The position numbers and the translations under genes were made by a program. The notes beneath the pieces were generated by a model that saw only the letters and a program-made list of their open reading frames with translations, ran no database searches and had not been told where the DNA came from. Below are positions 1-52,856 of a stretch of 52,856 nucleotides of DNA, one piece after another (the stretch's first letter is position 1; every line of letters starts with the position of its first letter). The DNA lies in the NCBI GenBank assembly GCA_017553625.1, contig JAFZKP010000011.1, positions 1-52,856 on the forward strand. Reading direction: 5' to 3'. This DNA is from Bacteroidales bacterium. GTDB lineage: Bacteria > Bacteroidota > Bacteroidia > Bacteroidales > F082.

Positions 1-134
1 ATGCCCCAGAAATCCTTGAAAACGATCTCTGCTCCGTTCTTTGTGAGCAGGTTCTCGAATTTTGCTACCGCTTCCTTCATCTGTTCTTCAGACAAAACGG
101 GAGTTAAAATGAAAACGGTTTCGTACTGATTCAT
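1..134 (-). CDS. rpsF: 30S ribosomal protein S6, N-terminal part (runs off the window)
   Basis: The reverse strand reads in frame from an ATG at 134 to the window edge and gives 44 codons beginning [20 protein letters not shown], the typical Bacteroidetes start of S6, a small-subunit protein that sits beside S18 on the platform of the 30S subunit. The rest of the gene, and probably rpsR and rplI, lies outside the window. A promoter is visible upstream at 196-204. The family call rests on the N-terminal beta strand and following helix only, but the match is specific. Confidence 0.9.
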
Positions 135-195
135 AATTTAAACTGTTGATTATTAAATATTTAAGTTAAATAACTGTTTGTTACTTTTTTAGAGT

Positions 196-204
196 GCAAA
201 AATA
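196..204 (-). promoter_or_regulatory. Promoter -7 element for rpsF
   Basis: On the minus strand this reads TATTTTTGC, a full match to the Bacteroidetes -7 consensus TAnnTTTGC, with a TTTG-containing -33 region near 226-230. Predicted transcription start is near 189, leaving a leader of about 55 nt before rpsF. Confidence 0.7.
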
Positions 205-233
205 CAAAAGTTTTTAATACAATTCACAAAAAT

Positions 234-1337
234 TTACAATTTTTCCAACATTTCTTTGCATATGAACACAGCAGCGTTGCCGTCACCGAAAATGTCGGGG
301 AAGTTGTGAGGCGGATTCTCCAGGAATTTGTTGTAAGATTCGATGATTCTCTCCTCGTTGGCGTCGGTGATGACAGCAGCTCCGCATTCCACAATTTCAG
401 TCCATTCGGTCTCGCTTCTCAAGATGAGACAAGGCTTCTGGAAGAAGAACGCCTCTTTCTGCACGCCGCCAGAGTCGGTGACAACCATCTGCGCGTGACG
501 CTCCAGCACAATCATGTCCAAAAACGACGCGGGAGGCAGGATTTTTATGTTTTTGTTGTTTGTGATTTTGTCGAATAATGACTTTTCGAGATTGACATTC
601 AATAACTTGGATGTTCTTGGATGCAGGGGCAACACAACGGTCTTGCTTTCTGAAATCATCAGCAGTGCCTTGAAAATAGCGTTCAGACGTTCGGGCTGGT
701 CGGTGTTGTTGTCGCGATGTATGGTGCAAAGAACGAAATCAACGCCGTGAAGCTCTTCTTTGTCAAGGATTTGCGATTTTTGATCTGCGATATTCGCGAA
801 ATATTTGCTGTTGTCGTACATCACGTCGCCGCAATGGTATATTCCCGTGCTGAATCCTTCGTTTATGAGGTTTTGGTAGCCTGTTGCGGTGGGCGAGAAG
901 AGCAGGGTGGAGCAGTGGTCGCAGCAAATTCTGTTGATTTCCTCCGGCATCGACTTGTTGAACGAGCGCAGTCCTGCCTCGATGTGCACTATCGGGACAT
1001 GAATCTTTGATGCCGCGATTGCGCCTGCCAGTGTTGAGTTGGTGTCGCCGTAAAGCACGAGATAATCGGGTTTTTCCTTCAAGAGAATCTCTTCTATTCC
1101 TACAATCATTTTTGCTGTCTGGACACCATGCGATGCTGAACCCACATTTAAGTTGTAGTCTGGTTGCGGGATGCCAAGTTCGTCGAAAAACACCTTCGAC
1201 ATGTTGTTGTCGTAGTGCTGACCTGTGTGCACAATTACTTCCTGCACTTCGTTTTCAAAGTGCTCCTTGATGGCTCGGCTCAACGCCGCCGCCTTGATTA
1301 TCTGGGGTCTTGCCCCTATAACGGTAACAATTTTCAT
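234..1337 (-). CDS. wecB: UDP-N-acetylglucosamine 2-epimerase, non-hydrolysing
   Basis: A 367-residue cytosolic enzyme that interconverts UDP-GlcNAc and UDP-ManNAc, feeding surface polysaccharide synthesis. It begins MKIVTVIGARPQ as the family does. Candidate catalytic acids are Asp98 in GDTNSTLAG, Glu120 in HIEAGLRSF and Glu132 in PEEINR. His207 lies in IHRDNNTD, where many family members have HRxEN. The UDP-binding C-terminal stretch is VVTDSGGVQKEAFFF (about 286-300). Its start overlaps the end of radC by 4 bp, so the two genes are translationally coupled. The linkage of a cell-surface sugar gene to radC has no obvious functional meaning. Confidence 0.93.
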   Translation of the reverse strand: MKIVTVIGARPQIIKAAALSRAIKEHFENEVQEVIVHTGQHYDNNMSKVFFDELGIPQPDYNLNVGSASHGVQTAKMIVGIEEILLKEKPDYLVLYGDTNSTLAGAIAASKIHVPIVHIEAGLRSFNKSMPEEINRICCDHCSTLLFSPTATGYQNLINEGFSTGIYHCGDVMYDNSKYFANIADQKSQILDKEELHGVDFVLCTIHRDNNTDQPERLNAIFKALLMISESKTVVLPLHPRTSKLLNVNLEKSLFDKITNNKNIKILPPASFLDMIVLERHAQMVVTDSGGVQKEAFFFQKPCLILRSETEWTEIVECGAAVITDANEERIIESYNKFLENPPHNFPDIFGDGNAAVFICKEMLEKL

Positions 1338-2029
1338 ATCAATCCTGAATCTGCAAAACTAAAATAATTATTGATACCAATGATGATATGGTCCAAAATT
1401 TTTATTTCGAGGATTTTTCCGCCGTTGACGATGTTTCTTGTGATGGTTTTGTCGAAGTCGCTCGGCTCGACGTTGCCGGAGGGGTGGTTGTGGCAGAGCA
1501 TTATGGCTGTGGCGTTGTTTTCCAATGCTGTTTTGAATATCCGCTTGGGGTCGGCGGTTGTGCCGTTTACGCCCCCGATGCTTATTCTCGATACTTTTAT
1601 CACTTTGTTTGCCGGGTTGAGAAGCATCACCCAGAACTGTTCGTGGCTGAGGTCTGACATTCTGATGTAGAAATACTCGAAAGCGTCTTTGCTGTTTTTT
1701 ATCAATGCCTGCTGCGCCGCTTCCGCGAAACGTCTGCGTCTTCCCAGCTCTAACGCTGCCAGTATGCTTACAGCTTTTGCCTCGCCGATGCCGTTGTAGT
1801 TCATCAAGTCGTTGATTGTCATCTGCGAAAGGCTTATGAGGTTGTCGTCGACGTCTTTCAGGATATGTCTTGACAGGTCGACGGCGCTTTCGGTGCTGTT
1901 GCCTGAGCCTATGAGGATGGAGATGAGTTCCGCGTCGGATAGGGCTTCGCGTCCTTTCTCGAGCATTTTCTCGCGCGGGCGGTCTTCTGTCGCCCAGTTT
2001 TTTATCGACTGGTTTGTGTTTGGTTTCAT
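1334..2029 (-). CDS. radC: RadC-family JAMM/MPN domain protein
   Basis: 231 residues counted from the ATG at 2029; an upstream TTG at 2050 is possible but less likely. The N-terminal part contains a helix-hairpin-helix-like stretch (YNGIGEAKA, about 78-86). The C-terminal JAMM metalloprotease-like domain keeps the metal ligands His180, His182 and Asp193 in HNHPSGNVEPSDFD, with Glu130 as the candidate general acid. The old name reflects a DNA-repair assignment that was later doubted, and the biochemical role remains unsettled. The gene lies between rpsT (upstream) and wecB (overlapping downstream). Confidence 0.9.
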   Translation of the reverse strand: MKPNTNQSIKNWATEDRPREKMLEKGREALSDAELISILIGSGNSTESAVDLSRHILKDVDDNLISLSQMTINDLMNYNGIGEAKAVSILAALELGRRRRFAEAAQQALIKNSKDAFEYFYIRMSDLSHEQFWVMLLNPANKVIKVSRISIGGVNGTTADPKRIFKTALENNATAIMLCHNHPSGNVEPSDFDKTITRNIVNGGKILEIKILDHIIIGINNYFSFADSGLI

Positions 2030-2044
2030 GTCTTTTGGTTTATA

Positions 2045-2083
2045 CGACAAAAGTTCTCCCTGCGGACAGGAAGAACTTCGTCG
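2045..2083 (-). terminator. Hairpin terminator after rpsT
   Basis: The minus strand forms a stem from AAGTTCTTCCTG pairing with CAGGGAGAACTT, extended by CGAC/GTCG, with TTTT within the 3' arm. It sits between the rpsT stop and the radC start and is the likely end of the rpsT transcript. Confidence 0.6.
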
Positions 2084-2099
2084 ATATTTTCTAATAAAA

Positions 2100-2354
2100 T
2101 TATGCTAATTTAGCTGTGAAGTGTGCAAGTTTTGACTTCAAGTTAGCGGCTTTGTTGCGGTGGATGATACCACGTTTTGCCACGCGGTCGATAGTCTTGT
2201 ACATTTCTGAAAGCTTTGATTCAGCTTCGCTCTTGTCGGTTAAAGCTCTGAAGCTTCTAACGGCTGAACGCATCGCTCTAGCATAGAAGCGGTTGTGTAA
2301 ACGTCTGTTTTCTGTCTGACGGATTCTCTTCAGTGAAGATTTGTGATTTGCCAT
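2100..2354 (-). CDS. rpsT: 30S ribosomal protein S20
   Basis: 84 residues, highly basic, starting MANHKSSLKRIRQTENRRLHN, the standard S20 opening. S20 is a primary 16S rRNA-binding protein with a three-helix fold. Length is normal. A strong promoter (2402-2410) lies 48 bp upstream and a hairpin terminator follows at 2045-2083, so it is probably transcribed alone. Confidence 0.96.
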   Translation of the reverse strand: MANHKSSLKRIRQTENRRLHNRFYARAMRSAVRSFRALTDKSEAESKLSEMYKTIDRVAKRGIIHRNKAANLKSKLAHFTAKLA

Positions 2355-2401
2355 TTTATTATCTTAATTTTATTCTTTTTTCCTTACTATTTTTTCGGAC
2401 T

Positions 2402-2410
2402 GCAAAATTA
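2402..2410 (-). promoter_or_regulatory. Promoter -7 element for rpsT
   Basis: Minus-strand TAATTTTGC matches the Bacteroidetes -7 consensus, about 48 bp upstream of the rpsT start. Confidence 0.7.
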
Positions 2411-2469
2411 CAACATTTTTGAATACGAAAAACAAAATTTTTAAAAAAAATGAATAAAGCTATAAAAAT

Positions 2470-2545
2470 GGAATAAGTTGTATTTTTATACCTTGAAAAA
2501 ACGGAATAAGTAATAAAAAATTGGGTCAAAAATATAGAATAAGTT
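2470..2545 (+). repeat. Three phased direct repeats (33-bp period) upstream of a DUF4143 ATPase
   Basis: GGAATAAGTT at 2470, GGAATAAGTA at 2503 and AGAATAAGTT at 2536 are spaced by exactly 33 bp each, about three helical turns, so they present on one DNA face. They end about 30 bp before the -7 element at 2576-2584. The arrangement looks like an operator array for the following gene. Confidence 0.75.
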
Positions 2546-2575
2546 AAATTTTTTGTTAAACATATTGAAAAATGC

Positions 2576-2584
2576 TATATCTTT
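2576..2584 (+). promoter_or_regulatory. Promoter -7 element for the first DUF4143 ATPase
   Basis: TATCTTTGC lies about 16 bp before the ATG at 2601. It falls inside a longer in-frame reading frame, which argues that translation starts at 2601 and that the mRNA leader is very short. Confidence 0.7.
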
Positions 2585-2600
2585 GCACAAAATAATAATA

Positions 2601-3971
2601 ATGTTAAAGCGCAAATTTACAAGGTTTTTGGAGTCTTTTCTTAAAGATGAGCAAAACAAGATACTGCTTGTCAATGGGGCGAGACAAATAGGGAAGTCAT
2701 ATTTGATTCGATATGTAGGCAAAAAAATGTTTTCACATTATGTTGAAATCAATTTGAAGGAGGATAAAGAGGGCGAGAGGGTTTTTGAGGATGTTCGCAC
2801 GACTGATGATTTGTATATGCGTTTAAGCAATTATTATTCAGAACCGTTGGGCGACGAATCTGACACTATTGTGTTTTTGGATGAGATACAGAGTTATCCG
2901 CATTTGCTTACAATGCTAAAGTTTCTGAATCAAGAGGGACGTTATCGTTTTATTGCCAGCGGTTCGCAGTTGGGAGTAGCACTGGCGCAAACACCGTCGG
3001 TGCCTCTTGGCAGTGTTGAGATTCAGCAAATGTATCCCCTTGATTTTGAGGAGTTTTTATGGGCTACGGGTATCAGCGAGGAATGGATTGATGATATTAA
3101 AAGCCATTTTGAACGTGAAGAATCATTGATTGGAAGTGTGCATGACATTTTGTTGAAACGTTTTCAATACTATTTACTTATCGGTGGACTGCCTGATGCA
3201 ATAAACAGGTATCTGGAAGACAGAAACATGGTGCGTGTGCGAGCTGTTCATAAGGATATTCACGAGCTTTACCGTGTCGATGCTTCGCAGTATGATGAGG
3301 AACACAAACTTATGATTCGGCGCATTTACGATTTGATTCCGAGTAATCTTGAAAACCGCAAAAAACGAATTGTCTATAAGCATATTGAGAATAAAACGGG
3401 AAAGCATTTCGACAATTATGCCGATGAATTTGAATATCTTTCAAGTTCGGGTGTGGCATTGGACGTGCTCGCTGTCAGTAACCCCAAATTTCCTTTGATT
3501 GAGTCGGAGCAGAAAAAGCTATTGAAGTTGTATCTCAACGATGTGGGATTGCTTACTTACATCCTTTACGGATTGAATGTCAATGCGGTGTTGCAAGACA
3601 TTAAAAGTATTAATTTGGGAACGGTTTATGAGTCGGTTGTGGCGCAAGAGTTGCATGCACATGGATTTCCGTTGCATTTTTACGACAATAAGCAGAAAGG
3701 CGAGGTCGATTTCCTGGTTGACGACTATGCCAATTTGAAGGTTTTGCCTTTGGAGGTTAAATCAGGCAAAGACTACACGGAGCACAGTGCTTTAAAGAAA
3801 TTTGTTGATACAGAAGAATACGGCATTGATCGAGCTATTGTATTCTCCAATGAGCGTGAAGTTTATAAGAAACATGGTGTCACATATATGCCGATATATT
3901 ATTGCATGTTTCTGCAACATGATGCAGTTGATGATAACTCGGTTGTGTTGCCGGAGTTGGAGAAGGTGTAG
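2601..3971 (+). CDS. AAA_14 / DUF4143 ATP-binding protein (paralogue 1)
   Basis: 456 residues. An N-terminal AAA domain has Walker A GARQIGKS (about 26-33) and Walker B TIVFLDEIQ (about 91-99). The C-terminal DUF4143 region carries an intact PD-(D/E)XK-like signature, GEVDF followed by PLEVKSG. Such proteins are abundant in Bacteroidetes and their function is unknown. This copy belongs to a different subfamily from the two at 33891 and 36865. The start at 2601 is chosen because the promoter -7 element lies at 2576-2584. The stop codon TAG is the first part of a large inverted repeat (3969-4032). Phased repeats precede the promoter. It has no operon partner. Confidence 0.88.
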   Translation: MLKRKFTRFLESFLKDEQNKILLVNGARQIGKSYLIRYVGKKMFSHYVEINLKEDKEGERVFEDVRTTDDLYMRLSNYYSEPLGDESDTIVFLDEIQSYPHLLTMLKFLNQEGRYRFIASGSQLGVALAQTPSVPLGSVEIQQMYPLDFEEFLWATGISEEWIDDIKSHFEREESLIGSVHDILLKRFQYYLLIGGLPDAINRYLEDRNMVRVRAVHKDIHELYRVDASQYDEEHKLMIRRIYDLIPSNLENRKKRIVYKHIENKTGKHFDNYADEFEYLSSSGVALDVLAVSNPKFPLIESEQKKLLKLYLNDVGLLTYILYGLNVNAVLQDIKSINLGTVYESVVAQELHAHGFPLHFYDNKQKGEVDFLVDDYANLKVLPLEVKSGKDYTEHSALKKFVDTEEYGIDRAIVFSNEREVYKKHGVTYMPIYYCMFLQHDAVDDNSVVLPELEKV

Positions 3972-4032
3972 TGTAAAATAAACTGTGTGGTTTCTGTTTT
4001 TATTGCAGCCTGACACAGTTTAATTTACACTA
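3969..4032. terminator. Bidirectional terminator / 20-bp inverted repeat
   Basis: Arms 3969-3988 and 4013-4032 are complementary over 20 bp with one mismatch, separated by 24 nt. They lie between two convergent genes and the left arm begins at the stop codon of the ATPase. Probably a shared terminator. Confidence 0.65.
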
Positions 4033-4046
4033 TCCTAATAATTGTA

Positions 4047-4292
4047 TCATAATACATTCGCAATTATGTATATTACCAACAAAACAATCGCTATTAAGAA
4101 TAACTTTTTGAAAAAGCGCCCGACCCTTTGTTTGAAGCTTAAATTGTCTTCAGCTTTTTCTTCATCTGTTAGATTATTCTCACCTTCTATTGCACATCTC
4201 TTGCAACAATAATACCTCGTGTTCCATATTGGACCGCGTTTGTGACCTTTTTCAGCAGAAAAGTTTTTTCCACACCATTCGCATTTTACCAT
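4047..4292 (-). CDS. Small zinc-ribbon membrane protein
   Basis: 81 residues. Two CxxC pairs (CEWC near residues 4-7 and CKRC near 30-33, with a further Cys just before) form a likely zinc ribbon. The C-terminal 20 residues (LFLIAIVLLVIYIIANVL) are a single membrane helix, with a basic stretch RFFKKLF before it that favours a cytoplasmic zinc ribbon. It lies 53 bp downstream of two DUF4230 genes on the same strand, so all three may form one operon. I do not recognise a named family. Confidence 0.7.
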   Translation of the reverse strand: MVKCEWCGKNFSAEKGHKRGPIWNTRYYCCKRCAIEGENNLTDEEKAEDNLSFKQRVGRFFKKLFLIAIVLLVIYIIANVL

Positions 4293-4345
4293 ACCTATTA
4301 ATCTTTATAAAACTATTATTTTAAGATTTTCGGAATACTTCTTGA

Positions 4346-5101
4346 TTATTCTTTTATTGTAATGTTTATCGTATTATATCCGAAAACGGCAAAAAGACTC
4401 TTCAAACGTTTCTGGCCGTTTGTTTCAGCCCTTTTCAACAATCCACATTCCAATGCGTCTTGTTCAAGTTGTTGTTTTGCACGTGCTTTTAACGTTTTAG
4501 TGTTCTCATGACTCCATGTGCCAGATTCATATTCTGTTGTGAAATCGGACGGATTCATAATGACATCAAACAATTCAGCTTTTGGCAAATTAATGTCAAT
4601 AGTGTCGCCATGAACATAGATGTCGTTTTCTTTAACTTTTTTGAGGTCAAAACCGGCTCTGACACGGCCTTTGCCTATAAGAACAATCTCATTCTCTGTT
4701 GTGTTGTATCCTCCCCAAATGGATTTGCCTGTTGTATCAATACGTTTATCCATTATTGCCAACTCCTCGTAGTAGCATATCGTAGTGAATTCACCTATTT
4801 TCTTAATTTTGTCAACCACATTTGCCGTATCAGCGATGGTAAGCGGTCTGCGTGTGAATATTTTAGGAGCTACAAATACGAATGCGCCAGCCAACACCAC
4901 TCCTAAAATGATATATATCACATAAGGCAAAATTGCTTTTGTTGCAGCACCTGCGGCTGCCTTGCCAGCGGCAGCGCCAACACTTTCGCCACTCGTTTTG
5001 ATTTTATCAACAACTTTATCGGTAATTTTTTCACCTACATTAGCGATATTGGACGTATTCCCTTCAATTTCATTCTGATTAATGTTATTATTCTCTTTCA
5101 T
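4346..5101 (-). CDS. DUF4230 membrane protein
   Basis: 251 residues. The first 55 residues are polar and Ala/Gly-rich, followed by a membrane helix (about 58-80, ILPYVIYIILGVVLAGAFVF). A DUF4230 domain then covers the rest and probably faces the periplasm; it contains the family-type stretches GKGRVRAGFDL and INLPKAEL. Function is unknown. The adjacent upstream gene encodes a lipoprotein with the same domain, so this looks like a paired membrane-anchored and lipid-anchored set. Spacing to that gene is 5 bp, indicating an operon. Confidence 0.82.
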   Translation of the reverse strand: MKENNNINQNEIEGNTSNIANVGEKITDKVVDKIKTSGESVGAAAGKAAAGAATKAILPYVIYIILGVVLAGAFVFVAPKIFTRRPLTIADTANVVDKIKKIGEFTTICYYEELAIMDKRIDTTGKSIWGGYNTTENEIVLIGKGRVRAGFDLKKVKENDIYVHGDTIDINLPKAELFDVIMNPSDFTTEYESGTWSHENTKTLKARAKQQLEQDALECGLLKRAETNGQKRLKSLFAVFGYNTINITIKE

Positions 5102-5106
5102 GGCTA

Positions 5107-5673
5107 TTAGTTATTTTGTCCAAACATTATATTAATTTTTTCGAAACCCATTTGCGAAAGCATCGCGGTGAAAATCTCTGTGACGTTCTTTTCGGCATCT
5201 TCAAGAATTCCAAGATTTGGCACATCTTCACGAATGTTATTCTCTCCCAACTGGAGAATCTGATTTTGTTCATCAGCGCTGAAACGGCTTCTGAAGAATC
5301 CATAGTTTTCAAATACAGTATGTGTTTCGTCAGCAGGCATATTAAATGACAGCAGTTTTGCATGCGGCAATGTTACGGTTACATTTTTGCCATCAATATT
5401 TACGTTTTCTGCTGAAAAACCTTCAAGATTGACACCAGCTTTCAAATAAGCTGTTGTACTGAATAAAATTTTACGATTTCCGATGCTGTACCACTGGTCA
5501 TCATCCGTTTTTACGATTTTTTTGACAGTGTATTCCACTGTTCCTAATTCAGCAGATTCAGCCATTGTCTGAACACGTTCTTCGATTTGTTTTTCAGGTG
5601 AGCTCGAACAACCCACAAGCAATTGTGCGATTAAAAGCATACACAAGCTTTTCAGTAGTTTAAATTTTCTCAT
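5107..5673 (-). CDS. DUF4230 lipoprotein
   Basis: 188 residues from the ATG at 5673. A longer in-frame extension upstream is rejected because the N-terminus at this ATG is a clean lipoprotein signal, MRKFKLLKSLCMLLIAQL followed by the lipobox VGCSS. The mature protein is a DUF4230 domain (GVNLEGFSAENVNIDG, VTLPHAKLLSF). It is upstream of, and probably cotranscribed with, the membrane-anchored DUF4230 gene. Its promoter (5716-5724) lies in a 79-bp element that recurs upstream of the gene at 38505. Function unknown. Confidence 0.82.
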   Translation of the reverse strand: MRKFKLLKSLCMLLIAQLLVGCSSSPEKQIEERVQTMAESAELGTVEYTVKKIVKTDDDQWYSIGNRKILFSTTAYLKAGVNLEGFSAENVNIDGKNVTVTLPHAKLLSFNMPADETHTVFENYGFFRSRFSADEQNQILQLGENNIREDVPNLGILEDAEKNVTEIFTAMLSQMGFEKINIMFGQNN

Positions 5674-5714
5674 AGTTTTATTATTTAAAGTCGTTTTATA
5701 ATCGTTTTCTCCTC

Positions 5715-5793
5715 TGCAAATTTCCGCCTTTTTCCCACTCCTCCGAAGTCCTTGCTGGTCCTTTTGAGTCCGATTTGTCGAAGCATAAAAAAA
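5715..5793 (-). promoter_or_regulatory. Recurrent promoter element with GGAC direct repeats (copy 1)
   Basis: Read on the minus strand this contains 10-bp direct repeats (GGACTCAAAA, GGACCAGCAA, GGAC) abutting a TTCG -33 box, then 19 bp, then a -7-like GAAATTTGC (5716-5724). It is a near copy of 38369-38449, and the same repeat-plus-promoter layout recurs upstream of the genes starting at 32749 and 31290. It is the likely regulated promoter of the DUF4230 lipoprotein gene. Confidence 0.7.
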
Positions 5794-5935
5794 CCGCGAA
5801 CTTCTTTTGCGCAAGTTCGAGGTCGTAGGATTACCTTTAGCACGCCAACAAGAAAGCTCACGGTAATTACCGCGAGCGTCCTCTGCTTTCTGAGCGTGCT
5901 GTTTGAAATTTCCTACGTTTCGAACTTGCCTCTGA
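5787..5935 (-). ncRNA. Candidate structured RNA with competing terminator (6S-like hairpin or attenuator leader)
   Basis: On the minus strand, 5920-5927 pairs with 5813-5820 (AAGTTCGA/TCGAACTT), 5911-5917 with 5824-5830 (CGTAGGA/TCCTACG), 5894-5900 with 5839-5845 and 5885-5891 with 5851-5857. The apical hairpin is GCTCGCGGTAATTACCGTGAGC in two pieces around a perfect 12-bp palindrome (5861-5872). A central bubble of 10 and 8 nt separates the two halves. A pair that would be A/C on the plus strand is G-U on the minus strand, which supports minus-strand transcription. The 3' arm 5813-5819 can instead pair with 5797-5803, making a hairpin followed by seven U (5787-5793). The long hairpin with a central bubble resembles 6S RNA; no -7 box was found upstream, so identity is uncertain. 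Confidence 0.65.
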
Positions 5936-6031
5936 AAAGCGAAAACGCCTTTTTAATATGTCTTTATACTTTATTTAACTGTCTGTTTCTTAATATGTTT
6001 GTTTAATTTTTTATTTTAATCATTGCGTAAA

Positions 6032-6206
6032 CTAATCATTTTCCCATTTTGTCCAATCGGTTTCTTTCAAATACTTTTCAACTTGCTGTCTCAACTCTGG
6101 AATAATATTTACAGTTGTTTCAAACAAAGTTGAAGCATTTACACTTGCATATCCGTGAACGAGTATATGTCTCAAGCCTTCCTTTGTCTCTAATTCGCTC
6201 TCTCAT
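6032..6206 (-). pseudogene. hepT: hepT toxin remnant with internal deletion
   Basis: The minus strand starts at an ATG (6206) with MRERIRDKGRLE, the usual HepT N-terminus, then leaves frame. A second frame resumes with GLRHILVHGYASV and runs to a TAG at 6032-6034. RxxxxHGY is the HepT RNase/AMPylation-target motif at the C-terminal end of the family. Roughly two thirds of the gene is missing, with the deletion junction at the shared GGCTTGAGACAT. The toxin cannot be made. The overlap with mntA is the normal arrangement for this module. Confidence 0.8.
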
Positions 6207-6491
6207 ATATCAGTTTTTTGTCCTGTTCTGCACTTGCGCTGGCGTATGGCCGCAACGAGCCTTCTTCCACCAATCAACTTCCTTGTCGAGCATTCCCTTC
6301 AAATCCTGATACATCTTCGCCATCGTAAACAACGTGAACGGCTTGCCGGAACGATCGGGCACAAAAAGCACATCAACATCACTGTCTGATGTCTCTTCGC
6401 CACGAGCATACGAGCCAAATAACCAAGCCTTCAAAACGGGTTGTGTTTTGAAATAATCGGCTATCATATCTATCATGTTTTGAGTACTCAT
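6190..6491 (-). pseudogene. mntA: mntA nucleotidyltransferase antitoxin, frameshifted
   Basis: The first 70 or so residues are a normal minimal nucleotidyltransferase with the GSYARGEETSDSDVD catalytic motif, the family that neutralises HepT by AMPylation. After KEVD the open frame reads WWKKARCGH and stops at 6210. The next frame continues exactly as the family expects (LVEEGSLRPYASASAEQD then KLIYERAN) and stops at 6190-6192. A single missing T in a short T run near 6280 explains this. A truncated product keeping the catalytic motif could still be made. Confidence 0.8.
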
Positions 6492-6565
6492 GACAAGTTT
6501 TGTTTAAATACAGTGCAAAAATACAACTTTTTTCTGAAAAAGTCAAGAAAACTTTGAAAAATATG

Positions 6566-6608
6566 TCGGAGATTTCTCCACTACGCTTCGCTTCGGTCGA
6601 AATGACGG
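6566..6608 (-). repeat. Dispersed intergenic repeat (GTCATTTCGACCGAAG type), copy 1
   Basis: Read on the minus strand this contains GTCATTTCGACCGAAGCG and ends GTGGAGAAATCTCC. A second copy is at 27205-27246 on the plus strand, and partial copies occur near 19933 and 27176. It starts just after the mtaB stop codon. Confidence 0.75.
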
Positions 6609-6609
6609 G

Positions 6610-7899
6610 CTAGTAGCTTGTAATAATGGCGCTCATCTCCGAATTATCACCTTTATTAATAAGGTCATTCAGCACGACATTAACAAAGGTGTTTTTCTCC
6701 AAGTTCTTGGCTTTCACACGAAGTGGAATGTAATTCTCGCCGTAGCCTCGTGCTGTCCCATCTGCCATTACGCGTTCGATGAGCATCTTTTGTGGCTTGC
6801 CGAGCATCTGGTTGAAATATTTCAGCTTGTTATCAGCCGAAATCTGTCGGATGATGGCGCTGCGCTCTGTTTTCACAGATTCAGGAACTTGATTTGGCAT
6901 TGTAGCGGCCTTTGTGCCAGTTCTGATCGAATACTTAAAGGTGTGAATGTGGCTGAAGCCAATGGCTCTGCATAACTCGGCGCTCTCGGAGAAATCAGAT
7001 TCTGATTCTCCTGGAAAGCCTACGATAACATCGGTTGTTATATTAAAATCAGGAATTGCTGTTTTGATGCGGTCGCACATTTCCTTGAACTGCGCTGCAG
7101 TGTAATGACGATGCATCTCTTTGAGCGTGTTTTCGGCGCCGCTCTGAAGGCAGATGTGCATGTGCGGAGCGAGTTTCGGATTTTCAAACAGACTCAAAAA
7201 CCTGTCGCTGAAGTTGTCGGGCTCGATGGAAGAAATCCTAACTCGGAAATCGCCTTCGATTTTTAAGATATTCTCGATAAGATGCTCGAAATCAACGTCT
7301 TGATATTGGTAGCGCCCCATGTTGACACCTGTCAGAACTACTTCTTTGAAACCGTGAGCGACAACATTTCTGATGTTTTCGTAAATCTCATCGGCTGGAC
7401 GACTTGTGGCTCTGCCGCGAACATTCGGGATGATGCAGTAAGAACAGAAATTGTTGCATCCGTCGTGAATCTTTATCAAGCTGCGGGTGTGGAAGGTGCT
7501 GTAAGCGGGGCGGTAGCTGAACAAGTCCTTGTCGAAGCCTTCAGGATCGACTGTTTCACCTTTCATGCGACTGTCGATGATGCTGAAAAGCGCGTATTTT
7601 CTCTCATTGTCGATAGCGTAGTCGATGACACCGCTGTCGAGCATCTCTTGTTTGCGGTGGTTCACCATGCATCCCATCGCCGCGATGATGGCGGTGGGGT
7701 GGGAGCGCCTGATCTGGTTGATTGCCTGCCGACATTTCTGGTCGCTCTGGTTGGTCACGGTGCAGGTGTTCACGACGTAAACATCAGCGTTTTCGTCGCT
7801 TCCCACCACGTCGTAACCTGCCTCCTTGAACTGCGACGCGAGGGCGTCTGTCTCGTAGAGGTTCACGCGGCAACCTAATGTCTTGAATGCAATCTTCAT
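6610..7899 (-). CDS. mtaB: tRNA t6A37 methylthiotransferase MtaB
   Basis: 429 residues. A radical-SAM enzyme that adds a methylthio group to C2 of N6-threonylcarbamoyladenosine at tRNA position 37. The N-terminal domain has the three conserved cysteines in TLGCRVN, VNTCTVT and AMGCM that bind the auxiliary Fe-S cluster. The radical-SAM CxxxCxxC is in HDGCNNFCSYCIIPNVRGR, and a TRAM-like C-terminal segment follows. The start MKIAFKTLGCRVNLYETDAL is diagnostic of MtaB rather than MiaB. It follows the MiaB-type gene on the same strand across a palindromic repeat, so the two A37 modification enzymes are probably one transcription unit. Confidence 0.93.
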   Translation of the reverse strand: MKIAFKTLGCRVNLYETDALASQFKEAGYDVVGSDENADVYVVNTCTVTNQSDQKCRQAINQIRRSHPTAIIAAMGCMVNHRKQEMLDSGVIDYAIDNERKYALFSIIDSRMKGETVDPEGFDKDLFSYRPAYSTFHTRSLIKIHDGCNNFCSYCIIPNVRGRATSRPADEIYENIRNVVAHGFKEVVLTGVNMGRYQYQDVDFEHLIENILKIEGDFRVRISSIEPDNFSDRFLSLFENPKLAPHMHICLQSGAENTLKEMHRHYTAAQFKEMCDRIKTAIPDFNITTDVIVGFPGESESDFSESAELCRAIGFSHIHTFKYSIRTGTKAATMPNQVPESVKTERSAIIRQISADNKLKYFNQMLGKPQKMLIERVMADGTARGYGENYIPLRVKAKNLEKNTFVNVVLNDLINKGDNSEMSAIITSY

Positions 7900-7912
7900 A
7901 TTATGTCCATCC

Positions 7913-7979
7913 GTAGGGGCGAATAATTATTCGCCCTGAAAATCATTGTTGGTCCGGGCGAATGTTGATTCGCCCCTAC
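7913..7979. repeat. Paired palindromic repeats (GTAGGGGCGAAT type)
   Basis: Two hairpin-forming units, 7914-7937 and 7956-7979, also pair with each other through GTAGGGGCGAAT (7913-7924) and ATTCGCCCCTAC (7968-7979). Related copies are a perfect 28-bp palindrome at 22343-22370 and a copy at 50023-50050. The edge provides the TAG stop of the upstream gene (7976-7978). Confidence 0.8.
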
Positions 7980-9394
7980 ATTATAATTCCTTCTATTGAT
8001 AACGCTGTGGCGCTGGTGACCTTCACTGTCACAATTTGACCAATCAGGCTCTTGTCGCGCGACTGGAATCTTATCACAATTTTGCCTTCGGTGTGACCTG
8101 TCAGATACCCGTTTTTACGGTCGTATCCTGTCACCAATACCTTCTGCGTCTTGCCGATAAGTCCTTGATTATAAACGAGTGAGTGCTTCATCAGCTCGTC
8201 GGTGAGGATGTGATAACGCTCGCGTTTCTTGGCTTTCGGAACGTCGTCAGCCCATGATGACGCCACTGCTCCAGGACGCACGCTGTATTGCGCAATGTAT
8301 GCCATGTTGTATTTGAACTCTTCCATGGCTTTGCGCGAATTCTCAAACTCTTCCTCCGTCTCGCCTGTAAATCCCACGATGATGTCTGTGAAAATCGTCG
8401 CCTCAGGCAATAAGCGTCTGATTGTGTGTATGATATGACGGTAATCTTCTAACGTGTGCTTGCGGTTCATGCGCTGCAGCATGTTATCGTCGCCCGATTG
8501 TATCGGCAGGTGAATCTGCTTGCCGAGACATTTGTATTGCGAGATGACTTCAATCACTTCGTCGCTCATGTCGCGCGGATGCGGCGAGGTGAAATAAACC
8601 CAGAACTCTTTGCCGCTTGCATCGCCGTATTCTCCAATTCTTCTAAGCAGTTCCGCAAAATTGATTTCTTCGCCTTTCTTGTCCAAACCGTAAGAATTGA
8701 CATTCTGTCCGAGCAATGTTATTGATTTGTATCCTTTGTCGACCAGTTCTTTCAATTCGGCAATGATGTCTTCTGATTTTCTTGACACCTCGCGACCTCT
8801 TGTATAAGGCACTGCGCAGTAGGTGCAGAATTTGTTGCAGCCGTTCTGAATCGGGATAAACGCCTCGAAATCAGAGAGATGGTCGGGCTCGATGACCCAA
8901 AAACGGTCCATGTTGGCGGAAGGGTTCACCACCTTATTTATATATGGTGCGCCATTTTTTTGCAGAATCACATTATGGATATTCGGTATAGACGCAATTA
9001 ATCGCGTCTCTGCATCGGTGTCAATAACGGAATCGTTATTTTTTGTCGGGATGAAAACGCCGTATTGCCTAATCATATCTGGCAAATCGGGCAGTTCGTT
9101 CATGGTGAAGACGAGGTCGAACAGTTTTACGAAACGTTCGCGGTCGGCTGGCAAGATACAGCCTGAAACGAAGGTGATGCAGTTGTGGTTCCGTTTCATC
9201 TCGTTCCATTTCAGGATGCGCGAATACACCTTGTCGATGCCTTTCTGGCGCACCGAGCACGCTATCACGCCCAAAATCGTGGCTTCTTCCTCCTTGTCGG
9301 TCTCAGTAAATCCCATGCCGTGCAACACGGTACGCACTCGCTCCGTGTCGCTTCTGTTCATCTGACAGCCCAATGGCAGTAAAAAATACTTCAT
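7976..9394 (-). CDS. miaB: MiaB-family tRNA methylthiotransferase
   Basis: 472 residues. Three domains: N-terminal methylthiotransferase domain with cysteines in LGCQMN, IACSVRQ and VSGC; radical-SAM core with CNKFCTYC and VPYTRGREVSR; and a C-terminal TRAM RNA-binding domain. It likely converts i6A37 to ms2i6A37 in tRNAs reading UNN codons. The start MKYFLLPLGCQMNRSDTER differs from the commonest MiaB opening (YGCQMNxxDSE), so it may be a variant MiaB and another copy could exist elsewhere in the genome. The TAG stop lies in a palindromic repeat. Promoter at 9411-9419 with a leader of about 12 nt. Confidence 0.87.
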   Translation of the reverse strand: MKYFLLPLGCQMNRSDTERVRTVLHGMGFTETDKEEEATILGVIACSVRQKGIDKVYSRILKWNEMKRNHNCITFVSGCILPADRERFVKLFDLVFTMNELPDLPDMIRQYGVFIPTKNNDSVIDTDAETRLIASIPNIHNVILQKNGAPYINKVVNPSANMDRFWVIEPDHLSDFEAFIPIQNGCNKFCTYCAVPYTRGREVSRKSEDIIAELKELVDKGYKSITLLGQNVNSYGLDKKGEEINFAELLRRIGEYGDASGKEFWVYFTSPHPRDMSDEVIEVISQYKCLGKQIHLPIQSGDDNMLQRMNRKHTLEDYRHIIHTIRRLLPEATIFTDIIVGFTGETEEEFENSRKAMEEFKYNMAYIAQYSVRPGAVASSWADDVPKAKKRERYHILTDELMKHSLVYNQGLIGKTQKVLVTGYDRKNGYLTGHTEGKIVIRFQSRDKSLIGQIVTVKVTSATALSIEGIIM

Positions 9395-9410
9395 TTCTTA
9401 AAATTTGGCT

Positions 9411-9419
9411 GCAAAATTA
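9411..9419 (-). promoter_or_regulatory. Promoter -7 element for miaB-mtaB
   Basis: Minus-strand TAATTTTGC, 17 bp before the miaB start, matches the Bacteroidetes -7 consensus and implies a very short leader. Confidence 0.65.
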
Positions 9420-9439
9420 CGAAATTTTCGCTTTGGTAA

Positions 9440-10396
9440 TCAATAAATGAGTGTAAGAATATCTTTCGCGACCTCGTTTTCACCGCAATCAGGGGCGTTT
9501 TTGATGCTCGCACCTGTCAAAATGCGCTCGGTTTCTTCAATGCGCTCAGGTTCAAGCCCGTCGGAAGCGATGGAGACGCTCTCGATGATGCCTTTTTCTT
9601 CGTTGACGTGCATGTCGAGTTCTACCAAGCCCCATGAAAACTGTGCGCTTTTCTTTGCGTGGAAATTGCGCCATTTTCCGAAAAGATAATCGTCGGAAGC
9701 GAATAAGTTTCTGGTTTCCAACACTTTATCTGTGAGCAAGTCGTTGAAGTCTATGATTTCCGCTTTTGCTTCGTAAACTTCTTCGAAAGCTCTTGAAAGA
9801 TAAGGGATTATCGAATCTGAAGTGATGTCGGCGACTTCCGAAAGGTTTATGATGCGACTTGCAACTGATTTCACTCCGTGTTTCTGCAATTTTGCAGGGT
9901 TGACTTTCAGATATTTTGCCAACTTTTCACCATCGGTCTTAATCAGGATGGTCCCGTGGTGCAGTCTTCTGTCTTTGTAGATTCCAAAGGCGTTTCCTGA
10001 GAATTTTCTTCCTTCGAAAAGGATGTCGTTTCTGCCTGAAACTTCAGTTTTCAGTCCAAAATAGCCCAATGCGGTTTTAATGACATTCATCTGCTTGTGG
10101 ACATCATATAGGTTTTTGTTTGCCACGAAAGAGAAGTTCAGGTTACCCAAATCGTGATAGACTGCGCCGCCGCCGGTTCTTCTTCGCGCCGCATGTCCGC
10201 CTTCCGACAAAAGCAAATCAACGTTGCATTCCGTAAACGGGTTTTGGTTGTAGCCGTAAACCACGGTCTGCTCGTTTTTCCACAAAAACATGGTAACGGA
10301 ATCGTTGTCGCCTTGGTTTAGAAGAAAGCTCTCAACAGCGAGGTTGAGATGCGGATTGTATTGATTACCAATGATTAAATTGATTTTTTGCTTCAT
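9440..10396 (-). CDS. lplA: Lipoate-protein ligase A
   Basis: 318 residues, cytosolic. It activates lipoate with ATP and attaches it to lipoyl domains of 2-oxoacid dehydrogenases or the glycine cleavage H protein. Visible family motifs are RRRTGGGAVYHDLGNLNFSF (about 70-89), GRNDILFEGRKFSGNAF with the catalytic lysine, and HHGTIL. A C-terminal accessory domain of about 80 residues is present, as in the large-type ligases. It starts 1 bp after the stop of the beta-barrel gene upstream, so the two are cotranscribed although no functional link is obvious. Confidence 0.93.
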   Translation of the reverse strand: MKQKINLIIGNQYNPHLNLAVESFLLNQGDNDSVTMFLWKNEQTVVYGYNQNPFTECNVDLLLSEGGHAARRRTGGGAVYHDLGNLNFSFVANKNLYDVHKQMNVIKTALGYFGLKTEVSGRNDILFEGRKFSGNAFGIYKDRRLHHGTILIKTDGEKLAKYLKVNPAKLQKHGVKSVASRIINLSEVADITSDSIIPYLSRAFEEVYEAKAEIIDFNDLLTDKVLETRNLFASDDYLFGKWRNFHAKKSAQFSWGLVELDMHVNEEKGIIESVSIASDGLEPERIEETERILTGASIKNAPDCGENEVAKDILTLIY

Positions 10397-10397
10397 A

Positions 10398-11063
10398 TCA
10401 GAATAACATATATCCTACGCTGACCTGTATGCTGACGTTTTTGTTTGAACCAGCGTCTTTTATAACGTCAAGCATGCCGAAATAGGCTCGAAGGCTGACA
10501 AAGAAGTCTTCGTCTGGGATGAGATAGTTTGTGAAAACTCCCAAGATAAGTCCGAAATCAACGGAGTTGTAGTTTTCGCTTGAGAATTTTGTCGATTCCC
10601 AGCTTCCGTTTCCGATTTTTTCCTTCACGCTTCCGCTGAAACAATAACGCAAGTTCGCGCCAGCTTCAAGTCCGAGTATGTCGGTGAAATAATGCTGGTA
10701 AAGGACTGGCAAATTGATGTAATGAAGTGCGTATTTGCTGTATACTTTTACTTTTTCGTTGGTTTCACTGGTCCATTTTTCCGACTGCTGTCCGCCCATC
10801 GAATAATTGAAATCTGCAATGATACTGCCGTTTTCAGTTAATGAGTAAACAAAATAGGCGCCGCCCATAAGACCGAGTTTCAGGCCGTTGTTCTCAAACC
10901 CGTTTAATGTCGCCATCCCGACGCCGCCACGGAGACCGAAGTTGTAATTTTTCTCCTGCGCCTGAAGAAGACCTTTCCCCGATAATAAAAAAAACAGTAC
11001 CGCCACCAAAGCGATAACGCTTTTGCATGACGATACTTTGCCGCAAGAGAGATTCTTCTTCAT
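10398..11063 (-). CDS. Outer-membrane beta-barrel protein
   Basis: 221 residues with an N-terminal signal peptide (hydrophobic VIALVAVLFFLLSGKGLLQA, cleavage near AQEKN). The mature part is alternating hydrophobic and polar residues, rich in Gly and aromatics (YNFGLRGGVGMATL, VSVGYMLF at the end), typical of the Bacteroidetes PorT-like/OMP_b-brl families of about eight strands. Specific role unknown. No convincing -7 element was found directly upstream. Transcription could continue from the tRNA-Glu genes upstream into this gene and lplA. Confidence 0.75.
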   Translation of the reverse strand: MKKNLSCGKVSSCKSVIALVAVLFFLLSGKGLLQAQEKNYNFGLRGGVGMATLNGFENNGLKLGLMGGAYFVYSLTENGSIIADFNYSMGGQQSEKWTSETNEKVKVYSKYALHYINLPVLYQHYFTDILGLEAGANLRYCFSGSVKEKIGNGSWESTKFSSENYNSVDFGLILGVFTNYLIPDEDFFVSLRAYFGMLDVIKDAGSNKNVSIQVSVGYMLF

Positions 11064-11151
11064 GTTTTTCCTTGTGAAACAGAAAAAGCCAGACTACAGA
11101 ACGCGTTTTGCCGCCTAAAATCCTGCTTTCTGACTTCGTTTTCAAATTTTG

Positions 11152-11225
11152 TAGTCTCTCCGGGATTTGAACCCGAGTTACCAGGATGAAAACCTGACGT
11201 CCTAACCAGACTAGACGAAGAGACC
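11152..11225 (-). tRNA. tRNA-Glu (TTC), copy 1
   Basis: The minus strand folds into a full cloverleaf: acceptor GGTCTCT/AGAGACT, D arm with GTCTAGTCTGGTTAGGAC, anticodon stem TCAGG/CCTGG around loop TTTTCAT (anticodon TTC, Glu), and T arm with TTCAAAT. The discriminator base is A and CCA is not encoded. Confidence 0.96.
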
Positions 11226-11315
11226 CCTTTTCAAGTTTGTAGTTAGCAGTTAGTAGTTGATAGTTAATAACTTCTAACTTCTCACTCCTAACTTCTAACT
11301 TCTAACTGAACTCTG
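11226..11315. repeat. Degenerate short tandem repeats between the tRNA genes
   Basis: The spacer holds imperfect copies of AACTTCTAACTTCT and GTTAGCAGTTAGTAGTT, a low-complexity type of sequence common between duplicated tRNA genes. No gene is seen. Confidence 0.6.
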
Positions 11316-11389
11316 TAGTCTCTCCGGGATTTGAACCCGAGTTACCAGGATGAAAACCTGACGTCCTAACCAGACTAGACGAAGAGACC
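11316..11389 (-). tRNA. tRNA-Glu (TTC), copy 2
   Basis: Identical in sequence to the first copy, with the same cloverleaf and TTC anticodon. It is the promoter-proximal member of the pair, with the -7 box at 11403-11411. Confidence 0.96.
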
Positions 11390-11402
11390 TGTTTTTTGCG
11401 CT

Positions 11403-11411
11403 GCAAAGATA
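11403..11411 (-). promoter_or_regulatory. Promoter -7 element for the tRNA-Glu pair
   Basis: Minus-strand TATCTTTGC, ending 14 bp before the mature 5' end of the tRNA, so transcription starts only a few nucleotides upstream of the tRNA. Confidence 0.75.
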
Positions 11412-11507
11412 CGCTTTTTTTCTTTGCAAACACTAAAAAAAATCAAAAAATGAAAATTTTTGGTAAATTGTTGATAAATAATGTGTTGCAAATTTATCGT
11501 GGGAGTT

Positions 11508-12335
11508 TTATTCAAATGTGAGAGAAACCTGGAACGTTTTGTTTCTCATATTTACTATGCTGGAATCGTAAATCAGGTTCTGTGGATCCATGATATTAAA
11601 CAATCCGAAGCCCATTTTCACTTCAATTCCGAACTTGAAATGGCTGTTGTAAAAGTCGAAACCTGTACCAATCTCCGCTGCGATGTCGGTCCTTCTTACC
11701 CTGATGTTGTCGATAACCGAAATCTGGCTTCCGTCAGGGCCGACAACATCGATTTTCGACTTTTTCTGTGAGGCGAGGTCGACTTTGAAGTTGGCTCCAG
11801 CTATGATGTAAGCCGCGATGTTGTTGAGTCGTCTGGAACGGTATTTCACTTGTAGCGGAAACTCCATGAAAGTCGACAATATGGATTTGCTTATCACGAA
11901 ATCGTTGGATTTCGTTGATTCTTTATAGATATTGTAGTTTATCGTCCTCGTTCCGAAACTCAACGAAGGGATGAGTCTTAAGTCGAAAAACTGACCAAGA
12001 CGTAGATTTCCCACAACGCCCACGGTGAAGCCAGGTTGCGGCTTGGAGTCAAGAGTGCGGACGTAATATGTCGCGTAAGGGTCGTAATTCACATCTGCCG
12101 TGTTTGGATACTCCGACGGCGAATGTTCCACGAACTGATAGTTTCTTTTGTAATTGAACGAATATGACATTTGATTGTACGCCAAAATGAATCCGAAATG
12201 GTACAAATTGTCGTCATAGTTCTTCAGGTTGAGCGGTTTGGTAATGCTTTGGGCAAAAACAACACTTGGAGCCACGCAAAGCATCAGCCCTAACAATATT
12301 AAACGTTTCTTTAATGTCGAAAAATCAAACTTCAT
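11508..12335 (-). CDS. porT: PorT-like outer-membrane protein (type IX secretion family)
   Basis: 275 residues with a signal peptide ending near VVFAQS. The N-terminal mature segment LKNYDDNLYHFGFILAYNQM matches the opening seen in PorT/SprT proteins, beta-barrels needed for type IX secretion in Bacteroidetes. The remainder is beta-rich and ends in an aromatic-containing strand (FQVSLTFE). It is the last gene of a minus-strand run with the sugar kinase (30 bp) and the aminotransferase. No other secretion components lie in the window, so the assignment is by sequence alone. Confidence 0.7.
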   Translation of the reverse strand: MKFDFSTLKKRLILLGLMLCVAPSVVFAQSITKPLNLKNYDDNLYHFGFILAYNQMSYSFNYKRNYQFVEHSPSEYPNTADVNYDPYATYYVRTLDSKPQPGFTVGVVGNLRLGQFFDLRLIPSLSFGTRTINYNIYKESTKSNDFVISKSILSTFMEFPLQVKYRSRRLNNIAAYIIAGANFKVDLASQKKSKIDVVGPDGSQISVIDNIRVRRTDIAAEIGTGFDFYNSHFKFGIEVKMGFGLFNIMDPQNLIYDSSIVNMRNKTFQVSLTFE

Positions 12336-12365
12336 GAATATAATAACGCAAGAAAAATCTACTTA

Positions 12366-13367
12366 TTATATTTTTTCTGTTTCTTTCAGAAGTCTTTCCT
12401 TGTTGATTGGCACCGCGCCGATCTCTTCGCACACGAGTCCGCCCGCGAGATTGGATATCGCCGCGATATGGTATGCGTCCTGGTTGCAGACGAGGCACAG
12501 CATCGCCACTCCTAGGACGGTGTCGCCGGCGCCCGACACATCGGCTATCTTGCGCAGATGGGCGGGGATGTAATGGTGGCTCTTCACGCCGTCGGTTATC
12601 TCCTGGATTAAAACTCCGCGTTCCGACAAGGTGTTCATCACGAAACGGCACTGCAGCTTGTCCTGCAGCACGTTCACGCCGCTGAGAATGCCCTCGATGG
12701 TGTCGGTGGGGAAGTCGTAGCTTATGCCTTCTTTCAATTCTTTGAGATTCGGCTTGAATAATGTTGAGTGTTCGTAGACGAGGAAGTTGTTTTTCTTCGG
12801 GTCGACGCCTACTGGTATGTTTTTCTCGTTGGCGACGGCAATGGTCCTGCGAATGAGCTTTTCGGTGAGCACACCTTTGTTGTAGTCCTGCAAGATGATT
12901 CCGTCGATGCGCTCGTTGGCGATGATGAAGTCAATCTTTCCGCACAGCGCGTCGTATTCGTCATCGGTGAGGTTGAAGGTGTCTTCGTCGTCCACGCGAA
13001 GCATCTGCGCGTTGTTGCCGATGATGCGGTATTTCGTGGTGGTGCGGCGCTCTTTGCTCTTGATGATGCCGTTACCAGGCATGCCGTGTTCTGCGAGAAG
13101 GTCGAAGAAGTCGTGCGACTTGGAGTCGTCGCCGATGATAGAGCATAAGACGGGCTCGGCGCCGAGTGCCTTGATGTTCTGTGCCACGTTGGCGGCGCCG
13201 CCGAGACGCGCGAAACGGTTTCTCACGGCGACGATAGGCACGGGGGCCTCTGGCGAGATACGCTCGACCTTGCCGTTGAGGTAAAGGTCGAGCATAACAT
13301 CACCTATTATTAATATTCTCTTTTCGTTGAAGGAATCAAAAAGCGCTTTGATGTCTTCTCTTGGCAT
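12366..13367 (-). CDS. rfaE1: RfaE1-type PfkB sugar kinase (heptose-7-phosphate kinase family)
   Basis: 333 residues from the ATG at 13367; an in-frame extension upstream overlaps the aminotransferase and is Thr-rich nonsense, so it is rejected. Ribokinase/PfkB fold with GGAANVAQNIKALG near the N-terminus and the catalytic/anion-hole motif VSGAGDTVLGV near the C-terminus. The family phosphorylates D-glycero-D-manno-heptose 7-phosphate at O1 for lipopolysaccharide core synthesis. Only the kinase half is present; the nucleotidyltransferase (RfaE2) part of HldE is absent here. It lies 10 bp after the aminotransferase stop. Confidence 0.87.
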   Translation of the reverse strand: MPREDIKALFDSFNEKRILIIGDVMLDLYLNGKVERISPEAPVPIVAVRNRFARLGGAANVAQNIKALGAEPVLCSIIGDDSKSHDFFDLLAEHGMPGNGIIKSKERRTTTKYRIIGNNAQMLRVDDEDTFNLTDDEYDALCGKIDFIIANERIDGIILQDYNKGVLTEKLIRRTIAVANEKNIPVGVDPKKNNFLVYEHSTLFKPNLKELKEGISYDFPTDTIEGILSGVNVLQDKLQCRFVMNTLSERGVLIQEITDGVKSHHYIPAHLRKIADVSGAGDTVLGVAMLCLVCNQDAYHIAAISNLAGGLVCEEIGAVPINKERLLKETEKI

Positions 13368-13377
13368 TTTTTTTTGT

Positions 13378-14586
13378 CTATTTAAGTTTTGCAAAAGCTT
13401 CTTTGAGACGTTTTGCTGCCTCGCGTAACTTGTCTTCCGAGGTGGCGTATGACAAGCGGATGCAGTCGTCGTTGCCGAATGCTCCACCAGCCACGCATGC
13501 CACGTGTGCGTTGTAAAGCAGGTACATGCACAAGTCGTCGCTGTTGTTGATGGTTGTGGTGCCGTCACTCTTGCCGTAGTATGACTTCACCTCCGGGAAC
13601 ATGTAGAATGCGCCGGCTGGCAGGCTCAACTTGATGCCCGGAATCTCCATGAGGAGCTTGTAGAACATGTCGCGGCGGTTTCTGAAGGCTTTGCACATGT
13701 TCTTCACTTCTTCGGAATTCTCTGGTGAGAGCTCCATGGCTGCCACTGAAGCTGCCTGTGAGATGGTGCAGATACCTGATGTGTACTGTCCCTGAATCTT
13801 GTTGCATGCTGCGACGATTTCTTTAGGAGCGGCGATGTAACCGATTCTCCATCCAGTCATGGCGTAGCCTTTGGCGACACCGTTCACGATGACGAGACGG
13901 TCTTTCAGCTCTGTGAACTGTCCCATCGACTCGTGTTTGTGCTCGTATTGGATGAATTCGTAAATCTCATCGGAGATGATGACGATGTTTGGATATTTCT
14001 TGAACACTTCCACCAATGATGCGAGTTCATCTTTTGTGTAAACCGAACCGCTTGGGTTGCATGGAGTGCTGAAAATGAATGCCTTTGTCTTTGGAGTGAT
14101 GGCTTTCTCGAGTTGCTCTGCTGTGATTTTGAAGTGCTGCTCCGCTGTTGTGTAGATGAAGACAGGAGTGCCTTCGGCGAGTTTCACCATCTCAGGATAT
14201 GACACCCAGAACGGGGCAGGGATGATGACTTCGTCGCCTTTGTCGAGTATGGCGAGGAATGTGTTGGTGATTGCCTGTTTTGCGCCGTTCGACACGATGA
14301 TGTCAGTGTCTTTGTAGTCGAGACCGTTGTCACGACGGAGCTTCTCGGCGATGGCTTTACGCAAGGCCGGAGTGCCAGGGACTGGCGGATAATGCGTGTC
14401 GTTGTTGTTGATAGCGTCGATGCCTGCCTGCTTGGCGCTCGTAGGCGTGTTGAAATCAGGCTCGCCAATGCTTAACGAAATAATGTCAATGCCCTGAGCC
14501 TTGAGCTCGCGGCTCTTCTGCGTCATTTTCAGAGTGGCGGATTCGGCCATGTTGATGACTCTCTGTGATAAAACTGTTTCTCCCAT
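13378..14586 (-). CDS. aspC: Class I PLP-dependent aminotransferase (aspartate aminotransferase type)
   Basis: 402 residues, fold type I. It begins with SxRVxxMxESATLKM, typical of Bacteroidetes aspartate/aromatic aminotransferases. Substrate and cofactor features include SIGEPDFNTP, SNGAKQAI, STPCNPSGSVY, the PLP lysine in NGVAKGYAMTGWRIGY and the carboxylate-binding arginine in IRLSYATS. It transfers an amino group from aspartate or a similar donor to 2-oxoglutarate. It is the first gene of the operon with the kinase and porT-like gene, from a promoter at 14647-14655. Confidence 0.9.
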   Translation of the reverse strand: MGETVLSQRVINMAESATLKMTQKSRELKAQGIDIISLSIGEPDFNTPTSAKQAGIDAINNNDTHYPPVPGTPALRKAIAEKLRRDNGLDYKDTDIIVSNGAKQAITNTFLAILDKGDEVIIPAPFWVSYPEMVKLAEGTPVFIYTTAEQHFKITAEQLEKAITPKTKAFIFSTPCNPSGSVYTKDELASLVEVFKKYPNIVIISDEIYEFIQYEHKHESMGQFTELKDRLVIVNGVAKGYAMTGWRIGYIAAPKEIVAACNKIQGQYTSGICTISQAASVAAMELSPENSEEVKNMCKAFRNRRDMFYKLLMEIPGIKLSLPAGAFYMFPEVKSYYGKSDGTTTINNSDDLCMYLLYNAHVACVAGGAFGNDDCIRLSYATSEDKLREAAKRLKEAFAKLK

Positions 14587-14646
14587 GATTATATTTTTTA
14601 AAATTCTGATAAAATCTAAACGATAAAAACCTCTTTTTTTGAGGTT

Positions 14647-14655
14647 ACAAAATTA
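14647..14655 (-). promoter_or_regulatory. Promoter -7 element for aspC-rfaE1-porT
   Basis: Minus-strand TAATTTTGT, about 60 bp before the aspC start, matches TAnnTTTG. Confidence 0.6.
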
Positions 14656-14716
14656 CGGATTTTTATGATTGGAAAACTTTATTTTAAAAATTTAGTTTGA
14701 AATTAAAATATTCAGT

Positions 14717-14725
14717 ATATTTGCA
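14717..14725 (+). promoter_or_regulatory. Promoter -7 element for the gene at 14743 and lpxD
   Basis: TATATTTGC, 17 bp before the ATG at 14743. It is divergent from the aspC promoter. Confidence 0.7.
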
Positions 14726-14742
14726 CTCTAAAATGTGATGCA

Positions 14743-15234
14743 ATGAATGATGTGATGAGTCCAATGACATGGATTATTTTGGCAATAACAGTTATACTTG
14801 CCGTGATTTTGTTTTTCCCTAAACTAAGGAATATGTTCAATACATCTGAGACGGCTAACAACAACAAAATTGTTGCGCCGCTGAAGGTTCAGGCCTACGA
14901 GAGACTTCTTCTTTATCTTGAGAGGATGAGGTTTTCGGTGCTTGTCAAAAGGGTTTTCATGCCTGGAATGACGAGTTCAGACCTGCAGTTTGCGTTGATT
15001 CAGAACGTTCAGGATGAGTTTGAGCATAATCTCGCACAGCGTCTTTATGTCAATGAAGGCACTTGGTTTGGAATAAACAAAGCCAAAGACGAGACCCTGC
15101 AAATCATCAACAGCGAGTTTGGAGAGAACCCTGACGCGGATTCGGCAACGATGGCACAGAAGCTCGCCTCAATGACCAACCCGTTGATTGACAGGGCTAT
15201 TTTAGTTATTAAGAAAGAGTTTAACACATTATAA
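14743..15234 (+). CDS. Membrane-anchored protein of an uncharacterised Bacteroidetes family
   Basis: 163 residues. One N-terminal membrane helix (about 9-26, WIILAITVILAVILFFP) is followed by a soluble, mostly helical domain that should be cytoplasmic. The stretch KVQAYERLLLYLERM followed by QDEFEHNLAQRLYV is the pattern I associate with a conserved, unnamed Bacteroidetes family. It lies 6 bp upstream of lpxD on the same strand, so it is probably cotranscribed and may be linked to envelope biogenesis. Confidence 0.7.
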   Translation: MNDVMSPMTWIILAITVILAVILFFPKLRNMFNTSETANNNKIVAPLKVQAYERLLLYLERMRFSVLVKRVFMPGMTSSDLQFALIQNVQDEFEHNLAQRLYVNEGTWFGINKAKDETLQIINSEFGENPDADSATMAQKLASMTNPLIDRAILVIKKEFNTL

Positions 15235-15240
15235 ATTATC

Positions 15241-16284
15241 ATGAAAGTTGAGTTTACGGCTGCGCAGATAGCGGCATTGCTTGGTGGAAAAGTTGAAGGT
15301 GATCCTGAAGCGAAAGTGTGGAACGTCGCCCGTATTGAAGACGGCGCCCCTGGAATGTTGAGTTTTTTATCAAACCCGAAATATATTCCTTTTATTTATG
15401 ACACATTGTCGTCAATAGTCCTTGTAAATGAGGATTTTGAGCCGACGCAACAGGTGAAGACCACCATGATAAAAGTGAAAAACGCATACGAGTCGTTTGC
15501 CCAGCTTCTTGCGATTTATCAGGAATATACCAACAACAAGGTCGGCATATCGGAGAATTCTTTTATCTCGTCGGATGCGGAATATGGCGAAGGCTGCTAT
15601 ATCGGAGATTTCGCGTTCGTTGGCGAGAGGGTCAAGATTGGCAATAATGTGAAGATTTATCCGCTGTCGTATGTCGGCGACGATGTGGTTGTTGGTGACA
15701 ACACCGTGGTTTATCCAGGCGTGAAGCTTTACGCGATGACCCATGTCGGCAAGAATTGCATCATCCATTCGGGTGCGGTTCTTGGCGCTGACGGCTTCGG
15801 CTTCGTGCCGCAACCTGACGGGACATTCAAGAAAATACCTCAAATCGGCAATGTTTTTATTGGTGATGATGTCGAGATAGGGGCAAATACCACCATCGAC
15901 CGCTCGACTATGGAATCGACAAAGATTCATAATGGAGTGAAACTTGACAATCTCATCCAGATAGCCCATAATGTTGAAATCGGAGAAAACACGGCGATGG
16001 CGGCTCAGTCTGGAGTGGCGGGTTCGGCTCACGTCGGAAAGAACTGCATCATAGCGGGGCAGGTCGGCATCTCGGGGCATCTTACTGTGGCAGACCATAC
16101 CACCATCGGACCTCAGTCGGGACTGACAAAAGGTGTCAGCGAGCCTGGAAAATCCATCATGGGTGCTCCTGCTTACGACTATTCAAAATATATGAAAGAC
16201 ATTGTAAGACAACGCAATATCGAAAAATTGGAGGAGAGAATAGCCGAATTGGAGAAAAAACTTTCCGAATTATTGTCGAAGTAA
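15241..16284 (+). CDS. lpxD: UDP-3-O-acylglucosamine N-acyltransferase
   Basis: 347 residues. An N-terminal uridine-binding domain (about 1-100) precedes a left-handed beta helix of hexapeptide repeats (about 105-310, e.g. IGNNVKIYPLSYVGDDVVVG), then a C-terminal helix rich in Glu/Lys (IEKLEERIAELEKKLSELL). The catalytic His is expected in the IQIAHNVEIGENT region. It transfers a hydroxyacyl chain from acyl-ACP in the third step of lipid A synthesis. lpxC follows after 48 bp with its own promoter. Confidence 0.95.
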   Translation: MKVEFTAAQIAALLGGKVEGDPEAKVWNVARIEDGAPGMLSFLSNPKYIPFIYDTLSSIVLVNEDFEPTQQVKTTMIKVKNAYESFAQLLAIYQEYTNNKVGISENSFISSDAEYGEGCYIGDFAFVGERVKIGNNVKIYPLSYVGDDVVVGDNTVVYPGVKLYAMTHVGKNCIIHSGAVLGADGFGFVPQPDGTFKKIPQIGNVFIGDDVEIGANTTIDRSTMESTKIHNGVKLDNLIQIAHNVEIGENTAMAAQSGVAGSAHVGKNCIIAGQVGISGHLTVADHTTIGPQSGLTKGVSEPGKSIMGAPAYDYSKYMKDIVRQRNIEKLEERIAELEKKLSELLSK

Positions 16285-16296
16285 CGTATAATTTCG

Positions 16297-16305
16297 TATT
16301 TTTGC
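16297..16305 (+). promoter_or_regulatory. Promoter -7 element for lpxC
   Basis: TATTTTTGC, 28 bp before the lpxC start, in the lpxD-lpxC gap. Confidence 0.65.
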
Positions 16306-16332
16306 ACCATTATTACAGAATTTTATTTGTAA

Positions 16333-17247
16333 ATGGTGGAAAAACAACATACAATTAAGCAAAGTGTCAGTATTAGCGGAACGGGTCTTCATACTGGTCA
16401 ACACGGCACACTGACATTTCATCCGGCGGAAGTTAATCACGGAATCAAATTCAGAAGAATTGATGTTGAAGGACAACCGATAGTTGAGGCGAAAGTTGCC
16501 AACGTCGTTGACACTTCACGCGGCACAACCATTGCCCAGAACGGCGTAAAAGTATATACTGTTGAACATATCATGGCTTCGTTGAGAGGCTCTGGCATTG
16601 ATAATGTCCTTATCGACCTGAACTGTGAGGAGCCTCCGATTCTTGACGGAAGCGCCAAAATCATGATGAACGCTTTGAAAGAAGCGGGAGTCGTTGAGCA
16701 GGATGCTGAGCGCAAATATCTGAAAATCAACAAGAAAATCACATATACACATCCTAAAGTCGGTTGCGAGCTGACAATTGAACCAGCTGATAAATTCAGC
16801 ATAGATGTGAAAGTCGATTACAAATCAGGAGTTCTTAATGTTCAGGAAGCCCATTTGCACGACATGAGCGAGTTTGAAGAGAATTTCGCGCCATGCAGGA
16901 CTTTCGTTTTCTTCCAGGAACTTGAAATGCTTCTCAAACACAACCTCATCAAGGGCGGTGATTTGTCAAACGCCATTGTTTTCATTGAGAAACAAGTGTC
17001 GGAAGCCGATTTGAAGAGGGTTGCGAAGCTGTTTAACAAAGAATCTGTCGCAGTTCATGAAGGAGGAATCCTCAATAATGTGACTTTGTATTTCGAAAAC
17101 GAGCCGGCGCGTCACAAGCTTCTTGACATTGTCGGTGACCTTTCGTTGCTTGGTATGCCTGTGCAAGGCAAAGTAACCGCTTATAAACCGGGTCATTTCG
17201 CAAATACCGAGTTCGTGAAGATGATAGTGAAAGAAATGGGGATTTAG
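16333..17247 (+). CDS. lpxC: UDP-3-O-acyl-N-acetylglucosamine deacetylase, not fused to FabZ
   Basis: 304 residues. The committed step of lipid A synthesis, a zinc-dependent deacetylation. Zinc and catalytic residues are present: EH in YTVEHIMASL, HxxxD in ARHKLLDIVGDLSLLG and His in YKPGHFANTEF. In many Bacteroidetes LpxC is fused to FabZ (about 460 residues); here the reading frame ends right after the LpxC domain at TAG, which overlaps the convergent folA stop by 3 bp. No FabZ coding sequence lies downstream. The length equals that of proteobacterial LpxC. Confidence 0.94.
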   Translation: MVEKQHTIKQSVSISGTGLHTGQHGTLTFHPAEVNHGIKFRRIDVEGQPIVEAKVANVVDTSRGTTIAQNGVKVYTVEHIMASLRGSGIDNVLIDLNCEEPPILDGSAKIMMNALKEAGVVEQDAERKYLKINKKITYTHPKVGCELTIEPADKFSIDVKVDYKSGVLNVQEAHLHDMSEFEENFAPCRTFVFFQELEMLLKHNLIKGGDLSNAIVFIEKQVSEADLKRVAKLFNKESVAVHEGGILNNVTLYFENEPARHKLLDIVGDLSLLGMPVQGKVTAYKPGHFANTEFVKMIVKEMGI

Positions 17248-17744
17248 TTTTTCCTTTCCCAAGTTTCAAATCTGTATACAAAATCAACCTGTGGGTCGTC
17301 GTCGACAACATTCAAGTCGATGAGGTTCCACAGGTTGAAGTTTATTATCGGGAAAAATGTGTCGGCCTCAAAGACTTTTTCCATCCTTGTGAGATAAAGC
17401 TTGTCGGCCATAGGCAGGAACTGCTCATAAATCATTCCGCCGCCGATAATGAAGACCTCTTCCTCGTTAAACACCATTTTCATTGCGTCGAGAATCGAAT
17501 TTGCCAGTTCAAAACCCTCTGGTGCTTCTTTCAAGTGGCTGGAAATGATGATGTTGCGGCGTTTGGGCAACGGTTTTTTGTTTGGCAGTGAGGCGTAGGT
17601 ATTGTAACCCATTATCACGGTGTGGCCTGATGTTATCTCCTTGAAATGCTTCAAATCATTTGAGAGATGTGTCAGCAGGTCGCCGTTTTTGCCGATGGCG
17701 CGGTTTTCCGCCATTGCGACTATTATGGAGATTTTTGTTTTCAT
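17244..17744 (-). CDS. folA: Dihydrofolate reductase
   Basis: 166 residues from the ATG at 17744. Reduces dihydrofolate to tetrahydrofolate with NADPH, regenerating the cofactor consumed by thymidylate synthase, whose gene lies just upstream. Motifs seen: MAENRAIGKNGDL, the catalytic acid in LSNDLKHFKEIT, VIMGYNTYASL and FIIGGGMIYEQF. The usual LPWHL is LTHLS here, so the conserved Trp of the active-site loop is missing. The gene overlaps the 3' end of lpxC. Confidence 0.92.
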   Translation of the reverse strand: MKTKISIIVAMAENRAIGKNGDLLTHLSNDLKHFKEITSGHTVIMGYNTYASLPNKKPLPKRRNIIISSHLKEAPEGFELANSILDAMKMVFNEEEVFIIGGGMIYEQFLPMADKLYLTRMEKVFEADTFFPIINFNLWNLIDLNVVDDDPQVDFVYRFETWERKN

Positions 17745-17771
17745 TTTTTTAATAATGAGACGGATTATCAA

Positions 17772-17795
17772 AGAGACGGATTTTCATCCGTCTCT
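17772..17795. repeat. Palindromic repeat (GTAGAGACG type) at the thyA stop
   Basis: Arms 17772-17780 and 17787-17795 (AGAGACGGA/TCCGTCTCT) form a hairpin between thyA and folA. Read on the minus strand, the edge GTAGAGACGG gives the TAG stop of thyA. Related copies are at 30706-30733 and 49971-49998. Confidence 0.75.
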
Positions 17796-18621
17796 ACACG
17801 GATACAGGTGCTTTGATTGCGTCGTATGGGTTGTAATTCTCTAATGTGAAATCTTCGTATTTGAAATCAAACAGGCTCTTGACAGCGGGGTTGAGGTGCA
17901 TTGTCGGGAGCGGACGCGGCTCGCGTGACAGCTGCAATTTCACCTGCTCAATATGGTTGTTGTAGATATGCACGTCGCCGAAGGTGTGTACGAAATCGCC
18001 GGGTTCGAGACCGCATACCTGTGCCATCATCATTGTTAATAAAGAGTATGACGCGATGTTGAACGGCACGCCCAAAAACACATCCGCTGAACGTTGGTAG
18101 AGCTGGCACGAGAGTTTGTTGTCGGCGACGTAAAACTGGAAGAAGGCGTGGCAGGGAGGCAGCGCCGCTTTGCCAGCAGCGACGTTCTTCGAGAAGTCTT
18201 TCTCGTGCTCGTCGGGCAATACGCTCGGGTTCCAAGCTGTCACGATGTGACGGCGGCTGTTCGGGTTGTTTTTGATGCTGTCGATGACCTGTTGAATCTG
18301 GTCGATGCCCTCGTTGTTCCAGTTGCGCCACTGTGCGCCGTAGACGGGGCCGAGGTCGCCGTCGGCATTTGCCCATTCGTCCCAAATCGTCACCTTGTGG
18401 TCGTGCAGGTATTTTATGTTTGTGTCGCCGCTGATGAGCCACAGCAGTTCATAGATTATCGACTTCAAATGAACCTTCTTCGTTGTGACGAGAGGAAAGC
18501 CTTCAGAGAGGTTGAATCGCATCTGATGTCCGAAAATGCTGATGGTTCCGGTTCCGGTGCGGTCGCCTTTCTGATGGCCTTCGTCAAGAATCCGCTGAAG
18601 TAAATCAAGATATTGTCTCAT
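17794..18621 (-). CDS. thyA: Thymidylate synthase
   Basis: 275 residues, slightly longer than the 264-residue E. coli enzyme. Converts dUMP to dTMP using methylenetetrahydrofolate. Motifs: [18 protein letters not shown], the catalytic Cys in [33 protein letters not shown] and DVHIYNNH. It starts 2 bp after the nucleoside permease stop and is followed by folA 50 bp on, a compact nucleotide/folate operon. Its stop codon is part of a palindromic repeat. Confidence 0.96.
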
Positions 18622-18623
18622 TT

Positions 18624-19901
18624 TTACATCTTCGATGGGTCGTGTTTATACTTGAAAACTATGGCGAATACCACTGCCACGACCAAAGCGTAGGCTGCAA
18701 ACACGAACCATGCGCTCTGCCATCCTGACGCCACCATCTCTGGTGTTGCGCCGGCGGCTGCCTGGTTGTAAACAAAATGATTCACAATGGCTTGGGCGCT
18801 CAATGTTCCGATTGTCGCACCGATTCCGTTTGTCATCAGGAAGAACAAGCCTTGTGCTGATGAGCGTATTCCTTGGTCGGTCTCTTTGTCAACAAACAAC
18901 GAGCCGCTGATGTTGAAGAAGTCGAAAGCGACACCGTAAACAATGCATGAGAGCACGAAGAGCCACACGCCGCCGCCAGGGTTGCCGAGACCGAAGAATC
19001 CGAAACGCAAGACCCATGCTAACATTGCGATGAGCATCACTTTCTTGATGCCGAACTTGCGTAAGAAGAACGGAATCAACAAGATGCAGAGCGTTTCGGA
19101 AACCTGCGACAATGAAATAAGAATATTGGCGTGTTGCACACCGAATGTGCCTGCATATTTTTCTATGCCACCGAAACTGGTGATGTAAGGGTTGGCAAAG
19201 CCGTTGGTAATCTGTAACGAAACACCAAGTAACATTGAAAATATAAAGAAGAATGCCATTCGTTTGTCTTTGAACAAGGCAAATGCGCGAAGTCCGAGTT
19301 TATCGACAAATGATGCATTGTCGGCTTTATTGAGCGGACATGCCGGAAGTGTGAACGAATATAAGCCTAACACTATTCCAATGCCGCCGCTGACTGCAAA
19401 CTGTGCCGCTGTAGGCTGGAATCCGAGCAAATCGACAATCCACATTGTGCAGATGAAGCCGATGGTTCCGAAGACACGGATGGGAGGGAAGGCCTTTACG
19501 GTGTCAAGCCCGGCCTTGTCTAATGCATTGTAAGCTACTGAGTTAGATATTGCCAGTGTAGGCATATAGAATGCGACGGCAATTGAATACAAAGTGAACA
19601 ACGGTCCAAATTGTACTGAATCACCGGTTGTCAGACCATAATAAGCTGCTCCAAGCATGGCAGCACCCGAGATGAGATGGCACAAGCCGAGGCTTTTCTG
19701 CGCCGGAATCCAGCGGTCGGCGATGATGCCCACAAGAGCTGGCATAAAAATGGACACGATCCCTTGTATCGAATAGAAAATACCGATGTTGGAAGCCAGC
19801 CCGTGATTGGCGAGATAAGTTCCCATGCAAGTAAGATAAGCTCCCCACACAGCAAACTGCAGGAAGTTCATCACGATTAAACGAAACTTGATACTTTTCA
19901 T
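18624..19901 (-). CDS. nupG: Nucleoside:H+ symporter, NupG/XapB-type MFS permease
   Basis: 425 residues, about 12 membrane helices. The start [22 protein letters not shown] and the pattern [15 protein letters not shown] are typical of the nucleoside:proton symporter branch of the major facilitator superfamily. It imports nucleosides across the inner membrane. Position directly upstream of thyA and folA suggests a salvage and thymidylate supply unit. A -7 element lies at 19973-19981. Confidence 0.87.
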
Positions 19902-19972
19902 ATTTTTATGTTTTAAAATTTCTCTGCTATCGTCATTTCGACTGGATACATATTAATAAGGTATATCCCGCT

Positions 19973-19981
19973 ACAAAATTA
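19973..19981 (-). promoter_or_regulatory. Promoter -7 element for nupG-thyA-folA
   Basis: Minus-strand TAATTTTGT, about 72 bp before the permease start. Confidence 0.55.
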
Positions 19982-20062
19982 CAAAAAAATATTTTACGGA
20001 AATCGTTTGAAAAATTTTTATAAAAAATTAAATTTTTTCTTTGAAGGAAGAAAAATTATTCG

Positions 20063-20071
20063 GAACTTTGC
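20063..20071 (+). promoter_or_regulatory. Possible promoter -7 element for hppA
   Basis: GAACTTTGC, a -7-like box with GA in place of TA, 66 bp before the hppA ATG. The rest of 19902-20137 is A/T-rich and shows nothing else. Confidence 0.45.
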
Positions 20072-20137
20072 AGATTGAAAATATTGAAAAAATAGTAAAT
20101 AATAGTAAAAATCAGTATTAATTAAAATTTTTTGCGT

Positions 20138-22318
20138 ATGAATTGGGTAATTTATTTGGTTCTCGCAGCGTCGGTTTTGGCTTTGTCATTCGCTTTTTAT
20201 TTCTTTAAGAGCATGATGAAGGAAGACGAGGGAACAGATTTGATGAAGAAGATCGCTTCGCACGTCAGAAGAGGTGCCATGGCGTATCTAAAACAACAGT
20301 ACAAGGTTGTCTGCATCGTTTTTGTGGTGTTGGCGATTGTGTTCGGCGTGATGTCGATTTTCGGACTCCAGAACGGCTGGGTGTGGTTTGCGTTCCTCAC
20401 CGGCGGTTTCTTCTCGGGTTTGGCAGGATTCTTCGGAATGAAGACCGCCACATTCGCATCGGCACGTACAGCCAACGCAGCACGTAACTCGTTGAACAGC
20501 GGTCTGCAGGTGGCATTCCGTTCAGGCGCCGTCATGGGCTTGACAGTGGTAGGTCTCGCACTGCTCGACATCAGCGTGTGGTTTCTTGTACTTGACGCTT
20601 TCATTCCGGAAGCAGATCATCTTATCGTGATTACAACCACCATGCTGACATTCGGTATGGGTGCTTCAACACAGGCATTGTTCGCCCGTGTCGGTGGCGG
20701 TATCTACACCAAAGCCGCTGACGTCGGAGCAGACCTCGTCGGTAAGACAGAATACAACATTCCTGAGGATGACCCGCGTAACCCTGCAACTATTGCCGAT
20801 AACGTTGGTGACAACGTTGGTGACGTCGCCGGTATGGGTGCTGACCTCTATGAGTCGTATGCAGGTTCAATCCTTGCAACAGCAGCTCTTGGCGCAGCAG
20901 CATTTGCAACTTCAGCTGTAGAAGGAATGCAGCTTAAAGCCGTGTTCGCTCCAATGCTCATCGCAGCAGCAGGCGTGTTGCTATCTTTGTTCGGCATTTT
21001 CATGGTGAAGACAAAAGAAGGTGCGGGAATGAAAGAACTTCTCGGCGCTTTGAGCCGTGGCACCAACACAGCGGCAGTGCTAATTGCAGTGGCAACATTC
21101 GTCATTCTTTGGGCTTTGAAGATTGATAACTGGATTGGAATCTCATTCTCGGTTGTTGTCGGTCTTCTCGCTGGTGTGATTATCGGAAAATCGACAGAAT
21201 ACTATACTTCACAGAGCTACAAGCCAACTCAGAAGGTCGCTGAAAGCTCGAAGACAGGACCGGCTACAGTTATCATCTCGGGTCTCGGACTCGGTATGCT
21301 TTCAACAGCAATTCCTGTCGTTACTGTTGGCGTGGCTATCGTTTTAGCTTACCTTTGCGCTAACGGTTTCAACATCCAGTTCACAGCTGCAAACCTTTCA
21401 ATGGGTCTCTATGGCATCGGTATCGCCGCTGTCGGTATGCTTTCAACATTAGGTATCACACTTGCAACAGATGCTTATGGTCCTATCGCTGACAACGCCG
21501 GTGGTAACGCCGAGATGAGCGGTCTCGAGCCTGAGGTTCGTAAACGTACTGACGCTCTCGACGCTCTTGGAAACACCACAGCAGCAACAGGTAAGGGCTT
21601 TGCTATCGGTTCAGCCGCTTTGACAGCTCTTGCACTCCTGGCATCATACATTGAGGAAATAAAGATTGCTCTCATCCGTGTTGGTGAGAATCTTCCAAAC
21701 GGTATTGAGGCGACAAAGGCAACATTGGTCGATTTCATGAATGCTTACAATGTCAACCTGATGAACCCAATCGTATTGGTCGGTGTGTTCATCGGTGCCA
21801 TGATGGCATTTGTGTTCTGCGGCATGACAATGAACGCCGTGGGTCGCGCTGCACAGAAGATGGTTGAAGAGGTTCGCCGTCAGTTCAGCACCATCAAGGG
21901 AATCCTTGAAGGAAAGGCAGAACCAGACTACGAGCGTTGCGTTGCTATCTCTACAAAGGGTGCTCAGCAGGAGATGCTCGTTCCTTCAATCCTCGCTATC
22001 CTCGTTCCAATTCTCACAGGCTTGATTCTCGGTGTTCCGGGTGTTCTCGGTCTGTTGATTGGCGGATTGTCGACAGGTTTCGTTTTGGCAGTGTTCATGG
22101 CCAACTCAGGCGGTGCTTGGGACAATGCCAAGAAATATGTCGAGGAAGGCAACTTCGGAGGTAAAGGCTCTGAAAACCATAAGGCTACAGTGGTTGGCGA
22201 CACCGTTGGTGACCCGTTCAAAGACACATCAGGTCCGTCATTGAACATCCTCATCAAGTTGATGTCGATGGTGTCAATCGTGATGGCAGGCTTGACAGTG
22301 ACATGCCACTTGCTGTAA
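20138..22318 (+). CDS. hppA: Membrane-bound, K+-dependent ion-pumping pyrophosphatase
   Basis: 726 residues from the ATG at 20138 (a TTG at 20132 is less likely), about 16 membrane helices. It couples pyrophosphate hydrolysis to ion export from the cytoplasm. The pyrophosphate-binding motifs DVGADLVGKTEYNIPEDD and NVGDNVGDVAGMGADLYES are intact. GNTTAATGKG (about residue 478) has Ala where K+-independent enzymes have Lys, so it should need K+. Bacteroides homologues are known to pump Na+ and H+ together; which ion is moved here cannot be read by eye. A perfect palindrome with a T tract follows as terminator. Confidence 0.95.
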   Translation: MNWVIYLVLAASVLALSFAFYFFKSMMKEDEGTDLMKKIASHVRRGAMAYLKQQYKVVCIVFVVLAIVFGVMSIFGLQNGWVWFAFLTGGFFSGLAGFFGMKTATFASARTANAARNSLNSGLQVAFRSGAVMGLTVVGLALLDISVWFLVLDAFIPEADHLIVITTTMLTFGMGASTQALFARVGGGIYTKAADVGADLVGKTEYNIPEDDPRNPATIADNVGDNVGDVAGMGADLYESYAGSILATAALGAAAFATSAVEGMQLKAVFAPMLIAAAGVLLSLFGIFMVKTKEGAGMKELLGALSRGTNTAAVLIAVATFVILWALKIDNWIGISFSVVVGLLAGVIIGKSTEYYTSQSYKPTQKVAESSKTGPATVIISGLGLGMLSTAIPVVTVGVAIVLAYLCANGFNIQFTAANLSMGLYGIGIAAVGMLSTLGITLATDAYGPIADNAGGNAEMSGLEPEVRKRTDALDALGNTTAATGKGFAIGSAALTALALLASYIEEIKIALIRVGENLPNGIEATKATLVDFMNAYNVNLMNPIVLVGVFIGAMMAFVFCGMTMNAVGRAAQKMVEEVRRQFSTIKGILEGKAEPDYERCVAISTKGAQQEMLVPSILAILVPILTGLILGVPGVLGLLIGGLSTGFVLAVFMANSGGAWDNAKKYVEEGNFGGKGSENHKATVVGDTVGDPFKDTSGPSLNILIKLMSMVSIVMAGLTVTCHLL

Positions 22319-22342
22319 TGAGACTTTAGTCTTTAGACATTA

Positions 22343-22379
22343 GTAGGGGCGAATAATTATTCGCCCCTACATTTTTTTT
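22343..22379 (+). terminator. Perfect 28-bp palindrome with T tract after hppA
   Basis: 22343-22370 is a perfect inverted repeat (GTAGGGGCGAATAA and its complement) followed by A and eight T, suited to act as an intrinsic terminator. It belongs to the dispersed repeat family found at 7913-7979 and 50023-50050. Confidence 0.75.
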
Positions 22380-22402
22380 GTTGTATATTAAAAAATAATC
22401 CG

Positions 22403-22411
22403 TATATTTGC
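22403..22411 (+). promoter_or_regulatory. Promoter -7 element for the acyl-CoA synthetase pair
   Basis: TATATTTGC, about 38 bp before the ATG at 22449. Confidence 0.65.
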
Positions 22412-22448
22412 ATTCTTGAAAACGAGTGTTTATTGAAAAATATTGAAA

Positions 22449-24215
22449 ATGGAAAATATTAAGCGAGTTTTTGACCTTTTGCCGCATTATAAAGAGCATT
22501 ATCCTGACCAAAAGGTGGCTTTTGCGGGCAAAGTCAACGGAAAATGGCGCGAATACAGCATTGACGAATATATTGAACAGACCAATATCATCAGTGGCGC
22601 ACTGATTGAACTAGGCGTTGAGAAACAGGATAAGATAGCTGTCATCAGCAACAACCGTCCGGAATGGAACATTCTCGACATGGCAATCACGCAGGTGGGA
22701 GCCGTCATGGTGCCTATTTATCCGACTATCAGCGAGGCTGATTACAAGATAATCCTCAACAACTGCGAGGCGAAGATTTGTATCCTCGAAGGCGTTGTGG
22801 TGATGAACAAAATTGAGGCTATTTGGCCGGAGACGCCGTCGCTGAAGCAGATTTACACCTTTATTAATAGAGACAAGTATCCTTATTTCGACACACTTCT
22901 TGAACTCGGAAGAGAGCATCCGCATACCGAAGAAATCGAGAAACGCAAGGCTGAAGTCGACGAGATGGAATGTGCCACAATCATTTACACTTCAGGAACG
23001 ACAGGCGTGCCGAAGGGTGTTATGTTGTCGCATCATAACCTGATGTGCCAGTGGAAAGGCGTGCAGCACTCGGTGGCTGACTGGTCGAACAAGGCGTTCA
23101 GCTTTCTGCCGATATGCCATGCCTACGAGCGCGCATTGAGCTATGTGTACCAATACCGCGGAATGTCGGTTTACTATGCTGAAAGCGTCGCTACGATAGG
23201 CGAGAACCTTCAGGAGCTGCGTCCGACGATGATGTGCGCGGTGCCTCGCGTCCTCGAAAAGGTGTACGACAAGATTTACGAGTCGGGAAGAAGCATGAAG
23301 GGCATCTCGAAGCTTATTTTCTATTGGGCAATGCATCTCTCGGAGCGTTATAAAGTTGAAGACAGAAACTGGCTCTACAATATCAAGCTGAAAATAGCCA
23401 CAAAATTGGTCTATGAAAAGATAAAACAGAAAGTCGGCATCGACCATATTGATGTCGTCGTTTCAGGAGCGGCAGCTATCCCAAAGAAGGTGTGCCGTTT
23501 CTTCAACGCATTGGGTCTCACCGTTTTTGAGGGCTACGGACTGACGGAGACATCACCGGTCATCGCCGTCTCGACGAGAAACAAATACGGTCGTGAAGTG
23601 GGTTACGTGGGCGAGCCATTGCCAGGCATCGAGGTGAAACTCACCGACGACGGCGAAATCATCTGCCGCGGACATAACGTGATGATGGGCTATTACAGAC
23701 AGCCTGAGCTGACGGCGGAAGTCATCGACAAGGACGGCTGGTTCCACACCGGAGACCTCGGTCGTTTTAACGAGCACGGTCTTCTTAAAATCACAGGAAG
23801 AAAGAAAAACATCTTCAAGACATCATTCGGAAAATACATCAACCCGGATTTCATTGAAAGCAAGTTCATTTTGTCAGGATTTATCGAGCAAATCGTGGTG
23901 TTGGGCGAGAACCAGAAATACGCCGCCGCGCTCATACGTCCTGACTTCGCATTTTTAAAGGAGTGGTGCAAACGTCATAATATTCCATACACCACCAACG
24001 AGGAAATGATTAAAAATGAAGAGGTTTTCAAACGTTACGGCAAGGAGGTGAAGAAACTCAACCATGACCTCGGCGACGTTGAGAAAATCAAGAAGTTTGA
24101 ACTTGTCGCCGACGAGTGGAGCATTGCGACGGGCATTCTGACTCCAACATTGAAAGTCAAGAGAAACGTGGTGATGAGACGTTATTCTGATATTATTGAG
24201 ACTCTTTTTAAATAG
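22449..24215 (+). CDS. fadD: Long-chain acyl-CoA synthetase, paralogue 1
   Basis: 588 residues. An AMP-forming ligase that activates fatty acids to acyl-CoA via an acyl-adenylate. Motifs: ATP-binding P-loop TIIYTSGTTGVPKGVMLSHH, GYGLTETSP, GWFHTGDLG and the hinge/C-domain GRKKNIFKTSFGKYINP. No membrane helix is evident. The start is the ATG at 22449; an in-frame TTG at 22443 is less likely. A close paralogue follows after only 8 bp, indicating tandem duplication and cotranscription. Confidence 0.92.
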   Translation: MENIKRVFDLLPHYKEHYPDQKVAFAGKVNGKWREYSIDEYIEQTNIISGALIELGVEKQDKIAVISNNRPEWNILDMAITQVGAVMVPIYPTISEADYKIILNNCEAKICILEGVVVMNKIEAIWPETPSLKQIYTFINRDKYPYFDTLLELGREHPHTEEIEKRKAEVDEMECATIIYTSGTTGVPKGVMLSHHNLMCQWKGVQHSVADWSNKAFSFLPICHAYERALSYVYQYRGMSVYYAESVATIGENLQELRPTMMCAVPRVLEKVYDKIYESGRSMKGISKLIFYWAMHLSERYKVEDRNWLYNIKLKIATKLVYEKIKQKVGIDHIDVVVSGAAAIPKKVCRFFNALGLTVFEGYGLTETSPVIAVSTRNKYGREVGYVGEPLPGIEVKLTDDGEIICRGHNVMMGYYRQPELTAEVIDKDGWFHTGDLGRFNEHGLLKITGRKKNIFKTSFGKYINPDFIESKFILSGFIEQIVVLGENQKYAAALIRPDFAFLKEWCKRHNIPYTTNEEMIKNEEVFKRYGKEVKKLNHDLGDVEKIKKFELVADEWSIATGILTPTLKVKRNVVMRRYSDIIETLFK

Positions 24216-24223
24216 TTTTTGTT

Positions 24224-25987
24224 ATGGAAGTTAAGAGGGTATTTGACTTATTAGCCAATTATAAAGAGAAATATCCCGACCAGAAAGTCGCATTGGCAGG
24301 CAAAGTCAACGGGAAATGGCGCGAATACAGCATTGATGAGTATATCGAGCAGACCAATATCATCAGCGGGGCTTTGATTGAGCTCGGCGTTCAGCCACAG
24401 GACAAGGTGGCGGTGATTTCTAACAACCGTCCGGAATGGAATATCCTTGACATGGCAATCACGCAGATTGGCGGAGTCATGGTGCCGATTTATCCAACCA
24501 TCAGCGAGTCGGATTATAAGATAATCCTCAACAACTGCGAGGCGGGCATCTGCATCTTGGAAGGCATTGCCGTGATGAACAAAATCGAGGCGATATGGCC
24601 GGAGACGCCGTCGCTGAAGAAGATTTTCACTTTCATTGACAGAGGGAAATACCAATATTTCGACAACCTTCTCGAACTCGGAAGAGAGCATCCTCACACG
24701 GAAGAGATTGAGAAACGCAAGGCTGAAGTTGACGAAATGTCTTGTGCCACAATTATTTACACTTCCGGAACGACAGGCGTGCCGAAGGGCGTGATGTTGT
24801 CGCATCATAACCTGATGAACCAGTTCAAGAACTTCTGCCAGACGCCGTCGCCGTGGTCGAAGCGCGCCTTCAGCTTCCTGCCGGTGTGCCATGCATACGA
24901 GCGCGCCCTTATCTACATGTACCATTACCTTGGAATGTCGATTTACTATGCTGAAAGCATCGCGACGATTGCCGACAACATGAAAGAGGTGCATCCTACG
25001 ATGATGTGCGCAGTGCCGCGTGTTTTGGAGAAGTTCTACGAGAAGATTTACAGCTCGGGAAAGAACATGAAAGGCTTGTCAAAAGCCATTTTCTACTGGT
25101 CGATGCATCTTACCGAAAAATATAAGATAGAAGGTCGTTCATGGTTCTATGATTTGAAACTCAAGATTGCTGACAAGTTGGTTTACAGCAAGATACGCGA
25201 GAAACTCGGTGCCGAGAACTTCGACATCATAGTGTCAGGAGCCGCTTCCATCACAAAGAAAATAAGCGGATTCTTCTCAGCCATCAAGATGCCTGTGTTT
25301 GAAGGCTATGGACTGACGGAGACATCGCCGGTTATCACTGTGAGCAACCGCGACAAATACGGCAGGGAAGTGGGTGCTGTAGGTCAGCCATTGCCTGGCG
25401 TTGAGGTGAAAATCGCTGACAACGGTGAAATCATCTGCCGCGGACATAACGTGATGATGGGCTATTACAAACAGCCTGAACTGACAGCAGAAGTCATCGA
25501 CAAAGACGGCTGGTTCCATACCGGCGACCTTGGAAAGTTCAACGAGCACGGGCTTTTGCAGATTACCGGCCGAATGAAGAACCTGTTCAAGACTTCGTTG
25601 GGAAAATATGTCAATCCTGATGTCGTTGAAGGCAAGTTCAGCATTTCAGGCTTCATCGAGCAGATCGTGGTGCTTGGTGAGAACCAGAAATTTGCCGCGG
25701 CTCTAATACGTCCGGACTTCGCATTTTTGAAAGACTGGTGCAAAAAACACGATATTACTTTCACCACACCTGAGGAAATCATTCAAAATGAAGATGTTAA
25801 GAAACGTTTCGACCGTGAGGTCAAGAAGTTGAACGAAGGTCTCGGCGAGGTCGAGAAGGTGAAGAAATACCAACTCATCGCTGACGAATGGACTATCGCC
25901 AACGGCATCCTCACCCCGACGTTGAAGGTGAAGAGAAAAGTGGTTATGCAACGCTATAACGAATTGATTGACAAGATGTTCGCTTAA
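24224..25987 (+). CDS. fadD: Long-chain acyl-CoA synthetase, paralogue 2
   Basis: 587 residues, collinear with the previous gene. By eye about three quarters of residues are identical, with the N-terminal 190 residues nearly the same and the region about 200-350 more divergent; the latter contains much of the fatty-acid pocket, so chain-length preference may differ. P-loop, GYGLTETSP and GWFHTGDLG motifs are intact. The C-domain hinge is GRMKNLFKTSLGKYVNP. The stop is immediately adjacent to that of the convergent chromate transporter gene, leaving no room for a spacer terminator. Confidence 0.92.
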   Translation: MEVKRVFDLLANYKEKYPDQKVALAGKVNGKWREYSIDEYIEQTNIISGALIELGVQPQDKVAVISNNRPEWNILDMAITQIGGVMVPIYPTISESDYKIILNNCEAGICILEGIAVMNKIEAIWPETPSLKKIFTFIDRGKYQYFDNLLELGREHPHTEEIEKRKAEVDEMSCATIIYTSGTTGVPKGVMLSHHNLMNQFKNFCQTPSPWSKRAFSFLPVCHAYERALIYMYHYLGMSIYYAESIATIADNMKEVHPTMMCAVPRVLEKFYEKIYSSGKNMKGLSKAIFYWSMHLTEKYKIEGRSWFYDLKLKIADKLVYSKIREKLGAENFDIIVSGAASITKKISGFFSAIKMPVFEGYGLTETSPVITVSNRDKYGREVGAVGQPLPGVEVKIADNGEIICRGHNVMMGYYKQPELTAEVIDKDGWFHTGDLGKFNEHGLLQITGRMKNLFKTSLGKYVNPDVVEGKFSISGFIEQIVVLGENQKFAAALIRPDFAFLKDWCKKHDITFTTPEEIIQNEDVKKRFDREVKKLNEGLGEVEKVKKYQLIADEWTIANGILTPTLKVKRKVVMQRYNELIDKMFA

Positions 25988-26527
25988 TCAATAAATCAGA
26001 TAACCCACAAGACCCGATGCTAAAATCAACAGTATCGGGTTTATTTTTGCCCAAAACACTCCGGCAAAAGTGACGGCGCAGATTATCACGCTGATATTAT
26101 TCTGGTGAAGTCCGAAATCGATGAAGTTGTTTGAGTTCATCAGTTGCAAAGCCGCGACAAAGATAAGTCCCGCGATGACTGGCTTCATTGACGACAGCGT
26201 GGATTTTACTATGTAGTTGTCTTTGTTTTTGAATAAAAATTTGAGTACTAAAACCAGCATCAGCAGCGATGGCAGCACTATTGCGGAGGTCGCGACGAGC
26301 GAGCCCCATATTCCGCCCACGGTGTAGCCTATGTATGTGGCGATGTTGATGGAGACTGGACCCGGTGTCATCTGCGAAAGCGCCACCATGTCGGCGAACT
26401 CCGCTGTCGTCATCCAGCCGTAATGGTCGACGATTTCGAACTGAATCATCGAGAGCATGGCATAACCGCCGCCGAAGCCGAAGATTCCAATCTTCAAATA
26501 AGCCCAAAATAGTTGAAAGTATATCAT
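25988..26527 (-). CDS. chrA: Chromate transporter family protein, half-length subunit
   Basis: 179 residues, about six membrane helices. One CHR domain with the N-terminal motif FGFGGGYAMLSMIQ and the PGPVSINIATYIGY stretch. In many Bacteroidetes the transporter is split into two short proteins that act as a heterodimer. Its start overlaps the end of the upstream partner by 4 bp. The family exports chromate or related oxyanions; the true substrate here is unknown. Confidence 0.87.
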   Translation of the reverse strand: MIYFQLFWAYLKIGIFGFGGGYAMLSMIQFEIVDHYGWMTTAEFADMVALSQMTPGPVSINIATYIGYTVGGIWGSLVATSAIVLPSLLMLVLVLKFLFKNKDNYIVKSTLSSMKPVIAGLIFVAALQLMNSNNFIDFGLHQNNISVIICAVTFAGVFWAKINPILLILASGLVGYLIY

Positions 26528-27081
26528 GATTTAGACTTATTTAGTTGTTTTTGTGAATAAAAAGCAAACGCGACGCTGCCAATTATGGTGGCGACGATGA
26601 TGTATACCGGTGACACCTTGAAGAAATAAATCAAGACGACGGTGGCGATGGGGAAGATGGCTGTTTTCCAGTTCACCTTGGCGTTGAGGAACAACTTGAC
26701 GGAAGGCGAGAGGATGAGAGCCACCACGCAAGGGCGGATGCCTTTGAAGACACGCTCGACGACTTGGTTTTCCTTGTAGTCGAGGAAAAACACTGCGATG
26801 AGCAGGATGATGACGATTGACGGGATTATTGCGCCGAGGCATGCTGCTATCGCTCCCCATATTCCTTTGATTTTGTAGCCGGTATAAAGCGCGGTGTTTA
26901 CTGCGAACACGCCCGGGAGCATCTGAACTATCGTTATCATGTCCCAGAACTCGTCCTTCTCAATCCAGTGGCGACGGTCGACGACGGCTTTCTCAATCAT
27001 GTCGAGCATGGCATAGCCGCCACCGAGAGTGAACGCCCCGATGTTGAAGAAGGTGACGAAAAGCTGAAAGACTATGCGCAT
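26524..27081 (-). CDS. chrA: Chromate transporter family protein, partner half
   Basis: 185 residues from the ATG at 27081; a longer frame to 27267 runs through a dispersed repeat and upstream of the promoter and is rejected. CHR-domain motifs GAFTLGGGYAMLDMIE and LPGVFAVNTALYTGY are visible, with about six helices. It pairs with the overlapping downstream gene. The -7 element at 27095-27103 leaves a leader of only about 7 nt, so translation starts almost at the mRNA 5' end. Confidence 0.87.
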   Translation of the reverse strand: MRIVFQLFVTFFNIGAFTLGGGYAMLDMIEKAVVDRRHWIEKDEFWDMITIVQMLPGVFAVNTALYTGYKIKGIWGAIAACLGAIIPSIVIILLIAVFFLDYKENQVVERVFKGIRPCVVALILSPSVKLFLNAKVNWKTAIFPIATVVLIYFFKVSPVYIIVATIIGSVAFAFYSQKQLNKSKS

Positions 27082-27094
27082 GATGAAAATTTTT

Positions 27095-27103
27095 GCAAAG
27101 ATA
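27095..27103 (-). promoter_or_regulatory. Promoter -7 element for the chromate transporter pair
   Basis: Minus-strand TATCTTTGC, 14 bp from the start codon at 27081, implying a near-leaderless mRNA. Confidence 0.7.
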
Positions 27104-27204
27104 ATGCTTTTTCCGACAGGATTTCTTTTTATTTTGACAGGATTAACAGGATTTACAAGATATATATCCCTTTTGTCATTTCGGCCGAAGGCCAATTTCC
27201 CCCT

Positions 27205-27246
27205 CGTCATTTCGACCGAAGCGGAGCGGAGTGGAGAAATCTCCAG
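27205..27246 (+). repeat. Dispersed intergenic repeat (GTCATTTCGACCGAAG type), copy 2
   Basis: Contains GTCATTTCGACCGAAGCG and ends GTGGAGAAATCTCC, matching the inverse of 6566-6608. A degenerate third piece (GTCATTTCGGCCGAAGG) lies just upstream at about 27176. Confidence 0.75.
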
Positions 27247-27286
27247 TATTTTTTTAAAATAAAACATGTTTTTTCAATTATTTTTA

Positions 27287-27295
27287 TAATTTTGC
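27287..27295 (+). promoter_or_regulatory. Promoter -7 element for the gene at 27333
   Basis: TAATTTTGC, about 38 bp before the ATG at 27333. Confidence 0.65.
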
Positions 27296-27332
27296 AAATA
27301 ATTAAACGATTTAAAATTTTATATTGATAATT

Positions 27333-27884
27333 ATGAAAAAACTGTTATTTGTATTCATAAGTTTGTTTTGTGCATTAAATGTCACAAATGCTCAAAAAGT
27401 TGAAACATCTATAGACTTATTTGGAGGAGCAGGAGTCAATGAGTATAATAACTATGCAGTGGGCGTAGAGCTTTTTTATGGATATAATTTTAACAGCTAC
27501 TTCTCTTTAAGTTTAGGCGTTGGTTGCAGATATATTAATGATGTGTCATCGGCTGGTATTTCTGCATCTTCCTTGTTATATTTGTTGATTCCGGCTCATG
27601 CACGTGCCAAAATTAATTTTTCCAATGGTAACAATCCTTTTTTCTGTTTGTTAGATGCTGGCTATGCTTATAATTTTAATAAACAAAAATCGCTAGTTTT
27701 GTTGGAGCCGGCTTTAGGTATTGATTTTAATAAAAAAGTGGGTTTCGCAATTGGTGTTGTTCTATATCCTGGAGAATATACCAAAACATATTCATCTGGT
27801 AGTGCCTCAAGTTATGGCTTCGGTGGAAATACAGTGGAAGGTTGTGCCTGTATAGTTTGTTTTAAAGTAAGATTTGTACTTTAG
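27333..27884 (+). CDS. Small outer-membrane beta-barrel protein
   Basis: 183 residues from the ATG at 27333. Signal peptide MKKLLFVFISLFCALNVTNA, cleavage before QKVE. The mature protein has alternating beta-strand patterns with Gly and Tyr (VGVELFYGYNFNSYFSLSLGVG) and ends FKVRFVL, a beta-signal-like terminus. A late Cys-x-Cys-x-x-Cys cluster (EGCACIVCF) is unusual. Function not recognised. Base composition is lower in G+C than its neighbours, which suggests an accessory gene. Confidence 0.68.
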   Translation: MKKLLFVFISLFCALNVTNAQKVETSIDLFGGAGVNEYNNYAVGVELFYGYNFNSYFSLSLGVGCRYINDVSSAGISASSLLYLLIPAHARAKINFSNGNNPFFCLLDAGYAYNFNKQKSLVLLEPALGIDFNKKVGFAIGVVLYPGEYTKTYSSGSASSYGFGGNTVEGCACIVCFKVRFVL

Positions 27885-27892
27885 AATTTTTA

Positions 27893-27997
27893 TCAGGCAT
27901 TATTGATAATTTCCAAAATCTCTGATGGAGTAACTACTATTGGGGATTTTGGAAAATGTTTAAGATTTCCGGTATCAATTACTGCGTAAACTTTCAC
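27893..27997 (-). pseudogene. PIN-domain toxin remnant with internal deletion
   Basis: From a GTG at 27997 the minus strand encodes only 34 residues. They start VKVYAVIDT, the PIN-domain N-terminus with the first catalytic Asp, and jump straight to GNLKHFPKSPIVVTPSEILEI, which is the C-terminal end of such toxins. About 100 residues of the nuclease core are gone while the frame is kept. It overlaps the end of the antitoxin gene in the usual way. Confidence 0.75.
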
Positions 27998-28283
27998 GTT
28001 GTCTCCTTTCCTCTCTCGCTTTTCTTATCTCTTCATCAATCTCTTCCATGGTCAAATCTGGTGTCAATCCTTTCTCGGCACGTTCTCTCAATGCTCTGAA
28101 TGCAGCATAACCATCAACTTGCTCTCCTGCTTTTATTTCAAAAGGAATCCTGCGACGTTGTACAACGGCTTTTGCAAAAACGTTCATGGCGGTGTTGGCG
28201 CTCATTCCAAATTCTTCGCAAAGCTCGTCAAACATTGATTTAAGCTGTGAGTCCATTCTCACTGTCATTGAAACTTGTGTCAT
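27975..28283 (-). CDS. RelB/DinJ-type antitoxin, orphaned
   Basis: 102 residues. The N-terminus MTQVSMTVRMDSQLKSMFDELCEEFGMS is a ribbon-helix-helix DNA-binding segment of the RelB/DinJ family; the C-terminal half is charged and helical, the toxin-binding part. It should repress its own promoter. The toxin gene that overlaps its end is gutted (27893-27997), so the antitoxin is without a working local partner. The gene itself looks intact. Confidence 0.82.
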   Translation of the reverse strand: MTQVSMTVRMDSQLKSMFDELCEEFGMSANTAMNVFAKAVVQRRRIPFEIKAGEQVDGYAAFRALRERAEKGLTPDLTMEEIDEEIRKAREERRQRESLRSN

Positions 28284-28405
28284 AATGATTTAAATTTTAT
28301 GCAAAATTACATAAATTTATTTCACAATACAATAAAAATATGAAAATTTTTTTATCTGTATCAAAAAAACTAAAGTCTAAGGTCTAATGTCTAAAGTCTT
28401 TTTAT

Positions 28406-28414
28406 TATTTTTGC
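28406..28414 (+). promoter_or_regulatory. Promoter -7 element for the ABC-F gene
   Basis: TATTTTTGC ends only 3 bp before the ATG at 28418, so the mRNA is probably leaderless or starts at the codon itself. Confidence 0.6.
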
Positions 28415-28417
28415 ATC

Positions 28418-30274
<1,857 letters not shown>

Positions 30275-30285
30275 AACACAATAAT

Positions 30286-30699
30286 ATGGAAGAACTTCAA
30301 AAATTTTTACAAAACGTAAACACTAACGGCATCTTATGGCTCCTCGAAGCCAAACCAGGTCTTTTTGCCATGCTTGAAGACGGCGGCGGAAACTCTTACA
30401 TCCCTGTCTGGGCGACAAAGGAAGAAGCCAAAGCCAACATCGGCGACGACTGGGAGACTTACACTGTCGCAACAATGGACATCGCAGAGTTCATCACGTG
30501 GACGCGCGAACTTGACGGCGACGACATTGGAATTGCCATCTCAACTGGCAAGGAAGGCCAAATCCTGCCAATTCCTTCAAAAATCATGCGTCAGCTTCTT
30601 GGCGGACAGGACAAATCCGACCGCGAACTGGTAGGGGAGGAGTTCTACGATGAGGAATGGGCGGAACCGATGCCTGAGGATTTTGACGATGAAGAATAA
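30286..30699 (+). CDS. DUF2750 domain protein
   Basis: 137 residues, acidic. The pattern WLLEAKPGLFAMLEDGGG, IPVWATKEEAKA then DIAEFITW matches DUF2750 proteins, a small cytosolic family of unknown function. The C-terminal 25 residues are very acidic (EEFYDEEWAEPMPEDFDDEE). It lies 11 bp after the ABC-F gene and is probably cotranscribed. A palindromic repeat follows directly. Confidence 0.75.
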   Translation: MEELQKFLQNVNTNGILWLLEAKPGLFAMLEDGGGNSYIPVWATKEEAKANIGDDWETYTVATMDIAEFITWTRELDGDDIGIAISTGKEGQILPIPSKIMRQLLGGQDKSDRELVGEEFYDEEWAEPMPEDFDDEE

Positions 30700-30705
30700 A
30701 ATCAC

Positions 30706-30733
30706 GTAGAGACGCGCCATGGCACGTCTCTAC
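30706..30733. terminator. Palindromic repeat (GTAGAGACG type) between convergent genes
   Basis: 28-bp imperfect palindrome GTAGAGACGCGCCATGG and its complement, between convergent genes. On the minus strand its edge supplies the TAG stop (30730-30732) of the gene at 30730-31290. Probably a bidirectional terminator. Confidence 0.7.
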
Positions 30734-31290
30734 AAAACAATTTCCACCAATCCGTCCTTATTTCCTACAACAAACGCCACAGGCGGATTGTTGTCTTGCA
30801 CCAAATCATTTATATAAAGCGGTTCGCCAAGGATGAAGAGACTGCAGCTGAATGTATTTCCTACTTTAAGCTTGGAGTTTTCTGATTTTTCAACGATAAA
30901 TCTAGAGTCACCTAAATATCGGAAAGTGCAGCGGCGGTTGGGTTTCCACGACACAGAGACATGGTCGCCTACAGCTAAATCCTCAACTTTCAGATGTTGC
31001 GATTTCACATAGTCGGAACCGCTGTCTTGACCGATGTTTGCAAGGAAATCATCCCAGTCGTTGAAACCGAGGAACTTTGAGAGGATGTTGAGCGTGCAGT
31101 TGCGTGTGGTGTCGGCACCATCGATGTAGCCCCAGAGACGTTTTAGCGTGGTCGGACTCATGGTTTCGTGCGTACGCTCCCAGATGGCGCCGCTCAAAAA
31201 GATGAAATCGGCTGGAGTTTTCATCTTGCGCTTCACATCGTCCTCGATGCGCTTGCGGAGCTCTAATATTTCAGGGCTTGTCTTCTGCAT
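30730..31290 (-). CDS. Uncharacterised protein with an HTH-like N-terminal segment
   Basis: 186 residues, cytosolic. The first 85 residues are helical and contain LSGAIWERTHETMSPTTLKRLWGYIDG, a pattern found at the N-terminus of many uncharacterised Bacteroidetes proteins and resembling a helix-turn-helix; the rest is beta-rich (LAVGDHVSVSWKPNRRCTFRYLG). It may be a small regulator. It is divergent from the Ser/Thr kinase gene, and the intergenic region holds the GGAC direct-repeat promoter oriented toward this gene. Its stop codon belongs to a palindromic repeat. No firm function. Confidence 0.65.
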   Translation of the reverse strand: MQKTSPEILELRKRIEDDVKRKMKTPADFIFLSGAIWERTHETMSPTTLKRLWGYIDGADTTRNCTLNILSKFLGFNDWDDFLANIGQDSGSDYVKSQHLKVEDLAVGDHVSVSWKPNRRCTFRYLGDSRFIVEKSENSKLKVGNTFSCSLFILGEPLYINDLVQDNNPPVAFVVGNKDGLVEIVL

Positions 31291-31308
31291 AACATTATGT
31301 TTTGAATT

Positions 31309-31354
31309 GCAAAATTGCGAAAATTTTCAAATAAATGACAATCCTTCTTGGTCC
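31309..31354 (-). promoter_or_regulatory. GGAC-repeat promoter for the gene at 31290 (copy 3)
   Basis: Read on the minus strand: GGACCAAGAAGG (31343-31354), a -33-like ATTG, 21 bp, then CAATTTTGC (31309-31317). Same layout as the elements at 5715-5793, 32654-32702 and 38369-38449. Confidence 0.55.
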
Positions 31355-31381
31355 TTTTTTTGAAAAGTCGGAAATAAGTTT

Positions 31382-31390
31382 TAATTTTGC
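31382..31390 (+). promoter_or_regulatory. Promoter -7 element for the Ser/Thr kinase
   Basis: TAATTTTGC with a TTTG -33 box about 20 bp upstream (end near 31362), 14 bp before the ATG at 31405. Confidence 0.7.
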
Positions 31391-31404
31391 AGAAAATTAG
31401 CATC

Positions 31405-32655
31405 ATGAACGACGACAGCACATCTGGCATCATCAATGGACAGTTTTTGTCGGAAGACGATACAAAATCGGTTTACGAAACTGTTTCATGCCGTGGTTTT
31501 AACCAGTTGATGAAGGTGAAACGGCAAGGCAGGTGGTTTGTGCTCAAAGGATTAGCTGTTGAATATCGGAACCAAGCAGTTTATCTCGAACTTCTGAAAA
31601 AAGAATATGATTTGATGGTTCAACTTGACCATCCGAACATAGCGAAGGCATTTGCAAAAGAGATGAACCCTGAACTTGGTCCCTGCATCGTGATGGAGTA
31701 CATCGATGGCGTTACTTTGGACGTGTTTCTTGCCTCGAAACCGTCTGTCGCCGCAAGAAAAAAGGTCGTTGAACAGCTTGTTGACGCGCTTGAATATATC
31801 CACAGCAAGCAAATCATTCATCGCGATCTGAAGCCGAGTAATATCTTGATTACCCGAAATGGTAACAATGTGAAAATAATCGATTTCGGTCTTTCTGATG
31901 CTGATGACTACGCCATCTTGAAGCAACCGGCTGGCTCCATGAAATACGCATCTCCAGAGCAATTACAGCCAGGCGTGAAACTCGATTCGAGAGCCGATAT
32001 TTACGCTTTCGGTTTGATTTTGAGAGATATTTTCCCACATCGTTATTGCCATATTGCAAAGAAATGTTCTCAAAAAGACAGAGAAAAACGTTTTGCTAAT
32101 ATTGAGGCGGTAAATAAAGCTTTTTTGAGAAGAAAGGCTTGTTGGTTCGCTACGGCTATGATTATGGTTTTGGCAATAGCTTTGATGCCTGTTATGATAT
32201 TTAAGCCTGTTGCCGACCAGATTCAGGAGAAGGAAAAATCCGAAAATGAACATCGAAGACAAATCGAGGCTTTTGTGAACGAGGCTGAGAATTATATGAC
32301 GGCATATTGGAAGCCGTTGGTGGAAGAGGCCAGTCAAGGCAAAGAGTACATTGAAATAATGGTATTAAAGATAAACTATTACGACAATTATATAACTCTT
32401 AATGAAATGATTGAGCGCTACGGCTTTGTTCATAACGACAAGACGGAAGCCGAGGACATATTCGGACAGATGTATTACACATGGTGCACAAAAGCTACAA
32501 ATGCAATAAAAAACTGCAGGTCATATCTGACCGAATACGACCAAGGGCTGCTAACTGAAAGGGAAAGAGACAGCATCAGGGATGTGGTGCAAAAGTACAT
32601 TGACATTTCCAACCAGAAACAGGAAGAATATCAGCAATTATTGATGAAGCAATAA
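31405..32655 (+). CDS. Membrane-anchored Hanks-type Ser/Thr protein kinase
   Basis: 416 residues from the ATG at 31405. The kinase domain (about 25-240) has the ATP-binding Lys48, catalytic HRDLKPSN (Asp141, Asn146), DFG (160-162) and SPEQ in place of APE. The glycine-rich loop lacks GxGxxG (CRGFNQLMKV), so ATP binding may be atypical. A membrane helix (about 246-266) is followed by a 150-residue helical domain expected outside the cytoplasm, a candidate sensor. Downstream secreted proteins may be its partners. Confidence 0.85.
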   Translation: MNDDSTSGIINGQFLSEDDTKSVYETVSCRGFNQLMKVKRQGRWFVLKGLAVEYRNQAVYLELLKKEYDLMVQLDHPNIAKAFAKEMNPELGPCIVMEYIDGVTLDVFLASKPSVAARKKVVEQLVDALEYIHSKQIIHRDLKPSNILITRNGNNVKIIDFGLSDADDYAILKQPAGSMKYASPEQLQPGVKLDSRADIYAFGLILRDIFPHRYCHIAKKCSQKDREKRFANIEAVNKAFLRRKACWFATAMIMVLAIALMPVMIFKPVADQIQEKEKSENEHRRQIEAFVNEAENYMTAYWKPLVEEASQGKEYIEIMVLKINYYDNYITLNEMIERYGFVHNDKTEAEDIFGQMYYTWCTKATNAIKNCRSYLTEYDQGLLTERERDSIRDVVQKYIDISNQKQEEYQQLLMKQ

Positions 32656-32702
32656 GGACCAACAAGGACTTCGCCGATTCCATTTTTAATCCGTTACTTT
32701 GC
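32654..32702 (+). promoter_or_regulatory. GGAC-repeat promoter for the gene at 32749 (copy 4)
   Basis: AAGGACCAACAAGGACTTCG (32654-32673), beginning at the kinase stop codon, then 20 bp, then TTACTTTGC (32694-32702). Spacing matches the other copies. Confidence 0.6.
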
Positions 32703-32712
32703 AGCGTAAACA

Positions 32713-32746
32713 TTTTAGAAGTTGCGCCCGACACGGATTAGGGATA
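32713..32746 (+). repeat. 34-bp leader repeat, copy 1
   Basis: TTTTAGAAGTTGCGCCCGAC and the following 14 bases (ending GGATTAGGGATA) are identical to 33112-33145. It ends 2 bp before the start codon at 32749, so it forms the 5' untranslated region. Confidence 0.85.
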
Positions 32747-32748
32747 CG

Positions 32749-33096
32749 ATGATGAAAAGAACCATTTTGACAGTTGCTGTCTTGGCTTTCCTTATGGGAG
32801 GCATGACTTATTCTGCTTCGGCACACGAAGTTTCGACAAAAAATGCCACTGAGATTTTTGCCGGTGACAATTGGGACAAGATTCTCGACGAATATGAGAA
32901 ATATGTCGACCAGTACATCAAGGTTTACAAGAAAGCGATGAACGGTGACAAATCAGCTTTAAATGAGTATCTGGAACTTGCCGAAAAGGCACAAAAACTT
33001 GCCGAACAGCTTGAGGATGCCGAGGACGAGCTTACTGAGACCCAGATGAAGCGTTATCTGAAAATAACACAAAAAATGCTTGACGGCATAAAATAA
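32749..33096 (+). CDS. Small secreted helical protein
   Basis: 115 residues from the ATG at 32749 (a second ATG follows at 32752). A start farther upstream would translate the 34-bp leader repeat and is rejected. Signal peptide MKRTILTVAVLAFLMGGM ending near SASAHE. The mature part is an acidic, amphipathic helical protein (WDKILDEYEKYVDQYIKVYKKA; LAEQLEDAEDELTETQMKRYL), probably periplasmic. It shares a repeated leader with the lipoprotein gene downstream and lies behind the Ser/Thr kinase, suggesting a joint response. Similar short proteins in Bacteroidetes are uncharacterised. Confidence 0.7.
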   Translation: MMKRTILTVAVLAFLMGGMTYSASAHEVSTKNATEIFAGDNWDKILDEYEKYVDQYIKVYKKAMNGDKSALNEYLELAEKAQKLAEQLEDAEDELTETQMKRYLKITQKMLDGIK

Positions 33097-33111
33097 CAAA
33101 ATTCGATATTT

Positions 33112-33145
33112 TTTTAGAAGTTGCGCCCGACACGGATTAGGGATA
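33112..33145 (+). repeat. 34-bp leader repeat, copy 2
   Basis: Identical to 32713-32746 and placed 5 bp before the start codon at 33151. Confidence 0.85.
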
Positions 33146-33150
33146 AGAAA

Positions 33151-33675
33151 ATGAGAAAGCTTTTATTAGTATTGTTAGCCGTAGTTCCAATGATTTTAGT
33201 CTCATGTGGAGGCGGTGATGGCGGCTCCAAGTCATCAGGTAAAGTTAGCGTCACACTTGGCGATTTTGATGATTATTTCGATGTGAAAAGCTACAAATTA
33301 GAGACAGATGTTGCAGAAAAAGGATTGGAAAACCTTGCAAAAGCAAAAGGAACACTTATTCTTGTGGTTAAGAGGAATAAAACAGAAATGAAACTGAAAC
33401 CAAGTGATGTTTTGGGAGCTGAAATAGCTGGCGAAACGGCAAGTTCGAGATATAAAGTATTTAGGGCTGATGTTGACGGCATGGCCAGAAAACTTTTGAA
33501 ACTTGAACCAGGAGCGGAAGAAACCTTGGAAATCCCAATTAAGATAATTGATCCATTCAATAGCTGGAATTCAAATGAAGAGAATTTGCAAAAAAGACAG
33601 GCGCATTATGATGCTCTGACAGGTGTAAAAGGTGCTTTGTCTGAGATTTATATGGATGTGGAACTTAAGGATTGA
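33151..33675 (+). CDS. Lipoprotein of unknown function
   Basis: 174 residues from the ATG at 33151. Lipoprotein signal MRKLLLVLLAVVPMILVSCGG with lipobox LVSC and a Gly/Ser-rich tether. The mature domain is beta-rich (VSVTLGDFDDYFDVKSYKLE, KGTLILVVKRNKTEMKLKPSDV) and resembles an immunoglobulin-like or DUF-type surface domain. No catalytic motif is seen. It carries the same 34-bp leader as the preceding gene, so their translation may be controlled together. Confidence 0.72.
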   Translation: MRKLLLVLLAVVPMILVSCGGGDGGSKSSGKVSVTLGDFDDYFDVKSYKLETDVAEKGLENLAKAKGTLILVVKRNKTEMKLKPSDVLGAEIAGETASSRYKVFRADVDGMARKLLKLEPGAEETLEIPIKIIDPFNSWNSNEENLQKRQAHYDALTGVKGALSEIYMDVELKD

Positions 33676-33743
33676 TTATTTGTAGAATCGATTATTGGAA
33701 ATTTTTCAAGAGACTCTGTCGTAATGGCAGGGTCTTTTTTTAC

Positions 33744-33826
33744 ACTTTTGAGAATTTTGTAAATGAGAATTGAGAATTTTGTTGATAACTTTTGAGAATT
33801 TTGTAAATGAGAATTGAGAATTTTGT
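33744..33826 (+). repeat. Two identical 39-bp direct repeats abutting the promoter of DUF4143 paralogue 2
   Basis: 33744-33782 and 33788-33826 are identical over 39 bp (start ACTTTTGAGAATTTTGTAAA), with a 44-bp period of about four helical turns. Each unit has internal copies of TGAGAATTTTGT. The second ends at the -7 element. Confidence 0.85.
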
Positions 33827-33827
33827 A

Positions 33828-33836
33828 TATCTTTGC
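33828..33836 (+). promoter_or_regulatory. Promoter -7 element for DUF4143 paralogue 2
   Basis: TATCTTTGC directly after the repeats, 55 bp before the ATG at 33891. Confidence 0.7.
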
Positions 33837-33890
33837 ACTGCAAAAATAGTAGTCGCTGACACCTGTTTTTGTAGTGACAAAGTTTAAAAT

Positions 33891-35222
33891 ATGGCTCAAA
33901 TCATTGAAAGAGAATCGTTTATAAACGAAATGCTATCCAAAAGATGGAATGGCAAAGTTAAGATTATTACTGGAATAAGACGCTGCGGAAAGTCGTTCCT
34001 GCTATCGGTGTTATACAAGAACCATCTTCTTGCTGAAGGCGTTACCGAAGACTGCTTTGTTGAGATTTCCCTGGACAAAAAATCAAACGTCAAATACAGA
34101 AACCCCAACGTGCTTTTCGATTATGTTGTCGGCAAAACCCAAGACGCTAACAAACGTTACTATGTCTTTATCGACGAAATACAACTGTCCTTAAAGATCA
34201 AGAACTCCGACATCGACGAAAGTCTTGTTCCTGAAGAAGACCGCGATTTGCTTTACACCACTTTCTACGACATACTCAACGATCTTGCAGGTCGCAAAAA
34301 TCTCGATGTTTATGTCACAGGATCAAATTCCAAGATGTTGTCAAAAGACATAGTCACCAACTTCCGCGACCGCGGCAGCGAAATCAAGGTTTTTCCACTG
34401 TCGTTCAAAGAGTATTATCCTATTTCAGGCATGGAAAAAACCGAGGCTTTTGAGGAATACCTCACCCATGGAGGCATGCCTTTGGCTGTTCTTGAACCCA
34501 ACGAAATTGAAAAGCGCAAATATCTCAAGGGATTGTTTACAAACGTGTATTTTAAAGATATTGTCGAGCGTTACAAGATAAAGGACGATGAAGTGCTGTC
34601 AGCTTTAGTCGATTCGTTGTCGTCGTCGGTAGGTTCGCTCACCAATCCCCACAACCTCGCCAACACTGCCAGTTCGTTGATGCATCGCAACATCTCCGAC
34701 CATACCATCAAAAACTACATCGATTATCTCGAAGACGCTTATCTTTTTGTGGATGCCAAACGCTATGATGTCAAGGGTAAAAAATATTTCGAGAACACTC
34801 AGAAATACTACGCTATGGACTTGGGCTTGAGAAATGCCCGTCTCAATTTCCGTCAACAAGAGAAATCGCATCTTATGGAGAACCTCATTTTCATGGAACT
34901 CATCCGCCGAGGCTACAGCGTCGATGTCGGCGTGGTTGAGATAACAAAGGTTGTCGATGGCAAGAAACAAAAATCTCAGTACGAAATTGATTTTATTGTA
35001 AACACAGGTGCCGAAAAAATCTACATCCAATCGGCTTTGAATGTCGACAGCCAAGAAAAACGCAATCAAGAGTCATTCTCATTGAAAAACTCCGGCGATT
35101 TCTTCCGAAAAATTGTCATCACCGAAGGCTCGTCCAAGCCATGGGTCGATGAAGACGGCATCACCTATATGGGCGTCATCCCATTTTTACTAAATGTATC
35201 GAATGATACAAAGATTATTTAA
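33891..35222 (+). CDS. AAA_14 / DUF4143 ATP-binding protein (paralogue 2)
   Basis: 443 residues. Walker A GIRRCGKS (about 28-35), Walker B YYVFIDEIQ, sensor-like VTGSNSK, then the DUF4143 region. Closely related to the gene at 36865 (shared YDVKGKKYF, NARLNFRQ and HLMENLI). In the nuclease-like C-terminus the usual E-x-K is replaced: EIDF is kept but the next strand reads IYIQSALNV, so cleavage activity is unlikely. It is alone behind its own promoter with perfect direct repeats. Function of the family unknown. Confidence 0.87.
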   Translation: MAQIIERESFINEMLSKRWNGKVKIITGIRRCGKSFLLSVLYKNHLLAEGVTEDCFVEISLDKKSNVKYRNPNVLFDYVVGKTQDANKRYYVFIDEIQLSLKIKNSDIDESLVPEEDRDLLYTTFYDILNDLAGRKNLDVYVTGSNSKMLSKDIVTNFRDRGSEIKVFPLSFKEYYPISGMEKTEAFEEYLTHGGMPLAVLEPNEIEKRKYLKGLFTNVYFKDIVERYKIKDDEVLSALVDSLSSSVGSLTNPHNLANTASSLMHRNISDHTIKNYIDYLEDAYLFVDAKRYDVKGKKYFENTQKYYAMDLGLRNARLNFRQQEKSHLMENLIFMELIRRGYSVDVGVVEITKVVDGKKQKSQYEIDFIVNTGAEKIYIQSALNVDSQEKRNQESFSLKNSGDFFRKIVITEGSSKPWVDEDGITYMGVIPFLLNVSNDTKII

Positions 35223-35283
35223 ATACTTTTGTTCCAGATAATGCTATCTTTCTATTAACTTTATGTTACTCATAAAGTTATGC

Positions 35284-35332
35284 TTTTCTATTTCGCAAAA
35301 AAAGAACTTTTTTGTTTTTGCAAAATAGAAAA
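35284..35332. repeat. 18-bp inverted repeat between DUF4143 paralogue 2 and DUF1016 gene
   Basis: Arms 35284-35301 and 35315-35332 (TTTTCTATTTCGCAAAAA and its complement) differ at one position. It lies 62 bp after the ATPase stop and about 40 bp before the next promoter; it may be a terminator or an operator. Confidence 0.7.
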
Positions 35333-35369
35333 ATGACGATTTTTATTGTTTTTATTTGGAAAGTTTCAT

Positions 35370-35378
35370 ATCTTTGCA
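35370..35378 (+). promoter_or_regulatory. Promoter -7 element for the DUF1016 gene
   Basis: TATCTTTGC near 35370-35378 precedes a leader of about 115 nt. The leader shows no clear motif. Confidence 0.65.
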
Positions 35379-35501
35379 CCTGATATGAGCCGTAAACTGA
35401 TTTTTATGAAATGCTATAAATTTGGATATGTTTAGCAATTCGTTTAATCAGATTTACAAGGCTGTTTAATGTGTTAAATGTTTAATTAAAAATTGTTTAG
35501 T

Positions 35502-36551
35502 ATGAATAAACCTGAATTTGTGAGAGACGGTAAACTTATTGTCGAAAGTAATTATTTGGATTGGCTAGGTGAAATAAAGCATCAAATTCACGAGGCACAA
35601 TATGAGGCGATGAAAGCAGTAAATACTACAATCATCAAATTATATTGGGAAATCGGCCGTTCAATAGCGGAGAAACAAGCCGAGGGTTGGGGTAAATCGG
35701 TTGTGGAACAGCTTTCAAAGGATATCCAGATTGAATTTCCAGAGATTAAAGGATTCGGTAGCCGAAATCTATGGTATATGATGCAGTTTTACGTTGAGTA
35801 TCAAGGAGATGAAAAACTGCAACCATTGGTTGCAGAAATTAGTTGGGCAAAGCATCTCGTTATTATGACTAAATGTAAGGACTCGCTGGAACGGCAGTTT
35901 TATATTCTTGCAACCAAAAAGTTCGGATGGACAAAAAATGTTTTGATTCACCATATAGAACAAAAATCATATGAGAAATATCTTATCGGACAGACTAATT
36001 TTGATAAAACATTGCCAGAGAAAATTCGCAATCAGGCGGCATTAGCGGTTAAAGATGATTATTTCGTCGGATATGGCGAATTGGGTGATAATCATTCGGA
36101 ATATGAACTTGAACAGAGTATTATAAATAATATTAGCTCGTTTCTTGCGGAGTTTGGAACCGATGTTATGTTTGCTGGCAGTCAGTATCGGCTTGAAGTC
36201 GGCGGTAAAGAGTATTTCGTTGACCTTATGCTTTATCATCGAAAGATGCAGTGCTTTATAGCGATTGAATTGAAAATTGGCGCGTTTGAGCCTGAATACA
36301 AAGGCAAGATGGAGTTTTATCTTAATGTAATAAATGACACAATACGTCTTTCTCACGAAAATCCTGCTATCGGAATTATTATTTGCAAATCGAAAAACCG
36401 TACCGTTGTTGAGTACGCATTGCGTAATTCAATGATGCCTATTGGCGTGGCAACATATAGCATAACCAGTGAATTACCGGATAATTATAAGCATTTGCTG
36501 CCAGAAGCCGATAAGATATCAAATAGATTGCAAAACTTGGTGATAGAATAA
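35502..36551 (+). CDS. DUF1016 / YhcG-type PD-(D/E)XK nuclease family protein
   Basis: 349 residues from the ATG at 35502. The N-terminal DUF1016 helical domain (about 15-165) has the family pattern LYWEIGRSIAEKQ, GWGKSVVEQLSKDI and SRNLWYMMQFY. The C-terminal nuclease domain has FVDLMLYHRKMQCFIAIELKIGAFEPEYKGKM, with Asp and Glu-x-Lys of the PD-(D/E)XK fold present. Such proteins often lie near restriction or mobile genes, and a role in DNA processing or defence is suspected. It is a stand-alone gene between two DUF4143 ATPases. Confidence 0.87.
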   Translation: MNKPEFVRDGKLIVESNYLDWLGEIKHQIHEAQYEAMKAVNTTIIKLYWEIGRSIAEKQAEGWGKSVVEQLSKDIQIEFPEIKGFGSRNLWYMMQFYVEYQGDEKLQPLVAEISWAKHLVIMTKCKDSLERQFYILATKKFGWTKNVLIHHIEQKSYEKYLIGQTNFDKTLPEKIRNQAALAVKDDYFVGYGELGDNHSEYELEQSIINNISSFLAEFGTDVMFAGSQYRLEVGGKEYFVDLMLYHRKMQCFIAIELKIGAFEPEYKGKMEFYLNVINDTIRLSHENPAIGIIICKSKNRTVVEYALRNSMMPIGVATYSITSELPDNYKHLLPEADKISNRLQNLVIE

Positions 36552-36583
36552 AATTCCAAAATTATTTTGTTTTCTCCAAAATC

Positions 36584-36727
36584 TTCATTATCTTTACACC
36601 GATAAAACATTTTGTGCTTATGTAGAAAACTATTAAAATATCATACTCCAGACATTTAGCAGTATTCACCTTGTCGAAAGTTTGGCGATTTTCGGATATA
36701 GAGGTTGAATAAAAGCTAAGAGTCGAA
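36584..36727 (+). repeat. Degenerate copy of the leader RNA element
   Basis: About 117 bp are near-identical to 38148-38263. The -7 box here is TATCTTTAC (36589-36597), with the conserved G changed to A, so this copy may be silent. The stem that is CGATAA/TTATCG in the other copy is CGATAA/TTGTCG here, keeping pairing through a G-U. It lacks the terminator part of the other copy. No protein-coding gene is convincing in 36552-36864. Confidence 0.75.
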
Positions 36728-36750
36728 TGTTTACATAACCTCCATTCCAA

Positions 36751-36861
36751 TGAACAAAAATGCGGAAATCTGCAAAAATGTTCAATAAATTTGCGTTGTA
36801 TTAAAAAAAAGTGTATTTTTGCTGAACAAAAATGCGGAAATTTGCAAAAACGTTCAATAAA
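36751..36861 (+). repeat. 39-bp direct repeats, one before and one just after the -7 box of DUF4143 paralogue 3
   Basis: 36751-36789 and 36823-36861 differ at two positions, with a 72-bp period. Each is bounded by the inverted pair TGAAC/GTTCA. A -7 box follows the first (TAAATTTGC, 36786-36794) and another immediately precedes the second (TATTTTTGC, 36814-36822), so the second repeat covers the transcription start. Confidence 0.8.
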
Positions 36862-36864
36862 AAT

Positions 36865-38100
36865 ATGATAAAACGCGATTTTTACCTTCAGAAGATTAAA
36901 AACAAGATGCACAACGGTATGATAAAAGTGATTACCGGCATCCGCAGATGTGGCAAGTCATTCATTTTATTTGACATTTTTCCTGAATATTTGAAGGAAA
37001 CTGGTGTCGATGATAGTCATATCATTAAAATAGATTTGGAAGACCGAAGAAACAAATCATTACGCAACCCAGACGCATTGCTTTCCTATATTGATGGTAA
37101 GATGCAGGATGACAAAATGTATTATATTCTTCTTGATGAAGTGCAGCATGTTCAGGAATTTGAAGATGTTTTGAACAGTTATCTGAAGATAAAAAACGCA
37201 GATGTTTATGTAACTGGTAGCAATTCCAAGTTTTTGTCGAAGGATGTCATAACCGAATTTCGTGGCAGAGGCGATGAAATAAAGATTAAACCATTGAGTT
37301 TCAATGAATTTGTTTCTGTTTATAATGGCTCAAAAGAAGAAGCTTTAAAAGAATATATCCTTTATGGCGGTTTGCCTATGGTTGCATTGACAAAAGAACC
37401 AATTGAAAAAGAAAAATATTTGAAAGACTTGTTTGAGACCACATACCTTCGTGATATAAAGGAATGCTATCATATAAAAAATGGCACTGAAATGGGAGAA
37501 TTGATCAGTATAGTGGCATCTTCCATAGGCGGGCTGACAAATCCGACCAAGCTTGTAAACACATTCAAAAGCGTGAAGAATATTGACATCTCCAAGAACA
37601 CAATCATCTCATATCTTGAGATGTTGCAGGATGTTTTTATGATTGAGAAATCAGACAGATATGATATAAAAGGCAAAAAATATATCAACACTCCCGCCAA
37701 GTATTATTTTGAAGATATGGGATTGCGTAATGCGCGTTTGAATTTCAGACAGATTGAAGAGACGCATCTTATGGAAAACCTGATTTACAATGAATTGCGA
37801 AGAAGAGGATGGTCGGTTGATGTGGGAGAGGTGCTTGTCAATGAGGTGGTCGAGGGGAAAAAAATGCGCAAACAATTGGAGGTCGATTTTGTTTGTAATC
37901 TTGGTTATAAACGATTGTATATTCAATCGGCTTATAGCATTGCTGATGACAATAAAAGAGAACAGGAATTGCGTCCTTTGCGTAATATCAATGACAGTTT
38001 TCAGAAAATAATAATAGTTTGGGACAATATCGTGCGTTACCAGAACAACGATGGAGTGCTTTATGTCAACATTTTTGATTTTCTGACAGAGGAATTATAG
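36865..38100 (+). CDS. AAA_14 / DUF4143 ATP-binding protein (paralogue 3)
   Basis: 411 residues from the ATG at 36865; the upstream ATG at 36832 lies within the direct repeat and gives an N-terminus without counterpart in paralogue 2. Walker A GIRRCGKS, Walker B YYILLDEVQ, VTGSNSK, then DUF4143 with EVDF followed by LYIQSAYSI, so the nuclease-like E-x-K is lost as in paralogue 2. It is flanked by the two copies of the leader RNA element (36584 and 38148). Function unknown. Confidence 0.86.
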   Translation: MIKRDFYLQKIKNKMHNGMIKVITGIRRCGKSFILFDIFPEYLKETGVDDSHIIKIDLEDRRNKSLRNPDALLSYIDGKMQDDKMYYILLDEVQHVQEFEDVLNSYLKIKNADVYVTGSNSKFLSKDVITEFRGRGDEIKIKPLSFNEFVSVYNGSKEEALKEYILYGGLPMVALTKEPIEKEKYLKDLFETTYLRDIKECYHIKNGTEMGELISIVASSIGGLTNPTKLVNTFKSVKNIDISKNTIISYLEMLQDVFMIEKSDRYDIKGKKYINTPAKYYFEDMGLRNARLNFRQIEETHLMENLIYNELRRRGWSVDVGEVLVNEVVEGKKMRKQLEVDFVCNLGYKRLYIQSAYSIADDNKREQELRPLRNINDSFQKIIIVWDNIVRYQNNDGVLYVNIFDFLTEEL

Positions 38101-38151
38101 CTTTATTTGTAAAAATACAGATAATGATTTGCTTTTCTAAAAACTATTTCA

Positions 38152-38160
38152 TATCTTTGC
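38152..38160 (+). promoter_or_regulatory. Promoter -7 element of the leader RNA
   Basis: TATCTTTGC. Transcription should start near 38165, at the beginning of the conserved leader. Confidence 0.75.
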
Positions 38161-38164
38161 ACCG

Positions 38165-38375
38165 ATAAAACATTTTATGCTTATGTAGAAAACTATTAAA
38201 ATATCATAATCCAGACATTTAGCAGTATTCATCTTATCGAAAGTTTGGCGATTTTCAGATAAAGAAATAGGAATAATGCTAAAAGTCACGCAATTAGCGT
38301 GTGCTTTTAACACCCGGTTTCTTTAGGTATGCCAAACACCTCGATAAGCGGATGCAAAAGTATCACGCTTTTTTT
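38165..38375 (+). ncRNA. Structured leader RNA with antiterminator/terminator switch, upstream of the novel operon
   Basis: The first part (to about 38263) is duplicated at 36584-36700 and contains the closing stem CGATAA (38163-38168) with TTATCG (38234-38239). The strand 38297-38308 (GCGTGTGCTTTT) can pair either with AAAAGTCACGC upstream (38281-38291) or with AAAAGTATCACGC downstream (38356-38368), which is followed by seven T (38369-38375). The two alternatives exclude each other, as in transcription attenuators and riboswitches. It could be a cis-acting leader for the genes from 38505 or an independent small RNA. No known RNA family was recognised. Confidence 0.7.
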
Positions 38376-38449
38376 ATGTTCCGACAAATCGGACTAACAA
38401 GGACCAACAAGGACTTCGGAGGAATGTGGAAAAGGCGGAAATTTGCAAA
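38369..38449 (+). promoter_or_regulatory. Recurrent promoter element with GGAC direct repeats (copy 2)
   Basis: Near copy of 5715-5793. GGACTAACAA and GGACCAACAA are tandem 10-bp repeats, followed by GGACTTCG; the TTCG is a -33 box, 19 bp before the -7-like GAAATTTGC (38438-38446). Transcription from here would give a leader of about 50 nt before the ATG at 38505, independent of the upstream leader RNA. Confidence 0.7.
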
Positions 38450-38504
38450 TAGATAAGAAAGATAATAACTTAACAACATAGTATTAACATTAAAAATTTT
38501 AATT

Positions 38505-38873
38505 ATGGGACTTCTTAACAACTTAAAAGACAGATTCAACAAAGCTGAATTTACTGTAGCACCTAACAAAAAACTTAAAACTATTTCTAAAGAATTTATG
38601 GAGGCTTTCGACCTTCAACTTGTATTCTACAAAGGCTCTGTGATTGCTGATGGCGATTTGACACTAGCAGCTCTCAATAAAAAAACTACAAAAGATGTAA
38701 ATGCTAAAGCCGACGGCATTAACATTAAAGGCAACACTAAAGTTGGCGATGCCGAAAAGATGTTTGACGCCAATTTCGGAGTAACTGTCCAAATTAAGGA
38801 CAAGAAAGGCGAGAAATGTGTGCCGAATGGAATTACCATCGGACAGGCAGCCCGTGGAGAGTATGAAAAGTAA
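38505..38873 (+). CDS. Duplicated-motif protein A (first gene of the novel operon)
   Basis: 122 residues, cytosolic, no signal or membrane segment. Two copies of a motif of about 45 residues: the first about 20-60 (KLKTISKEFMEAFDLQLVFY then ADGDLTLAAL), the second about 73-115 (GNTKVGDAEKMFDANFGVTV then NGITIG). The same motif forms the proteins at 38898 (N-terminal half) and 40548; this is the most divergent of the three. An N-terminal extension MGLLNNLKDRFNKAEF is unique to it. The family is unknown to me. Next gene is 24 bp away. Confidence 0.75.
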   Translation: MGLLNNLKDRFNKAEFTVAPNKKLKTISKEFMEAFDLQLVFYKGSVIADGDLTLAALNKKTTKDVNAKADGINIKGNTKVGDAEKMFDANFGVTVQIKDKKGEKCVPNGITIGQAARGEYEK

Positions 38874-38897
38874 AAACCAACCTTAAAACTAACAACT

Positions 38898-39572
38898 ATG
38901 GCATCATTTAAGATAACTGGCCAGATGAAGGTCAAGACGCTAAAGGAACAATTCATGAACAACTTCGGCACAGTTCTCCGGGTATATTACCACCATCGTT
39001 TTGCCGATGACAATGTCACTTTGGCTTCCATCCGTGGCGAAGGCGCGGTTGGTGGCGAACTGGACTGCGGCGAAAACGACATCGTGGGCGATTTTGAGGA
39101 ATTCATGATGGAATTGTACGGCATCGAGGTGCAAGTGGCTTCGCCCGACGATTCATATCTTGTGAACAACAGCCTTCGCCTTGGAGAAGTGAAAAATGTC
39201 GCAAAAGCAATTTCGGAAAACGGAAAGCAAGGCAAGAGCAAGTTTGTGTTCAATGGACAGGAATATGCCCTGAAAGGTCGTCTCGTTCACGCAGTTGTAA
39301 AGCATTTCATTGAAGAAAACCCAAATGTTACGATTGAAACATTGGATAAGACTTTCAACGTGACATCACGGAAGTTCGTTACGACACCTGTTATCGCGAT
39401 GACCACAACTGATAGCAGTGGTAAAGCTGGAGGAAATTATTACATGAATCCAGAAGATTTCATTTCTATTATTAATAATCAAATAGTGGTTTGGAATTAT
39501 TGGCCGATGAAATACTTCTCGGTGTTCATGGATACGGTGAAAAAGATTGGCTATTCGGTAGAAGAGGTATAA
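38898..39572 (+). CDS. Duplicated-motif protein B fused to the KAP-associated C-terminal domain
   Basis: 224 residues. Residues 1-100 are the duplicated motif (KVKTLKEQFMNNFGTVLRVY then DDNVTLASIR; second copy about 57-98). Residues about 121-224 are a separate domain shared with the C-terminus of the KAP NTPase at 41191: KGRLVHAVVKHFIEENP, TTTDSSGKAGG, IVVWNYWP and FMDTVKKIGY. That domain resembles one often found at the C-terminus of Bacteroidetes restriction- and defence-related proteins, but I cannot name it. The fusion links the motif family and the NTPase. Confidence 0.78.
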   Translation: MASFKITGQMKVKTLKEQFMNNFGTVLRVYYHHRFADDNVTLASIRGEGAVGGELDCGENDIVGDFEEFMMELYGIEVQVASPDDSYLVNNSLRLGEVKNVAKAISENGKQGKSKFVFNGQEYALKGRLVHAVVKHFIEENPNVTIETLDKTFNVTSRKFVTTPVIAMTTTDSSGKAGGNYYMNPEDFISIINNQIVVWNYWPMKYFSVFMDTVKKIGYSVEEV

Positions 39573-39592
39573 TTATTTAAAATTCAATCTAA

Positions 39593-40486
39593 ATGGAAAA
39601 CAAAGAATTAAAAATCACTTTTCAGCAACTATTGTCCATTGAAAGTCCTGATTCTAAAGTTATTAAATCAGGAAAGATACTATTTTGCAAACTAATGACG
39701 ATGGATGTCGATTTGCCAAAACTATTGACTTCTGGGCGTGACAAGATGCTCGCATATGTCAATAATTGGCGTAACAAATGGGATAAGGCAATCAATATGA
39801 TGAAAGACAATCCCAAGGTGGAATACATTATGTTTTTCATTCAGGACAACGAAACGCGAGAGTCGCGATTTGCGCTTACTGTCAAAGTGAAAGGTGTTAT
39901 CAGCCATTCTAAAATTAAGGATGCCGATAAAAACAGAACATATTTTGATTTTGAATTGGTTGACGATTTCCTAAATCTGGAAGGTCGAGCAGTCATCAAT
40001 TGGGTGGGACAAGCCCCTATGCAATATTGGTACAACAATGGTGACCCGACGCGAGGCATCAATCCAAAACAATTGGTGAAGATTGACGAACTGCCCTGCC
40101 AAACATCATTCATTACCTACGAAGAAGTCGTTTTAAACTTTCTGGATTTACAATACATCTTCAAAACAGAAGACAAAGATTGGAAAGAGAAGTTACAGGC
40201 TGTTAACTGTGTGTATGCCATTGTTGAAAAGGAAACAGGTAACACATACATCGGTGTCACCTATAATAATGATGGTATTTGGGGCAGATGGAAAGACTAT
40301 GCCGAAACAGGACATGGTGGTGATGTTGAACTGAAAAAGTACATCAAAAAAATCGAAGACGCTCACCGTTTTCAATGGACTATACTCGAAACATTACCAA
40401 AAGGCGTTTCTAATGTAACCGCCATTGCAAGAGAAAATCTGTACAAAGAAAAACTATGTAGCAGAGCTATGTTGAATAAAAACTAA
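39593..40486 (+). CDS. GIY-YIG nuclease-domain protein
   Basis: 297 residues. Residues 1-195 are an uncharacterised domain. The C-terminal 95 residues form a GIY-YIG domain: Tyr208 in CVYAI, YIG at 219-221, Arg232 in WGRW, Glu281 in ARENLYKEKL and an Asn close to the C-terminus, the expected catalytic set. Such domains cut DNA or RNA in homing, repair and restriction enzymes. The N-terminal region may provide target recognition. It is 20 bp after protein B and 61 bp before protein C, hence in the same operon. Confidence 0.82.
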   Translation: MENKELKITFQQLLSIESPDSKVIKSGKILFCKLMTMDVDLPKLLTSGRDKMLAYVNNWRNKWDKAINMMKDNPKVEYIMFFIQDNETRESRFALTVKVKGVISHSKIKDADKNRTYFDFELVDDFLNLEGRAVINWVGQAPMQYWYNNGDPTRGINPKQLVKIDELPCQTSFITYEEVVLNFLDLQYIFKTEDKDWKEKLQAVNCVYAIVEKETGNTYIGVTYNNDGIWGRWKDYAETGHGGDVELKKYIKKIEDAHRFQWTILETLPKGVSNVTAIARENLYKEKLCSRAMLNKN

Positions 40487-40547
40487 ATAAGGAGCATCGC
40501 CGAAAATCCTTTAAAGAGTAGGCAAAAACATTTAATAACTAATTATT

Positions 40548-40850
40548 ATGGCAGATTTCAGTATTGATGGCCGCATGAAGGTCAAGACTTTGAAGAAGCA
40601 GTTCAAAGAAGCTTTTGGCGCAACTTTGAGAGTTTACAAAGGACAAGGTTTTGCTGATGAAGATGCAACATTGGCATCAATCCGCGCTGAAGGCGCAAAA
40701 GGTGGCGAAGTTAAAGTCGTCGGCAACATGAAAGTCGGAAACTTTGAAGACAAAATCAAGGAAGTCTTCGGTATCAAGGTTCAGGTCGCTACAAAAGACG
40801 ATTCAGCCCTCGCTGACAACGGAATCACTTTAAGTGCTGCCGGTAAGTAA
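40548..40850 (+). CDS. Duplicated-motif protein C (stand-alone)
   Basis: 100 residues, just the two motif copies: residues 6-45 (GRMKVKTLKKQFKEAFGATL, FADEDATLASI) and 58-97 (GNMKVGNFEDKIKEVFGIKV, ADNGITLSAA). The internal repeat is clearest here, with G-x-MKV, F, FG, AD and TL in matching places. Predicted beta-alpha-beta-beta units; small, soluble. It is about half identical to the N-terminus of protein B. Function unknown. A short hairpin with T run follows at 40858-40890, which might reduce transcription of later genes. Confidence 0.77.
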   Translation: MADFSIDGRMKVKTLKKQFKEAFGATLRVYKGQGFADEDATLASIRAEGAKGGEVKVVGNMKVGNFEDKIKEVFGIKVQVATKDDSALADNGITLSAAGK

Positions 40851-40857
40851 ATGTTTT

Positions 40858-40890
40858 TAAGGAGAAGGCTCTCGGGTCTTCTCCTTTTTA
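40858..40890 (+). terminator. Possible weak internal terminator in the operon
   Basis: AAGGAGAAG and CTTCTCCTT pair around GCTCTCGGGT and are followed by TTTATAAAA. It lies between protein C and the gene at 40913 and could set the ratio of upstream to downstream gene expression. Confidence 0.6.
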
Positions 40891-40912
40891 TAAAACTTCA
40901 AAATTAATAATC

Positions 40913-41170
40913 ATGAGCGTAGAATATTATAAGAAAAAACTGATAGACCTCAGGTCTGACCTCGCTAAAGAAAAAGAGGCCAAGAAAAGAGACAACGAGC
41001 GTTATGCCGGTTACATCAAAAGCGCATCAACACCATCGTCAAAGGCAAGCTATCGCAAACAGAAAGTAGATCATGCTGCAAGTCACGACCGCCACATTGA
41101 AAGCATAAAACGTGACATTGAAAGAGCCAAAGAGAGTTTGGCGAGCGAAAGAAGAAGAGCAAAGAAATAA
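40913..41170 (+). CDS. Small basic coiled-coil protein
   Basis: 85 residues, rich in Lys, Arg, Glu and Ser. Two helical heptad stretches (EYYKKKLIDLRSDLAKEKEA and HIESIKRDIERAKESLASER) are linked by a polar segment, suggesting a helical hairpin. No Cys, no membrane segment. It resembles short uncharacterised coiled-coil proteins found next to unknown operons in Bacteroidetes. The KAP NTPase follows 20 bp downstream, so it may be an adaptor. Not recognised further. Confidence 0.7.
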   Translation: MSVEYYKKKLIDLRSDLAKEKEAKKRDNERYAGYIKSASTPSSKASYRKQKVDHAASHDRHIESIKRDIERAKESLASERRRAKK

Positions 41171-41190
41171 TAATATTTAAAGATTATTCC

Positions 41191-42909
41191 ATGATATCAA
41201 GCATTATCGATGTGCCTCGAAAGCACGACCAGGAAGACTTATTCGGCATCAAAGTTTATCAGGATGCATTAATAAAATATATACAATTAACTGATACACC
41301 AATCACCATTGCTTTGCAGGGCGAATGGGGAAGTGGCAAGACATCTCTCATGAATCTCCTGCGCTGGAATTTATGCGAAGTGGATGATGCTTTATACTAT
41401 CCGGTTTGGATAAACACATGGCAGTATTCTTTGATGAAAACTCCACAACAGGCCATTATAAGCATACTTGAAGGTATTGTAAACCAAATAGGTGCGCTAA
41501 ATCCAAGTGCCAAATGGAGTGAAAGTAAGAAGAAGATTGGTGGCATCTTTAAAAAAATGGCAACCGTTGGCGCGAAAATGGCAGCAGGTGCAGTGGGTAT
41601 TGATGGCGGTGTTGTTGATGATTTCGTCGGGAACGGACAATCTCAATCAGATATAAACCAACTGAAAGAAGAAATCGGAAAGTTGATCAACGAGGCACTC
41701 TCTGATGACTCTTCAAAAATCGGATTCACGTTTTATATCGACGATCTTGACCGAATAGACCCACCAGTGGCTGTGGAAATCCTTGAATTGCTTAAGAATA
41801 TTTTCGACTTAGAACATTGTGTTTTTATTCTTGCCATTGATTATGACGTGGTTATAAAAGGATTGAAACCAAAATTTGGCGAGCTTACAGAAAAAAACGA
41901 ACGCGAATTCCGCTCGTTTTTTGACAAGATTATACAACTGCCGTTTTCCATGCCCGTAGCTTCTTACAATGTCGATACTTTTTTAGTTGATGCTTTACGT
42001 AAAATAGAGTTTTTTACAGCTGAAGAATTGACAAACCATCAATTGGCAGAAACGCTTTCCGAGGTTGCTCGCCTTTCTGTTGGCAGCAATCCAAGATCTC
42101 TAAAACGCCTGACCAATACATTATCTCTTATCTCGATCATAAATGCGGAAAGAAGTTCGGAATCAGATGGTGTTGACATTCGTAGTAAAACACTTAACTT
42201 CTCGTTGGTATGTATGCAAATAGCTTATCCATACATTTACAATCAATTAACAGAAGAACCTGATTTTAAAAATTGGAATGAACGCATAGCATCGAAACTG
42301 AAATTACGTCATCTGACAGCTGAGGAAAAGGAAAGTCTTGATGCAACTGAAGAATTTGATGAGGATTGGGAGAAAGTGGTTTTTCGTATGTGTCAGAAGG
42401 AAATGTATCTTAGCAATAGGGCTTTTCAAGTGTCACAGCTTCTTACAAAAATATCTGAAATTGTAAATGACGATAATCATTTGGGAGAATTTGTCGATGC
42501 TACTATTGCGTTGTCGGCGGTTACAAACCTCAAAGCTTTTGATGGTCCAATTGTTCTTAAAAAATCAAGAGCCTTGGAAGTTAATAAATTTGATGGAAAA
42601 GAGATTAAAGGTAAGGGGCGTCTTTGCCTTGAAATTGTAAAAAAGTACGTTGATGAACATCCGGAAGTGACTTTAGCTGAACTAAAATCTGTTTTCAATG
42701 TCCCTAAATGTGATGCTGTAGTTGAATCATTGGAAAAGGCAATGACAATGACGGACAGCTCTGGTAAGGCAGGAGGTTGCCATTACATCAAAGAAAACGA
42801 CCAAATAATAATTAAAGAAGGTAAAATCGTTGTTTGGAGTTATTGGCCGGAACGCTACTATGCTCCTTTCATGGATAATGTTAAAAAATTAGGAATAAAA
42901 TTAGGATGA
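41191..42909 (+). CDS. KAP-family P-loop NTPase with shared C-terminal domain
   Basis: 572 residues. KAP domain with Walker A GEWGSGKTS (44-52) and Walker B FYIDDLDRIDP (about 181-191), followed by the KAP-typical region VFILAIDYDVVIKGL and SNPRSLKRLTN. No clear membrane helix interrupts the domain, unlike many KAP proteins; an Ala/Gly-rich segment (about 123-140) is the only candidate. Residues about 470-572 are the domain also found at the C-terminus of protein B. KAP NTPases occur in phage-defence systems. A small membrane protein overlaps the stop by 4 bp and may supply the membrane anchor. Confidence 0.85.
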   Translation: MISSIIDVPRKHDQEDLFGIKVYQDALIKYIQLTDTPITIALQGEWGSGKTSLMNLLRWNLCEVDDALYYPVWINTWQYSLMKTPQQAIISILEGIVNQIGALNPSAKWSESKKKIGGIFKKMATVGAKMAAGAVGIDGGVVDDFVGNGQSQSDINQLKEEIGKLINEALSDDSSKIGFTFYIDDLDRIDPPVAVEILELLKNIFDLEHCVFILAIDYDVVIKGLKPKFGELTEKNEREFRSFFDKIIQLPFSMPVASYNVDTFLVDALRKIEFFTAEELTNHQLAETLSEVARLSVGSNPRSLKRLTNTLSLISIINAERSSESDGVDIRSKTLNFSLVCMQIAYPYIYNQLTEEPDFKNWNERIASKLKLRHLTAEEKESLDATEEFDEDWEKVVFRMCQKEMYLSNRAFQVSQLLTKISEIVNDDNHLGEFVDATIALSAVTNLKAFDGPIVLKKSRALEVNKFDGKEIKGKGRLCLEIVKKYVDEHPEVTLAELKSVFNVPKCDAVVESLEKAMTMTDSSGKAGGCHYIKENDQIIIKEGKIVVWSYWPERYYAPFMDNVKKLGIKLG

Positions 42910-43220
42910 TACTGCTGTTATTATTAAGATGGGTTTATAATTTAGTTGCTCCTATTATATTTATTGTAGGAATGTTGGTTTTATGTGATGGAGAGTATAT
43001 TGGAGATAACGATATTTTAATCGGGTCATTATTGGCAATTCCCGGGTTTTTATTCGGCTTATTTACTGCAGGGCTTGATATTGCGCCTAAACTGCTTTGG
43101 ATAAAATCGGCCTTATTTATATTTCAAACACGAGTTTGGAATGCAATTGAAGGAGCGTTGGTATTCTTCTTAACACCATGTTTTATCACAGGTGTAGAAG
43201 CGTTTATTGATGCACTTTAA
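42906..43220 (+). CDS. Small polytopic membrane protein
   Basis: 104 residues, mostly hydrophobic, with about three membrane helices (1-25, 38-58 and 80-100). Its ATG overlaps the KAP stop (ATGA), so the two are translationally coupled, which favours a physical partnership. No family recognised. A membrane effector or anchor is a reasonable guess because many KAP NTPases carry their own membrane helices and this one does not. Confidence 0.75.
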   Translation: MILLLLLRWVYNLVAPIIFIVGMLVLCDGEYIGDNDILIGSLLAIPGFLFGLFTAGLDIAPKLLWIKSALFIFQTRVWNAIEGALVFFLTPCFITGVEAFIDAL

Positions 43221-43248
43221 AATAAGTTTTAATTAAAATAATTAAGTT

Positions 43249-43554
43249 ATGGATCAACAAAGAGTATTAAAAATTGACAACGGTAGATTAAAGCTCTGTT
43301 CCATAAATGGAACTTTAATTCGTAATATTGCCAACCTTGGCGTTGTATATGCCGATTTAAAAGACAACTTAATTGTAGTAACATATTCAACAGGCAAAGT
43401 TGAAGTATGGAAAGATTCAGGTGTATTATATCGCAATATTATCCCCAAAGATGCACTTCAAGCACGTTGGAGCGGCGACTATATCGCTGTTATGAAGAAT
43501 AATGGACGAACAGAATTGTGGACCACTAATGCTGCTTTTTATAGGGCAATTTAA
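43249..43554 (+). CDS. Mini beta-propeller-like repeat protein
   Basis: 101 residues. Three repeats of about 30-37 residues: GRLKLCSINGTLIRNI, GKVEVWKDSGVLYRNI and GRTELWTTNAAFYRAI, separated by strands such as DNLIVVTYSTG and GDYIAVMKNNG. This looks like blades of a WD-type propeller, but three are too few for a closed ring, so it may oligomerise. No signal peptide. It lies 28 bp after the membrane protein and 39 bp before the next gene. Function unknown. Confidence 0.7.
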   Translation: MDQQRVLKIDNGRLKLCSINGTLIRNIANLGVVYADLKDNLIVVTYSTGKVEVWKDSGVLYRNIIPKDALQARWSGDYIAVMKNNGRTELWTTNAAFYRAI

Positions 43555-43593
43555 GAGTGTAATCAAAATTGATTCGGGTGGTAGTGTTTTAAT

Positions 43594-44517
43594 ATGGAAA
43601 AACTCACGAAACATCAGCAAGACGGCATCGCCGAAATGATGCATCACATCCGCAACAAAGAAGTTGTCCAATACATTTTGGAAACGCTTGGAGAAAAGAA
43701 TTGGAGTAGAGGCATTCTTTCCAATAGTTTATCATATCTTACTGAATATCAAGAAGATATATTTGAATCACTGGGCGGAAATTATTCTAGCGAAGAACTT
43801 GACGAAGAGTGGGATAATGACGGCATCAACAGTGAAATAGCCAAAATATTGAAAAAGCAGGGTGTAACTCATTATCTGTATGAAAACGAGGATTATCTGA
43901 ATGAGATTCGTGAAGGTAAGATTATATGCGAAGGAATTGATGTGGAAGATATTAAAGACATGATAGCTGTTGGAGAAGAGGAAGAAACGGAAGATGATCA
44001 TGAAGAGTTATGTCAAGTAAAAGAAGTGGAGTTTCGATATAAAAGCAATATTCTTAAAGGTAAATTCTGTTGGGCAGATGGCGCTGTTTCATGGCATCTG
44101 CAAATTCCTGAAGGTGTTTTGTTTTATCCTATCATGTGGAGAGACCCGGATTTTACCGATGAAGAAGCTGAATCTATGGCAAAAAAGGGCTTAAAAAACC
44201 TTTGGTGGTTGTACAATGAAATACTAACGCATAAAGACGAAATACTGAAAGTTCTTCCTCCATGTATAAAAATGGAACGGGAAATAAAAGCAATACAGCA
44301 AAAAATTCACGAACTGAAGAAATCACATGAAGAAGGTGTGATAAGTAAGAACGATTATCGAGAGGCGTTAAGATCTCTTGCAGAACAACGTAGTACTATT
44401 GATATGAACCTAATAGAGCTTTTTGGTGATACTATGCGCAAAATAATACAAGTTGATACGACATATTTTGATAGTAATAAGGAAATGATTTACAAAATTA
44501 TAGGTATTAACGTATGA
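43594..44517 (+). CDS. Uncharacterised acidic protein ending the operon
   Basis: 307 residues, acidic, no signal or membrane segment. The N-terminal part is helical, the middle (about 150-215) beta-containing with several Trp (KGKFCWADGAVSWHLQIPEG), and about 225-275 form a coiled coil (EREIKAIQQKIHELKKSHEEG). No catalytic motif is apparent. It is the last gene in the close same-strand series that starts at 38505; the following 293 bp hold no clear gene. Confidence 0.68.
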   Translation: MEKLTKHQQDGIAEMMHHIRNKEVVQYILETLGEKNWSRGILSNSLSYLTEYQEDIFESLGGNYSSEELDEEWDNDGINSEIAKILKKQGVTHYLYENEDYLNEIREGKIICEGIDVEDIKDMIAVGEEEETEDDHEELCQVKEVEFRYKSNILKGKFCWADGAVSWHLQIPEGVLFYPIMWRDPDFTDEEAESMAKKGLKNLWWLYNEILTHKDEILKVLPPCIKMEREIKAIQQKIHELKKSHEEGVISKNDYREALRSLAEQRSTIDMNLIELFGDTMRKIIQVDTTYFDSNKEMIYKIIGINV

Positions 44518-44810
44518 AAAAAGAAAGCATGATTCAAACTGTGTCTCTCCACTATTCATTCTATCTTTCTTCGACCCCATCGCCACACATTCCTTCGAAT
44601 TTGATTCGAATTTCGTACTTGGACGGGTCCACCAATCATTAGATACAATAAACAAAGATACTCGCTGCAGTGCTCGTTGCCTTTAATAAATTGCATACGG
44701 AAACAGTGTCTTTGATGGAACTCTCGTATTGCCGGTGCATATGGATGACTGAAAATCATAAGGAAGTTGTTCAACTCAACTGGGTTCCACTAAATATCTT
44801 ATAAATCAAA
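44518..44810. other. Intergenic stretch without a recognisable gene
   Basis: Short reading frames exist on both strands but none has a recognisable start region, family or support. A small inverted repeat TTCGAATTTGATTCGAA is at about 44593-44609. The sequence could be a remnant, but nothing can be identified. Confidence 0.5.
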
Positions 44811-45353
44811 ATGATACAGTTATTAGAATTCCTACACAATTGTTTCAAGAGTGAATACATCGTTGAAATGGCTACTATAGGACGAAGTGTCCGATTAGAT
44901 AGCAAACGACTATACAAGATTGCAATCCATGGTCCTTCTTCAAACGACAGAGATTATCCGCACATTCACATATACGATGCAAATGATGTGACACTAAAAG
45001 ACTTCAACTTTGAGATATCTGTAATAGATCTACTTAGTAAAGGAGAAATCAATCTATTGTGTCAGGTAGATAAGAAATCATACTTGCGGAACACAAACCG
45101 TTCAAGATGTTCGTGGACAGGATATAGAGACCTTCGTGACAACTTTGAAGACTGGTTATATTCCAAGTGTACACTACCAGGTACGTTCATTGACAATCTG
45201 GATGCAATCATCTGGAACATAAACAATGAAAGTCCTTCAAAGTACGACAACTATATTCTACAGTACATGAGTGAACGTGGATTGAAAGTGATGAAGCGAT
45301 TCCAAAAGTACTTCTCAAAAGATAATCTATGGAAATTTGATCAATTGACTTAA
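44811..45353 (+). CDS. Uncharacterised protein
   Basis: 180 residues, soluble. A central segment RLYKIAIHGPSSNDRDYPHIHIYDAND, with HxH in a predicted beta strand, is distinctive and recalls small DUF4160-like proteins, though the overall match is weak. The C-terminal half is helical. It lies alone after the uncharacterised operon, separated by 293 bp, and has no clear -7 element. It could belong to the accessory region by chance. Function unknown. Confidence 0.62.
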   Translation: MIQLLEFLHNCFKSEYIVEMATIGRSVRLDSKRLYKIAIHGPSSNDRDYPHIHIYDANDVTLKDFNFEISVIDLLSKGEINLLCQVDKKSYLRNTNRSRCSWTGYRDLRDNFEDWLYSKCTLPGTFIDNLDAIIWNINNESPSKYDNYILQYMSERGLKVMKRFQKYFSKDNLWKFDQLT

Positions 45354-45428
45354 CTGGTTATGTATCTACCGATCTTACCGCAACTACAGACCACTTAATA
45401 GGAACCGGTGAGTATGTCGAGTGTGGGC

Positions 45429-45472
45429 TTTTTACCAAAATAAAATCACCGAAAAAACAAATTATATTTACA
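45429..45472 (+). repeat. Flanking direct repeat of the fic gene, left copy
   Basis: TTTTTACCAAAATAAAATCA and the following 24 bases recur, with about 80 percent identity, at 46740-46783 on the other side of the fic gene. Confidence 0.6.
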
Positions 45473-45552
45473 CCAGCCATAAGCTTATCACCGGCGTTGA
45501 GATGCTGGTTGATAATTTTTGCGAAAAAAGTTGTTTGTATTAAATGTTTTTG

Positions 45553-45602
45553 TAATTTTGTGCGTTAAATGGTGGTAATCATACCACCCTAATAGGTGGT
45601 AA
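45553..45602 (+). promoter_or_regulatory. Promoter and operator of the fic gene
   Basis: -7 element TAATTTTGT (45553-45561), then the perfect inverted repeat GGTGGTAATCATACCACC (45571-45588) over the predicted transcription start, then a third half-site GGTGGTAAA (45595-45603) touching the start codon. A repressor bound here would block transcription and perhaps translation. Confidence 0.75.
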
Positions 45603-46685
45603 ATGTATAAAATTATGGAGAACAAGAAGCTTCAAATAGCACTTGAACACTGGAATGGGATTCAACCTATTTCAGCGCGTGACAATGAAAGGTTAAGTCG
45701 TCGTTTTACGATAGATTTTAACTATAACAGCAACCATATTGAGGGCAATACGTTGACTTACGGTCAGACCGAGCTATTGCTTTTGTTTGGGAAAATTATT
45801 GGTGTTGCCGATTTTCGTGATTGTGAGGAAATGAAAGCGAGCAATGTGGGGCTGAAAATGATGCTTGTGGAGGCGATGGAGTCGAGACAACCTTTGACAC
45901 AGCATTTTATCAGGACTCTGCATAAGACATTACTTCGTGAAGATTATACTGTTTATCGCAATCTTCCTGGTGGCGTGCAGACAAGTTATATAGTCCATGC
46001 CGGACAATACAAAACTCGTCCGAATAGTGTTATAACTAGGTATGGCGATCGTTTTGAATATGCTTCGCCTGAAGAAACTCCTGCATTGATGAGCGAACTT
46101 GTTGATTGGTATAATGAGGCGGAAAGAGAGGGTAAGCTGTCGCCTGTTGAGTTGGCGATTCTGTTCCATTATAGGTATATTCGTATCCATCCTTTTGAAG
46201 ACGGCAACGGACGTATTGCCCGTCTGATGATGAACTATATTCTTTCGAGGCATAATTACCCGATGATAGTTGTGCGAAGCCGATTGAAAAAAGACTATCT
46301 GGAGGCGTTGCATCAGGCCGATTTGATTGTTGGTAAAGATCCGTCAGACGGAGCCAAAGCTTCGTTGCTAAAAATCAAACCGTTTTTTAAATACATGTCC
46401 GACTTAATAGCGCATGAGATTGAAAATGATGTGCTGTTCTTAACGGAGCATAATCCAAATGTGTGGTGGTATGATGGTGAGCGAATTGTCTTTAGGACGC
46501 CTACATACAACAAGATTCTTGAAATCCTGATGACAGAATCGAAGGTGTCTTTATCATTGTTGCAGGAATCAACAGGCATTAATCGCTCGGCAATACAAAA
46601 GTTGATGAAGACTTTACAGGATAAAAACTATATCGAAAAGGAGGACGATGGCAGATGGAGGGTGTTTATAACTCCGTCGATGTAG
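45603..46685 (+). CDS. Fic-domain adenylyltransferase with built-in inhibitory helix and winged-helix C-terminus
   Basis: 360 residues. N-terminal inhibitory motif S43-N-H-I-E47-G (S/T-x-x-x-E-G/N) marks a class II Fic protein. The Fic core has HPFEDGNGRIAR (196-207) with catalytic His196. The C-terminal 70 residues form a winged helix (SKVSLSLLQESTGINRSAIQKLM). It transfers AMP, or another nucleotide moiety, to a target protein; the winged helix may bind the operator just upstream and autoregulate. It has no separate antitoxin gene. Flanked by imperfect direct repeats. Confidence 0.88.
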   Translation: MYKIMENKKLQIALEHWNGIQPISARDNERLSRRFTIDFNYNSNHIEGNTLTYGQTELLLLFGKIIGVADFRDCEEMKASNVGLKMMLVEAMESRQPLTQHFIRTLHKTLLREDYTVYRNLPGGVQTSYIVHAGQYKTRPNSVITRYGDRFEYASPEETPALMSELVDWYNEAEREGKLSPVELAILFHYRYIRIHPFEDGNGRIARLMMNYILSRHNYPMIVVRSRLKKDYLEALHQADLIVGKDPSDGAKASLLKIKPFFKYMSDLIAHEIENDVLFLTEHNPNVWWYDGERIVFRTPTYNKILEILMTESKVSLSLLQESTGINRSAIQKLMKTLQDKNYIEKEDDGRWRVFITPSM

Positions 46686-46739
46686 GTTTTGATATTTTAA
46701 CTGGGAGCTTTTTCTCCAAAAATTTATGACGTCTCATTT

Positions 46740-46783
46740 TTTTTACCAAAATAAAATTACCTAAAAAAATAATTTTATTTACA
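46740..46783 (+). repeat. Flanking direct repeat of the fic gene, right copy
   Basis: Matches 45429-45472 (TTTTTACCAAAATAAAAT followed by an A/T-rich tail). Confidence 0.6.
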
Positions 46784-46867
46784 TAATATTTAGCATCTGA
46801 CAATCAAAACACGTAAAGCCGTGCCACGGTTTTGAATTAGAATTTTGTAAAGTCTAAAAGTTTTACT

Positions 46868-46876
46868 ATCTTTGCA
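46868..46876 (+). promoter_or_regulatory. Promoter -7 element for the PEGA-domain protein
   Basis: TATCTTTGC at about 46868-46876, some 12 bp before the ATG at 46889. Confidence 0.7.
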
Positions 46877-46888
46877 AAAAATTGTGAC

Positions 46889-48241
46889 ATGAAAAGACTT
46901 CTCATACTGGTTCTCTCGATATTTCTCTCAATGCCAGCCATGGCTCAGCTTGAGGTGAAAGAGGGCTCTTTCAAGGAAGTCGCCGGTTTTGTCAACATCA
47001 ACACCGATAAAATGTATGATGACAACGACAAACCTTATGCTGTATTAAAAATCAAAACTGAAAATATAAGCAGCAAACAACGCCATGAGCTGAGATTCGG
47101 AGGTGATGCCCAAACTTTTTTTGAAGTCGAGTACAAAGACGGAGAAGTGTGGCTTTATATCAGTTATTACGCAACCTATATTAAAATATCGCACGAAGAG
47201 CTAAGTTCAACCGAATTTCATTTTCCATACGATATGGAACCGAAAAAGGGGTATGATTTGACTTTGGTTAACAAAACCTCTAACGGCAACATGGGATTCG
47301 GCTCTTTGTCTGTCACAACCAAGCCTGAGGATGGCGCAACCGTCAAACTAAATGGAATCGTAATGACTCAAAAAACTCCTTACGTCAATGACATGATTTC
47401 TGTGGGAGAATATGATGTTGAAATCTCAAAACATGGTTTCAAAAATGTCACACGTCACATTGTCATTCAAGAAGGTTCCAAAGAGAATGTTGTTGTTGAT
47501 ATGCCTTATGCCTGCGGCAGTCTTAAAGTCACTTCCGAACCAAGCGGCGCTTACGTTTATATAGATAATTTAAAGAAAGGCAAAACCCCATTGGTTGTTA
47601 ATGATTTACACATAGGAAATCATACTGTTCAAATCGAAGCTGTCGATTACAAGGCTGTGGTAAGACATGTGACTACGGAAGAAGATAAAACAGAAGTGCT
47701 TTCGGTCAAATTGGAGCCATTGACAAGTTTTATCACACTTGCCACAAGCTATGTGCAAAATGGTTACAAGTTCATGACTCTTGACTTGATGATGAATCAG
47801 TACGGCAATTTGTCTTATGGCGTCACATTAGGGTATATGAGAAAATTCGGTTTTTATATTTCAGCCGCGTCAAGTTTTTATTTTGATGGCTACAATTACG
47901 ATTTGGAATGTGACAATGACTTTTTCGTCAACGGTTATTATCCTGATTATACTGGCAAAACTCATTACACCTCTTTGTCAATAATCGGAGGCGTTATTAT
48001 GAAAGTGGCTGGTCCTGTGGCATTAAAAGTGGGAGCGGGATATGGCGACAGAATCAAACTATATGAAACCAGTGGCGGTCATCTGGTCAAATATCCCGAT
48101 TATAGCGCTATTGGAGTCGATGTCTCAGCTGGCTTGCAGTTCAATCTAAGGGGATTTGTGTTCTCCGTTGATTGTGTGACAACGAATTTTAAGATTTATG
48201 AAGCCAAAATAGGTTTAGGTTACGGAATTAAAAACAAATAA
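46889..48241 (+). CDS. Secreted PEGA-domain protein with C-terminal beta-barrel-like region
   Basis: 450 residues, signal peptide MKRLLILVLSIFLSMPAMA cleaved before QLEV. Residues about 20-140 are a beta-rich N-terminal domain. Two PEGA domains follow (about 146-205, FGSLSVTTKPEDGATVKLNG; and about 208-275, CGSLKVTSEPSGAYVYIDNL), surface domains of unknown binding role. The C-terminal 170 residues have the Gly/Tyr strand pattern of an outer-membrane barrel (KIGLGYGIKNK at the end). It is followed after 2 bp by a lipoprotein gene, clearly one operon, so the two may form a surface complex. Confidence 0.8.
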   Translation: MKRLLILVLSIFLSMPAMAQLEVKEGSFKEVAGFVNINTDKMYDDNDKPYAVLKIKTENISSKQRHELRFGGDAQTFFEVEYKDGEVWLYISYYATYIKISHEELSSTEFHFPYDMEPKKGYDLTLVNKTSNGNMGFGSLSVTTKPEDGATVKLNGIVMTQKTPYVNDMISVGEYDVEISKHGFKNVTRHIVIQEGSKENVVVDMPYACGSLKVTSEPSGAYVYIDNLKKGKTPLVVNDLHIGNHTVQIEAVDYKAVVRHVTTEEDKTEVLSVKLEPLTSFITLATSYVQNGYKFMTLDLMMNQYGNLSYGVTLGYMRKFGFYISAASSFYFDGYNYDLECDNDFFVNGYYPDYTGKTHYTSLSIIGGVIMKVAGPVALKVGAGYGDRIKLYETSGGHLVKYPDYSAIGVDVSAGLQFNLRGFVFSVDCVTTNFKIYEAKIGLGYGIKNK

Positions 48242-48243
48242 TT

Positions 48244-49974
48244 ATGAAAAGAGCAATATTATTACTGGCAATTATTCCGTTTTTGCTGATTACCTGCAAA
48301 AAGGAGCCTGATATCAAGACCGTTTTTGAAATAGAATCGGAAGTTGTGGAATATTATACTACATCGGCGGAGATAACTGTGCGTTATTCTTATAATGCCG
48401 ACCTTAAATATATCAAGGCTTATATTTGCGAAAGCATTGAAATGACTGCCCCGCAGATTTCCACTGCAGAACTAAACGGCAAAGTTTTCGTGGTAAAATT
48501 CACTGATTTAACAGCAAATACCAAGTATTATTATCAATATGAGTATTCCAACGGCACTGATGTAAACAAAACAGAGGTTAAAAGCTTCAGGACAAAAGAC
48601 TACAGCCAACCGACAGTGGAAACGATAGAGGTCTTTGACATCACTTCCTCGTCAGTAAAATGCAATGTTGAAGTAAAAGATGATGGCGGCTCGGCAATCA
48701 CAGAACGCGGAGTGTGCTGGTCATCACACCAAACCCCAACCGTAAATGACGCTCATGTTACAAGTGTCGGCAACACGGGGCATTTCACCTGTGAGATAAC
48801 CAATTTGGATGAGGTTACAACATATTATGTCAGAGCTTATGCCACTAATGATTATGGTATTTGTTATGGCGATCAGATAACATTTACAACTGAACACAAT
48901 ATCGTGCTCCCGACTGTTTCTACCAATGGTGTTATGTTCAAAGACACATATGCTGTCGCCACAGGAACAATAGTTTCTGATGGATATGGCACTATAAGTG
49001 TTAAAGGTGTTTGTTGGAGCCAATCAGACAATCCCACTATCGACAATGCTCACACAACGATAGACAATGGCGATGTTGGTCCATATCAGAGTGAGATTGC
49101 AAATTTGTTGCCAAGCACCACATACTATATTCGCGCTTACGTTACAAATGAAGCGGGAACCGGATATGGCGAGCAGCGCGAGTTCACAACCTTCAGCTAT
49201 ATTCCCGAAGGTGCATTGACAGGAATATTCACAGCATGTGACAAACAAATTGTTTTCTCACAAGGCAATCTTCAATATCAAGCGTCATCAAACACCTGGC
49301 GTTTTGCTGAAAAACAATATGATTATATCGGCGAGCCCAACAAGTATATATCATCATATTATAATGGTTGGATTGATTTGTTCGGATGGGGTACAAGCGG
49401 CTATGAACATGGAGCAGTGTGTTATCAACCATGGAGTATTAGCACAAGCAGCGGCGATTATTGGGCTTATGGACAAAGTGAAAATAACTTGTACGACCAG
49501 ACTGGCAAGGCTGATTGGGGTTACAATCCGATTTCAAATGGAGGGAATTCCGAGAATCTTTGGCGCACTCTGACTAAAGACGAATGGGATTATATTCTTA
49601 ACATAAGATATGTGGAATCAGGCATCAGATTTGCAAAGGCAAAAGTAAATAATATCAATGGCTTGATTCTATTGCCTGATAATTGGAGTGCTTCAATCTA
49701 TGACTTGCAAAATGTAAATGACACTGAGGCAAATTATGATAGCAACACAATCGACCTTGCGTCATGGAATTATACGTTTGAGGTCAATGGCGCTGTTTTT
49801 CTTCCATTAGCAGGATATCGCAATTACGGAGCTTCTTATAATTCTAATAACTGTTGCTATTGGACTTCATCCTCTTATAATTCAAATGTTTACTGTATAA
49901 GCACCAAAGGTGTGTTATCCAATGGGGCCTACCGTTATAGTGGGTATTCAGTGCGTCTGGTCCGAAATAAGTAG
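48244..49974 (+). CDS. Surface lipoprotein with fibronectin-III-like repeats and a FISUMP-type C-terminal domain
   Basis: 576 residues. Lipoprotein signal MKRAILLLAIIPFLLITCKK. Three fibronectin-III-like repeats (about 25-120, 122-220 and 222-320) carry the recurrent GVCWS, TTYYVRAYATN and YGDQITFTT patterns. The C-terminal domain (about 325-576) has FSQGNLQYQASSNTWRFAEK, WRTLTKDEWDYIL and YWTSSSYNS, ending VRLVRNK, typical of Bacteroidetes major paralogous (FISUMP-like) surface domains of unknown function. Exposed on the cell surface and probably recognises a ligand. The TAG stop is the first part of a palindromic repeat. Confidence 0.8.
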   Translation: MKRAILLLAIIPFLLITCKKEPDIKTVFEIESEVVEYYTTSAEITVRYSYNADLKYIKAYICESIEMTAPQISTAELNGKVFVVKFTDLTANTKYYYQYEYSNGTDVNKTEVKSFRTKDYSQPTVETIEVFDITSSSVKCNVEVKDDGGSAITERGVCWSSHQTPTVNDAHVTSVGNTGHFTCEITNLDEVTTYYVRAYATNDYGICYGDQITFTTEHNIVLPTVSTNGVMFKDTYAVATGTIVSDGYGTISVKGVCWSQSDNPTIDNAHTTIDNGDVGPYQSEIANLLPSTTYYIRAYVTNEAGTGYGEQREFTTFSYIPEGALTGIFTACDKQIVFSQGNLQYQASSNTWRFAEKQYDYIGEPNKYISSYYNGWIDLFGWGTSGYEHGAVCYQPWSISTSSGDYWAYGQSENNLYDQTGKADWGYNPISNGGNSENLWRTLTKDEWDYILNIRYVESGIRFAKAKVNNINGLILLPDNWSASIYDLQNVNDTEANYDSNTIDLASWNYTFEVNGAVFLPLAGYRNYGASYNSNNCCYWTSSSYNSNVYCISTKGVLSNGAYRYSGYSVRLVRNK

Positions 49975-50050
49975 AGACGCGCCACGGCACGTCTCTACGA
50001 TTCCAATAGCCAATGGCTATATGTACGGGCGAATCATTATTCGCCCCTAC
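49971..50050. terminator. Cluster of three palindromes between convergent genes
   Basis: 49971-49998 (GTAGAGACGCGCC type), 50006-50020 (ATAGCCAATGGCTAT) and 50023-50050 (GTACGGGCGAATCATT type) follow each other between two convergent genes. The first includes the stop codon of the lipoprotein gene. Both large types recur elsewhere in the window. Likely bidirectional termination. Confidence 0.7.
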
Positions 50051-50052
50051 CA

Positions 50053-50595
50053 TTACGCCTTTTTCACGTTGTCTTTACCAACCTTAACTGCTTCCATGTT
50101 CAACGGAATCAGCTTGTGAGCACGCTCCGGCAAGCTGTGGCGAAGACCCTCTTCAACATTCTTGTCGTCGATGATTGGACGAAGCTTCAAGAATGCGCCG
50201 AGGATAATCATGTTGAACACTTTGCTGTTACCCATGTCTGATGCCAACTGTGCACCTTCGATGGTGTAGATGTTGATGTCCTTACGGGTAGGCTTCTTTG
50301 TGATGCCGTTCGGATCATAGAGAAGATATCCGCCAGGTTTTACTTTCGATTCGAACTTGTCGAGTGACTGCTGGTTCAAAATCACTGCTGTGTCGAATGC
50401 GTTGATGATAGGAGAGCACACGCGTTCATCGCTGACGATGACAGTCACGTTGGCGGTACCACCACGCATCTCAGGACCGTATGATGGCATCCAGCTCACT
50501 TCTTTGCCTTCCATGATGCCGCTATATGCAAGGATCTTACCCATTGATAAGACACCCTGTCCGCCGAATCCGGCAATAATAATTTCTTCTGTCAT
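50053..50595 (-). CDS. korC: 2-oxoacid:ferredoxin oxidoreductase, gamma subunit
   Basis: 180 residues, gamma domain of the four-subunit oxidoreductase. Begins MTEEIIIAGFGGQGVLSMGKILAYSG with the glycine-rich GFGGQG loop, then PSYGPEMRGGTANVTV, typical for this subunit. It is the last gene of an operon in the order delta-alpha-beta-gamma, 17 bp after the beta gene. The complex oxidatively decarboxylates 2-oxoglutarate or branched-chain 2-oxoacids to acyl-CoA with reduction of ferredoxin, or runs in reverse. Confidence 0.92.
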   Translation of the reverse strand: MTEEIIIAGFGGQGVLSMGKILAYSGIMEGKEVSWMPSYGPEMRGGTANVTVIVSDERVCSPIINAFDTAVILNQQSLDKFESKVKPGGYLLYDPNGITKKPTRKDINIYTIEGAQLASDMGNSKVFNMIILGAFLKLRPIIDDKNVEEGLRHSLPERAHKLIPLNMEAVKVGKDNVKKA

Positions 50596-50612
50596 TGCTT
50601 TAATTTTTTAAA

Positions 50613-51428
50613 TTATTTTTCAACGAGCTTTCCATCGACTTTGATATCGCCAAGCGGATATTCAGGAAGCATGTTCTCAACCAACCATTTGTTAGCTGCG
50701 ACTGGTTCCATCTTCCAGTTGGAGTTGCAGTTCGATACGATTTCGACGAAGTTGACGCCGCTCTTTCCGTTAATCTGATTTTCAAAAGCCTTCTTGATAG
50801 CTTTCTTGGCGTTACGTACGTGTGCAGGATCATAAACAGCCTGACGTGTCACGTATTTTGTGCCAGGAAGACGTGCGATCAGTTCGGTGATGTGGAGTGG
50901 ATAACCGTTGTTCGGGATACCGTCGAAGCCAGCGCCTGCAGGTAATGTAGCCTTACGTCCGTAAGGTGTTGTTGCAGTCTTCATGCCTTCGAGTGTGGTA
51001 GGTGCCATCTGGCCGCCTGTCATACCATAGATACCGTTGTTCACGAAGATCATGGTGATGTTCTCGCCACGGTTGCATGTGTGGATTGTCTCGCAAGTAC
51101 CGATAGCTGCCAAGTCACCGTCGCCCTGATAGGAGAACACGACTTTGTCAGGCCATACACGTTTGATACCTGTCGCGACCGCCGGTGCGCGGCCGTGTGC
51201 TGCCTCGGCGAAGTCAACGTCGAAGTAGTCGTATGCCATAACGGCGCAACCTACTGGAGAAACGCCGATGGTTTTGTCGCCAACGCCAAGTTCTTCAAGA
51301 ACTTCAGCGATGATACGGTGGACAGTGCCGTGACCGCAGCCTGGGCAATAGTGGAAAGGCTTGTTGGTCAATAACTTAGATTTCTGATATACTAAGTTTT
51401 CAGGTTTGATAATATCTTGTACTGTCAT
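50613..51428 (-). CDS. korB: 2-oxoacid:ferredoxin oxidoreductase, beta (TPP-binding) subunit
   Basis: 271 residues. Thiamine-diphosphate-binding subunit: CPGCGHGTVHRII near the N-terminus and the TPP/Mg motif GDGDLAAIGTCETIHTC followed by NNGIYGMTGGQMAPTT. The N-terminal Cys pair may bind an iron-sulfur cluster. Positioned 4 bp after the alpha gene. Together with the neighbours it produces reduced ferredoxin for anaerobic metabolism or amino-acid biosynthesis. Confidence 0.93.
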   Translation of the reverse strand: MTVQDIIKPENLVYQKSKLLTNKPFHYCPGCGHGTVHRIIAEVLEELGVGDKTIGVSPVGCAVMAYDYFDVDFAEAAHGRAPAVATGIKRVWPDKVVFSYQGDGDLAAIGTCETIHTCNRGENITMIFVNNGIYGMTGGQMAPTTLEGMKTATTPYGRKATLPAGAGFDGIPNNGYPLHITELIARLPGTKYVTRQAVYDPAHVRNAKKAIKKAFENQINGKSGVNFVEIVSNCNSNWKMEPVAANKWLVENMLPEYPLGDIKVDGKLVEK

Positions 51429-51432
51429 TTTC

Positions 51433-52518
51433 TTATTCTCCTATAATTTGTTTCTTCATAGCTTCGAGAACTTCCTCTGGTGTGTGGATGATACCACCGA
51501 CGCGGCCGAAGTGCTCAGCCTTGACACGACCGTTGCAAGCCAAACGAACGTCTTCGATCATCTGACCGCAGCTTAACTCTACTGATAAGAATCCCTTGAC
51601 GCCTTTCTTGATGAGAGCGTCGATAGCCTTTGTTGGGTAAGGCCAGAGGGTGATAGGACGGAGCAAACCGACTTTCAATCCTGCCTCGCGGCCAAGCTGC
51701 ACTGACTTCTGAGCGATACGTGCGCTTGAGCCGTAAGCTACGAATACGTATTCTGCATCGTCGCAGTTGATCATTTCGTAACGGACTTCTTTCTCTTCTA
51801 TCTCTTTGTATTTCTTCTGGAGATGGATGTTGTGCTCTTCCATCTTTGCTGAGTCGAGGTCCAAAGAGGTGATGATGCGGTGTTGTGTGCCGTTCTTGCG
51901 GCCGTTGATAGCCCAAGGATATTTAGCCTTGATTTCCTCGTCGGTCATACGTGGCTTCTGATCCGGAAGGACGACCTTCTCCATCATCTGGCCGATAGCA
52001 CCGTCAGAGAGGATACATGCTGCCATACGATATTTGAATGCCAAGTCGAAGCCGAGTGCCACGAAGTCGCACATCTCCTGCACTGATGCCGGAGCGAGTA
52101 CGAGGTTACGGTAGTCACCATTGCCACCGCCTTTGGTGTTCTGGAAATAGTCGGCCTGTGATGGCTGGATTGTACCAAGACCCGGGCCGCCGCGGACGAC
52201 GTCAGCGAAGACGCAAGGAATCTCAGCGCCTGCGATGTATGCCAGACCTTCCTGTTTCAAGCACACTCCAGGGCTTGATGATGAGGTCATGACGCGCTTG
52301 CCTGATGCGCCAGCTCCGTAAACCATGTTGATGGCTGCCAATTCACTTTCAGCTTGAAGAACGACCATACCGGTACGTTCATAAGGGTTCTGTTCCGACA
52401 GATACTCGATCACCTCTGACTGAGGGGTGATAGGATATCCGAAATAAGCATCAGCGCCGTAGCGGATGGCGGCTTCTGCCAATGCTTCGTTACCCTTCAT
52501 CAGTTTTAATTCTCCCAT
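51433..52518 (-). CDS. vorB: 2-oxoacid:ferredoxin oxidoreductase, alpha subunit (VorB/KorA type)
   Basis: 361 residues. Begins with MGELKLMKGNEALAEAAIRY and GYPITPQSEVIEYLSE, the pyrimidine-binding start of the alpha subunit, with VMTSSSSPGVCLKQEGLAYI and the C-terminal GLLRPITLWPYP. The annotation commonly given to this Bacteroidetes subunit is VorB (3-methyl-2-oxobutanoate), while 2-oxoglutarate is equally possible from sequence. It lies 35 bp after the ferredoxin-like subunit. Confidence 0.9.
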   Translation of the reverse strand: MGELKLMKGNEALAEAAIRYGADAYFGYPITPQSEVIEYLSEQNPYERTGMVVLQAESELAAINMVYGAGASGKRVMTSSSSPGVCLKQEGLAYIAGAEIPCVFADVVRGGPGLGTIQPSQADYFQNTKGGGNGDYRNLVLAPASVQEMCDFVALGFDLAFKYRMAACILSDGAIGQMMEKVVLPDQKPRMTDEEIKAKYPWAINGRKNGTQHRIITSLDLDSAKMEEHNIHLQKKYKEIEEKEVRYEMINCDDAEYVFVAYGSSARIAQKSVQLGREAGLKVGLLRPITLWPYPTKAIDALIKKGVKGFLSVELSCGQMIEDVRLACNGRVKAEHFGRVGGIIHTPEEVLEAMKKQIIGE

Positions 52519-52553
52519 TATGATAAATTTTTAAATGTTTGACAATGATTTGA

Positions 52554-52778
52554 TTACAGTTTTGCCTTGTAAACGGAGATCACTCCATCAGGACATACGA
52601 TGCCGCAGCTTGCGCAGCCAATGCACTTGTCAGGTTCCGCCATGTAAGCGTAGTTGTAACCTTTTCCATTAACTTCTTTTGCCAGACTGATGACACCCAT
52701 TGGGCAGTTCACGACGCACACGCCGCAACCCTTACAACGTTCAGTATCAACAGAAATAGCTCCTTTGAAACTTGCCAT
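52554..52778 (-). CDS. korD: 2-oxoacid:ferredoxin oxidoreductase, delta (2x[4Fe-4S]) subunit
   Basis: 74 residues with two CxxCxxCxxxCP clusters, CKGCGVCVVNCP and CIGCASCGIVCP, binding two [4Fe-4S] centres that pass electrons to external ferredoxin. It is the first gene of the operon; a -7 element is at 52846-52854. Fe-S ligands are all present. Confidence 0.93.
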   Translation of the reverse strand: MASFKGAISVDTERCKGCGVCVVNCPMGVISLAKEVNGKGYNYAYMAEPDKCIGCASCGIVCPDGVISVYKAKL

Positions 52779-52845
52779 AATTTTAATTTTTTAGTTGATA
52801 TTATGATGAAATTTTACTCTTTTCAATCTTGCCATTAAAAAACGT

Positions 52846-52854
52846 ACAAAATTA
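52846..52854 (-). promoter_or_regulatory. Promoter -7 element for the oxidoreductase operon
   Basis: Minus-strand TAATTTTGT at the right edge of the window, about 70 bp before the korD start. Confidence 0.6.
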
Positions 52855-52856
52855 CG

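Follow-up and report, generated by a model that had tools for sequence, protein, structure and literature searches.

The nine-gene operon at positions 38505 to 44517 of the window (the whole stretch of 52,856 bp of Bacteroidales DNA analysed here) is, as sequence comparison shows, one form of a broader modular island of Bacteroidota, and this island, present in gut and rumen members of the group, has the appearance of a defence or stress system not described before. Our preferred reading, to which we assign a probability of about 0.45, is that the nine genes are one combination from a modular conflict system of Bacteroidota that is probably exchanged horizontally and has an exchangeable membrane effector. 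The layout given in the original prediction was confirmed, with nine ORFs on the plus strand (A to I below) separated by gaps of 20-62 bp, save for a 4-bp overlap between F and G. These genes had further been proposed to act together, and this is borne out for D, E and F, which co-occur in the genus, but the nine-gene unit as written is rejected, C, H and I being optional. No paper recognised as describing this gene set was found in the open-licence PMC literature, and our results point to a large gene system of Bacteroidota for which the sources searched gave no name. Here it is represented chiefly by metagenome-assembled genomes from rumen and gut.

Regular parts of the island

Our locus set comprises 82 loci found via gene D (100 aa, 40548..40850, plus strand); 179 stretches matched, 80 of which were listed. 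Across the 82 loci, E is found in 69, a KAP NTPase and/or an ion channel likewise in 69, a divergent gene in 44 and a protein kinase gene in 41, and all of the 307 scored partner genes (307/307) lie on the same strand as D. E itself (40913..41170, plus strand) encodes an 85-aa charged protein that is coiled-coil-like by eye. Within the genus, 23 of 99 genomes are D-positive; E is carried by 18 of the 99, all 18 of them D-positive (hypergeometric 1.3e-15), and a close relative of the KAP gene F by 10 of the 99, all 10 D-positive (hypergeometric 7e-8), neither value being corrected for relatedness. As judged from these loci, the regular parts are D/A, E and a slot holding a KAP NTPase or a channel, to which the kinase and the divergent gene are more loosely attached. 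Chance assembly, which the original prediction had tied to its genes rarely being found together, we regard as refuted for D, E and F because of their co-occurrence in the genus and the uniformity of strand; for H and I it may still apply.

The D module and the hairpin behind it

The claim that three of the genes encode a duplicated motif was upheld. The two halves of D match one another profile to profile with a score of 48.3, compared with a maximum of 19.3 among 200 column shuffles and 13.8 in reverse, and the same module is present in A (122 aa, 38505..38873, plus strand), whose motif type recurs in 56 of the 82 loci, and in the N-terminal half of B (38898..39572, plus strand; residues 1-103). 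An AlphaFold2 model of D (pLDDT 88.3, pTM 0.74) has a predicted (beta-alpha-beta)x2 arrangement, and its top 22 Foldseek matches in the PDB are tandem ubiquitin-like proteins such as ISG15 and linear di-ubiquitin, none with E<0.001 and with TM-scores of 0.32-0.37 by query length. The repeats of D differ from these in being about 50 residues each, and the C-terminal Gly-Gly that is a feature of ubiquitin conjugation is absent from D, which ends in ...SAAGK. Searched against PDB sequences, the D profile gave only matches with E>0.4 and B gave none, and the best match of D among viral models, to Erwinia phage proteins, has E 0.019.

Between D and E lies a terminator-like hairpin with a T tract (40860..40885, plus strand, -15.5 kcal/mol), overlooked in the original prediction. 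Such hairpins stand behind 33 of 83 D-type genes; the figures for comparison are 9 of 197 for other genes of the islands, 5 of 76 for A-type genes and 0-3 of 83 in five shuffles. The search was designed after the hairpin behind D had been noticed by eye and was run with its own thresholds. A general terminator scan did not list the D hairpin, and a promoter scan returned no excess of sigma-70-like sites (26 vs 24.0), using a model that need not fit Bacteroidota.

The KAP NTPase, its tails and the KAP-or-channel slot

F (572 aa, 41191..42909, plus strand) had been read as a KAP NTPase, and the Pfam KAP P-loop domain profile agrees (121.7 bits against a cut-off of 20; 4.8e-35); its best PADLOC match is PifA (7e-31, residues 7-313 of F). 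Among the KAP proteins compared, the body is kept to about residue 453 and is then followed by one of at least five tails. The tail of F (42556..42906, plus strand), delimited by alignments and a predicted model, is a domain here called W, with which B also terminates (39216-39569); this common end domain was likewise missed in the original prediction. The predicted model of W (pLDDT 91.6, pTM 0.85) found no useful match to its fold in the PDB. W is moreover the N-terminus of OmpA-type proteins, its homology with the W of the KAP tail being supported by a score of 72.8 against a maximum of 20.6 from 100 shuffles, and one OmpA-type protein read by eye consists of W, then a hydrophobic segment, then the OmpA domain. 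Four of the tails also occur on D-module proteins (W on 14, NTK on 2, T3 on 1 and T5 on 1), and the tails are exchangeable parts common to the KAP body, D-module, OmpA-type and LRR proteins and nucleases.

Strict cognate pairing between a KAP tail and a domain of its neighbours is not claimed here: in a recount by eye, 10 of the 14 loci with a W-tailed KAP encode another W protein (10 of 15 if L040 with its two KAPs is counted), as do 6 of the 10 remaining KAP loci, so that W is non-discriminating, and an NTK partner, present in both NTK-tail loci (2 of 2) and in 4 of the 23 others, offers two cases only. In genomes that lack D, W is found on nuclease-like proteins, one of them beside a DNA-methyltransferase-like ORF, and W may for this reason bind DNA instead of partners. 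Nor does identity to F give a clean split between D-linked and distant KAPs. Two KAPs of D islands share only 48% (L097) and 38% (L114) identity with F, so a rule of close KAPs is not universal, and distant KAPs from eight loci in seven genomes show 38-47% identity, with no D in the fetched stretches, some of which are short; in G094, one of the seven, a separate contig carries a D-type match. KAP matches of 26-29% identity occur in five genomes of the genus (G019, G023, G032, G105, G111).

The 82 D loci divide into 9 with both KAP and channel, 16 with KAP only, 44 with channel only and 13 with neither (p=8e-4); in the 36 loci that have 6 kb to either side the corresponding counts are 4, 7, 22 and 3 (p 0.003). 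The KAP NTPase and a voltage-gated-type ion channel thus partly exclude each other and seem to occupy the same slot. A membrane effector is therefore at least as likely as the roles originally put forward, an NTPase sensor and a nuclease effector, which are disfavoured by the apparent replacement of the KAP by a channel. Of 28 genes labelled as G in other loci (the window's own G left out), 12 stand behind the channel and 5 behind the KAP; G in the window (42906..43220, plus strand) encodes, by eye, a small membrane protein.

Nuclease and accessory cassettes

The reading of C (297 aa, 39593..40486, plus strand) as a GIY-YIG nuclease gained a PADLOC match to UzuA (2.5e-56, residues 40-297 of 297), whereas the Pfam GIY-YIG profile remained below its cut-off (17.8 vs 22.6 bits). 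Judged by eye, C has Tyr, Tyr, Arg, Glu and Asn at what we take to be GIY-YIG-like places. The UzuA-family gene occurs in only 8 of the 82 loci, and the nuclease cassettes of the islands are of several types (UzuA, PD-T4-3, mREase_II, PDC-S26 and GmrSD, with one member per family tested). A family label of UzuA, PD-T4-3, mREase_II or PDC-S26 is present in 31 of 82 loci, and a broad nuclease-type label, extended to some families that match no nuclease (NUC11, c27, c28), in 60 of 82.

H (101 aa, 43249..43554, plus strand) has relatives in 2 of the 81 other D loci, and its earlier interpretation as a mini-propeller was unconfirmed, no Pfam match lying above cut-off. I (307 aa, 43594..44517, plus strand) has partial relatives in 2 of the 81 and, among 149 genomes, is found in its own genome with one further partial match. 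Other cassettes of the islands (pyroglutamyl-peptidase-like, lipoprotein-like, TerB and DUF4230-like) are atypical as immune effectors, an observation that counts against a conflict system.

Kinase, divergent gene and chromosomal site

A Ser/Thr protein kinase gene (31387..32655, plus strand; Pkinase 5.7e-33; a hydrophobic segment by eye) and an adjoining divergent 186-aa gene (30730..31290, minus strand) are linked to the island, and went unmentioned in the original prediction. The PADLOC matches of the kinase, to mad6 and PD-T4-6, cover the kinase domain only; the divergent gene, which may be regulator-like, has no Pfam match at E<=0.05. The conserved flanks of the site are, on the left, what we take to be an ABC-F gene (28418..30274, plus strand) and, on the right, presumably a three-gene oxidoreductase operon (50053..52518, minus strand). 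In sister genomes the site is either empty or filled with other content, and the island is probably horizontally exchanged. The suggested defence context is supported by this variable site and by nucleases of named defence families in other copies. Where YhcG, Fic and two DUF4143 genes had been placed in the window, the ORFs are open. Carriage by mobile elements was considered and rejected, no relatives of D being found in plasmid records, phage records or viral contigs, a result that also counts against a conflict system. The low G+C content of the island (0.35-0.40) is not unique within the window, positions 3001-6000 having 0.38.

Possible functions of the island

If the island is a conflict system, infection or envelope damage would be perceived via OmpA, kinase, LRR or tail parts. 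D modules may be in excess, because transcription would partly stop after D, and could serve as a scaffold or restraint to which the tails bind the KAP and effectors. On a trigger, the slot protein (a KAP, as proposed for PifA, or a channel) would breach the membrane barrier, and an accessory nuclease, here UzuA-like, would cut nucleic acid, so that infection is halted at the cell's cost. Two unrelated membrane-linked proteins would then be alternative outputs of one pathway, and, with few tail domains as connectors, partners in new genomes would be predictable from sequence alone. Killing by PifA through membrane depolarization was suggested by earlier work that a passage of PMC8594841 cites; the same passage raises the possibility that PifA did not evolve for immunity, and an excerpt of PMC13279940 describes DNA binding by the KAP protein QatA and defence that partly survives its loss, both of which speak against a conflict system. 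A more elaborate version, which we think distinctly unlikely, would make the island a hub of immunity: effectors and a peptidoglycan-anchored sensor would dock, through tail connectors, on a scaffold of abundant, ubiquitin-fold-like D, with KAP and channel as interchangeable executioners under kinase control. Such a hub would be a plug-and-play platform for nuclease, LRR and KAP NTPase effectors, with a connector code differing from species to species, and the channel or KAP NTPase would collapse the membrane potential.

The main rival, possible though on balance unlikely, is a Ter-like island responding to envelope or chemical stress rather than to viruses, in which the kinase, together with OmpA proteins, would detect wall or ion stress, a scaffold would be built from D, TerB and DUF4230-like proteins, and membrane flux would be adjusted by channel or KAP. 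It would account for the TerB or TerB/DUF4230 label in 29 of 82 loci (part of them DUF4230-like only; Pfam TerB 1.2e-6 in the one member tested), for the OmpA-type label in 45 of 82, and for what we take to be universal-stress-protein-like genes near distant D relatives, which also count against a conflict system. However, the nuclease-type cassettes, whether the broad label or the PADLOC-named families are counted, argue against it, and presence in 23 of 99 genomes together with turnover at the site fits conflict systems better than housekeeping stress. The original prediction of a nucleic-acid-sensing NTPase with a nuclease seems improbable to us: a QatA-like KAP, its tail reading foreign DNA, would oligomerise there and recruit or license the GIY-YIG protein, the membrane protein being secondary. 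F does resemble QatA over part of its length, QatA is described in an excerpt of PMC13279940 as DNA-binding and apparently heptameric or octameric, and W is carried by nuclease-like proteins outside D islands; yet KAP and ion channel partly exclude each other, OmpA-type proteins have W as their N-terminal domain, and the nuclease is optional. That the operon is a fortuitous series of cargo genes, unrelated to each other and lying in a variable island, is very improbable, since co-occurrence, strand bias, slot exclusion and shared tails weigh against it, although the rarity of H and I and of the GIY-YIG gene would suit it.

Relationship to known systems

PifA of the F plasmid is, like gene F, a KAP NTPase, but the match is confined to positions 8-315 of a 720-position profile, with no full-length match, and F differs in its exchangeable tail and surrounding operon. 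The island, with a channel in the same slot, offers a natural comparison for how KAP NTPases such as PifA act. The qatABCD system also has, according to an excerpt of PMC13279940, a KAP ATPase with an extra C-terminal domain, yet F scores 79.3 against the 600-bit NCBIfam cut-off for QatA, and no QatB, QatC or QatD match was found in the ten window proteins scanned. Uzume shares with the island gene C, a UzuA-family protein by PADLOC profile, which is here an optional cassette.

Conflict systems with effector-associated domains (EADs), in which a domain of the core component recurs on neighbouring effector genes, are described in the consulted part of Kaur et al. 2020 (PMC7159879), some with OmpA-type peptidoglycan domains behind a TM segment. 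As in EAD-coupled ternary systems, a domain is common to the NTPase component and its neighbours, here W in F and B; the island differs in its KAP NTPase, its shared domains and its D modules, and the ten window proteins scanned have no Pfam match to MoxR, vWA or GTPase. The same ten proteins have no match to Zor or to Pfam Ter families, although other island copies encode OmpA-domain membrane proteins, as in Zorya (one, from another locus, matches ZorB weakly, 2.4e-5 over 37 residues), and TerB-type genes, as in Ter systems.

Composition and distribution of the operon

The nine-gene operon at 38505..44517 is a new version among modular conflict systems, with a putative anti-phage role. Its nine ORFs, intergenic gaps and F/G overlap (KAP NTPase and small membrane protein genes) were all confirmed in the window sequence. 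The duplicated motif of the original prediction corresponds to one duplicated module, comprising A, the 100-aa protein D and the N-terminal half of B, with a repeat well above shuffled controls. F is indeed a KAP NTPase and C a GIY-YIG protein, of the UzuA family, while B and F share a common C-terminal end, the W domain.

To gather further loci, we searched 84,980 species genomes with a profile built from D and B-N-terminal modules, which gave 394 stretches with a pattern match, 179 of them encoding a relative. The best 80 of these 179, each with up to 10 kb per side, were combined with the window and L032 into a set of 82 loci. Every locus of this set contains D by construction, many are truncated at contig ends, and close kin are included (L045 and L046 are nearly identical). 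Going by their names, the 80 stretches are Bacteroidota, mostly metagenome genomes from rumen and gut, with one named isolate, Flagellimonas marinaquae (L114). Counts from this set are label counts, since the labels derive from our own ORF caller, clusters and profiles.

The 85-aa charged protein E occurs in 69 of the 82 loci, as does a gene for an ion channel (CHAN, 53 loci; Ion_trans match 7.8e-17 in one member tested), a KAP NTPase (25 loci) or both, these two showing partial mutual exclusion. Also recurrent are OmpA-type genes (45), a divergent 186-aa gene (REG, 44), a Ser/Thr kinase (41), TerB or DUF4230-like genes (29), G (27) and, under a broad label, nuclease-type genes (60). Across the 82 loci, all 307 scored partner genes share D's strand. 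Among the 36 loci whose D genes are over 6 kb away from either end, E is found in 34 and CHAN or KAP in 33. The proposal that all nine genes act jointly stands in part: D, E and close KAPs co-occur, but the UzuA-family gene is found in 8/82 loci, and relatives of H and I in 2/81 other loci each.

Among the matches listed for the cassettes without a label (62), individual members hit GmrSD, HEC-06, PtuA-type or mREase_II models, and one PtuA model was matched by two members; as families, GIY2 matches PD-T4-3, c24 mREase_II and c25 PDC-S26. Two window genes about 33 kb from the island (4346-5814, minus strand) resemble a presumed DUF4230-type pair that 11 other D loci carry as a cassette. A 640-aa protein (L098:4608-6530) carries a D module alongside a domain like the T3 tail, and its C-terminal region resembles window gene 48244-49974.

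An independent sample of 99 genus genomes contained D in 23, E in 18 and a KAP of at least 69% identity in 10, and every carrier of E or of such a KAP was D-positive. At the order level, two further KAPs (76% identity) sit in D islands, and D was not found in the stretches fetched around eight loci in seven genomes with KAPs of 38-47%; the split by KAP identity is not clean, because one of these seven genomes has a D-type match elsewhere and two D islands hold KAPs of 48% and 38%. In phylum-wide sampling, D matches occurred in 8/345 genomes; six of these matches were weak and one strong (G678), the eighth being in the window's own genome. Distant D-like proteins from other Bacteroidota (L154-L159) had no other island family labelled within their 3.3-kb stretches, and several have neighbours that are presumably universal-stress-protein-like. 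Viral structures that best match the D model include uncharacterised proteins of Erwinia phage (Ea35-70, E 0.019, prob 0.97), which may be relatives of D in phages or mimics of it.

A variable chromosomal site

The island is flanked on the left by a 137-aa gene and what we take to be an ABC-F gene, and on the right by a three-gene operon. The same flanks occur in eight relatives, the ABC-F and a 361-aa gene being 94-100% identical, and D is present in none of the eight. In G052 (L144), 65 bp separate the 137-aa gene from the operon, G015 (L143) has no genes between the two flanks, and G137, G011 and G039 each carry a single gene in addition to the 137-aa one. G046 and G032 carry the kinase, a nuclease-like, a radical-SAM and a G-like gene (with REG also in G046), and G106 the kinase, YhcG (96% identical), other genes, and a PDDEXK_4 match and W tail apparently on one protein. 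A different D island occupies this site in G043.

L146 and L147 represent a minimal D-less island of kinase, nuclease-like, radical-SAM/SPASM and G-like membrane genes, the REG label appearing in L147 only.

Exchangeable tails and possible mechanism

Nine aligned KAPs share a conserved body to about residue 453 and then change abruptly. By tail, the 27 KAP ORFs comprise 15 with W, 2 with NTK, 8 with others (T3, T4, T5 and that of L114) and 2 fragments. Four of these tails are also joined to a D module in single proteins (W 14, NTK 2, T3 1, T5 1). W occurs in 68 proteins from 55 loci, 45 of them labelled OmpA, of which three are W plus D module; NTK occurs in 33 proteins from 21 loci, alone or on OmpA-type, LRR, nuclease or KAP proteins. 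In L040, KAP ORFs 15 and 16 are two frames of one split gene, a second KAP besides the longer, NTK-tailed copy of this locus.

Domain sharing in other systems is read as homotypic coupling by Kaur et al. 2020 (PMC7159879), and by analogy shared tails may couple proteins in D islands; tail-partner matching inside loci gave no discrimination. In genomes lacking D, W also occurs on nuclease-like proteins, and may therefore have a nucleic-acid-reading role. In one D-less genome, a W-tailed protein (L129:2157-3943) adjoins an ORF that by eye resembles a C5-DNA-methyltransferase, possibly a restriction-modification pair.

The best PADLOC match of F is PifA, for which earlier work cited in PMC8594841 suggested killing by membrane depolarization; the same paper raises the possibility that PifA did not evolve for immunity. 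G-type proteins lie directly behind CHAN in 12/28 cases and behind KAP in 5/28. The partial exclusion between a PifA-like NTPase and an ion channel, together with the small membrane protein seen behind either, suggests that the protein in this slot, KAP or CHAN, is a putative membrane effector. OmpA-type proteins and the kinase would then be candidate inputs, and nucleases additional outputs. The alternative, a nucleic-acid-sensing NTPase acting with a nuclease, draws support from QatA, likewise of the KAP family, which according to PMC13279940 binds DNA and whose loss leaves part of the defence in place.

Hairpins downstream of D

A terminator-like hairpin lies 3' of D in the window and of 33/83 D-type genes overall, compared with 5/76 A-type genes, 9/197 other island genes (seven of the nine after E, n=66) and 0-3 of 83 in five mononucleotide shuffles. 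The p-value for this excess (1e-12) overstates independence, because related loci have hairpins in common and gap length is uncontrolled. Hairpin sequences differ among many loci, and the simplest reading would be overproduction of D relative to E and the slot protein.
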